A stretch of DNA of 34,301 bases. Source: Gemmatimonadota bacterium (lineage in GTDB: Bacteria > Gemmatimonadota > Gemmatimonadetes > Longimicrobiales > Gaopeijiaceae). Below, piece by piece: positions 1 to 34,301 of this stretch. The stretch covers positions 1-34,301 of the forward strand of contig JAURER010000027.1 of NCBI GenBank assembly GCA_030827315.1, written 5' to 3'. The translations under genes were made by a program, and so were the position numbers. Under the pieces are notes generated by a model. It searched no databases. It had not been told where the DNA came from and saw nothing but the letters and a program-made list of their open reading frames with translations. The stretch's first letter is position 1, and every line of letters begins with the position of its first letter.

Positions 1-401
1 CGCTCCACCGCATCGAGGTCCGCCGATGTCGTGCGCCCCAGAACACCGACGTGCGGGTACCGACCCATTTCGACGAGGGTTCTCACCGACATCGGGAAGG
101 CAAGCGGCTCTGCCTGGGGTACGAACGCGACGCGCCGGGCGATCTCACGGCGACGCCACGAGTCCACGGGACGCCCCGAGAAGTCCACCCGGCCGACGGT
201 CGGAGCGAGCTCCCCCAGCATCACCCTCAGCAGCGTGGACTTGCCCGACCCGTTGGGCCCGAGAACGGCGTGCAGCTCACCCGCCCCGAGCTCCAGGGTG
301 AGTTTCTCGAGCGCGTGTGCCCGCGCGGCCTCGTACCGGAAGGTCACCTCGCGGAGCCGGAACAGCGGCTCGCTTGCCGGGGCAAGGCGCGGGGTGTCCA
401 T
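1..401 (-). CDS. btuD: Cobalamin/iron-siderophore ABC transporter ATP-binding protein, partial (cut by window edge)
   Basis: This is the ATPase of a FecCD/BtuCD-type importer that powers uptake of a corrinoid or siderophore across the inner membrane. Only the first 133 codons are in the window. They contain a Walker A motif GPNGSGKST (about residues 48-56) and a Q-loop region VPQAEP. The signature motif, Walker B and H-loop lie outside. The ATG at 401 overlaps the TGA of the permease gene (TGATG), so the two are translationally coupled. The gene is third in a btuF-btuC-btuD order behind a cobalamin riboswitch, which makes vitamin B12 or a precursor the likely substrate. That specificity comes from the riboswitch, because the ATPase itself cannot be told apart from haem or siderophore versions. 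Confidence 0.9.
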   Translation of the reverse strand, partial: MDTPRLAPASEPLFRLREVTFRYEAARAHALEKLTLELGAGELHAVLGPNGSGKSTLLRVMLGELAPTVGRVDFSGRPVDSWRRREIARRVAFVPQAEPLAFPMSVRTLVEMGRYPHVGVLGRTTSADLDAVE

Positions 402-1396
402 CACAGCTCGTCGAAGCGAAGGAGAAGCCAGAGGAAGACCGGGACGCCCACCAGTGCGGTGACCACGCCAACCGGCAGCTCGGCCGGCGCAACGACGACG
501 CGCGCGACGGTATCGGCAGCCACCATGAAGATCCCTCCGCTCAGCGCCGACGCGGGGAGGAGCCATCGGTGGTCGCTGCCACCCACCAGACGGAGCGCGT
601 GCGGAACGACGAGCCCCACGAAGCCGATGGCACCGGCGCCGGCCACGCACACGCCCACGATAAGGGACGTGACGACGTACAGAACGACCTTGAAGCGCGG
701 AACGTCCACACCCATGTGGAAGGCGCTCTGCTCGCCCACGGACAGGAGGTTCAACGGACGGGCCAGGAAGACGAGCCCCAGCAACGCGGGTACGACCCAG
801 AACGCGACGGTTGCCACTCCCTCCGCCGAGGCCCCGGAAAAGGAACCCATGATCCAGAGCATCGCGGCGCGGAAGGTCTCGACGTCGGCGAAGTTGATCA
901 CGAGCAGAATCACCGCGTTGAAGAACGCGCCGATCACGACCCCCGCCAGCAGGAGAACCCGCGTGTCGAGTCCCCGTGCGCTCGATCCCGCGATGGCGAG
1001 AACCAGCACGGTCGCCGTCACCGCTCCCGCGAACGCCGCGAGCGGCAGGGCCACGGCAGAGGTAGCCGTGATGCCGAACACGATGGCCGATACCGCCCCC
1101 AGGGCCGCGCCACTCGAAATGCCGAGTACGTAGGGTTCCGCGAGCGGATTTCGCAGAAGAGCCTGGAACACTGCGCCGCTCACCGCCAGGCCTGCCCCCA
1201 CCAGCGCCGCCATGAGGACGCGCGGCAGCCGGAGCGACGTGACGATGGTCTGGACCTGGGGGTCCCCCGTGCCACGCAGTGCTTCGAGTACGCTCGCGAG
1301 GGGAACAGCCACGGGCCCTACCATGAGTGCGCCGGCGCCGACCGCCAGGAAGACCGCGCAGAGCAGCGCCAGACCGGCGCCACGCCCCGGCCACAA
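401..1396 (-). CDS. btuC: FecCD-family ABC transporter permease, probable B12 permease
   Basis: This inner-membrane permease is hydrophobic throughout and matches BtuC/FecD proteins, with the characteristic segment of small residues LRLPRVLMAALVGAGLAVSG near its N-terminal third and a GAGAIGFVGLVVPHALR stretch near the C-terminus. The reading frame is open to 1591, but the upstream part is arginine-rich and overlaps the binding-protein gene. I therefore place the start at TTG 1396, just before the first membrane helix. A CTG at 1408 is an in-frame alternative. GGAGGT lies about 15 bases upstream of the TTG, which is a long spacing. The resulting 331 residues match the usual family length. The exact start is uncertain but the family is not. 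Confidence 0.9.
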   Translation of the reverse strand: MWPGRGAGLALLCAVFLAVGAGALMVGPVAVPLASVLEALRGTGDPQVQTIVTSLRLPRVLMAALVGAGLAVSGAVFQALLRNPLAEPYVLGISSGAALGAVSAIVFGITATSAVALPLAAFAGAVTATVLVLAIAGSSARGLDTRVLLLAGVVIGAFFNAVILLVINFADVETFRAAMLWIMGSFSGASAEGVATVAFWVVPALLGLVFLARPLNLLSVGEQSAFHMGVDVPRFKVVLYVVTSLIVGVCVAGAGAIGFVGLVVPHALRLVGGSDHRWLLPASALSGGIFMVAADTVARVVVAPAELPVGVVTALVGVPVFLWLLLRFDEL

Positions 1397-1404
1397 CCCG
1401 CCGC

Positions 1405-2304
1405 TCAGAAGACCTCCGGATGAAGCGCCCGAGCCAGAACGCGCGCGGACTCGACGAGCCCCGGCCCGGGACGGTTCAACGCCCTCGCGTCGACGAACGC
1501 GACGCGCCCCGCGCGCACCGCAGGGAGATCCCGCCACCCGGGCAGCGACTGCACGAAGCCCACGAGGTCTTCTGCCTCCCCGGCCGGCCACAACACGACA
1601 TCCGGATTCCGGGCCACGATGCTCTCGAATCCCACGTTCGGCCAGGCCGCGGGCAGGTCGGCGAAGACGTTCGCGCCTCCGGCGACCCCCATGAGGTCGT
1701 CGATGAACGTTCCTCCACCGGTCGTCATCGGGGGATCGTACCAGACGACGTACAGCGCGGTCACCGCAGGCAGTCCGGCGACCCGCTCCGACACCTCGGT
1801 CAGTCCATCCTTCAGGGACCTCGAGAGGGAGTCCGCCGCCTCTTCCACGTCCAGCAGCGCACCCAGAGACTCGATCGCGGCGAAGACGTCCTCCAGGGTG
1901 TTGGTCGGAAGGACCCGCGTCTCGATGCCGAGGTCTCCGAGCCTCTGCGCGAGCGCCGCCGTTTCACGCGCACTCGTGGTGAGCACGACGTCGACGTCGA
2001 GCGCCACGAGGACCTCCAGGCTCGGGTCGAGCCCGCCACCCACCGAGGGGAGGTGCGAGGAAGCCGGGTCGGTATCGTGGTCCGTACGGGCGACGAGGTG
2101 CGCACCGGCACCCATGGCGATGACCAGCTCGCTGAGCGAGGGTACCATCGCCACGATGCGGGGCCCCGTCGTATCGACGCCCGGCTCGGGCGCAGCAGGG
2201 GCGCACGCGCCGAAGAGCGCGAGCGAGAATGCCACCGAAGAACGAACCCCGATCCTGAACCGGAGACTCCGTCCCCGGCGGCAACGAAATGCCGTGGGAC
2301 CCAT
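1405..2304 (-). CDS. btuF: Cobalamin-binding periplasmic lipoprotein of ABC transporter
   Basis: This 299-residue protein is a helical-backbone metal/corrinoid receptor of the BtuF/FhuD type. It has a basic N-terminus, a hydrophobic segment ending LALFGAC with a likely lipidated Cys34, and two lobes that begin with a typical MVPSLSELV segment. A later NPDVVLWP segment is also typical. The start ATG at 2304 has a GAGGGG ribosome-binding site 8 bases upstream, and that site can be hidden in a small hairpin downstream of the cobalamin riboswitch. The TGA stop lies next to the permease start. The riboswitch in its leader makes a corrinoid the probable ligand. A siderophore or haem ligand is the alternative if the riboswitch were ignored. 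Confidence 0.92.
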   Translation of the reverse strand: MGPTAFRCRRGRSLRFRIGVRSSVAFSLALFGACAPAAPEPGVDTTGPRIVAMVPSLSELVIAMGAGAHLVARTDHDTDPASSHLPSVGGGLDPSLEVLVALDVDVVLTTSARETAALAQRLGDLGIETRVLPTNTLEDVFAAIESLGALLDVEEAADSLSRSLKDGLTEVSERVAGLPAVTALYVVWYDPPMTTGGGTFIDDLMGVAGGANVFADLPAAWPNVGFESIVARNPDVVLWPAGEAEDLVGFVQSLPGWRDLPAVRAGRVAFVDARALNRPGPGLVESARVLARALHPEVF

Positions 2305-2313
2305 CTGTGCTTC

Positions 2314-2328
2314 CCCTCGACCGGAGGA
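2314..2328 (-). promoter_or_regulatory. Possible ribosome-binding-site-sequestering hairpin of the btuF leader
   Basis: On the minus strand UCCUC (2328-2324) can pair with GAGGG (2318-2314) around a five-base loop. The 3' arm is the btuF ribosome-binding site. This hairpin lies 9 bases after the riboswitch closing stem and would hide the ribosome-binding site when formed, suggesting translational rather than transcriptional control. The pairing is seen in the sequence (one pair is G-U) and the regulatory role is inferred. Confidence 0.4.
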
Positions 2329-2337
2329 TGAACCCGC

Positions 2338-2486
2338 GCGACACAGGTCTCCTGGCTTAGGGCCGGCTCACTCGCCTTCCCGGGCCGCTTCGCCCAGTGG
2401 CACTTCGAGTGTCCGTTTCGGTTCGACCGAGCCCATCACAGTGGCGGGACCGCGCCGGAATCTCACCGGCTTCCGAGATGTATCGC
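2338..2486 (-). promoter_or_regulatory. Cobalamin riboswitch
   Basis: Read on the minus strand, this leader has the conserved core of the cobalamin riboswitch. It contains a GCCGGTGAGATTCCGG element, then GGTCCCGCCACTGTGA, and near the 3' end the B12 box AGCCAGGAGACCTG. The ends pair as a closing stem: 8 bases at 2486-2479 (GCGATACA) match 2345-2338 (TGTGTCGC) with one G-U pair. Binding of adenosylcobalamin or a related corrinoid normally shuts off the downstream gene, here btuFCD. The 5' end lies only 9 bases after the stop codon of the TPR gene, so a dedicated promoter would have to sit inside that coding region, or the element is reached by read-through from the oxidase operon. Confidence 0.95.
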
Positions 2487-2495
2487 CGGAAGAGG

Positions 2496-3215
2496 TTAGT
2501 CGGTCTCGCCCTCGTCCGCCATTCGGCGTCGGATTCGCACGAGCTCCTCCGCGGCCCAGACGCCTTCGGGTGACGTCGCATGCTGCTCCGCGACCCGAGC
2601 CAGGAGAGGAGCGGCCCGGCGCGGCTCGCCCAGGCGTACCTCGCAGAGCTCCACCATCTCCTTCAGCGCCAGCAGCCTGACTCCCGAATCCATCGTCGCG
2701 CTCGTAAGTGCACGCTTGAATCCGTCGGCTGCCCCATGCGGGTCGCCCATGAGATCGCGGCGTATGCGCGCGACACGCAGGTAAGGCGTCGGCTCATCCG
2801 GGTCCTCGAGAATCGCGACCTCGAACACCTCGAGGGCGCCCTCATAGTCACCGCGGGCGACGTACGACTCCGCGAGCGAATATTCCTTCTTCCGGGGCGT
2901 GCTTCGCCCAGAGGGGGCGTAGACCGTGCCCGCCGCGCGGCCGGACGCCGCGGCCAGGGCGAGGGGCCCGAAGTAGGCCGCAGCCCACCCCATCAGCGTA
3001 GCGAGGATGATGACCAGCCCGCCTCCCGCACCGTTCACGGTCGCGAATCCGCCGAGAAGGAAGCCGAGAAACGCGCCGACGGGGGACAAGGCCAGGACGC
3101 GTATCTTCATCGCGCGCTCGAAGGCGTGGGGCGAAGCACGTTTCTGGACGATGGGCGTGTAGCCGCGGCGCACGGGACGCGGCAAGCGCGGACCGTTGCC
3201 CGGCACGTCGTTCAC
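2496..3215 (-). CDS. TPR-containing membrane protein, function unknown
   Basis: This 239-residue protein has a basic N-terminus, two hydrophobic segments at about residues 43-65 and 68-90, and a C-terminal helical region. That region resembles tetratricopeptide repeats, for example the segment around SYVARGDYEGALEVFEVAI followed by PTPYLRVARI. I read it as an inner-membrane protein with a soluble TPR domain for protein contacts. It starts at GTG 3215, 8 bases after the CPVC gene, and is the last gene of the oxidase operon. A role in oxidase assembly or stability is possible from context only. An in-frame ATG (codon 36, just before the first membrane segment) is an alternative start. Confidence 0.75.
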   Translation of the reverse strand: MNDVPGNGPRLPRPVRRGYTPIVQKRASPHAFERAMKIRVLALSPVGAFLGFLLGGFATVNGAGGGLVIILATLMGWAAAYFGPLALAAASGRAAGTVYAPSGRSTPRKKEYSLAESYVARGDYEGALEVFEVAILEDPDEPTPYLRVARIRRDLMGDPHGAADGFKRALTSATMDSGVRLLALKEMVELCEVRLGEPRRAAPLLARVAEQHATSPEGVWAAEELVRIRRRMADEGETD

Positions 3216-3223
3216 GCCGAACC

Positions 3224-3502
3224 CTACGCTTCCGCGTCGTCCCGCTCTGCCGACGCGTCCCCGTGAAGCTCGTCGAGCTCGCGGGTACGCCGGCGAATCC
3301 AGAGGCCGGCCCCCGCGACCATGCCCAGCGGCAACAAGCTCAGGAACGCAGTGGTAGCCAGGAAGGCCTGCCGATTCTCGTCACGCGCGTCGAAGCAAAC
3401 GGGGCACGCCAGCACAACTTCTGGCATCAAGCCAATGAAGAGAGCGGTCACACCCGCGATCACGGCCACGCGACCGAGCCACCCGCCTAGCCGCCGGATC
3501 AC
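3224..3502 (-). CDS. Small CPVC-motif membrane protein of the oxidase operon
   Basis: This 92-residue protein starts at a GTG that overlaps the stop of the upstream subunit III gene (GTGA, 3502-3499). It has a hydrophobic N-terminal segment ending VVLA, followed directly by CPVCF (Cys33, Cys36), then a second membrane segment at about 47-69 and a charged tail. The cysteine pair at the start of the exported part could be a redox pair, a copper or haem-related site, or Cys33 could be lipidated. Position within the operon suggests oxidase maturation or a small accessory subunit. I recognise the pattern as recurring beside cox genes but do not know a tested function. Confidence 0.8.
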   Translation of the reverse strand: MIRRLGGWLGRVAVIAGVTALFIGLMPEVVLACPVCFDARDENRQAFLATTAFLSLLPLGMVAGAGLWIRRRTRELDELHGDASAERDDAEA

Positions 3503-4101
3503 AGGTAGACCTTCCAGTACAGGATGGGCCAGACCAGGACCACGAAGTACCAGAACGCCGACACGGTGGCGAGCTGATGGGCGGTAAGCTCTTCCCGGTC
3601 GAGGCGGGTGAACGCCCAGATCAGGGCGGCGAGCGCGCCGACCGCGTGCAGCGCGTGCGAGCCCACGATCAGGTAGAAGAAGCCGCCGTAGGCACTCGAC
3701 TGCATGGTGAGTCCCTCCGCGAGCAGTGCGACCCACTCCACTCCCTGGAAGCCGACGAAGATGCACCCCAGGAGGATGGAGAGCAGCAATGGGATGCGGG
3801 CGGAGTTCTGCTCGCGACGGAACGCGAACCAGGTCAGCACGAGGACCACGCCGCTGACGAGGAGCGCCAGCGAATTGAGCGCGGTCTCCTGTGCCGGCAG
3901 ACGCGGTTGACCGTACGGAGGCCACATCACTCCGGCCTGCTGCGCTTTCACGATCGCGTGCGCAGAGATGAGACCCGAGAAGAACATCACCTCGGTGAAG
4001 ATGAAGATCAGCATTCCGAGCACGCCGTTCGGTATGACCGGCTCGCGTCGAACCGGCGCGGGGCGGCTTTCCGTCGGGTACGTGGCTGATCCGGCGCTCA
4101 T
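3499..4101 (-). CDS. ctaE: Cytochrome c oxidase subunit III, second copy
   Basis: This 200-residue protein has five predicted membrane helices and is the short form of subunit III, lacking the first two helices of the mitochondrial type. Family marks include the first-helix GMLIFIFTEVMFFSGLISA, a GFQGVEWVALL segment, SHALHAVGALAALIWA and a closing WYFVVLVWPILYWKVYL. Subunit III stabilises subunit I and helps proton delivery to its D-channel. The operon also encodes another, clearly different subunit III (4845-5423), with the subunit IV/cytochrome c gene between them. The stop overlaps the start of the CPVC gene. Whether both copies sit in the same complex is unknown. Confidence 0.92.
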   Translation of the reverse strand: MSAGSATYPTESRPAPVRREPVIPNGVLGMLIFIFTEVMFFSGLISAHAIVKAQQAGVMWPPYGQPRLPAQETALNSLALLVSGVVLVLTWFAFRREQNSARIPLLLSILLGCIFVGFQGVEWVALLAEGLTMQSSAYGGFFYLIVGSHALHAVGALAALIWAFTRLDREELTAHQLATVSAFWYFVVLVWPILYWKVYL

Positions 4102-4108
4102 CTGGGGA

Positions 4109-4840
4109 TTAGTTGGGACGCAGGGACATCACGTAGTCCGCCATCTCCTCCAGCTGCTCGGGCGTGTACAGCGCACCCCAGGGAGCCATGAGGGCGGAGC
4201 CCCCGACGACGGCGGCGCCGTCGCGGATGACCGTGACGATCCGGGCGCGATCGCGACCCTCCCAGAAGGCCGGATCGGTGAAATTCGCGGGCTTCGGGTC
4301 GAGGGCCATGCCCGCCGGGCCGTCACCCTGACCCCCGGCGCCATGGCACGTGGCGCACACCGTTCCAAACGATCCGGCGGCACTGAAGCCGGCCGGGGCC
4401 GCCTCGGCCACCTCCGCCGCTCCGCCCTCTTCGGCGTGATCGCCGTCTCCGTGGTCGTCACCGCCCAGCCCGCGGGCGGTGGCCTCCTTCGCCGCGAGGT
4501 TCTCCCAGTTGTTCCCCTCGTGATTGAGCACGTCGGGCGAGATACCTGCGACCATGAGGACCATGAGGAGCACCGACGTCGTCAGCAGCCACTTCATGAG
4601 CCTCTTCTCCCACTTGAGGTGCATGAAGTTGTCGATCACGAGGTTCGCCTTCACCAGCGCAATGCCGAACGCGGTGATCAGCGTGATCCAGGGCAGACCC
4701 GTGATACGCCCCACCTCCGGACCCGCGACGCTGATCAGGAAGAGGACGACCAGCGCGACGTAGATCGCGAAATAGTTGACGTGATGGCCGCCGCCGTGGC
4801 CGTCGTCGTGATGCTCGTTGTGCTCGTTGTTCCCGGACAT
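4109..4840 (-). CDS. Cytochrome oxidase subunit IV fused to a C-terminal cytochrome c domain
   Basis: This 243-residue protein has a histidine- and aspartate-rich N-terminus and three membrane helices at about 22-40, 50-69 and 85-100, matching prokaryotic subunit IV. An acidic His/Asp linker (about 125-145) follows, then a class I cytochrome c domain with CATCH at 162-166 and a likely Met ligand at 218 in ALMAP. The haem domain would face the periplasm and could pass electrons to CuA of subunit II. The frame is open to 4954, but I chose ATG 4840 because the extra part overlaps the upstream subunit III gene and is low-complexity. In most caa3 oxidases the added cytochrome c is on subunit II, so its placement on subunit IV is unusual. 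Confidence 0.9.
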   Translation of the reverse strand: MSGNNEHNEHHDDGHGGGHHVNYFAIYVALVVLFLISVAGPEVGRITGLPWITLITAFGIALVKANLVIDNFMHLKWEKRLMKWLLTTSVLLMVLMVAGISPDVLNHEGNNWENLAAKEATARGLGGDDHGDGDHAEEGGAAEVAEAAPAGFSAAGSFGTVCATCHGAGGQGDGPAGMALDPKPANFTDPAFWEGRDRARIVTVIRDGAAVVGGSALMAPWGALYTPEQLEEMADYVMSLRPN

Positions 4841-4844
4841 GGCC

Positions 4845-5423
4845 TTACTTCGCGATGTAGAGAAGCGGGAAGAGGAAGATCCAGACCACGTCGACGAAGT
4901 GCCAGTAGATGCCGATGAGCTCGACGCGGTGTAGCTCCCGTCCCCGATACGCATCGACCGCCACCACCCCCATGATGATCGCGCCCGCGATCACGTGCAG
5001 GGCGTGGAGGCCGGCCGCGGTGTAGTAGAACGACCAGAAGGTGTTCGCCGTGATCGTGTAGCCGTGCGAGATCTCATTGGCCCACTCGAACGACTTGATC
5101 ACGAGGAAGGTCAGGGCCCCCAAGATCGTGAAGCCGAGAAGCTTCGCGGCCTCCTTCCCGTTGCCCTTTTCGGCGGCCTGGTGCGCGAGCACCGCGGTGA
5201 AGCTCGAGGTGAGCAGCACGAAGGTGTTGATGGCCCCGATCCACGTCTGGGTGTGAGACGCAGCCTCGGCCCATTCGGGGTGGCCGAGCCTGTGCATGAT
5301 GTACGTGCCGAGCAGGCCGCCGAAGATCACGACCTCCGAGGCGAGGACCCACCAGACCGCCAGGCGGCCCGTAGGGATTCCCGTTGCGCTCCGGAGCGTA
5401 GCGAGGGGTTTTGCGTTTGCCAT
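4845..5423 (-). CDS. ctaE: Cytochrome c oxidase subunit III, first copy
   Basis: This 192-residue short-form subunit III has five membrane helices, with typical segments WWVLASEVVIFGGLLGTYIM, FEWANEI, YYTAAGLHALHVIAG and the closing YWHFVDVVWIFLFPLLYI. The acidic residue in the FEWANEI segment matches the conserved glutamate helix of the family. Its ATG at 5423 overlaps the TGA of subunit I by one base, the position expected for the true structural partner of subunit I. It differs strongly from the second subunit III downstream, so the pair is not a recent duplication. Confidence 0.95.
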   Translation of the reverse strand: MANAKPLATLRSATGIPTGRLAVWWVLASEVVIFGGLLGTYIMHRLGHPEWAEAASHTQTWIGAINTFVLLTSSFTAVLAHQAAEKGNGKEAAKLLGFTILGALTFLVIKSFEWANEISHGYTITANTFWSFYYTAAGLHALHVIAGAIIMGVVAVDAYRGRELHRVELIGIYWHFVDVVWIFLFPLLYIAK

Positions 5424-7141
5424 CAGGCTGGTTCGTCTTGGGGCCAGTAGTCTTCTTCACGATCGGGGTGACCGTACTCGTACGGGCCCCGGTACACGAC
5501 CGGCATGCGGTCGAGCGGCCAGTTTCCATGCGGCGGCGGGGACTCGGTGGTCCACTCGAGCGTGTTCGCCTGCCACGGGTTCTTTCCGGCCTTCTCACCC
5601 CTGATCCAGCTCGTGATCATGTTGTAGAAGAACACCAACTGGAACGCGATCATGATCAGGAGCGAGATCGTGGCGATCTGCCGGAGCTGGAACATCTCGG
5701 GCGTCGCAAGCTCCGGGAAGTGCTGGAAGTTGTAGATGCGGCGGTGCTGACCACCCATCCCCAGCACGAAGAGCGGGATGAAGATGAAGTTGAAGGGGAT
5801 GATCGTGCCCCAGAAGTGAATCTTCCCGAGCGTGTCGTTCATCATCCGCCCGAACATCTTCGGGAACCAGTACGTGAACGCGCAGAACGACCCGATGATC
5901 GCGATCGGGAAGAACGTGTAGTGGAAGTGCGCGAGCACGAAGTACGTGTCGTGGAAGTAGATGTCCGCGCCGCTCGCACCGAGGAAGATCCCCGTCACGC
6001 CTCCGATCAGGAACTCGGCCATGAAGGCGAGTGCCCAGAGCATGGGCGTCGTGAGACGGATGGAGCCCCCGTACAGCGTCGCGATGATCACGAAACACAT
6101 CTCGGCGATCGGCACGGAGATGAGGAGCGTCGTGACCGTGAACACGTTCGCCATGCGCGGGTCGATACCCGCGATGAACTGGTGGTGCGCCCAGACGAAA
6201 AAGCTCAGCACGCCGGTCGCGACCGCCGTGTAGAGGACCATCTTGTAGCCGAAGATCTTCTTGCGCGCGAACGTCGCGATGACGTCGACCGTGATGCCGA
6301 TCGCCGGCAGCAGCACGACGTAGACCTCGGGGTGTCCGAAGAACCAGAAGAGGTGCTGCCAGAGGATCGGGTCACCTCCTCGGGCCGGGTCGTAGAAGCC
6401 GGTACCGAGCGTCTGGTCGAAGAGCAGCATCACCGCGCCCGCCACGAGCGGACCGACCGAAAGCATGAAGAGGATGCTCGCGATCACGATCATCCACGCC
6501 ACCAGCGGGATGTCGTAGGCCTTCATCCCGGGCGCCCGTGAGTTCATGAGCGTGGTGATGAAGTTGATACCGCCCAGAAGGAAGGCCACGAATTCGAGCG
6601 CCACGGCGATGAGCCAGAGCGAAGAGCCCAGGTTCGTCTGGTTGTACTCCGCGACCGCCGACAGCGGAGGGTACGACGTCCACGCGCCTCCGAAGCCACC
6701 CCCTTCCACGAAGAGCGACGCCATGAGGACGATCACGCTCAGGAAGAACACCTGGAAGGAGAGGCGGTTGATGCGCGGAAACACCATGTCGTCCGCGCCG
6801 ATCATGAGCGGAATCAGGTAGTTCCCGAAGGCGGCGATCAGCACGGGCATCGCCACCCAGAAGATCATGATCGAACCGTGGTTCGTGATCAGCGCGTTGT
6901 ACTCACCCGGCGAAACCTGGCCGAAGCCCGGTACGGAAATGCCCGGGAAGGCGAGCTGCATGCGGAACACGTACGCCATGTATCCACCGATGATCGCCAT
7001 GAGCATCCCGGTGAACAGGTACTGCATGGCGATGATCTTGTGGTCCGTCGACCAGATGTACTTCAGGATGCCCGTCGGACCATGGTGATGGTCGTCGTGG
7101 CCGTGGTGGTCGTGGTGGACGTCGACTGCGGTGTCTGCCAT
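5423..7141 (-). CDS. ctaD: Cytochrome c oxidase subunit I with non-canonical K-channel
   Basis: This is the 572-residue catalytic subunit of an A-type haem-copper oxidase, which reduces O2 and pumps protons. Haem a ligands are His88 and His407, the haem a3 ligand is His405, and CuB ligands are His270, His319 and His320, with the cross-linked Tyr274 in HPEVY. The D-channel set is present: Asn107, Asp118, Asn125 and Glu272. The K-channel set is not. An ungapped alignment to the canonical VPTGIKIFSW segment gives VPIAEMCFVI, so the essential lysine is Met348, with Glu347 beside it and Ile345 for the threonine. The K-channel serine is Val285. The N-terminus is very His-rich (about residues 9-20). 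It lies 12 bases after subunit II. Confidence 0.98.
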   Translation of the reverse strand: MADTAVDVHHDHHGHDDHHHGPTGILKYIWSTDHKIIAMQYLFTGMLMAIIGGYMAYVFRMQLAFPGISVPGFGQVSPGEYNALITNHGSIMIFWVAMPVLIAAFGNYLIPLMIGADDMVFPRINRLSFQVFFLSVIVLMASLFVEGGGFGGAWTSYPPLSAVAEYNQTNLGSSLWLIAVALEFVAFLLGGINFITTLMNSRAPGMKAYDIPLVAWMIVIASILFMLSVGPLVAGAVMLLFDQTLGTGFYDPARGGDPILWQHLFWFFGHPEVYVVLLPAIGITVDVIATFARKKIFGYKMVLYTAVATGVLSFFVWAHHQFIAGIDPRMANVFTVTTLLISVPIAEMCFVIIATLYGGSIRLTTPMLWALAFMAEFLIGGVTGIFLGASGADIYFHDTYFVLAHFHYTFFPIAIIGSFCAFTYWFPKMFGRMMNDTLGKIHFWGTIIPFNFIFIPLFVLGMGGQHRRIYNFQHFPELATPEMFQLRQIATISLLIMIAFQLVFFYNMITSWIRGEKAGKNPWQANTLEWTTESPPPHGNWPLDRMPVVYRGPYEYGHPDREEDYWPQDEPA

Positions 7142-7153
7142 GTCCCTCGCCCT

Positions 7154-7831
7154 CTACGGGGTGGTCGCGACCGACGCCGACGAAATCCAGGCGGCGTGCG
7201 TGTTCGCGTCCTCGATGTGAATCCGTCCGGCCATGATCCCGTGGCCGATGCCGCAGATCTCCGCGCACTGGATGCCGAACTCACCCGTCATCGTCGGCCG
7301 GAACCAGCCGGTGATCGACCGACCGGGCAGGGCGTCCTGCTTCAGGCGGAAGACCGGAACGGAGAAGTCGTGGAGCACGTCACGCGACTCGAGCTTGAAG
7401 TGGTAGGTCTTCTCCACTTCGACGTGCAGGTCTTCGACGGTGAAGATGTCGTCTGCGGTGTCGAGCTCGTTGTCGGCTCCGGGATGCTGGAACGTCCAGG
7501 CCCACTGCTGCCCGATGATTCGGATGGTGGAGTCGGCTTCGGGAAGGACCTGCTTCACGTTGTACCACACGCGAACCGACCCGATGATGATGAAGACGTC
7601 ACACACCAGCACGAGCGCGTGCGGAATCGTGATCCACCGACTGACGTGCTTCTCCTTGCCGGTGAGGTACTGCGACTTCTTGCCGGGCCTGGCGCGGAAC
7701 TTCCAGATGAGCCAGAAGAACATGGCTTCGGCCAGGAGGAACCAGAATCCGGCGAGGACCGCGACGAGGTTGATGAGGCCGTCGATGTCGCTCGCGTACG
7801 TCGAGGCCTGGACCAGGAAGCGTTCGAGCAT
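7154..7831 (-). CDS. ctaC: Cytochrome c oxidase subunit II (CuA, no cytochrome c domain)
   Basis: This 225-residue subunit accepts electrons from cytochrome c at the binuclear CuA centre. It has two membrane helices (about 20-44 and 70-88) and a periplasmic cupredoxin domain with the aromatic GQQWAW patch at 107-112. CuA ligands are His154, Cys189, Glu191 (main chain), Cys193, His197 and Met200. No signal peptide or lipobox is obvious. There is no C-terminal haem domain, unlike classical caa3 subunit II, and the operon instead carries the haem on subunit IV. The glutamate that normally marks the K-channel entrance before the second helix aligns with Val63, matching the altered K-channel of subunit I. 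Confidence 0.97.
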   Translation of the reverse strand: MLERFLVQASTYASDIDGLINLVAVLAGFWFLLAEAMFFWLIWKFRARPGKKSQYLTGKEKHVSRWITIPHALVLVCDVFIIIGSVRVWYNVKQVLPEADSTIRIIGQQWAWTFQHPGADNELDTADDIFTVEDLHVEVEKTYHFKLESRDVLHDFSVPVFRLKQDALPGRSITGWFRPTMTGEFGIQCAEICGIGHGIMAGRIHIEDANTHAAWISSASVATTP

Positions 7832-7834
7832 CTG

Positions 7835-8008
7835 CTAACCCATCCTCGTGCTCATGATGATGAACAGCGCCGCGAGGCAGAACAGCACCGCCCCGATTGC
7901 CGTGATCTTGAATGTCTTCGCCGCGTCGAGAAGCGCCTCGTTCTCGGAGTCGGGAGGAAGGGCAGGCACGCCGGCCGGGGGCGCCGTGGTCGTCGATTTG
8001 TCAGCCAT
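7835..8008 (-). CDS. 57-residue single-span membrane protein of the oxidase operon
   Basis: An ATG at 8008 opens a 57-codon frame ending at TAG 7835, 3 bases before the subunit II start and 9 bases after the dihaem cytochrome gene. The peptide has a polar, proline-rich N-terminus (MADKSTTTAPPAG), a charged stretch, and one hydrophobic helix at about residues 35-52 (FKITAIGAVLFCLAALFIIM) followed by STRMG. The tight fit between two oxidase genes and the clean membrane segment support a real gene. It could be a small oxidase subunit of the CcoQ/CtaF type or an assembly factor. I do not recognise its sequence family. Confidence 0.75.
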   Translation of the reverse strand: MADKSTTTAPPAGVPALPPDSENEALLDAAKTFKITAIGAVLFCLAALFIIMSTRMG

Positions 8009-8017
8009 GTCGGTCCC

Positions 8018-8653
8018 CTACCGGAGCGTCTGGACGTAGGCGATGACGTCCTGCATCGCCTGATCGGTCAGCGCGAGCGAGTTCACCCGCATGGTCACGC
8101 CCCACGTGTCGCCGGGACGGGCCCCACGGGCGCCGCTCTTGAAGTTGCGCAGCTGATTGAGCAGGTACCAGTCGTCAAGCTGGACGATCGGCGGGGCGTG
8201 GAGGTCCGGATTCCCGAGACCGTCGGCCCCGTGACACGCCGCGCAGACCGCGTACGACGCCGCGCCCACGCCGGCGTTGCCGTGCAGGGTGCTCGCAGGG
8301 AAGTGCGGGTCGAGCGAGGCCACGTACTCCGCGACCGACTCGACGTCTCCCTCGCGGTTCAGCGTCAGCGCCATCGGCCGCATCCGCAGTCCCGGGAGGT
8401 CGCCGGCGTGGTCGCCCCGGTAGCCCGCCTGGAACCCTCGCAGCTGATCCTGGATGTACCACTGCGGGAGCCCGGCGATGGCCGGTGCGGCGATGTCGGG
8501 GTTGCCGGCTGCCTCCGCGCCGTGACACGGCTGGCACGTCTCGTAGAGCTCGGCGCCACGCGCCATGCCGACCGGGGGCGGCGTCGCGTCACACGCGGCG
8601 GCACCGATGACGAGCAGCGGGAGTCCGATCCGTCGAACGTTTCGAAGCATCAT
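8018..8653 (-). CDS. Dihaem cytochrome c lipoprotein (c4-like)
   Basis: This 211-residue protein has a hydrophobic N-terminus ending GAAAC (Cys21 probably lipidated) and two cytochrome c domains. Haem sites are CQPCH at 40-44 and CAACH at 137-141. Candidate Met ligands are Met91 or Met94 for the first domain and Met188 for the second. The repeated QWYIQDQLRGF / DWYLLNQLRNF segments show that the two halves are duplicated, as in cytochrome c4. It would be anchored on the periplasmic side and carry electrons to the oxidase encoded downstream. The start is ATG 8653 or 8650, both overlapping the stop of the Trm112-like gene. A long upstream extension of the frame is rejected because it covers that gene. 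Confidence 0.93.
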   Translation of the reverse strand: MMLRNVRRIGLPLLVIGAAACDATPPPVGMARGAELYETCQPCHGAEAAGNPDIAAPAIAGLPQWYIQDQLRGFQAGYRGDHAGDLPGLRMRPMALTLNREGDVESVAEYVASLDPHFPASTLHGNAGVGAASYAVCAACHGADGLGNPDLHAPPIVQLDDWYLLNQLRNFKSGARGARPGDTWGVTMRVNSLALTDQAMQDVIAYVQTLR

Positions 8654-8907
8654 GCCTGTGTGGATAGTGGGATCGACTCGTCGATCAGCATGATCGGGAT
8701 GTCGTCCCGTACCGGGTAGAGAAGGGTCCCGTCCTCCCGGACGAGGGCCTCGGCCAGCGTCTGCGTGACGGGCTCGCCGCCACGATTCTTCAAGGTGCCC
8801 GCCTCGATCGCCGCATTCACCCTGCCGACGAGCTCCGCGTCCGCAACGCGCAGCGGCTGCTTCGTTTCGGGACAGACGAGAATGTCGAGAAGGATTTGGT
8901 CGACCAT
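8650..8907 (-). CDS. Trm112/UPF0434-like small protein
   Basis: This 85-residue protein has the family pattern of Trm112/YcaR proteins: an N-terminal LLDILVCPETKQPL, a middle insertion, and a C-terminal LLYPVRDDIPIMLIDESI. Only one of the usual zinc-binding cysteines (Cys12) is seen. Relatives act as small partner or activator proteins of methyltransferases, or are of unknown role. It is the first gene of the oxidase operon and its TGA overlaps the dihaem cytochrome start. I see no good ribosome-binding site before ATG 8907. Its place ahead of oxidase genes may be incidental or may point to a role in maturation. Confidence 0.85.
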   Translation of the reverse strand: MVDQILLDILVCPETKQPLRVADAELVGRVNAAIEAGTLKNRGGEPVTQTLAEALVREDGTLLYPVRDDIPIMLIDESIPLSTQA

Positions 8908-9060
8908 GACGGGCGGTTCGCGGAGGCACGAGAGAGGGTCGCGTCCGCAAACCCTGTCCGTGTCCCACGGTTCAAGTACTTTCTCAGGCGCCCGGATTCC
9001 TGCCCGGGTGCTCGAGCCGGAAAAAGGTACTGCACTCCTACAGCGAGCGGGAGCCTCCAT

Positions 9061-9630
9061 ATGAAGCTTCGTGAAGAATTTCACAAGGTCGCTCGGGCTC
9101 GTGGCCGACTCTGGCCGGGTGTCGTCGTCGCCCTGCTCGCGCTTTCCGCGTGCGCTGACGCGGACGCGGTGCCCGCGGGGGGAGCGGCCACACCCGTCGC
9201 CGGGAGCGACGCCACCCCGGCCTTGGGCGCAGACCGGGCTGCGCCCGCCCTGCCGGCCGCGGGGTATGCCTGGGTCGTCTTCGGAGCCGACACGGTGCTC
9301 GCGGAAGTCGCCGCCACCGCGGACGAGCGCGCGGAAGGGCTGATGTATCGGGACGCGGTACCCGACGGAACCGGCATGCTCTTCGTGTTCGAGGACAGCC
9401 GCCCCCGCGCGTTCTGGATGGCGAACACGTACGTGGCCCTCGACATCGCGTACATGGACCCTTCGTACCGCATCGTCGACATCGTCGCGATGGAGCCTCT
9501 GGACATGGATACGTACCCCAGCAGGGCTCCGGCCATGTTCGCGCTGGAGGTGCGCCAGGGCTGGTTCGCCGAGCACGGCATTGCCGTGGGAACGCAGCCG
9601 ACGATCGTCTTCGGCGTCCAGAGGCGCTGA
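9061..9630 (+). CDS. DUF192 lipoprotein
   Basis: This 189-residue protein has an N-terminal signal ending LLALSAC (probable lipidated Cys at about residue 31), an Ala/Pro/Gly-rich linker to about residue 65, and a DUF192 domain. Family marks are AEVAATADERAEGLMYRD, the DGTGMLFVFEDSRPRAFWMANT segment and a closing ALEVRQGWFAEHGI. DUF192 proteins are small conserved proteins, mostly exported, with no firm biochemical role. The frame is open from 8896, but ATG 9061 gives a proper signal peptide and is preceded by GGGAGCC. It is divergent from the oxidase operon, so the 153 bases between them should carry promoters for both, though I could not pick a convincing one. Confidence 0.9.
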   Translation: MKLREEFHKVARARGRLWPGVVVALLALSACADADAVPAGGAATPVAGSDATPALGADRAAPALPAAGYAWVVFGADTVLAEVAATADERAEGLMYRDAVPDGTGMLFVFEDSRPRAFWMANTYVALDIAYMDPSYRIVDIVAMEPLDMDTYPSRAPAMFALEVRQGWFAEHGIAVGTQPTIVFGVQRR

Positions 9631-9635
9631 CCCCG

Positions 9636-9662
9636 CCGCCCACGGGGCCCCGGGGCCGGCGG
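9636..9662. terminator. GC-rich hairpin between convergent genes
   Basis: CCGCC at 9636-9640 pairs with GGCGG at 9658-9662, and inside lies a perfect 12-base palindrome GGCCCCGGGGCC (9646-9657). It sits in the 34 bases between the ends of the DUF192 gene and the aminotransferase gene, so it could serve both directions. There is no T-tract on either side, so a classical intrinsic terminator is not shown. Confidence 0.3.
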
Positions 9663-9664
9663 AC

Positions 9665-10828
9665 CTACCGGACCGCCGCTCTCAGCACCTCTGCAAGAAC
9701 GCCTATGTCCGTCTCGTCGTTGTACACGTTTGCCGAAAGCCTCAGCGCGCTGCCGCGCAGCGACGCCGACACGTTCCGCGAAGCGAGGTCGTCGCGCAGC
9801 TTCGCGAGGTCGACGGACGTCGGCATCCGCAGCCCGAAGAGGTGGTGGGCGCGCCATTCCTCGGCCTCGACCGAGTAGCCCAGCCGACGGACCTCGGCGA
9901 GAAGACCCGCCGTGAGCTCGCGGCAGTAGGCCTGAATCCGCTCGGGCCGCCACTCCAGCAGAAGCTCAAGGCTCGCCTTTGCGATCGGAGCGAGGAAGAA
10001 GTTCGAGCGCTCGGCCACGTCGTAGCGAACCGCGCCGGGCAGATAGGCGTCCTGGTAGTCCACGAGACGCTGAAAGTCGTGGCTACGCTCCCGCGCGATC
10101 CACGTCTCCTCCAGGGGCACCCCGTGGTCGAAGCGTTCCGAGAAGTAGGCAAACGAGAACGAGTACGGCCCGAGGAGCCACTTGTACGCCGCGCAGATCA
10201 GCACGTCCGGGCGCACCGCCGAGGCGTCGAACGGGAGCGCGCCCACCGATTGCGTGGCATCCACCACCAGCGCCGCACCCACCTCTCGGCAGCGACGTCC
10301 GATGGCGACCAGATCGAACCAGGTGCCGTCCGTCCAGTGCACGTTCGGAACCGCGACCAGCGCGGTCTTCACGTCGATGGCCTCCAGAAGCCGTTCGTTC
10401 CACGTCCGCCCGCGTTCCTCTCCGCCGCCGGGACCGACCATCCGCAATTCGGCCCCGGATTCCGCCGCGATCCTGCGCCACGAGTAGACGTTTCCCGGAA
10501 ACTGCTCCTGCGTGAGGACTAGATTCTGTCCGGCCGATACGGGGAGGTTGCGCGCCGCGGTCGCGACCCCGTAGGAGACGCCGGGCTGAATCGCAACACG
10601 CCCAGGCTCGGAAACGCCCACGAGCTTCGCGAAGAGCTCGCGCAGCCTGTCCGTCTCCCAGAAGGCGTCGGGCGGCACGATCGCGGTCGGCATGCGCTTC
10701 TTGCGAATCGCCTCGAACCCCGCCTCCTCGGACGCGCGCGGAAGAGGCCCCATGTAGGCACAATTGAAGTAGTGGTAGTCCCGCGCGAGCTGGAATTCGT
10801 CGCGGCGGCACGTGAGCACGTCGCTCAT
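9665..10828 (-). CDS. Class V aminotransferase (PLP-dependent, cysteine desulfurase-like fold)
   Basis: This 387-residue PLP enzyme of the class V aminotransferase family carries the cofactor residues Asp190 and Gln193 in VVDATQSVGALPFD and Lys216 in AAYKWLLGP, which forms the Schiff base. I see no cysteine in the loop used by NifS/SufS desulfurases, so a desulfurase role is less likely than transamination, lyase or epimerase chemistry. The frame is open to 10984, but ATG 10828 overlaps the stop of a 35-residue membrane peptide (ATGA), and upstream residues look non-coding. It is the last gene of the minus-strand run that includes the amidase and TRAP transporter. Its substrate is unknown. 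Confidence 0.9.
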   Translation of the reverse strand: MSDVLTCRRDEFQLARDYHYFNCAYMGPLPRASEEAGFEAIRKKRMPTAIVPPDAFWETDRLRELFAKLVGVSEPGRVAIQPGVSYGVATAARNLPVSAGQNLVLTQEQFPGNVYSWRRIAAESGAELRMVGPGGGEERGRTWNERLLEAIDVKTALVAVPNVHWTDGTWFDLVAIGRRCREVGAALVVDATQSVGALPFDASAVRPDVLICAAYKWLLGPYSFSFAYFSERFDHGVPLEETWIARERSHDFQRLVDYQDAYLPGAVRYDVAERSNFFLAPIAKASLELLLEWRPERIQAYCRELTAGLLAEVRRLGYSVEAEEWRAHHLFGLRMPTSVDLAKLRDDLASRNVSASLRGSALRLSANVYNDETDIGVLAEVLRAAVR

Positions 10829-10932
10829 TCTTGGTCTTCGTCCTTGGAGCGTGCGTAGAAGGCAGCGTACAGGATCAGCCAGAAGAACCCCGACGTGATC
10901 GCGGCCAGCATCACGATCTCGAACGTGTCCAT
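10825..10932 (-). CDS. 35-residue single-span membrane peptide coupled to the aminotransferase
   Basis: An ATG at 10932 preceded by GAGGGAAG opens a 35-codon frame ending at a TGA that overlaps the aminotransferase ATG (ATGA). The peptide is MDTFEIVMLAAI, a hydrophobic middle with FFWLILYAAFYA, and a charged tail RSKDEDQE. It is therefore a single membrane helix with an acidic C-terminus. A good ribosome-binding site, exact overlap and clear membrane helix argue for a real gene rather than chance. The role is unknown. It may also work as a leader that couples translation to the aminotransferase. Confidence 0.6.
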   Translation of the reverse strand: MDTFEIVMLAAITSGFFWLILYAAFYARSKDEDQE

Positions 10933-10997
10933 CTTCCCTCACGGGGGGGTACGAGGAACCGGTTACAGCTCTGCGGAACGGCACCTCGGGGCAACGG

Positions 10998-12941
10998 CTA
11001 ACGCACTCCGCGCAGCGTCGCCACGGCCGCGCCCCGCGGTTGCGACCCTGTCAGGAGAATCAGATGCATGTCGCCAGCCTCGAGCGCTTTCCTTTGCGCC
11101 GAGGAGAGTCTGACGACACCGGACCCGTCCCCCTCTCCGGGGGCCAGAAGACGATGCGCGACCTGCCAGCCGTCCTGGCCGTCTGCCCAGCGCAGCGCGA
11201 GCGCATGGACGTCTCGGGCGGCCACGTTCACGACCCGCAGACGCCACGCCAGATCCGACCGCGTCTCGTCGAACGTCAGAGTGCCCTCGATGCTGACCGC
11301 CGGTGCATCGCCTGCCCCGACGCGCGTGCCGGACACGATCCCCTCGGGCAGTCCCGCCTCGATCCGGATCTCCCGGAGCGGTGGGGCGGCGCCGTTCACG
11401 AGCGGTGGGGTGCTCCACGGCTCGCGACGGTGCTCCGTCTCCACCTCGAACGCATGTGCGAGCGCCACCAGTCTGGCGTCGTCGAGTGTGCGGCCCACCA
11501 TCTCGATGCCGATGGGAAGCCCTCCGTCGGTGAAGCCCGCCGGAACGCTGAGGGCCGGAAGCCCGGTGTTCGCGCTGAGGCTGCAGCTCGACCCCCGCTG
11601 AGGGTCGCCGATGACGGCCGGGATCGTACGCACGGTCGGGAATACGAGCGCGTCCAGCGAATGACGGTTCAGGGCCCTCTCCACGGCCTCGCGAAGCGGA
11701 CCGCGGCGCGCGAGCGCCGCGCGGTACGCCTCCGTCTCTCGCGCCTCGGGCTCGTTGCGCACCCGCATGCGCGGCACCAGTTCCTCGTGTACGAGCCCCA
11801 GGGCGAGCATCTCCCCGAGCGAGTCCACCGGCGCATCTGGGCTCGCTGCGAGGTAGTCGATCAGGTCCCACTTGAACTCGTGGTGAATCACGCCCGAGTC
11901 CGCGATCAGCGAATCGAGATGTTCGATCTCCACGGTGACCGTGTCCGCACCCAGCTCCACCATCCGCGAAATTGCGACGCGCACCACGCGGTCCGCCTCC
12001 TGCTCCTCCGGCGCCGACGCGAAATACGCCTCCAGTAGTCCGATCCGGGCCCCATTCAGGGTCGCGCCATCCAGAGCATCGACGAATCCCGGCAGGTCCC
12101 GTCCGGTGAGGATCGCCGTCGCCGGATCCGCCGGGTCCACCCCGATCGTGGCGTCGAGGGCGATGGCGAGGTCGCGCACGGTGCGTGCCAGCGGGCCGCC
12201 CACGTCCTGCGTGTGCGAAAGGGGCACGATACCGTCGATGCTCGACAGCCCCTTCGTGGGTCTCAGGCCCACGAGGTCGTTCTGCGCGGCGGGGATCCGA
12301 ATGGAGCCGCAGGTGTCGCTCCCCCATCCCACCGCGGCGAAGGTCGCAGCGATGGCGGCGCCCGTGCCGCCGCTGGAGCCGCCCGGGTTGCGGCTCAGAT
12401 CGTACGGGTTGAGCGTCTGCCCTCCCATCGACGAGATGGTCGTGATGCCGGAGGCGAGCTCGTGCATGTTCGCCTTGCCGACGATCACCGCACCGGCGTC
12501 CCTCAGCCGCGCGACCTGAAACGCGTCGTCGGGGGGAATGAAGCCGGCCAGCGCGAGCGTGCCCGCACTGGTGGGCATGTCGAACGTGTCATAGTTGTCC
12601 TTCAGGATCACCGGAATGCCGTGCAGCGGCCCTCGGGGACCGCGCTCCCTACGTTCGCGATCGAGCGCCGCGGCGTGGGCGAGGGCATCCGGATTGAGCC
12701 ACACCATGGCGTTGATGGCGGGGCCCGCCCGGTCGTACGCCGCGATGCGGGCGAGATACGCTGCCGTGATATCCACGGCCGAGGCTCGGCCCGACGACAT
12801 GGCCGCCTGCAGCTCGGTGATGGACGCACCGACGACCTCCACCTGCGCGATCGCGCGATCGGTGCAGACACACGACAGGGTGACGAGTGCGGCGACGAGC
12901 GCGGGACGTCCGACCGGAAGAGCCCGGGAAGGAATTCTCAT
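10998..12941 (-). CDS. Secreted amidase (amidase signature family) with C-terminal extension
   Basis: This 647-residue protein has a signal peptide (about residues 1-32, ending RAIAQ) and an amidase-signature domain. The Ser-cisSer-Lys triad is visible: Lys114 in VILKDN, Ser189 in NPGGSSGG and Ser213 in GSDTCGSIRIPA, where a Cys replaces the usual Gly two positions before the nucleophile. The family hydrolyses C-N amide bonds. The catalytic domain ends at about residue 530, and the last 110 residues look like a beta-sandwich-type extension of unknown role. Export suggests attack on an amide outside the cytoplasm. It follows the DUF5916 gene by 43 bases. The start is ATG 12941. Confidence 0.92.
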   Translation of the reverse strand: MRIPSRALPVGRPALVAALVTLSCVCTDRAIAQVEVVGASITELQAAMSSGRASAVDITAAYLARIAAYDRAGPAINAMVWLNPDALAHAAALDRERRERGPRGPLHGIPVILKDNYDTFDMPTSAGTLALAGFIPPDDAFQVARLRDAGAVIVGKANMHELASGITTISSMGGQTLNPYDLSRNPGGSSGGTGAAIAATFAAVGWGSDTCGSIRIPAAQNDLVGLRPTKGLSSIDGIVPLSHTQDVGGPLARTVRDLAIALDATIGVDPADPATAILTGRDLPGFVDALDGATLNGARIGLLEAYFASAPEEQEADRVVRVAISRMVELGADTVTVEIEHLDSLIADSGVIHHEFKWDLIDYLAASPDAPVDSLGEMLALGLVHEELVPRMRVRNEPEARETEAYRAALARRGPLREAVERALNRHSLDALVFPTVRTIPAVIGDPQRGSSCSLSANTGLPALSVPAGFTDGGLPIGIEMVGRTLDDARLVALAHAFEVETEHRREPWSTPPLVNGAAPPLREIRIEAGLPEGIVSGTRVGAGDAPAVSIEGTLTFDETRSDLAWRLRVVNVAARDVHALALRWADGQDGWQVAHRLLAPGEGDGSGVVRLSSAQRKALEAGDMHLILLTGSQPRGAAVATLRGVR

Positions 12942-12984
12942 GGCCCGAAGGTATGGTGCCGAGCGCAGCCCGGCACCTCGTCTC

Positions 12985-15750
12985 TTACAACCCGAGCCAG
13001 TAGTTCACTTTGATGATGAACCGATTCTCGGCCGGTGCGTCGAAGAGCGCGCCCAGGTCCCGGTCGAGGTCGAAGTCACCTGTGCGCGCACGGGCGATCT
13101 GGTTACGCTGCCAGACGAAGAAGATCGTGGATCCCGGACGGTACTCCCATCGCACGACGGCATTGCCGACGAGCGAGCGGACGTTGAAGTCCCGGTCGGA
13201 GAAGGAGTAGTCGGCTCGACCGTCCCCACTGAAGTCGACGTACTGCACGCCGTCGAGCTCGCAGATCGACCCACCGGCGCAGTAGACCCCGTCGGCCTGC
13301 GCGTCGGCCACGCCCGGTGCGAAGCGCGTGAAGTCGAAGCTCTTCGACTCCGCCAGCTGCTTGTACTGGACGTAATCACCCGACGACAGCAGCGGCTGGG
13401 CGAAGAGCTGCAGCGAGAGCGTCGGGGTGAACGTCCAGTCGAGCCTCGTCACCATCGAAATCGACGTGCGCTCGAGGTCGGAGAAGAGGTACCGGCGCCC
13501 GTACGTCGGCCCGTACGACAGAGTCGACGTGGCCGTGACGTACTGGTCACTCGACGTGGTCGCCTCCCAGCTCGGTGCCACCGAAAGGGAAACGCCGTCG
13601 GACGGGCGCAGGTTGAGGTCGGTCTTGATTTCCCGACGGGCCCCGCCGCCGATGAGGTCTCGGGTCTGATCGAAGTTCACCGAGACATGGACGGCACGCC
13701 TGCGATCGCTACCGAGGTTGGCGTTCCAGCTGATCGATCCGGGGCTCACCATCATCGGACCGCCGCGCGTGGCGTTGCGGCTCATCTGCTGCGGGCTGTA
13801 GCGCACGCTGGTCCGGAGGTTCCACCAGTTCAGGAACTCCCCGTTCACGTTCACGGAGTAGTTCCCGTTCGTCCGGGCGTCGTGCCACGATCCCACGACC
13901 CAGGGGTCGTCGAGCGCCTCGTGGCTCCAGTTGTGGAAGCTGCTGAGGCTGACGTCGTAGTTCCGGAAGAGTGTCCCGGGCTGGATCTCCTTGTACCCGA
14001 TGCGGAACCCGCCATCGATGCGCTCGGCGTTGGTGGAGAAGCCGAGGTCGTTGACCTCGAACACCTTCGAGACCTCGGCCGCCCACACGGAACCGGTCCA
14101 GTGCCGCCCGTTCCTTTTCTCGAACTGGAGGCGCCAGTCCCGACCGGTCAGGGATCGAGCATCCGGGTCGACGGAAAAGCGCGTGGCGTCCGGTCGCTGA
14201 AGGAGGTGCGTCGACGCGTTCTGCACGCGAACCATGGCCTCCTGCGACCCCCGCACGTGACTCCCCGCGAAGAAGCCCCACAGTCCCCAATTGCGGTCGC
14301 TCCACTGGTGCTCGAAGCGGACGCCGCCGTTGAACGCAGTCGACGTGAGCCAGTCGAACGAGCCGTCGCCGGGAAGGTCGCGGTTCATCCACGAAGCGAG
14401 GGCCTTGATCTGCGTGGTCCCCTCGTCCAGGTCCTGCCCCACGCTCACGACACCGTACGTGGTGCGCGGCTCCACCAGGAACTCGCCCTGGCTGCCGTCC
14501 GAAAACGCACCCTGAGCGTATTCGTTCCCGGTAACGGCCGACAGTACGCCCAGGGACAGACCCTTCGACGTGCGGCCCGCGATCTTCGCGGCGCCGAGGA
14601 TCGTGGCGTTGTCGGGGCTGTCGACGAAGTCGGGCCCACCCGGCACGCTGCCCTGCGGCGGGCGGCCGATGCGGCGGCTGTAGAAGAGCGAGTTCCTCCC
14701 GCCGGACAACCCGTAGTCGAATACGCGTGCATCCTCGACGAAAAAGGGACGCTGTTCGGGGAAGAATACCTCGAAGGCCGTGAGGTTGATCACCGCCGGG
14801 TCGGCCTCGACCTGACCGAAGTCCGGGTTGACCGTCGCGTCGAGGGTGAACGCCGCGCCGAGGCCGTAGCGCAGATCTACGCCCAGGCGGTTGTTCGAGC
14901 TGCTGCCGTCGAAGAAGGGGTCCCCGGGCTCGGCGGGTCCGTTCCGGAGGCTGGTCACGGCGTAGGGGCGCGCCTCGATGCGGCGAGCCGGACGGGCCAC
15001 GAGCACACCCTCGATCCGCCCCATCTGGCTCACCATGCCCTGTCGCGTGCGCGAGACGAGCGCGTAGTAGCTCCGCTCGTTCGACGAGACTCTCTGCCGG
15101 AAGAAGTTGATGCCCCAGGTCTGGGCCTCGTCCGACGCCTCGTACCGGATCTGCGACAGCGGGATCCGCATCTCGACCGTCCACCCCTCGTCGTCCAGCG
15201 CCGTCGCGGAAGACCAGACCGCATCCCACGCGAAGTCCATCCGGGTGTCGTCGTAGAAGTACGAGTCGCTCTGGACGTTGGCCGCGCTCACCGCGAAGCG
15301 ATAGCCGGTGAGTCCGTCGAGGTTCGGATCCAGGTGGATGCTGAACTGATCGAAGGTCCCGTGGCTGTCACGGCGGGTCAGGCGACGGTCGATGCGCTCC
15401 GGCGTCGGATCCCACATTCTCGCGAAGACCCAGATCGCGTCTTCGCCGAAAAGCACCCGCACCTCCGTGTCCTGCTCGGCGGGGATGCCCTCCACGGGCT
15501 CCTGCTGCAGAAATCCCGCGAAGAGCCGCGCGTCTTCCCACTCGGCCTCGTCCATGTATCCGTCGATGGAGATGTCCTCGATGGGGCGCGAGGAATCGAG
15601 AAGAGGCGCCGGAAGTGCCGAGCGCTGCGAGGGGGACCGCGAGCCAGTCGTGGCCGTCGCGGGCTCTTCGTTCATGCCCGGACCCAGCTGCGCCCGGACG
15701 GGCGCGGCAGAGGCGCAGGCAACGACGAAGCAGAGGAGAAGTCGGGTCAC
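12985..15750 (-). CDS. DUF5916 outer-membrane protein with CBM9-like N-terminal domain
   Basis: This 921-residue protein has a signal peptide (about 1-20, ending PVRAQ), a CBM9-like sugar-binding type domain at about 60-225 (IDGYMDEAEWEDA, then WTVEMRIPLSQIRY), and a long beta-rich DUF5916 region. It ends in alternating aromatic strands and NYWLGL, as expected of an outer-membrane barrel. A PEQRPFFVEDA segment near residue 330 is typical of DUF5916. The biochemical role of this family is not known to me. The start is GTG 15750. It has no ribosome-binding site because an inverted repeat abuts the codon. The next Met (residue 26) would remove the signal peptide, so the GTG is favoured. Confidence 0.9.
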   Translation of the reverse strand: MTRLLLCFVVACASAAPVRAQLGPGMNEEPATATTGSRSPSQRSALPAPLLDSSRPIEDISIDGYMDEAEWEDARLFAGFLQQEPVEGIPAEQDTEVRVLFGEDAIWVFARMWDPTPERIDRRLTRRDSHGTFDQFSIHLDPNLDGLTGYRFAVSAANVQSDSYFYDDTRMDFAWDAVWSSATALDDEGWTVEMRIPLSQIRYEASDEAQTWGINFFRQRVSSNERSYYALVSRTRQGMVSQMGRIEGVLVARPARRIEARPYAVTSLRNGPAEPGDPFFDGSSSNNRLGVDLRYGLGAAFTLDATVNPDFGQVEADPAVINLTAFEVFFPEQRPFFVEDARVFDYGLSGGRNSLFYSRRIGRPPQGSVPGGPDFVDSPDNATILGAAKIAGRTSKGLSLGVLSAVTGNEYAQGAFSDGSQGEFLVEPRTTYGVVSVGQDLDEGTTQIKALASWMNRDLPGDGSFDWLTSTAFNGGVRFEHQWSDRNWGLWGFFAGSHVRGSQEAMVRVQNASTHLLQRPDATRFSVDPDARSLTGRDWRLQFEKRNGRHWTGSVWAAEVSKVFEVNDLGFSTNAERIDGGFRIGYKEIQPGTLFRNYDVSLSSFHNWSHEALDDPWVVGSWHDARTNGNYSVNVNGEFLNWWNLRTSVRYSPQQMSRNATRGGPMMVSPGSISWNANLGSDRRRAVHVSVNFDQTRDLIGGGARREIKTDLNLRPSDGVSLSVAPSWEATTSSDQYVTATSTLSYGPTYGRRYLFSDLERTSISMVTRLDWTFTPTLSLQLFAQPLLSSGDYVQYKQLAESKSFDFTRFAPGVADAQADGVYCAGGSICELDGVQYVDFSGDGRADYSFSDRDFNVRSLVGNAVVRWEYRPGSTIFFVWQRNQIARARTGDFDLDRDLGALFDAPAENRFIIKVNYWLGL

Positions 15751-15771
15751 GGGACAAACGTCTGTTTGCCC
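15751..15771 (-). promoter_or_regulatory. Inverted repeat directly before the DUF5916 start codon
   Basis: On the plus strand GGG-A-CAAAC (15751-15759) is followed by GTCT and then GTTTG-CCC (15764-15771). That gives an eight-pair hairpin with one bulged A. It ends at the base next to the GTG start (15750-15748) and fills the place of a ribosome-binding site. It may be an operator, a translation-control hairpin or part of the terminator of the TRAP gene upstream. The repeat is seen and the role is not known. Confidence 0.4.
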
Positions 15772-15820
15772 GACAGAGCGGTGTCGCCCCTGGCGCCGGG
15801 ACTTCGTGGTCTTGGGCTGC

Positions 15821-18706
15821 CTACCGCTGCAGGAGCCAGCGCTCCGCGGCGGGGTGCAGCGGGATCGGAGGTCTGGCCATGCGGGTCAGATCGATCTGCC
15901 TGGCCATGTCGTGCACCTGCTCAAGGGAGACACGATCGTCCGCGAAGATGTTGAGAAGCGTCACCACCACGTCGTCGTCGAGCGACTCCATGGAGAAGAC
16001 CCAGTTCATGACAGCCAGCGTGGGGATGGCCTCCTCCACGCCCGGGTACGCTCCCGCCGGGATCTCGTCCGCAGAGTAGTAGGGGTGCTGCTCGAGCATC
16101 GCGTCGAGGACGGCAATGTCGACCGGCAGCAGCCGCATGTCCGCGGTGGTGGACGCTTCCAGAACCGCCGCGGCCGGATAGCCCACGGAGATGATCGCCG
16201 CGTCGATCGCTCCGTCCCGGAGAGCGGAGGAGGACTCCGCGAAGGAGAGGTAACGCGGCTCGATGTCGTCATACGTCAGGCCGTACCCCTCGAGCAGGTG
16301 TCGGGCCAGCTGTTCGGTGCCGGAGCCTGCCGCCCCCACCGAGACGCGGAATCCCTCGAAGTCCGCTACGGTGCGAGCGCGGGACGACGCGGGGACCAGA
16401 ATGTGCGTCAGGTTCGCGTAGAGCGGAGCGATCGCCCGGAGTCCGGAGATGGAGCTCGTGAAGTCTCCGATGCCTCGCTGGGCCTCGTACGCCGTCGAGG
16501 CGATCGACATGGCCAGGTCCATCTGACCTGACGCGAGGCGGTTCACGTTCTCCACCGACCCTCCGCTGACCTCGGCCGTGTACTGGCGCACGGGATCGGC
16601 TATGGAGAGCCGGCTCGCGATGGCGCCGCCGAGCGGGTAGTAAATGCCGGCCGTCCCCGCGGTCCCCAGCGACATGAACTCCTCGACGCGACCCCCGCCC
16701 GCCGTGTTGGCGCCGGCGACCGGGGACGGCGGCGGGTACAGGGGTTCGCCCGACCGCGCCGGCCCCTGAGCGGGATTCAGGAAGAACGCTGCCGCAACGC
16801 CGGCGACCAGGAGACCGCCTGCCCACGGCGCCCACGGCGCCGGCTCGCTCTCTTCGGTGCGCAGGAATGCGAGCACGAAGGCGAGCAGACCCACGGCGTC
16901 GGAAGGCAGGCCGGGATACACGAGGAGGAACGAGGCGAGCAGGGCCAGGCCCCGCTCCCACGGGCGGAGCCGGGTGCGGCCGAATCCGACCCCCGCCGCC
17001 GCGAGCGCGATGACACCGATCGTCGCGCTGACGACCGCCACGACGATGCCGGCCGGGGAGCCCACCATCAGGAGCTCCGGGCCGTACACGAACATGAACG
17101 GCACGACGAAGCCCGCGCCCGCGAGCGTCGCTGCATACATCGCCGTACGCATCGGTGGTGCCCCGGCGATTCCCGCTGCGGCGAACGCCGCGAGGGAAAC
17201 CGGAGGGGTCACGTTCGAGATGCACCCGAAATAGAAGATGAAGAGGTGCGCCGAGAGCAGTGGAACACCGAGCTGCACCAGGGCGGGCGCGCCGAGGGCC
17301 GCGAGCACCACGTAGGCTGCCGTCGTGGGCAGGCCCATCCCGAGCACGATCGAGCCCAGACCGGTCAGCAGCAGAGCGCCGAGCAGATTGCCCTGCGAGA
17401 GGGTGATGATCAGCTCCGACATCCGGAGCCCGATCCCGGTCAGCGACGCCACACCGACCACGATGCCCGCAGCCGCGCACGCGGCGGCCACCTGCACCGC
17501 ACCCTGGCCCGCACGCTCCACGATGTCCCGAATCGCGGCCGGTGATGGCCGCGTCGACGGGCGCACGGCCGCGAGCGCGAGCGCGGACGCGACGCCCCAG
17601 AACGCCGCACGCATCGGCGACCTGCCCATGCCCAGCAACGCCACGATGATCAGAAGGGGGAGGAGAAGGTGGAGGCGATCGACGACAGGCTCGGTGTCCT
17701 GCTCGTCGGCCGGCTCGATGCCCATGCGCCCGGCACGGAAGTGGATGGCGGCCAGAAGGGCAGCGTAGTAGAGCAGCGCAGGGATGATGGCCGCGAGCGC
17801 GACCTGCAGATACGGGATGTTCGTCCAGGTGGCGAGGATGAACGCACCGGCGCCCATGACGGGGGGCATGAGCTGACCTCCCGTGCTGGCCGCTGCCTCG
17901 ATGGCGGCGGCGAAAAACGGCTTGAAACCCGCCCGCTTCATGAGCGGAATCGTGAAAGTGCCCGTGGTCACGACGTTCGCCACCGCACTGCCGGACAGTG
18001 AGCCCATGAAGGCGCTCGCCACCGCCGCGGTCTTCGCCGGCCCGCCACGCGTGCGGCCGGCCACCCGGTTCGCGAGCGCGATCAGCAGGGCGCCCCCACC
18101 CGCCGTCTCCAGCACCGCACCGAAGAGAACGAAGAGATACACGAAGTCCGCCGACACCCCCAGCGGAATGCCCCAGATGCCCTCGGTCGACAGATAGAGG
18201 TGCTCGATCAGCCGTGTGACGTCGTACCCCCGGTGGGCGAGGAAGCCCGGGAGGTAGGGTCCCGTGAACGCATACAGGATCGCGAGACCGCACACCGCGA
18301 TGAGCCCCCAGCCCGTCGCGCGCCTCGCCATCTCGAGCACCAGCAGGATCGCGAGACCGCCCATGAGCAGGTCGACACCGGTGGGATTCCCCGAACGCGC
18401 GACGAGAGCCTGATTTTCCAGGGCTAGGTAGCCGCACACCACGATCGTGAGACCCGCGAGCACCCATCCGAGCGCGCCCCCGACCCGTTCGAGGATAGGG
18501 AGCCCGTCCGGGTTCTCGGGGGCCCGGAGCTTGCGCTGAACTCCGACACCGAGGAAGGCGAGTGTGGCCATGAGGGCGAGGTGCACCGGCCGCTGCACGA
18601 GCGCCGTGAAGGGCGCCACCCCGGCCGCGTACATGTGGAAGAGGCCCGCACCGACCGACGCTGCCGCGATGACCAGTCCCGCGGCCCTGCCCCGCCCGCC
18701 ACTCAT
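15821..18706 (-). CDS. Single-chain TRAP transporter: 4TM/12TM permease fused to TAXI substrate-binding protein
   Basis: This 961-residue protein (from ATG 18706; GTG 18727 would add 7) carries a complete tripartite uptake system. Residues 1 to about 650 match the TRAP 4TM/12TM fused permease, with GSLSGSAVANVVTTGTFTIPLMK, PPVMGAGAFI, GMGLPTTAAYVVLAALG and NVTPPVSLAAFAAAGIAG. A last hydrophobic segment (AGGLLVAGVAAAFFLNP) leads through a proline-rich linker into a TAXI-family binding domain from about residue 675, starting SLGTAGTAGIYYPLGGAIA, with later AAGSGTEQLARHLLEGYG. The binding domain would be tethered in the periplasm by the preceding helix. TAXI systems take up dicarboxylates or amino-acid-like acids. 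The substrate here is unknown. Confidence 0.95.
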   Translation of the reverse strand: MSGGRGRAAGLVIAAASVGAGLFHMYAAGVAPFTALVQRPVHLALMATLAFLGVGVQRKLRAPENPDGLPILERVGGALGWVLAGLTIVVCGYLALENQALVARSGNPTGVDLLMGGLAILLVLEMARRATGWGLIAVCGLAILYAFTGPYLPGFLAHRGYDVTRLIEHLYLSTEGIWGIPLGVSADFVYLFVLFGAVLETAGGGALLIALANRVAGRTRGGPAKTAAVASAFMGSLSGSAVANVVTTGTFTIPLMKRAGFKPFFAAAIEAAASTGGQLMPPVMGAGAFILATWTNIPYLQVALAAIIPALLYYAALLAAIHFRAGRMGIEPADEQDTEPVVDRLHLLLPLLIIVALLGMGRSPMRAAFWGVASALALAAVRPSTRPSPAAIRDIVERAGQGAVQVAAACAAAGIVVGVASLTGIGLRMSELIITLSQGNLLGALLLTGLGSIVLGMGLPTTAAYVVLAALGAPALVQLGVPLLSAHLFIFYFGCISNVTPPVSLAAFAAAGIAGAPPMRTAMYAATLAGAGFVVPFMFVYGPELLMVGSPAGIVVAVVSATIGVIALAAAGVGFGRTRLRPWERGLALLASFLLVYPGLPSDAVGLLAFVLAFLRTEESEPAPWAPWAGGLLVAGVAAAFFLNPAQGPARSGEPLYPPPSPVAGANTAGGGRVEEFMSLGTAGTAGIYYPLGGAIASRLSIADPVRQYTAEVSGGSVENVNRLASGQMDLAMSIASTAYEAQRGIGDFTSSISGLRAIAPLYANLTHILVPASSRARTVADFEGFRVSVGAAGSGTEQLARHLLEGYGLTYDDIEPRYLSFAESSSALRDGAIDAAIISVGYPAAAVLEASTTADMRLLPVDIAVLDAMLEQHPYYSADEIPAGAYPGVEEAIPTLAVMNWVFSMESLDDDVVVTLLNIFADDRVSLEQVHDMARQIDLTRMARPPIPLHPAAERWLLQR

Positions 18707-18761
18707 GCGCGCCCCATGGTTTCGCACATGGACTCGCCGCGCCGGCGCGCGCGGGGAGGCA

Positions 18762-19451
18762 TCACCTCTCTACGAAGAAGGCGATGACCATCGCGAAGAG
18801 CAGCACGACGGAAAGGCCGACCGTGGCCGCGCTGCCGAAGCTGCGACGGCGATCGATGGCGTGGGCTCCCTGAGCTACGACGAGTGTCGACCATATCTGC
18901 GTGAGGTCCAGGTACCTCAGGACACTCAGCACGTATCCGTCCGGCAGGAACGGCAGGAAGGTGCCGAGATTGAGCGTGAGTTGAGGATCCCCGATCGAGA
19001 TCCTCAGGGGGGTGAGCAGAAGCCCGAAGGCGACGGCAATGAAATTGGCGTGAGCCACCATCGCAAGGTACTGGACGTAGCGCCCCTCGTCTCCGAGCAC
19101 GAAGGCGAATACCAGCGCGTACAGGCCGGCCATGAACGCCGTCATGAGCAGCGTGGCCAGGAAAGACATGATGGGCGTCACGATGCGAATCACCCGCAGA
19201 ACTCGATCGCCCATCTCGGGGAGTTCACGCCCGCGCTCCATGGCCGCCTGGCGGTTCGCCTCCATCATGAGTTCGGCCGGGATGAGGGCCACCGAGATCG
19301 TGACGAGGATCGCGCCGACCAGGAGGGCGCCGACCCATCGCGGCTCCCGTGCGAGCTGTTCCACCAGGCGGGCCGGTGAGTGGAAGACTGCGGCCAGGCG
19401 GGCCGGGAGCGATGGAAGGCCGCTCGTACTCGCGTTCTCGCCCACCGTCAC
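18762..19451 (-). CDS. YIP1-family integral membrane protein
   Basis: This 229-residue protein has five predicted membrane helices and the layout of bacterial YIP1-domain proteins. A soluble N-terminal segment (FHSPARLVEQLAREPRW) is followed by WVGALLVGAILVTISVALIP, and the rest is hydrophobic. The start is GTG 19451, which overlaps the TGA of the lipoprotein gene (GTGA). A GTG at 19460 is an in-frame alternative. Bacterial members have no firmly assigned role. The coupling to the lipoprotein gene suggests a joint envelope function, and the TRAP transporter gene follows after 55 bases. Confidence 0.8.
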   Translation of the reverse strand: MTVGENASTSGLPSLPARLAAVFHSPARLVEQLAREPRWVGALLVGAILVTISVALIPAELMMEANRQAAMERGRELPEMGDRVLRVIRIVTPIMSFLATLLMTAFMAGLYALVFAFVLGDEGRYVQYLAMVAHANFIAVAFGLLLTPLRISIGDPQLTLNLGTFLPFLPDGYVLSVLRYLDLTQIWSTLVVAQGAHAIDRRRSFGSAATVGLSVVLLFAMVIAFFVER

Positions 19452-20281
19452 GACCCCCACTGCGCGCGAGCCTTCTGCGTCGTGCGGACCCGAATGGGTA
19501 GCGGCCCGGGAGCCATCGGCACCGAGACCTCCCCGCGGCCGCTCGCACGCCGGACCTGCTCGAAGAGCGTGCCACCGCGGAAGTCCCAGAGAACGTGTCC
19601 CTCCACCTCCAGATCCGATCGCTGGCTGACCGACATGCCGGCGATCACGAGCTCGTTCGTGACCGTGGTCTGCCCCGTCAGGGAGATCATGAGGAGCGAG
19701 CGACCGTCCACCACGGTGTCACCCACCACCGTGTAATGCAGGACCGCACGCTCCGAGCGGACTCCCGGGCCCTCCCGGCCGGACCACGATACCGTGTCCA
19801 CCCAGCTGTCACCTGGCAATGCCGCCCGCCCTGGAAGTCGGGGAAAGAATCCGTGTGCCAGGCTCAGGCCCGATACCATCTGCGAGGCCTCGTCGGCCAC
19901 CGTCGGCGTCGAAGTGAGGGAGACGCCCCCGATGCGGTCCAGCGAGAACTCCAGTGCACCACGCACGGCGGACTCGTCGACGCGCACCGGTGCTCCCATG
20001 GGCTGGCTCAAGGTGGCGTCCAGCGCGCGTACGGTCATGACCACGTCCACACCGGCGGACGTGTTGACCACCGAAACGTCATAGGTTGCCACACCGCGCT
20101 GGCTGAGCTGTAGCGACTGTCCCATGACCGAGACATCGATCTCGGTAGTGTCGGCGAAGTCGTAGGCCACGTCGCCACCCGGACCTTCACCGTAGGCGAG
20201 CGCAGGGGGTGAGGGAGGCGCGCCCCCGCAGGCCGCTGCGAGGAACGAGACCGCGGCGAGGGAAAAACCGCATCGTATCAT
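19448..20281 (-). CDS. Lipoprotein of unknown function
   Basis: This 277-residue protein has a short signal ending FLAAACGG (Cys at about residue 18), then a beta-rich domain with no motif I recognise. Repeated Val/Thr strand patterns (IDVSVMGQSLQLSQRG, then YDVSVVNTSAGVDVVMTV, and VLWDFRGGTLFEQVRR) suggest a beta-sheet fold such as those seen in surface-exposed lipoproteins. The frame is open upstream, but ATG 20281 has GGAG 7 bases before it and gives the signal peptide. It is translationally coupled to the YIP1 gene and begins the seven-gene minus-strand run. Confidence 0.8.
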   Translation of the reverse strand: MIRCGFSLAAVSFLAAACGGAPPSPPALAYGEGPGGDVAYDFADTTEIDVSVMGQSLQLSQRGVATYDVSVVNTSAGVDVVMTVRALDATLSQPMGAPVRVDESAVRGALEFSLDRIGGVSLTSTPTVADEASQMVSGLSLAHGFFPRLPGRAALPGDSWVDTVSWSGREGPGVRSERAVLHYTVVGDTVVDGRSLLMISLTGQTTVTNELVIAGMSVSQRSDLEVEGHVLWDFRGGTLFEQVRRASGRGEVSVPMAPGPLPIRVRTTQKARAQWGS

Positions 20282-20361
20282 GAGGCATCTCCGTTGGCTG
20301 ATCGGGAACGATAGCGAACCGGGCCTCGCCGCGCCGAGCGGCGGAGGGGCTCGCGCCAGAC

Positions 20362-20390
20362 TTGGCCGGTATCCTGTGACCTGATATCGT
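20362..20390 (+). promoter_or_regulatory. Candidate sigma-70-type promoter
   Basis: TTGGCC at 20362-20367 and TATCGT at 20385-20390 are separated by 17 bases. Each has four of six matches to the -35 and -10 consensus. It lies 64 bases before the 186-residue gene, in the 172-base gap shared with the divergent lipoprotein gene. It is the best candidate I see in that gap, but promoters in such GC-rich DNA are hard to call by eye. Confidence 0.3.
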
Positions 20391-20453
20391 GTGTAACTCT
20401 CCATTCCGGGCCCCGCCGGCCAGGGGAGTCCCGCCTCTTCCCGACAAGATCCG

Positions 20454-21014
20454 ATGAGCTACCGTACCAATCCCGACCGCATTCTCGAGAACATCGACCG
20501 CGCCAGAAACCGCGACGCGGAGAGCGCGGGGCTGTACGTGGAGCGTCAGGCACTGGGCCGTGAGCTCGACTCCCAGATGCCGGATCTCGATGCCACCACC
20601 ACGGAGCGGACGAAGCGGATCTTCTCGATTCTTGAGCGTGCCTACACGCGAGCGGCCCAGCGTGCCGAACTCGGTCGTCTCGCCGCCCGATTCCAGGCGG
20701 TCGGGGACATCCACCATCACCACGCCCGCGGCGACGTGAGCATCTCGATCCACTACATGGACCACGAGCGCTACGACGACGTCGGCGTGTCGCCGTTCGA
20801 GATCCGCCCCTACGAGATCGCGGACGCGAAGAAGGAAACGAAGACCAGCCGCGCGGATGTCAACGCGCTCAAGGTCCTCCGCAAGGAACTTCGCGCCGGC
20901 ATCCTCGCCGCATGGCAGAAGCTCGAGCCTCGCGTGAAGGACGCCATCCGCGACCGCGCGGACATGGGTGCCGTCCAGGTGCAGGTCACCGTGGACCTCC
21001 GTCCGGCGGAGTAG
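20454..21014 (+). CDS. Unrecognised conserved-looking soluble protein
   Basis: This 186-residue protein has no signal peptide or membrane segment. The N-terminal two fifths are charged and helical (about residues 10-75, possibly a coiled coil). The centre has a four-histidine run in DIHHHHARGDVSISIHYMD, and the C-terminal part is a helical KVLRKELRAGILAAWQKLEPRVKDAI followed by a short strand. The histidines could bind metal. I do not recognise a family. ATG 20454 is preceded only by a weak AAGA. The next gene, a phosphatase-superfamily enzyme, starts inside its 3' end, so the two are probably co-expressed. Confidence 0.75.
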   Translation: MSYRTNPDRILENIDRARNRDAESAGLYVERQALGRELDSQMPDLDATTTERTKRIFSILERAYTRAAQRAELGRLAARFQAVGDIHHHHARGDVSISIHYMDHERYDDVGVSPFEIRPYEIADAKKETKTSRADVNALKVLRKELRAGILAAWQKLEPRVKDAIRDRADMGAVQVQVTVDLRPAE

Positions 21015-21936
21015 GGACACGGCACGCGTCCTCCTCGTCTTCCTCGACGGGGTCGGGATCGGCCGAGCCGACCCTGCGGTCAACCCCTTCTTCCGCGCGC
21101 GCCTGCCTGCCCTCTCCGCCCTCCTGGGCGGCGAGCCACCCGCGCTCGACAGGTCGAGTCGCCGCGGACCCGGCGCCGTCGCGTTTCCGCTCTCGGCCAC
21201 GCTCGACGTGCCTGGTACGCCGCAGAGCGGCACCGGGCAGGCCGCCCTGCTCACGGGCGCGAGCGCGGCCGAGATCCATGGGCGCCACTTCGGTCCGTGG
21301 ACACCGGTGCGCCTACGCGCCCTGGTTGAGGAGCGGAGCCTCCTGCGTCGTGCGGCGGACGCCGGCAGGTCGGTGGCCTTCGCGAACGCGTACCCGAGAG
21401 GTTGGCCCGGTGATCGCGGCGGGCGGCGCATCGCAGGCCCACCACTCGCCGCTCGCGGAGCCGGCGTGCTCAACCGGCACGAGGAGCACCTCGCATCCGG
21501 CGACGCGGTGTCCAGTGAGATCGTCAACGACGGCTGGCGCCAGCACCTTGGCCACGGAGGCCTTCCAGACGTCACGCCGCAGGAAGCCGGACGGCACCTC
21601 GCACGGATCTCGGAGAAGCACGAACTCACCTTTTGGGCCCACTACGCCACCGACACGGCCGGCCACCGGGGTGAGATGAGCGGCGCCGTGACCGCACTCG
21701 AGCGCGTCGACGCCTTTCTCTCCGGCGTCCTCGAGGCATGCCCGCCGGACACGCTGGTGCTCCTCGTGAGCGATCACGGCAACATCGAAGACGTGCGCGT
21801 CGGCCACACGCTAAATCCCGCGCTGGGTGTCGCCGCCGGTACCGCGCCCGGGTTGATCGCCGACGCAGCGGACAGCCTCCGCGACATCCGGGACGTGACA
21901 CCCTTCCTGCTGGATCTGCTCGACGTCGGAGACTGA
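20968..21936 (+). CDS. Alkaline-phosphatase-superfamily metalloenzyme (phosphoglycerate mutase/phosphopentomutase-like)
   Basis: This protein has the metal-binding set of the alkaline phosphatase/iPGM superfamily: Asp27 in VFLDGVG, a Ser/Thr nucleophile region TPQSGTGQAALLTG (Ser87 or Thr89), HYATDTAGHRG, then VSDHGNIEDV and VGHTLNP near the C-terminus. These place two divalent metals and a phosphoryl-accepting residue. The large iPGM insertion domain is absent, so a general phosphatase, phosphodiesterase or sulfatase-like role is likely. The only usable in-frame start before the metal-binding Asp is GTG 20968, which overlaps the upstream gene by 47 bases, giving 322 residues. The start is less sure than the family. 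Confidence 0.85.
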   Translation: MPSRCRSPWTSVRRSRDTARVLLVFLDGVGIGRADPAVNPFFRARLPALSALLGGEPPALDRSSRRGPGAVAFPLSATLDVPGTPQSGTGQAALLTGASAAEIHGRHFGPWTPVRLRALVEERSLLRRAADAGRSVAFANAYPRGWPGDRGGRRIAGPPLAARGAGVLNRHEEHLASGDAVSSEIVNDGWRQHLGHGGLPDVTPQEAGRHLARISEKHELTFWAHYATDTAGHRGEMSGAVTALERVDAFLSGVLEACPPDTLVLLVSDHGNIEDVRVGHTLNPALGVAAGTAPGLIADAADSLRDIRDVTPFLLDLLDVGD

Positions 21937-22032
21937 AGCACGGAGCGCCGCGTGCGGGTCCGGGGTCGCGCGAAGGGACCCACCGTCCCGGCACGCCATT
22001 CGTACGCCCCGCTCAGCGGGCGATCGTGCGCC

Positions 22033-23832
22033 ATGGTGACGAACGCGCGCATTCTCGGGCGACTGCTCGTGGACACCGAGGGCGTCGGCGAGGCGGCGCT
22101 CTCGGCGGCTCTGGGTGCCGAACGCCGTCCGGGTGAGCGCGTGGGCGACACGCTGGTGCGCTGCGGCGCCATCAGTCGCTGCGGGGTCGCCCGCGCGCTC
22201 GCGGCGCAGCTCGACCTGCCACTCGCACCGATGCCACTCGAGCCCGAGCCGGACGCGCTCGCCGCGGTGCAGGCGGAGCTCGCTCGACGACGTGCGATTG
22301 TTCCGCTTGCGATCACGCGGCGCGTGATCCGCCTGGCGATGGCCGATCCCCTCGACGTGATCGCGATCGACGACGTCCAGTTCCAGACGGGGCGTCGCGT
22401 CGAGCCGATGGTCTCGACTCCGGAAGCCGTGAGGGCGGCCCTCGGTCGACACTACGGGGTCGACGCGCACGACGACATCGTGGAAGACCTCGACCTCGGC
22501 ACGCTGGTCCAGGAGCTCCCCACCACGGCTGCCGAGGACGCCGGCGGCGACGACGGGATGGACCCGGAGCTCGAGCGAGCCACGCGCCACGCCCCCGTAG
22601 TGCGTCTCGTCGACCGTATCATTCGGAACGCCATCGACGAAGGCGCCAGCGACATCCACGTGGAGGAGACCGGCGCCGACGTCCGCGTTCGTGTCCGCGT
22701 CGACGGTACCCTCCGACGGACCGTGGACCTGCCTGCCTCGTCGCGCCGCGCCATTCTCTCGCGGATCAAGGTTCTCGCGGGCATGGACATCGCGGTGCGG
22801 CGCCGGGCGCAGGACGGGAGCCTCCGCTTCGACCACGCGGGACGCCGGCTCACGTTGCGTGTCAGTACACTCCCGGTGAACGGCGGCGAGAAGGCGGTGG
22901 TCCGCATCCTGGACTCGGCCACCGCGCCGTCGGACCTCGGCGTCCTCGGCATGAGCGGGCCGGACCTCACGCAGCTCCGGCTGCTGCTGCGCCGCGGCGA
23001 GGGCGTCGTCCTCGCCGCGGGTCCCACGGGCAGCGGAAAGAGCACCACGCTCTTCGCCGCGCTCTCCGAACTGGACCGCGACGTGCAGAACATCGTGACC
23101 CTCGAAGACCCGGTGGAGTACCGACTGTCCGGCGCCAGCCAGGTACAGGTGGACCGGCGCGCAGGCCTGGGCTTCGCCGACGCGCTGCGGGCGGTGCTTC
23201 GTCAGGACCCCGACGTCGTGATGGTGGGCGAGATCCGCGACCGTGAGACCGCAGAGATCGCGATGGCGGCGGCGGTGACCGGTCACCTCGTCCTCTCGAC
23301 CATCCACACCGTCGACGCGCCCGGCGCCATCACACGTCTGCTCCACATGGGCGTGCCCCCGTTTCTGGTCGCCGGAGGCCTGTCGGGGGTGGTCGCGCAG
23401 CGCCTCGTGCGCCGGTGCTGCAGCGCCTGTCGTGGCCGCGGGTGCCACGAGTGCGGCGACGGTATGCGGGGTCGGACGGGGGTCTATCAGGTGCTCGGAG
23501 TCTCTGACGAGATGCGCGACGAGATTTCCGGCGCGGGCTCCTCGGCCAGGCTGCGCAGGCTCGCGGCGGAAGCGGGCATGGGGACCCTCGAGTCCGACGC
23601 CCGGCGGGCGGTCGCGGCCGGGCTCACCACGCCGCACGAGATCGGGCGACTCCTCCACGCAGGTGCGGTGACCGGCGCGCCCTGTCCGGTCTGCGGCACG
23701 GTCGTTCCCTTCGCCGCGCTCGCATGCCCGGGGTGCGGAGACCGCCGGCGCCGCGCGTGCGCGTGCAGTCAGCCCCTGGAGCGTGGATGGCGCTGGTGCC
23801 CGTCGTGCGTCCGGCCGGTTCCTCCCGACTGA
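22033..23832 (+). CDS. GspE/PilB-family secretion/pilus ATPase with C-terminal double zinc-ribbon-like tail
   Basis: This 599-residue protein has a GspE N-terminal domain (about 5-130) and a hexameric ATPase domain with Walker A GPTGSGKST at 330-338, a Walker B region ending VGEIRD with Glu400, and a HLVLSTIHT His-box. A compact tetracysteine RRCCSACRGRGCHEC near 465 replaces the usual longer zinc finger. Beyond the normal end it has an extra cysteine-rich tail: Cys551/554, 565/568, 576/578 and 589/592, resembling a double zinc ribbon. Such ATPases power type IV pilus or type II secretion assembly. No pilC, pilT or gsp partner is nearby. ATG 22033 is chosen, and GTG 21952 would add 27 poorly conserved-looking residues. 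Confidence 0.93.
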   Translation: MVTNARILGRLLVDTEGVGEAALSAALGAERRPGERVGDTLVRCGAISRCGVARALAAQLDLPLAPMPLEPEPDALAAVQAELARRRAIVPLAITRRVIRLAMADPLDVIAIDDVQFQTGRRVEPMVSTPEAVRAALGRHYGVDAHDDIVEDLDLGTLVQELPTTAAEDAGGDDGMDPELERATRHAPVVRLVDRIIRNAIDEGASDIHVEETGADVRVRVRVDGTLRRTVDLPASSRRAILSRIKVLAGMDIAVRRRAQDGSLRFDHAGRRLTLRVSTLPVNGGEKAVVRILDSATAPSDLGVLGMSGPDLTQLRLLLRRGEGVVLAAGPTGSGKSTTLFAALSELDRDVQNIVTLEDPVEYRLSGASQVQVDRRAGLGFADALRAVLRQDPDVVMVGEIRDRETAEIAMAAAVTGHLVLSTIHTVDAPGAITRLLHMGVPPFLVAGGLSGVVAQRLVRRCCSACRGRGCHECGDGMRGRTGVYQVLGVSDEMRDEISGAGSSARLRRLAAEAGMGTLESDARRAVAAGLTTPHEIGRLLHAGAVTGAPCPVCGTVVPFAALACPGCGDRRRRACACSQPLERGWRWCPSCVRPVPPD

Positions 23833-23839
23833 GTCGGGA
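23823..23839. terminator. Hairpin between convergent genes
   Basis: TCCCGAC (23823-23829) pairs perfectly with GTCGGGA (23833-23839) around a TGA loop. It overlaps the stop of the ATPase gene and ends 6 bases before the stop of the convergent racemase gene, so it can form in both transcripts. No run of T follows on either strand, so it is a probable but not classical terminator. Confidence 0.45.
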
Positions 23840-23844
23840 CGTCC

Positions 23845-24948
23845 TCAGCCGAAGGTCGCCTTCCGAGTGGTGAGCGCTTCGATACGGTCGACGTCGACCT
23901 CCACGCCGATGCCGGGGCCCGTCGGCACCTGCATCTCACCGTTCGCCACCTCGAATTCCGGGGAGACGATGTCCTGCTCCCAGTAGCGACGGCTCGCGGA
24001 GATGTCGCCGGGCAGCGTGAAGCCCGGCAGCGACGCCAGGGCCACGTTGTGCGCACGGCCGACGCCCGACTCCAGCATCCCTCCGCACCATACGGCCAGC
24101 CCCGCGGCTCGCATCATGTCATGAATCGCGCGACTTGAAGCGAAGCCTCCGACCCGCCCCGGCTTGATGTTGATGATCCGGCAGCTGCCCAGGTGCAGCG
24201 CCAGTGCGGTGTCGCCGACGGTCTTGATGGACTCGTCGAGGCATACCGGCGTCTCGATCATCTCCTGCAGACGCGCGTGTTCGAGAAAGTCGTCGTAGCG
24301 AAGAGGCTGCTCGATCATCATGAGGTCGAGCGCATCGAGCTCTCTCAGTCGATCCGCGTCGCCCAGGGTGTAGGCGGAGTTGGCATCGGCCATGAACAGC
24401 GTGTCGGGAAACGCTTCGCGCAGCCCTGCCAGCATCTCCACGTCACGCCCCGGCTTGATCTTGATCTTCACCCGGGCGTATCCGTCGGCGATGAAGCCCG
24501 CGACCTGCTCGTGGAGCGCCTGGTCGCTCGGCTTGATGCCCACGCTCACGCCCACCGGCACCGCGCCCCGAGTGCCCCCGAGTTTCCGGGACAGCGACAC
24601 TCCGTCGGCCCGCGCGGCCATGTCCCAAGTGGCCATCTCGACCGCCGCCTTGGCCATGCCGTGCCCACGCACCCAGGGTATCGACGAGAAGACCTCCTCG
24701 GGACCGGCGATGTCCCGACCCACGACGCGCGGCAGGAGGAAATCGGACAGGATGTGCCACGCGGTCTCCGTCGTCTCGTACGAATACGACGGGTCGTCAC
24801 CGGCAACGCACTCGCTCCACCCTTCGAGCCCCTCGCCTTCGAGAGTCAGGAGGACGATCCGTCGGTCCTGGCTCCCCCCGCTGGAGATTTCGAAGTACTC
24901 CTTCAGCCGAAGGGGAATCTCCCGAAGTGTCGCTCGCTCGATCTTCAT
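23845..24948 (-). CDS. N-succinylamino acid racemase / o-succinylbenzoate synthase family enzyme
   Basis: This 367-residue enolase-superfamily enzyme has the full catalytic set: Lys161/Lys163 in KIKIKPG, metal ligands Asp188, Glu213 and Asp238, and Lys262 in IKPGRVGG. These positions match those of characterised N-succinylamino acid racemases almost residue for residue. The family does o-succinylbenzoate synthesis (menaquinone path), N-acylamino acid racemisation, or both. No other men gene is nearby, while an acyltransferase and an M20 deacylase are in the same operon. That is the set described for the Geobacillus D- to L-amino acid route, so racemisation is favoured. It is last in the nine-gene operon, 73 bases after the GNAT gene. 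Confidence 0.93.
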   Translation of the reverse strand: MKIERATLREIPLRLKEYFEISSGGSQDRRIVLLTLEGEGLEGWSECVAGDDPSYSYETTETAWHILSDFLLPRVVGRDIAGPEEVFSSIPWVRGHGMAKAAVEMATWDMAARADGVSLSRKLGGTRGAVPVGVSVGIKPSDQALHEQVAGFIADGYARVKIKIKPGRDVEMLAGLREAFPDTLFMADANSAYTLGDADRLRELDALDLMMIEQPLRYDDFLEHARLQEMIETPVCLDESIKTVGDTALALHLGSCRIINIKPGRVGGFASSRAIHDMMRAAGLAVWCGGMLESGVGRAHNVALASLPGFTLPGDISASRRYWEQDIVSPEFEVANGEMQVPTGPGIGVEVDVDRIEALTTRKATFG

Positions 24949-25021
24949 CTTGTCGCCTGTCGATGCGTGCCCCGTCGGAGCACGCGGTTGTCGTCTGAAG
25001 GAAACCCCTGCCGCCGTCCCG

Positions 25022-25888
25022 TCACTCCCCGCGGACGAGCACGTATCTCGACACCGTCGTTCCGCGGTCGAACTCCCGCACCTCGTAACCTCGCGCCATG
25101 TAGTGCGCGAGAGCAGCCCGCGTGGCGACGCGCCACGCGACGGCCAGCCCGGTGTCGTCCGCCATGAGGCGCACCACGTCGGAGGGAATCACGACGCTCA
25201 CGGCGTCGTCCGCGAGCCCGAGGTCGGGATCACCGGGGCGCGGGTGCTGGCCCGCACCGTCGGTGTCCGTACCCGCGGGAGCGAGCGCCGGCGAGGCACC
25301 GCGCAGAGCCCGGGCCGCCCTCACGCCGAGCGCCCCGCCGAAGGGTGCGTCCGGACCGTCGCCCAGGCGCTCCACGACCCGCGCGGACCCCATCAGCCAG
25401 AGCGCCACAAAGCGGTCCGTCCCGATGCCTCGATGCAGGGGCGAGTCCGTGTCCCCGTACATGTCGGGGACGTATTCCCGGACCACCGCTCCCAGCTTCG
25501 TGATGTTCAGATGGGCGTTACGCGACTGGAGCGGGTCGAAGGTCCAGAACATCCTGTCGATGCCGAGCCCAAGCATCTTTTCCCTCTGGTAAGCCTTGAG
25601 CCTGCGGCCGAGTCCCGCGTCGCGCGTGCCGGCTCGCACGGCCAGCATGTCCGCCCAGTGCACGACTTCCCCTCCCCGCAGCCCCGTCATGCCGAACACG
25701 AAGCCGACCAGCTTCCCTTCCGCATCGTAGGCGCCGGCCGCGACGCCTCCGAGAATCTGCGCGACCTTCTGAATGGCCGGGGACACCGACTCCGAGAAGC
25801 CGGCGCCCCAGGTTTCCTCTTGGAGGGCCACACAGCCACGGTACTCCTCGACGGTCTCGAAGTCGCGAATCGTGAACGCGTCGCTCAT
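25022..25888 (-). CDS. GNAT acyltransferase (COG3375 type), likely amino-acid N-acyltransferase
   Basis: This 288-residue protein has a GNAT fold with an acyl-CoA-binding loop R-x-x-G-x-G at about residues 89-94 (RDAGLGRRL), preceded by a strand ADMLAVRAG. The FWTFDPLQSRNAHLNITKLGA segment is typical of the COG3375 group found beside N-succinylamino acid racemase genes. There it is thought to succinylate D-amino acids. An insertion rich in Ala/Gly/Pro/Asp (about 190-230) separates it from the C-terminal part. ATG 25888 is chosen over an upstream extension that would overlap the P-loop gene. Donor (succinyl- or acetyl-CoA) and acceptor are not known. Confidence 0.88.
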   Translation of the reverse strand: MSDAFTIRDFETVEEYRGCVALQEETWGAGFSESVSPAIQKVAQILGGVAAGAYDAEGKLVGFVFGMTGLRGGEVVHWADMLAVRAGTRDAGLGRRLKAYQREKMLGLGIDRMFWTFDPLQSRNAHLNITKLGAVVREYVPDMYGDTDSPLHRGIGTDRFVALWLMGSARVVERLGDGPDAPFGGALGVRAARALRGASPALAPAGTDTDGAGQHPRPGDPDLGLADDAVSVVIPSDVVRLMADDTGLAVAWRVATRAALAHYMARGYEVREFDRGTTVSRYVLVRGE

Positions 25889-25925
25889 CGGGGCGACTTC
25901 CCTCCGGACAGGTCGAGGCCCGTGA

Positions 25926-26948
25926 TCACGGGGCGCCGCGCGAGCCGACCGCTGCGTGGAGCCGCTGCCGCAGACTGGAGTACGTGTTCTCGTCCAGCAG
26001 GTCCAGCGCGGGGAGGGCCGTGAGCTCGTGTACGAGGGCAACCCCCGCGCGGGTGTTCGCGGTCGGACCGGTGACGAGATCGAACGATCGTCGCCAGGCC
26101 GTCTGGATGCCGACCACGGCGTAGGGATCCGAAGCCGAGAGCACCGTAAAGGCCACGGTGTCACCCAGGAGCTCGACCAGGGCGCCACCGTTGTAAGGCT
26201 CGAGTGGAGAGGCCCCCGCTTCGATGACGGCGACGGTCGCGCCGGTCTTCCCCATGCGCCGCAGCAGTCCGGCCGTCGCGACCCGGTACTCGTCCTCCGG
26301 CACTACCGTGGTCGGAAGGCCTGCGTCCACGAAGTCGAAGAGGAAGTCGGCGCCCGCGTCGCCGAAGCTCGCTGTGTCGCGCCAGCGCCCGGCACCGGTC
26401 AGCTTCGCGGCGACGACGCGGTGTCCGAGCGCCTTCAGCTGCCGTACGACGACACGGCCCGCGAACGTCTTACCGGCCGACATCGACGTGCCCACTACGA
26501 GCACCACCGGGAGCCGGAACGGATCATCCGGTGCGGGGAGCACGAAGTCACGCATGACGAGCTTCTCGGACTGGCGTACGAGGTGCCCCCGGTACGCCAG
26601 CGGGATGAGCGACGGGGAGAAGCGAGACTTCGAGGTCACCGCCCCGAAACACCCACCCCCGGTGAGCAGCGACATGCGGCCGTCGTCGCCCACGTCCTCG
26701 AACGAGCCGACCGCCTCGAGCGTCGCGAAGCGGCGCGCGAGGGCGCCGACCAGGAGGTCGCCGGCCATGGGACTGCACTCCCGGCCCGTGGCGAGCTCGA
26801 ACGGCTCCCCGATCCCTTCGCGGGGGAGCACCTCGGCGACCACATAGTCTCCTGCAGCCCACTCCCCGTGGGGAAGCGCCGAATACGCAAACGGCCACGG
26901 GGGCAGATCCGCGATCCGCGTGACCGAGCCGAACATCACCCGGCTCAT
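25926..26948 (-). CDS. P-loop protein, BioD/DUF1611-like, of the racemase operon
   Basis: This 340-residue protein has an N-terminal domain of unknown type (1 to about 145) and a P-loop domain with Walker A GTSMSAGKT at 153-161 and a Walker B-like VAVIEAG at 239-245. The layout (VVGTSMSAGKT, then VVAAKLTGAG, then VIEAGASPLEPYNGG) resembles dethiobiotin synthetase/MobB and the C-terminal half of DUF1611 proteins. A DUF1611 protein (DgcN) is reported to N-acetylate D-glutamate in another racemase pathway, so a related acyl or phosphoryl transfer role is possible here. That link is inference, because the N-terminal half does not look like DUF1611. Its ATG overlaps the M20 gene stop (ATGA). Confidence 0.7.
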   Translation of the reverse strand: MSRVMFGSVTRIADLPPWPFAYSALPHGEWAAGDYVVAEVLPREGIGEPFELATGRECSPMAGDLLVGALARRFATLEAVGSFEDVGDDGRMSLLTGGGCFGAVTSKSRFSPSLIPLAYRGHLVRQSEKLVMRDFVLPAPDDPFRLPVVLVVGTSMSAGKTFAGRVVVRQLKALGHRVVAAKLTGAGRWRDTASFGDAGADFLFDFVDAGLPTTVVPEDEYRVATAGLLRRMGKTGATVAVIEAGASPLEPYNGGALVELLGDTVAFTVLSASDPYAVVGIQTAWRRSFDLVTGPTANTRAGVALVHELTALPALDLLDENTYSSLRQRLHAAVGSRGAP

Positions 26949-28141
26949 GGCCCGTCCCCCGCTCGACTCCCGGCGCCGCGCGGTGGCGTGAGGAGAAGTC
27001 GGGCGAGCAGCGCGCAGCGGTCGAGCGACGGCTCGATCACGATGTGCTCGTGGTCCGCATGCGCGCCATCACCCACACAGCCCAGCCCGTCCAGCGTGGC
27101 CGTGAAGAGACTGGTCGTGTTGCCGTCCGAGCCTCCACCGGCCATAGCTTCCTCGAGTTCGAACCCCATCTCGGCACCCGCCCGCATCGCGGCCTCCCAG
27201 AGCACACGATTGCGGGGGGTTCGCTCCAGCGGGGCCACGCGCACCCCGCCCTCGATCGAAAGAGTCACCCCGGGCGTGACGGGCCGGATCGCGTGGACGG
27301 CCTCTTCGACCCGAGCGCCGTCGTCCATGGTCGCGACCCTGACGTCGACGCTGGCCGTCGCCTGGGCGGCGATCACGTTGCGGCGCGTGCCTCCGTCGAT
27401 CGTCCCGACGTTGACGGTGGTGCCCCGCTCCGGATCGTTGAGCGCATTGAGCCGCTGGATCACGTGGGCCAGTTCGACGATCGCGCTGGCGCCGGCCTCG
27501 GGATCCAGCCCTGCGTGCGCCGCCCTGCCGGTCACGACGATGTCGAACGACCCGAGTCCCTTGCGGGCGGTTTTGAGCTTTCCGCTGAGGCCGAGGGCCG
27601 GTTCGAGAACGAAGGCCCGCTCCGCCTGTCGAGCCAGCCGGCACACGTGCGGCCTGGAATCCGGACTGCCGACTTCTTCATCCGAGTTGATGAACAGCAC
27701 CGGCGCAACCTCCGGCTCGTATTCCAGCTCCCGCAGCACGCGCAGCGCGAATACCATCTGCGCGAGGCCTCCCTTCATGTCGAGGGTGCCCGGCCCATGA
27801 AGCCGCCCCGCCGTCTCGTGCACCGGCATCCTGTCGAGGGTCTCGACGGGCCACACCGTATCGGTGTGCCCCACGAGCAACTGTGTCGGGCCACCCTTCC
27901 TTCGGCGCCGCGGCACGGCGAGCAGGTGGTTGCCGCTCCTGCGTCCCCGGACGATCCGCACGCCGTAGCCGAGCTCTTCCAACGCGGGCCCCAGGATCGC
28001 ATGCACGCCGGTCTGCGTGTCGGGACGATCCGTCGGCGACTCGACGCTGCACAGGCTCCTGAGGAAATCGATAAACTGATCCCTCATCCCCAGCACGCGT
28101 TCGTGCGTCCTGCGAGCCTCCTCCGCCGATCGCCCGTTCAT
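26945..28141 (-). CDS. M20 metallopeptidase, glutamate carboxypeptidase-like N-acyl-amino acid deacylase
   Basis: This 398-residue M20 family hydrolase has the expected two-zinc set: His92 and Asp94 in GHTDTVWP, Asp121 in GTLDMKGG, catalytic Glu155 with ligand Glu156 in NSDEEVGS, Glu180, and a C-terminal His361 or His364 in HADHEH. The lid/dimerisation domain is the middle part (VVTGRAAHAGLDPEAG). The nearest type is carboxypeptidase G2, which cleaves C-terminal glutamate or N-acyl groups. In this operon it would remove the acyl group from the L-isomer made by the racemase. No signal peptide is seen, so it should be cytoplasmic. ATG 28141 has a GGGGG-rich site just upstream. GTG 28153 is an alternative. 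Confidence 0.92.
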   Translation of the reverse strand: MNGRSAEEARRTHERVLGMRDQFIDFLRSLCSVESPTDRPDTQTGVHAILGPALEELGYGVRIVRGRRSGNHLLAVPRRRRKGGPTQLLVGHTDTVWPVETLDRMPVHETAGRLHGPGTLDMKGGLAQMVFALRVLRELEYEPEVAPVLFINSDEEVGSPDSRPHVCRLARQAERAFVLEPALGLSGKLKTARKGLGSFDIVVTGRAAHAGLDPEAGASAIVELAHVIQRLNALNDPERGTTVNVGTIDGGTRRNVIAAQATASVDVRVATMDDGARVEEAVHAIRPVTPGVTLSIEGGVRVAPLERTPRNRVLWEAAMRAGAEMGFELEEAMAGGGSDGNTTSLFTATLDGLGCVGDGAHADHEHIVIEPSLDRCALLARLLLTPPRGAGSRAGDGP

Positions 28142-28157
28142 GTTCACCCCCACCGTC

Positions 28158-28763
28158 TCAGCGCGAAAACCCGGCGTGGAACGGAAACGCGAACGTCTCC
28201 GAGATCTCCGCGTATCGGCCGGGTGCGACGTAGGCGAGGAGGGGAGCCCTGAAGATCACCTGTTCGTCGTCCTTGTCCGCCCGACGGATCGCCTCCTCGG
28301 CCACCAGCGCCTCCACGATCCGCCCCGTGATCAGGCTGTTCTTCCCGAAGTCGTCGATGACACGGTCCGTCTCGCACTCGAAGTGCAGATACGCGTCGGC
28401 CAGCAGCACCCCGTCCACGCGTGTGGCCGGGCGCGTCTCCAGCAGGGCGAGCGACGGCTTCGAGTCGCCCTCGCACCGCGGAGCGGCTGCGAGGCTCGCC
28501 AGAAGCACCTGGCTCGGTCGCGGATAGCTCACGGTGAACGCCCCCTCCCTGCGGGCGTTCACGTACGTGCCGTGCGTCGGACAGCATACGAAGCCGAAAT
28601 GGTTTTCCCACCCCATCGCCATCGCCATGTGCTTGGGAGCGAGGTCGAAGGTGCCGTCGATCTCCCTCGTGCCGACAATCACCAGCGGAAAGACCTGGAA
28701 GAATCGGTCCCAGACGGGAAAGTCCGCGCCCAGGCTGATGAGATTCGATTGTGCTTCACTCAC
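28158..28763 (-). CDS. Flavin reductase-like domain protein
   Basis: This 201-residue protein matches the flavin reductase-like (DIM6/NTAB) family. It has an N-terminal strand region (PLVIVGTREIDGTFDLAPKH), a GFVCCPTHGTYVNARREGAFTVSYP segment where related enzymes bind FMN, and a C-terminal VIFRAPLLAYVAPGRYAEI. Relatives reduce FMN for partner monooxygenases or are FMN-binding proteins of unknown role. No flavin-dependent monooxygenase gene is present in this window. GTG 28763 overlaps the glcF stop (GTGA). A 42-residue upstream extension is rejected because it runs through the end of glcF. Confidence 0.85.
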   Translation of the reverse strand: MSEAQSNLISLGADFPVWDRFFQVFPLVIVGTREIDGTFDLAPKHMAMAMGWENHFGFVCCPTHGTYVNARREGAFTVSYPRPSQVLLASLAAAPRCEGDSKPSLALLETRPATRVDGVLLADAYLHFECETDRVIDDFGKNSLITGRIVEALVAEEAIRRADKDDEQVIFRAPLLAYVAPGRYAEISETFAFPFHAGFSR

Positions 28764-30106
28764 GCGTAGTACCCCGCTCTCTGGTAGCTCTCGTCCAGAA
28801 GCTCGATCGGATGCACGACGGACTCCGGCGCGCCCTCGAGGCGCAGTCCCGCGCCGATCTGCATCATACAACCCGGGTTGGGGGTGCACGCCACGTCGGC
28901 GCCGACGCTGCGAACCGCTCTGACCTTGTCACCGCCGATCCGGCCACCCAGATCCGGGTGCGTCATCCCGTAGATGCCCGCTCCACCGCAGCACTCGTCG
29001 GCACCCGGCACGATCCTGACTTCCACGCCGTCAACCGCACCGAGCACCGCCAGAGGCTTGCGCGCGATACCCTGCGCGTGCTGGAGATGGCACGGATGGT
29101 CGTACGCCACGCTGCACGGCACCGGCGCACCGCGGCGCGGGCCCGCGTCCACGAGCAGCTCCGACACGTCCCGCACCCGCTCCGCGAACGCGGCCGCCCG
29201 ACCGGCGAAGTCCGGGTCGCCCTCGAAGAGCGTCGCGTACTCCTTCATGGCCGCGCCGCAACCCGCGGCGTTGACGGCGACATGGTCGACTCCGACGCGC
29301 TCGAAGGCCTCTACGTTGCGCCTCGCCAGGCGACGTGCCCCCGCCAGATCACCGGCGTGCGCGTGCAGTGCTCCGCAGCAGTCCTGGCCTCGGACCGCCG
29401 TCACCGCATACCCGTTCGCTCTCAGCGTCCGCTCGGTCGCCCCGTTGATGCGGCCGAAGAGACCGTCCTGCACGCATCCTTCGAGCACCGCCACGGAGCC
29501 CGCGCCCGCTCCCCGCGCAGGGGCATCAGCCGAGGTCACGTCCGGGCGCGCTGCGCGGAGGCCGCTCATCCCGTCCCCGGTGGCAGCGAGCATCGCGAGA
29601 CCCAGCCTCGCGTTGGCCAGGACGGCCCACTTCGGTAGCGCCCGCGCCCCGAGCCCGGCGAGGCCCACGGACCGGAGGAGCCGACCGACCGCGAAGAACG
29701 CCCCCCGCAGACGGGACGAGCCCATCACGGCGAGCAACGTCCGCGTGAGGAAGCCGGGTGCGCGCGCCCACGCGGCGGTCTCGCGAGCGAGCTCGAGCAG
29801 CGTCCCGTACTCCACACCCGAGGGGCACACGGGCTCGCAGGCGCGACAGCCGAGGCAGCGGTCGATGTGCGTCTGGAATGCGTCGGAACCGGCATCGAGG
29901 CGGCCCTCCACCACGGCCTTCATGAGGTGGAGGCGACCACGCGGAGAATCGTTCTCGTCCCCGAGTCGGTTGTAGGTCGGACAGGCCGGCAGACAGAAGC
30001 CGCAGTGCACGCACGGCAGCAGACGCTCTCGCTGGGCATCGAGCGCGATCGCGAGCCCGCCCTGTGCGGAGCGGGTCGCGGGGCCGGGACCAGAAGTGAC
30101 GCTCAT
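28760..30106 (-). CDS. glcF: Glycolate oxidase iron-sulfur subunit GlcF-like
   Basis: This 448-residue protein has two N-terminal 4Fe-4S motifs, Cys32/35/38/42 (CVHCGFCLPACP) and Cys84/87/90/94 (CLGCRACEPVCP). It also has two cysteine-rich CCG domains (GQDCCGALHAHAG and DECCGGAGIYGM). This is the GlcF layout, which passes electrons from the FAD subunits GlcD/GlcE toward quinone. ATG 30106 overlaps the aldehyde dehydrogenase stop (ATGA). GlcDEF complexes oxidise glycolate, D-lactate or related 2-hydroxyacids. The insertion of an aldehyde dehydrogenase between glcE and glcF is unusual and ties that enzyme to the pathway. Confidence 0.95.
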   Translation of the reverse strand: MSVTSGPGPATRSAQGGLAIALDAQRERLLPCVHCGFCLPACPTYNRLGDENDSPRGRLHLMKAVVEGRLDAGSDAFQTHIDRCLGCRACEPVCPSGVEYGTLLELARETAAWARAPGFLTRTLLAVMGSSRLRGAFFAVGRLLRSVGLAGLGARALPKWAVLANARLGLAMLAATGDGMSGLRAARPDVTSADAPARGAGAGSVAVLEGCVQDGLFGRINGATERTLRANGYAVTAVRGQDCCGALHAHAGDLAGARRLARRNVEAFERVGVDHVAVNAAGCGAAMKEYATLFEGDPDFAGRAAAFAERVRDVSELLVDAGPRRGAPVPCSVAYDHPCHLQHAQGIARKPLAVLGAVDGVEVRIVPGADECCGGAGIYGMTHPDLGGRIGGDKVRAVRSVGADVACTPNPGCMMQIGAGLRLEGAPESVVHPIELLDESYQRAGYYA

Positions 30107-31638
30107 CGTCCCAGGATCCTCCTGGCAGCGGACATCAGGCCAGCGGCGCCACCCCGGCCGCGAAGGGCGAGTACGGCGCGCGTGAGACGTTCGCCTGCCC
30201 GGTCGTAGGGGAACCACCACGGCTCTCGACCGAGCGCCCCCACGTCGACGAACAGCGAGCGCACCGTCGTCATCTCGTCGAGGCCCTCGAGGCCGCGCCG
30301 CCGCCCGAAGCCGCTGTCGCCGATGCCGCCGAGCGGGAGGCCGGCGATGCTGTAGTGGCTCAGGCAGTCGTTGACGGACACCACCCCCACGCGCAACCGA
30401 CCTCCCACGCGCATGCCGCGCGCCCGGTCACGGGTCCAGACACTGGCGCACAGGCCGTAGGACGAATCATTCGCCCTGGCGACCGCCTCGTCCTCGGACT
30501 CCACCGGAATGACCGGCACCACGGGGCCGAAGGTCTCCTCGCGCATGACACGCATCGAATCGTCCACACCGACGAGCACCGTCGGCTGGATCACCCGCGA
30601 CCCGGCGGTGGGGAGTCCACCGGTGAGAGCGCGCGCGCCCCTGGCCAGTGCCTCTTCGATCTGCTCGACGACCTTCACGTACTGGGCCTCGGTGATGATC
30701 GGGCCGACGTCGCGTTCCTCCTGGACACCCGCCCTGAGCGTGCGCGTGACGTCGACGAGTTTCTCGAGGAAGGCATCGGCCACCGCCCGGAGGACGTACA
30801 CGCGCTCGACGGAGATGCACGTCTGGCCCGCGTTGAAGAACGACCCGAAGGCGACACCCCTCGCCGCCCGATCGAGATCCGCATCCTCGAGAATGATGGC
30901 GGCATCGTTTCCACCAAGCTCCAGAATGACCGGCGTGAGCGACTCCGCGGCGGCGCTCATGACCAGGCGGCCGACGGCCGTCGATCCGGTGAAGGAAACC
31001 TTGTCGACGCCTGCACGCACGAGTGCCGCTCCCGTCGAACCGTCGCCAGTCACGACCCGGACCAGGTCGTCGGGCAGGCCCGCCTCCCGACACAGGGCGG
31101 GAATCATCAGCGCGGTGAAGGGGGTGAACTCCGAAGGCTTGAGCACCACCGCGTTCCCGCCGAAGAGGCCGGAGACGACGGCATCCATGCTCAGGATCAG
31201 AGGGTAGTTCCACGGCGTGATGGCGCCAATGACCCCGAGCGGTTCACGCTGCGCAAACGCCCGTTTCCAGACCATCCATCCGGTCCCGACACGGCGGCGC
31301 CGAAAGTGACGAGGCGCCACCCGTGCGTAATGGCGAATCAGGTCGACGCCCACCACCACGGAGGCCAGCGCCTCGAGCCTCGGCTTCCCGGTCTCCGCGA
31401 TCAGGCACGCCGCGAGGTCGTCCGCCCTTCGCTCCATGACCCGGGCCAGCTCCAGCATCCGGACCGACCGCTGGCGGGGACTCAGGCCGCCCCACGCGGG
31501 TTGCACCCGACGGGCCGCCGCGACCGCCGCCCGCACCTCGGCCTCGTCGGCCACCGGCACACTCCCGAGGGTTCTGCCCGTGGCGGGAGCCCGGACTTCG
31601 AACGTGGGCGCTTCGCGCACTACGACCGGGCCGGCCAC
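30103..31638 (-). CDS. NAD(P)-dependent aldehyde dehydrogenase
   Basis: This 511-residue enzyme has all standard residues: Asn144 in ITPWNYP, Lys167 in VVLKPSE, Glu240 in LELGGND and the nucleophile Cys274 in NAGQTCISVERV. It oxidises an aldehyde to an acid. The C-terminal part is about 40 residues longer than usual and ends in a basic stretch. GTG 31638 is supported by AGGAGGT four bases upstream, within the end of glcE (19-base overlap). Glycolaldehyde or another short aldehyde feeding a 2-hydroxyacid to GlcDEF would fit the operon, but the substrate cannot be read from the sequence. Confidence 0.95.
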   Translation of the reverse strand: MAGPVVVREAPTFEVRAPATGRTLGSVPVADEAEVRAAVAAARRVQPAWGGLSPRQRSVRMLELARVMERRADDLAACLIAETGKPRLEALASVVVGVDLIRHYARVAPRHFRRRRVGTGWMVWKRAFAQREPLGVIGAITPWNYPLILSMDAVVSGLFGGNAVVLKPSEFTPFTALMIPALCREAGLPDDLVRVVTGDGSTGAALVRAGVDKVSFTGSTAVGRLVMSAAAESLTPVILELGGNDAAIILEDADLDRAARGVAFGSFFNAGQTCISVERVYVLRAVADAFLEKLVDVTRTLRAGVQEERDVGPIITEAQYVKVVEQIEEALARGARALTGGLPTAGSRVIQPTVLVGVDDSMRVMREETFGPVVPVIPVESEDEAVARANDSSYGLCASVWTRDRARGMRVGGRLRVGVVSVNDCLSHYSIAGLPLGGIGDSGFGRRRGLEGLDEMTTVRSLFVDVGALGREPWWFPYDRAGERLTRAVLALRGRGGAAGLMSAARRILGR

Positions 31639-32861
31639 AGGACCTCCTCGGGATCGAAGGCCGTGCGGAGGCGTTCGACGAGACGAGTCTCGTCGGGCGT
31701 CGGCTGGCTGCCCTCCTGGCGGAGCCCGACGTCGAGTGCGTGCTCGACGCGAACGGCACCCCCGATGGACTCGACCGCGCGCGTCAGGGCCGAGAGCGTG
31801 TCCGGGTGTGCCATCTCGAACGCGATCCGCGCGATCGATGGGTACGGATCCACGGTGAACGACGCCGGACCCGCCATGCGGATCGCGTTCAGGAGATCGG
31901 TCAGACGGGAGGGTGACGCGGACGCCAGAAGCCTCACCGCGGCCCAGCCGGCATGGTCACGGCTCGCTTCGAGGACCGCATCGCTCGCGCTCGGATCCAG
32001 CGCTTCGAAGGAGCGCCCCACGTGCTGCTCGATCGTGCGCCGATCGGCATGCACTGCGTCCGTGGCACCGTTCAGCCGCACCAGCAGGGCAGCCGCTCCG
32101 CCGGCCGCCTCCAGTCGATCCACCAGCACCGTCGCCACGGGCATCACCGGCGCGGTAACCACCGCGACCGCCGCTTTGGCGAGCTCCTGCGCCGACGGGG
32201 CCGCGAGCATCAGAACGAGGTCGTGCTGAGGAACGGGAAAGGCGCGCAGGCAGATCGACGTCATGACCGCCAGGGAACCCCTGCTTCCGGTCATGGGCTT
32301 GATCAGGTCGAACCCGGCGACGTTCTTCACGACCCGCCCGCCGAGCCGCAGCACCCGACCGTCTCCGGTGACCACGGTCATGCCGAGCACATGGTTGCGA
32401 AGCTCGCCGTACCCGGCCGCAAGTGGCCCGCACGAGGCGGTGGCGACGAGTCCCCCGAGGGACCGGTCCAGTACGTATGGGGGGTCGAAGGGAGCCCACT
32501 GCCCGTTGGCGCGCAGGGTCGCATCGAGATCGCGCATGGGCGTTCCCGCGCCCGCCGTGAACGTCAGATCGGCGGCCTCGTAGATCTCGATCCCCGCCAG
32601 CCGTGCCGTACACAGCGCGATCCAGCGACCTCCGTCGGGCCCGGAGCGCGTCACCGGTCCCGTGTGCCGCCCGCTGCGGAGCGGCAGGACACCCACCTTC
32701 TCGCGGTTCGCCCAGTGCATGACCCTCACCACCTCGTCCACCGAAGCCGGCCGCACCACGGACTCCGGCGAGCCCAGGTGGCCGAGACGCACCGCGCCCT
32801 CTTCGGCAGCTTCCAGGGCATCCGCTGGCAGGATATCCGCCAGACCTGCCCCCGCCTTCAC
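31620..32861 (-). CDS. glcE: Glycolate oxidase FAD-binding subunit GlcE-like
   Basis: This 413-residue PCMH-type FAD protein is the second flavin subunit of the GlcDEF complex. It has a VLPLRSGRHTGPV segment where related proteins bind the FAD diphosphate, then a GSLGGLVATASCGP-like stretch and GGRVVKNVAGFDLIKPMTGSRG, typical of GlcE. The C-terminus is lengthened relative to short GlcE forms. GTG 32861 overlaps the glcD stop (GTGA). It probably acts with GlcD and GlcF at the inner face of the membrane. Confidence 0.92.
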   Translation of the reverse strand: MKAGAGLADILPADALEAAEEGAVRLGHLGSPESVVRPASVDEVVRVMHWANREKVGVLPLRSGRHTGPVTRSGPDGGRWIALCTARLAGIEIYEAADLTFTAGAGTPMRDLDATLRANGQWAPFDPPYVLDRSLGGLVATASCGPLAAGYGELRNHVLGMTVVTGDGRVLRLGGRVVKNVAGFDLIKPMTGSRGSLAVMTSICLRAFPVPQHDLVLMLAAPSAQELAKAAVAVVTAPVMPVATVLVDRLEAAGGAAALLVRLNGATDAVHADRRTIEQHVGRSFEALDPSASDAVLEASRDHAGWAAVRLLASASPSRLTDLLNAIRMAGPASFTVDPYPSIARIAFEMAHPDTLSALTRAVESIGGAVRVEHALDVGLRQEGSQPTPDETRLVERLRTAFDPEEVLWPARS

Positions 32862-34301
32862 GCGCCCACCTCGGCCGGCCGGCCTGAGGGGAGCTCCGCC
32901 GATGGGTCCCTCTCCGGCGGCAGAACCTTACCGGGATTCAGGAGGCCGTCCGGATCGAAGACTGCCCGCACGCGGCGAAGCATGTCGAGTTCCACTTCGT
33001 TGTGGACCAGATCCATGTACGCCCGCTTGTCGACGCCCACGCCGTGCTCTCCGGTAATCGTGCCACCGACCGAGACGCAGAGCTTCATGATCTCACGGGA
33101 AGCCCGCTCGACCCGCTCCAGCTCGGCAGCGTCATGGCGGTCGAAGAGGATGTTCGGGTGGAGATTTCCGTCCCCCGCGTGGAAAACGTTGGCGATCTTG
33201 AGTCCGTACTCGTCCCCGATGGCGCCAATCCGTGCCAGCACTTCCGGTAGGCGCGTCCTCGGGACGGTGGCGTCCTGAACGAGCAGGTCCGGCGCGATCC
33301 GGCCCATGGCGCCGAAGGCCTTCTTCCGGCCCTTCCACAGCCCCACGCGCTCCTCCTCGGACGTGGCGCGGCGTACCTCCCGCGCGCCTGCCTCGCGGCA
33401 GCATGCCTCCGCGCGGGCCGCGTCTTCGTCGAGGCCCGCCTCCGTACCGTCGAACTCGATGACCAGGGCCGCTCCGGCATCGGTCGGGTAGCCGGCCGCG
33501 AACACGCTCGCCTCCACGGCCTCGATGGTCGCCCGATCCACGATCTCCACGGCGGCCGGAAGCAACCCTGATCCGATGATGGCCGTGACCGCGTGCCCCG
33601 CGGCTTCCATGGTTTCGAAGATACCGAGCAGGGTGCGAACGCCGGCCGGAACCGGAAGCAGACGGACCTCGATCTCGGTCGCGATGCCGAAACACCCCTC
33701 CGAGCCGACGAACAGGCCGACCAGGTCGAGGCCGGCGGCGGCGCTCCGGGCGGCCCCCCCGAGCCGCACCACCTCGCCCCCTGGGAGCACGACCGTGAGA
33801 CCGGTCACGTACCGGCCCGTGACACCGTACTTGAGGCAGTGCGGACCACCGGAATTTTCCGCGACGTTGCCACCAAGCGTACACGTGCTCTGCGACGACG
33901 GATCCGGCGCGTAGTACAGGCCGAACGGACGGGTCGCGTCGGTCAGGCGGGCGTTCACCACGCCGGGCTGCACACGCGCCAGTCGATCGACCGGATCGAT
34001 GGAGAGGATCCGGTTCATCCGGGCGGTTCCCACGACCACGCCGTCCTCGATGGGAAGCGCTCCGCCCGAGAGCCCGGTCCCGGCACCCCGGGGCACCACT
34101 GGAATGCCCTCCCCGTGGAGCACGCGCACGACCGCCGCGACTTCCTCGGTAGACGCCGGGAGCACAACTGCTCGCGGCGACACCCGATACGCGGTCAGGC
34201 CGTCGGACTCATAGGCGAGAAGTCGGTCGGCCTGGGTGATTACGTGGACGGCGCCGACAACGTCGCGGAGACGTCGCGCCACGGAGGGTGGGAGCGGTTG
34301 C
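32858..34301 (-). CDS. glcD: Glycolate/D-lactate dehydrogenase FAD subunit GlcD-like (start may lie outside window)
   Basis: This is the catalytic flavin subunit, with at least 474 residues. It shows the FAD-binding PRGAGTGLSGGA, a DPSSQSTCTLGGNVAENSGG stretch and KYGVTGRYV. The C-terminal substrate and flavin motifs HAGDGNLHPNI and TGEHGVGVDKR are also present. It oxidises a D-2-hydroxyacid such as glycolate or D-lactate to the 2-oxoacid. An in-frame GTG at 34282 could be the start, but codons remain open to the window edge and the usual N-terminal helix may begin upstream, so I treat the 5' end as undetermined. It is the first visible gene of the nine-gene operon. Any promoter lies outside the window. 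Confidence 0.95.
   Translation of the reverse strand, partial: QPLPPSVARRLRDVVGAVHVITQADRLLAYESDGLTAYRVSPRAVVLPASTEEVAAVVRVLHGEGIPVVPRGAGTGLSGGALPIEDGVVVGTARMNRILSIDPVDRLARVQPGVVNARLTDATRPFGLYYAPDPSSQSTCTLGGNVAENSGGPHCLKYGVTGRYVTGLTVVLPGGEVVRLGGAARSAAAGLDLVGLFVGSEGCFGIATEIEVRLLPVPAGVRTLLGIFETMEAAGHAVTAIIGSGLLPAAVEIVDRATIEAVEASVFAAGYPTDAGAALVIEFDGTEAGLDEDAARAEACCREAGAREVRRATSEEERVGLWKGRKKAFGAMGRIAPDLLVQDATVPRTRLPEVLARIGAIGDEYGLKIANVFHAGDGNLHPNILFDRHDAAELERVERASREIMKLCVSVGGTITGEHGVGVDKRAYMDLVHNEVELDMLRRVRAVFDPDGLLNPGKVLPPERDPSAELPSGRPAEVGA

Follow-up and report, generated by a model that had tools for sequence, protein, structure and literature searches.

The locus analysed here raises the question of whether the permease and the receptor of a TAXI-TRAP transporter can reside in one polypeptide; in accounts of TRAP systems the binding protein is mobile and distinct from the permease, and in TAXI systems it is at times lipid-anchored. 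The window, i.e. the whole 34,301-nucleotide stretch of Gemmatimonadota DNA that was analysed, carries on its minus strand an open reading frame (ORF; 18727..15821, stop included) which is uninterrupted and encodes 968 amino acids from a GTG start. An alternative Met start (ATG at 18706, minus strand) gives 961 codons, and the first-pass annotation, which had described a single frame of this shorter length, was right in its coordinates. The best reading of this ORF, to which we assign a probability of roughly 0.85, is a complete, one-chain, self-tethered TAXI-TRAP symporter, a reading of which we infer the topology, the uncleaved state, the transport, the substrate and the ion.

Domain organization of the open reading frame

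The N-terminal part (residues 18-625; 16853..18676, minus strand) is a fused Q+M (4TM + 12TM) permease, as judged from matches to NCBIfam TRAP_fused TIGR02123 (~641 bits, E 2.8e-192, residues 18-625) and Pfam DctM (278 bits) and from a fold which resembles the solved TRAP QM structures 9pym, 8y4w and 8thi. The C-terminal part (residues 683-968; 15824..16681, minus strand) is a TAXI substrate-binding domain which matches NCBIfam TRAP_TAXI TIGR02122 (265 bits, E 7.1e-79, residues 677-965) and Pfam NMT1_3. Its best Foldseek matches are 1us4, 8u79 and 8s4j, and TAXI proteins of Thermus and Vibrio are its nearest solved relatives. Both NCBIfam scores exceed the curated cut-offs (320.65 bits for TIGR02123 and 84.35 bits for TIGR02122). 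Across the contigs of the draft genome, the only TAXI domain and the only TIGR02123 permease above cut-off are those located in this ORF. The lack of a separate binding protein does not bar membership of the TAXI-TRAP family (TC 2.A.56) because both parts are clearly homologous to it, and on sequence grounds the protein clearly classifies as a variant of TAXI-TRAP without a separate receptor.

The structure prediction of the full chain proposed in the first-pass annotation was obtained with AlphaFold2 (mean pLDDT 86, pTM 0.86), using an alignment of 54 sequences in all, in which the binding domain is covered thinly by 14 rows. The model comprises the permease, a helix, a disordered linker and the binding domain. 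The permease ends in a three-helix C-terminal extension (residues ~558-621; 16865..17056, minus strand) with helices at 558-580, 589-603 and 607-621 and a weak DUF3394 match at 562-607. This is followed by a hydrophobic helix (residues 633-650; 16778..16831, minus strand) of the pattern W-x-x-W...FFxLxPP, a predicted transmembrane anchor whose in-to-out direction fits the positive-inside rule, and by a Pro/Gly-rich linker (residues ~653-682; 16682..16771, minus strand) disordered at 657-679 (pLDDT <50), after which the binding domain is folded from 683 in the same frame. The order of permease, anchor, Pro-rich linker and TAXI domain described earlier is thus recovered by both the NCBIfam domains and the model, and the notion of a tethered receptor agrees with them. 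The earlier description was right on these parts, but it left the minus strand unstated and missed the three-helix extension that separates the 12TM part from the anchor.

A single fusion event within the genus

The in-frame fusion is present in 11 of the 14 species of the genus, the window's included, and the objection that relatives might always encode the two parts as separate genes therefore fails. The fusion is complete and uninterrupted in G001, G002, G003, G007, G008, G011, G012 and G013 as well as in the window species, and the eight other full-length ORFs are 75-77% identical to the window protein; in G009 and G010 the junction is in frame, with contigs broken within the gene. The permease and the TAXI protein are encoded by two adjacent genes in G004, G005 and G006. 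Trees of the QM part, the P part and the two concatenated all place the 11 fused proteins in a single clade (concatenated support 99/94), which is nested within separate-gene lineages and leaves G004, G005 and G006 outside. One fused clade inside separate-gene lineages argues for one derived fusion, retained since. The gene order MR/MLE enzyme - Yip1 - TRAP - DUF5916 - amidase is identical in fused and separate species.

An assembly or sequencing artefact, in which an overlooked stop or frameshift merges two genes, might be suspected in a draft genome of 99 contigs whose near relatives have two adjoining genes. However, the fusion is common to 11 species of one clade and has a conserved novel junction, and the signal peptide, start and ribosome site of the second gene are missing rather than bypassed. 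The fused MAGs originate from separate metagenome projects (under the labels Gemmatimonadota, Gemmatimonadales or Longimicrobiales), and the stop or frameshift that the first-pass annotation had named as a refutation occurs at the junction in none of the independent assemblies. We regard the likelihood of such an artefact as negligible. Nor is the long frame an accident of high GC, because eight further species carry the whole fusion uninterrupted. Judged from these comparisons of sequences, the fusion is real, selected and of single origin.

Loss of signals and gain of a predicted anchor at the junction

The permease of the separate-gene sisters (G004, G005 and G006) terminates a few residues past its last helix, with KAE or RAE before the stop, and their TAXI protein begins with a lipoprotein signal containing a Cys lipobox (e.g. 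LVACGSEG); in G005 an SD sequence and an ATG lie downstream of the permease stop. In the fused clade the stop, SD, start and Cys lipobox are all absent at the junction, and in place of these lost signals a hydrophobic WTxWAG...AGVVAGFFxLxPP helix is conserved in 11 of 11 fused species. The junction measures 79-89 residues among the fused species, with length differences of whole codons only, and dN/dS among near relatives is ~0.06-0.19 for the anchor, ~0.26-0.47 for the linker and ~0.02-0.06 for the binding domain. The low dN/dS and the whole-codon length changes indicate that the junction is translated and selected, and that the selection acting on it is purifying. As to whether the anchor descends from the former signal peptide of the lipoprotein, DNA alignments gave no pair with p <0.05 versus shuffles, and the likeness between the two, e.g. 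ERWVACLSVAVLVAC versus TRWVGGALSAGVVAS, is suggestive only.

Two alternatives to a single intact product bear on this junction. The binding domain might be initiated separately at an internal start and be made in addition to the full chain, and a chance ATG with an SD-like sequence is found at residue 685 of the window protein; yet internal start and SD are not conserved across the fused clade, and a product initiated there, without a signal peptide, would remain cytoplasmic. We consider two such products very improbable. Alternatively, a polyprotein may be cut in the linker by signal peptidase I or another protease, to give an ordinary permease together with a binding protein that is either free or anchored. 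Small-residue A/S/G-x-A/G/S motifs do occur in some linkers, and three fusions outside the genus (G022, G111 and G039) keep a lipobox at the junction, so that signal peptidase II might cut those. The window's clade, however, is without a lipobox and without a cleavage motif conserved in position, G008, G009 and G013 have almost no such motifs near the helix, and the conservation of the helix exceeds the needs of a signal peptide, which leaves processing of this kind unlikely.

Predicted topology and mode of transport

TAXI permeases carry a three-helix C-terminal extension with a periplasmic final loop (PMC11574862), and this would place residue ~625 in the cytoplasm, with which the arginines at 584-592 and 623 are in keeping. 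With residue ~625 in the cytoplasm, one further helix is required to place the binding domain in the periplasm, and an extra helix after the extension is present in the fused clade and absent in the separate-gene sisters. Homology and charge together suggest that the anchor helix runs from the inside to the outside and that the binding domain is periplasmic.

In the one-chain symporter the permease, composed of Q+M and the TAXI-type three-helix extension, would begin and finish in the cytoplasm, while the extra fourth helix would cross into the periplasm, bearing the TAXI domain on a flexible linker of ~30 residues. The TAXI domain would catch the periplasmic substrate and then close, and the closed domain would dock on its own permease, or on that of its partner in a dimer. 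The substrate would be handed to the elevator-type transport domain, after which the TAXI domain would swing off to reload, uptake being powered by an ion gradient (H+ or Na+). The extension and the anchor may tie the receptor to the moving domain. Throughout this cycle the tether would keep the TAXI domain at a high local concentration; we estimate that a receptor tethered within ~5 nm has a millimolar effective concentration, to be compared with the micromolar affinity reported for SiaP-SiaQM (PMC10942642). A published proposal holds that the lipid anchor of TAXI proteins boosts the local receptor concentration (PMC11574862), and a covalent fusion would go one step beyond this. The fusion arose once, in an ancestor in which the gene directly downstream of the permease specified the TAXI protein as a lipoprotein, and a protein anchor would have taken over from the lipid anchor. 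The evolutionary route thereby outlined leads from a lipoprotein to a covalent tether, together with the extra helix demanded by topology.

It is fairly likely that this chain represents a 'unipartite' TRAP, obligately uncleaved and with one dedicated receptor per permease rather than an exchanging periplasmic pool. The fixed 1:1 stoichiometry would hold only if the chain stays uncleaved, as it presumably does. If true, it would be a TRAP system without a described precedent, in which the complex of receptor and permease is captured naturally. The existence of a natural one-chain form suggests that free exchange and an excess of receptor are dispensable. A one-chain version could also help to show how permease and receptor dock, as a ready-made construct for imaging the docked receptor on the permease, which is difficult with partners of micromolar affinity.

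Comparison with known transporters

VcGluPQM of Vibrio cholerae and TAXIPm-PQM of Proteus mirabilis have a homologous fused QM permease with a three-helix C-terminal extension and the same TAXI fold (1us4, 8s4j), but in them the TAXI protein is made on its own, as a soluble protein or a lipoprotein, whereas in the present chain the TAXI domain follows the permease at the C-terminus, after an additional TM helix and a linker. The DctP-type QM fusion HiSiaQM likewise combines Q and M in one chain with an elevator fold, and differs in that its binding protein SiaP is separate, soluble and of micromolar affinity for QM (PMC10942642). In TAXI-GltS of Lachnospiraceae (PMC12344293) a TAXI domain is also covalently attached to an elevator-type secondary transporter, but there the TAXI domain comes first, the GltS permease is unrelated and the hosts are Gram-positive, while the present protein has a TRAP QM permease and a C-terminal TAXI domain. 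The layout of a membrane domain, a hydrophobic anchor helix, a short linker and the binding domain last is shared with OpuA, an ABC importer of Lactococcus lactis, in which the binding domain is covalently attached by an 11-residue linker and a hydrophobic anchoring sequence (PMC11065425). OpuA is ATP-driven and its proteins are unrelated, and the likeness is one of convergence; the one-chain TRAP would be its secondary-transporter counterpart, the same layout having been reached by two unrelated transporter classes. Binding domains are also found fused in ABC importers and to GltS, and the fusion is therefore not categorically new. In the papers found, TAXI systems are described as consisting of a fused membrane protein and a separate SBP, an all-in-one TRAP transporter was not found in the open-access literature searched, and to our knowledge, as far as can be searched, a chain with all three parts is new to TRAP.

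Occurrence outside the genus

A TAXI domain above cut-off is present in 96 of the 395 Gemmatimonadota genomes sampled, and outside the genus the phylum yielded only three single-frame permease-TAXI ORFs, all with an internal lipobox (L020:598-3441 in G022, L072:758-3598 in G111 and L099:708-2309 in G039). No QM-TAXI fusion was found among the TAXI matches listed for the samples of Halobacteria, Bacillota, Alphaproteobacteria and Acidobacteriota, and the arrangement is thus as unusual as first supposed. No relative was found in the viral contigs that were scanned, and plasmid records yielded separate or unannotated genes only (<60% identity). The three lipobox-keeping fusions are distant from the window's clade and probably independent in origin; signal peptidase II could free their TAXI part as a lipoprotein, a 'self-cutting' fusion, and they are a possible evolutionary intermediate. 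Other long TAXI frames of the phylum (G065, G069, G077, G086, G109, G189, G191, G285, G288 and G034) are not fusions, as permease and TAXI are in different frames, and the same applies to the longest frames in Alphaproteobacteria and Acidobacteriota. Single ORFs of 684-897 amino acids that lack a permease and match the TAXI domain twice, the second time in part, occur in Gemmatimonadota (G261, G363) and Acidobacteriota (G440), at L093:1041-3584, L094:1044-3734, L095:2890-4941 and L111:1881-4430.

Substrate and genomic surroundings

Among the residues that contact glutamate in VcGluP (taken from PMC11574862), the carboxylate-binding Tyr and Ser are kept (Y696 and S724), while the amine-binding Gln93 and Glu125 are replaced by Ile742 and Asn772, a pocket also found in the separate-gene sisters. 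The replacement of these amine-holding residues, in which the protein differs from the glutamate-specific TAXI proteins VcGluP and TtGluBP, makes a glutamate transporter unlikely. The substrate is probably an organic acid (carboxylate) without a free alpha-amine.

Three consecutive genes at 23845-28153 (minus strand) encode an MR/MLE enzyme of the menC/N-acylamino-acid racemase type (TIGR01928 above cut-off), a protein weakly matching DUF1611 and an M20 deacylase. The set looks like one for N-acyl D-to-L amino acid conversion, and an MR/MLE gene lies near the transporter in relatives too; being several kb off, the racemase-like enzyme and the deacylase are too far to decide the substrate. A CBM9-like and DUF5916 outer-membrane-type protein (12985-15750, minus strand) is encoded directly downstream of the transporter in both fused and separate species. 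Genes for a CCG/4Fe-4S protein, an aldehyde dehydrogenase, an FAD-binding protein and a GlcD-like protein at 28760-34282 (minus strand) resemble a glycolate-oxidase cluster with an aldehyde dehydrogenase inserted. Another ORF, at 4109-4954 (minus strand) and adjoining COX1 (5423-7141), matches both COX4_pro and cytochrome c, and may be either a subunit IV-cytochrome c fusion or a carrier protein.
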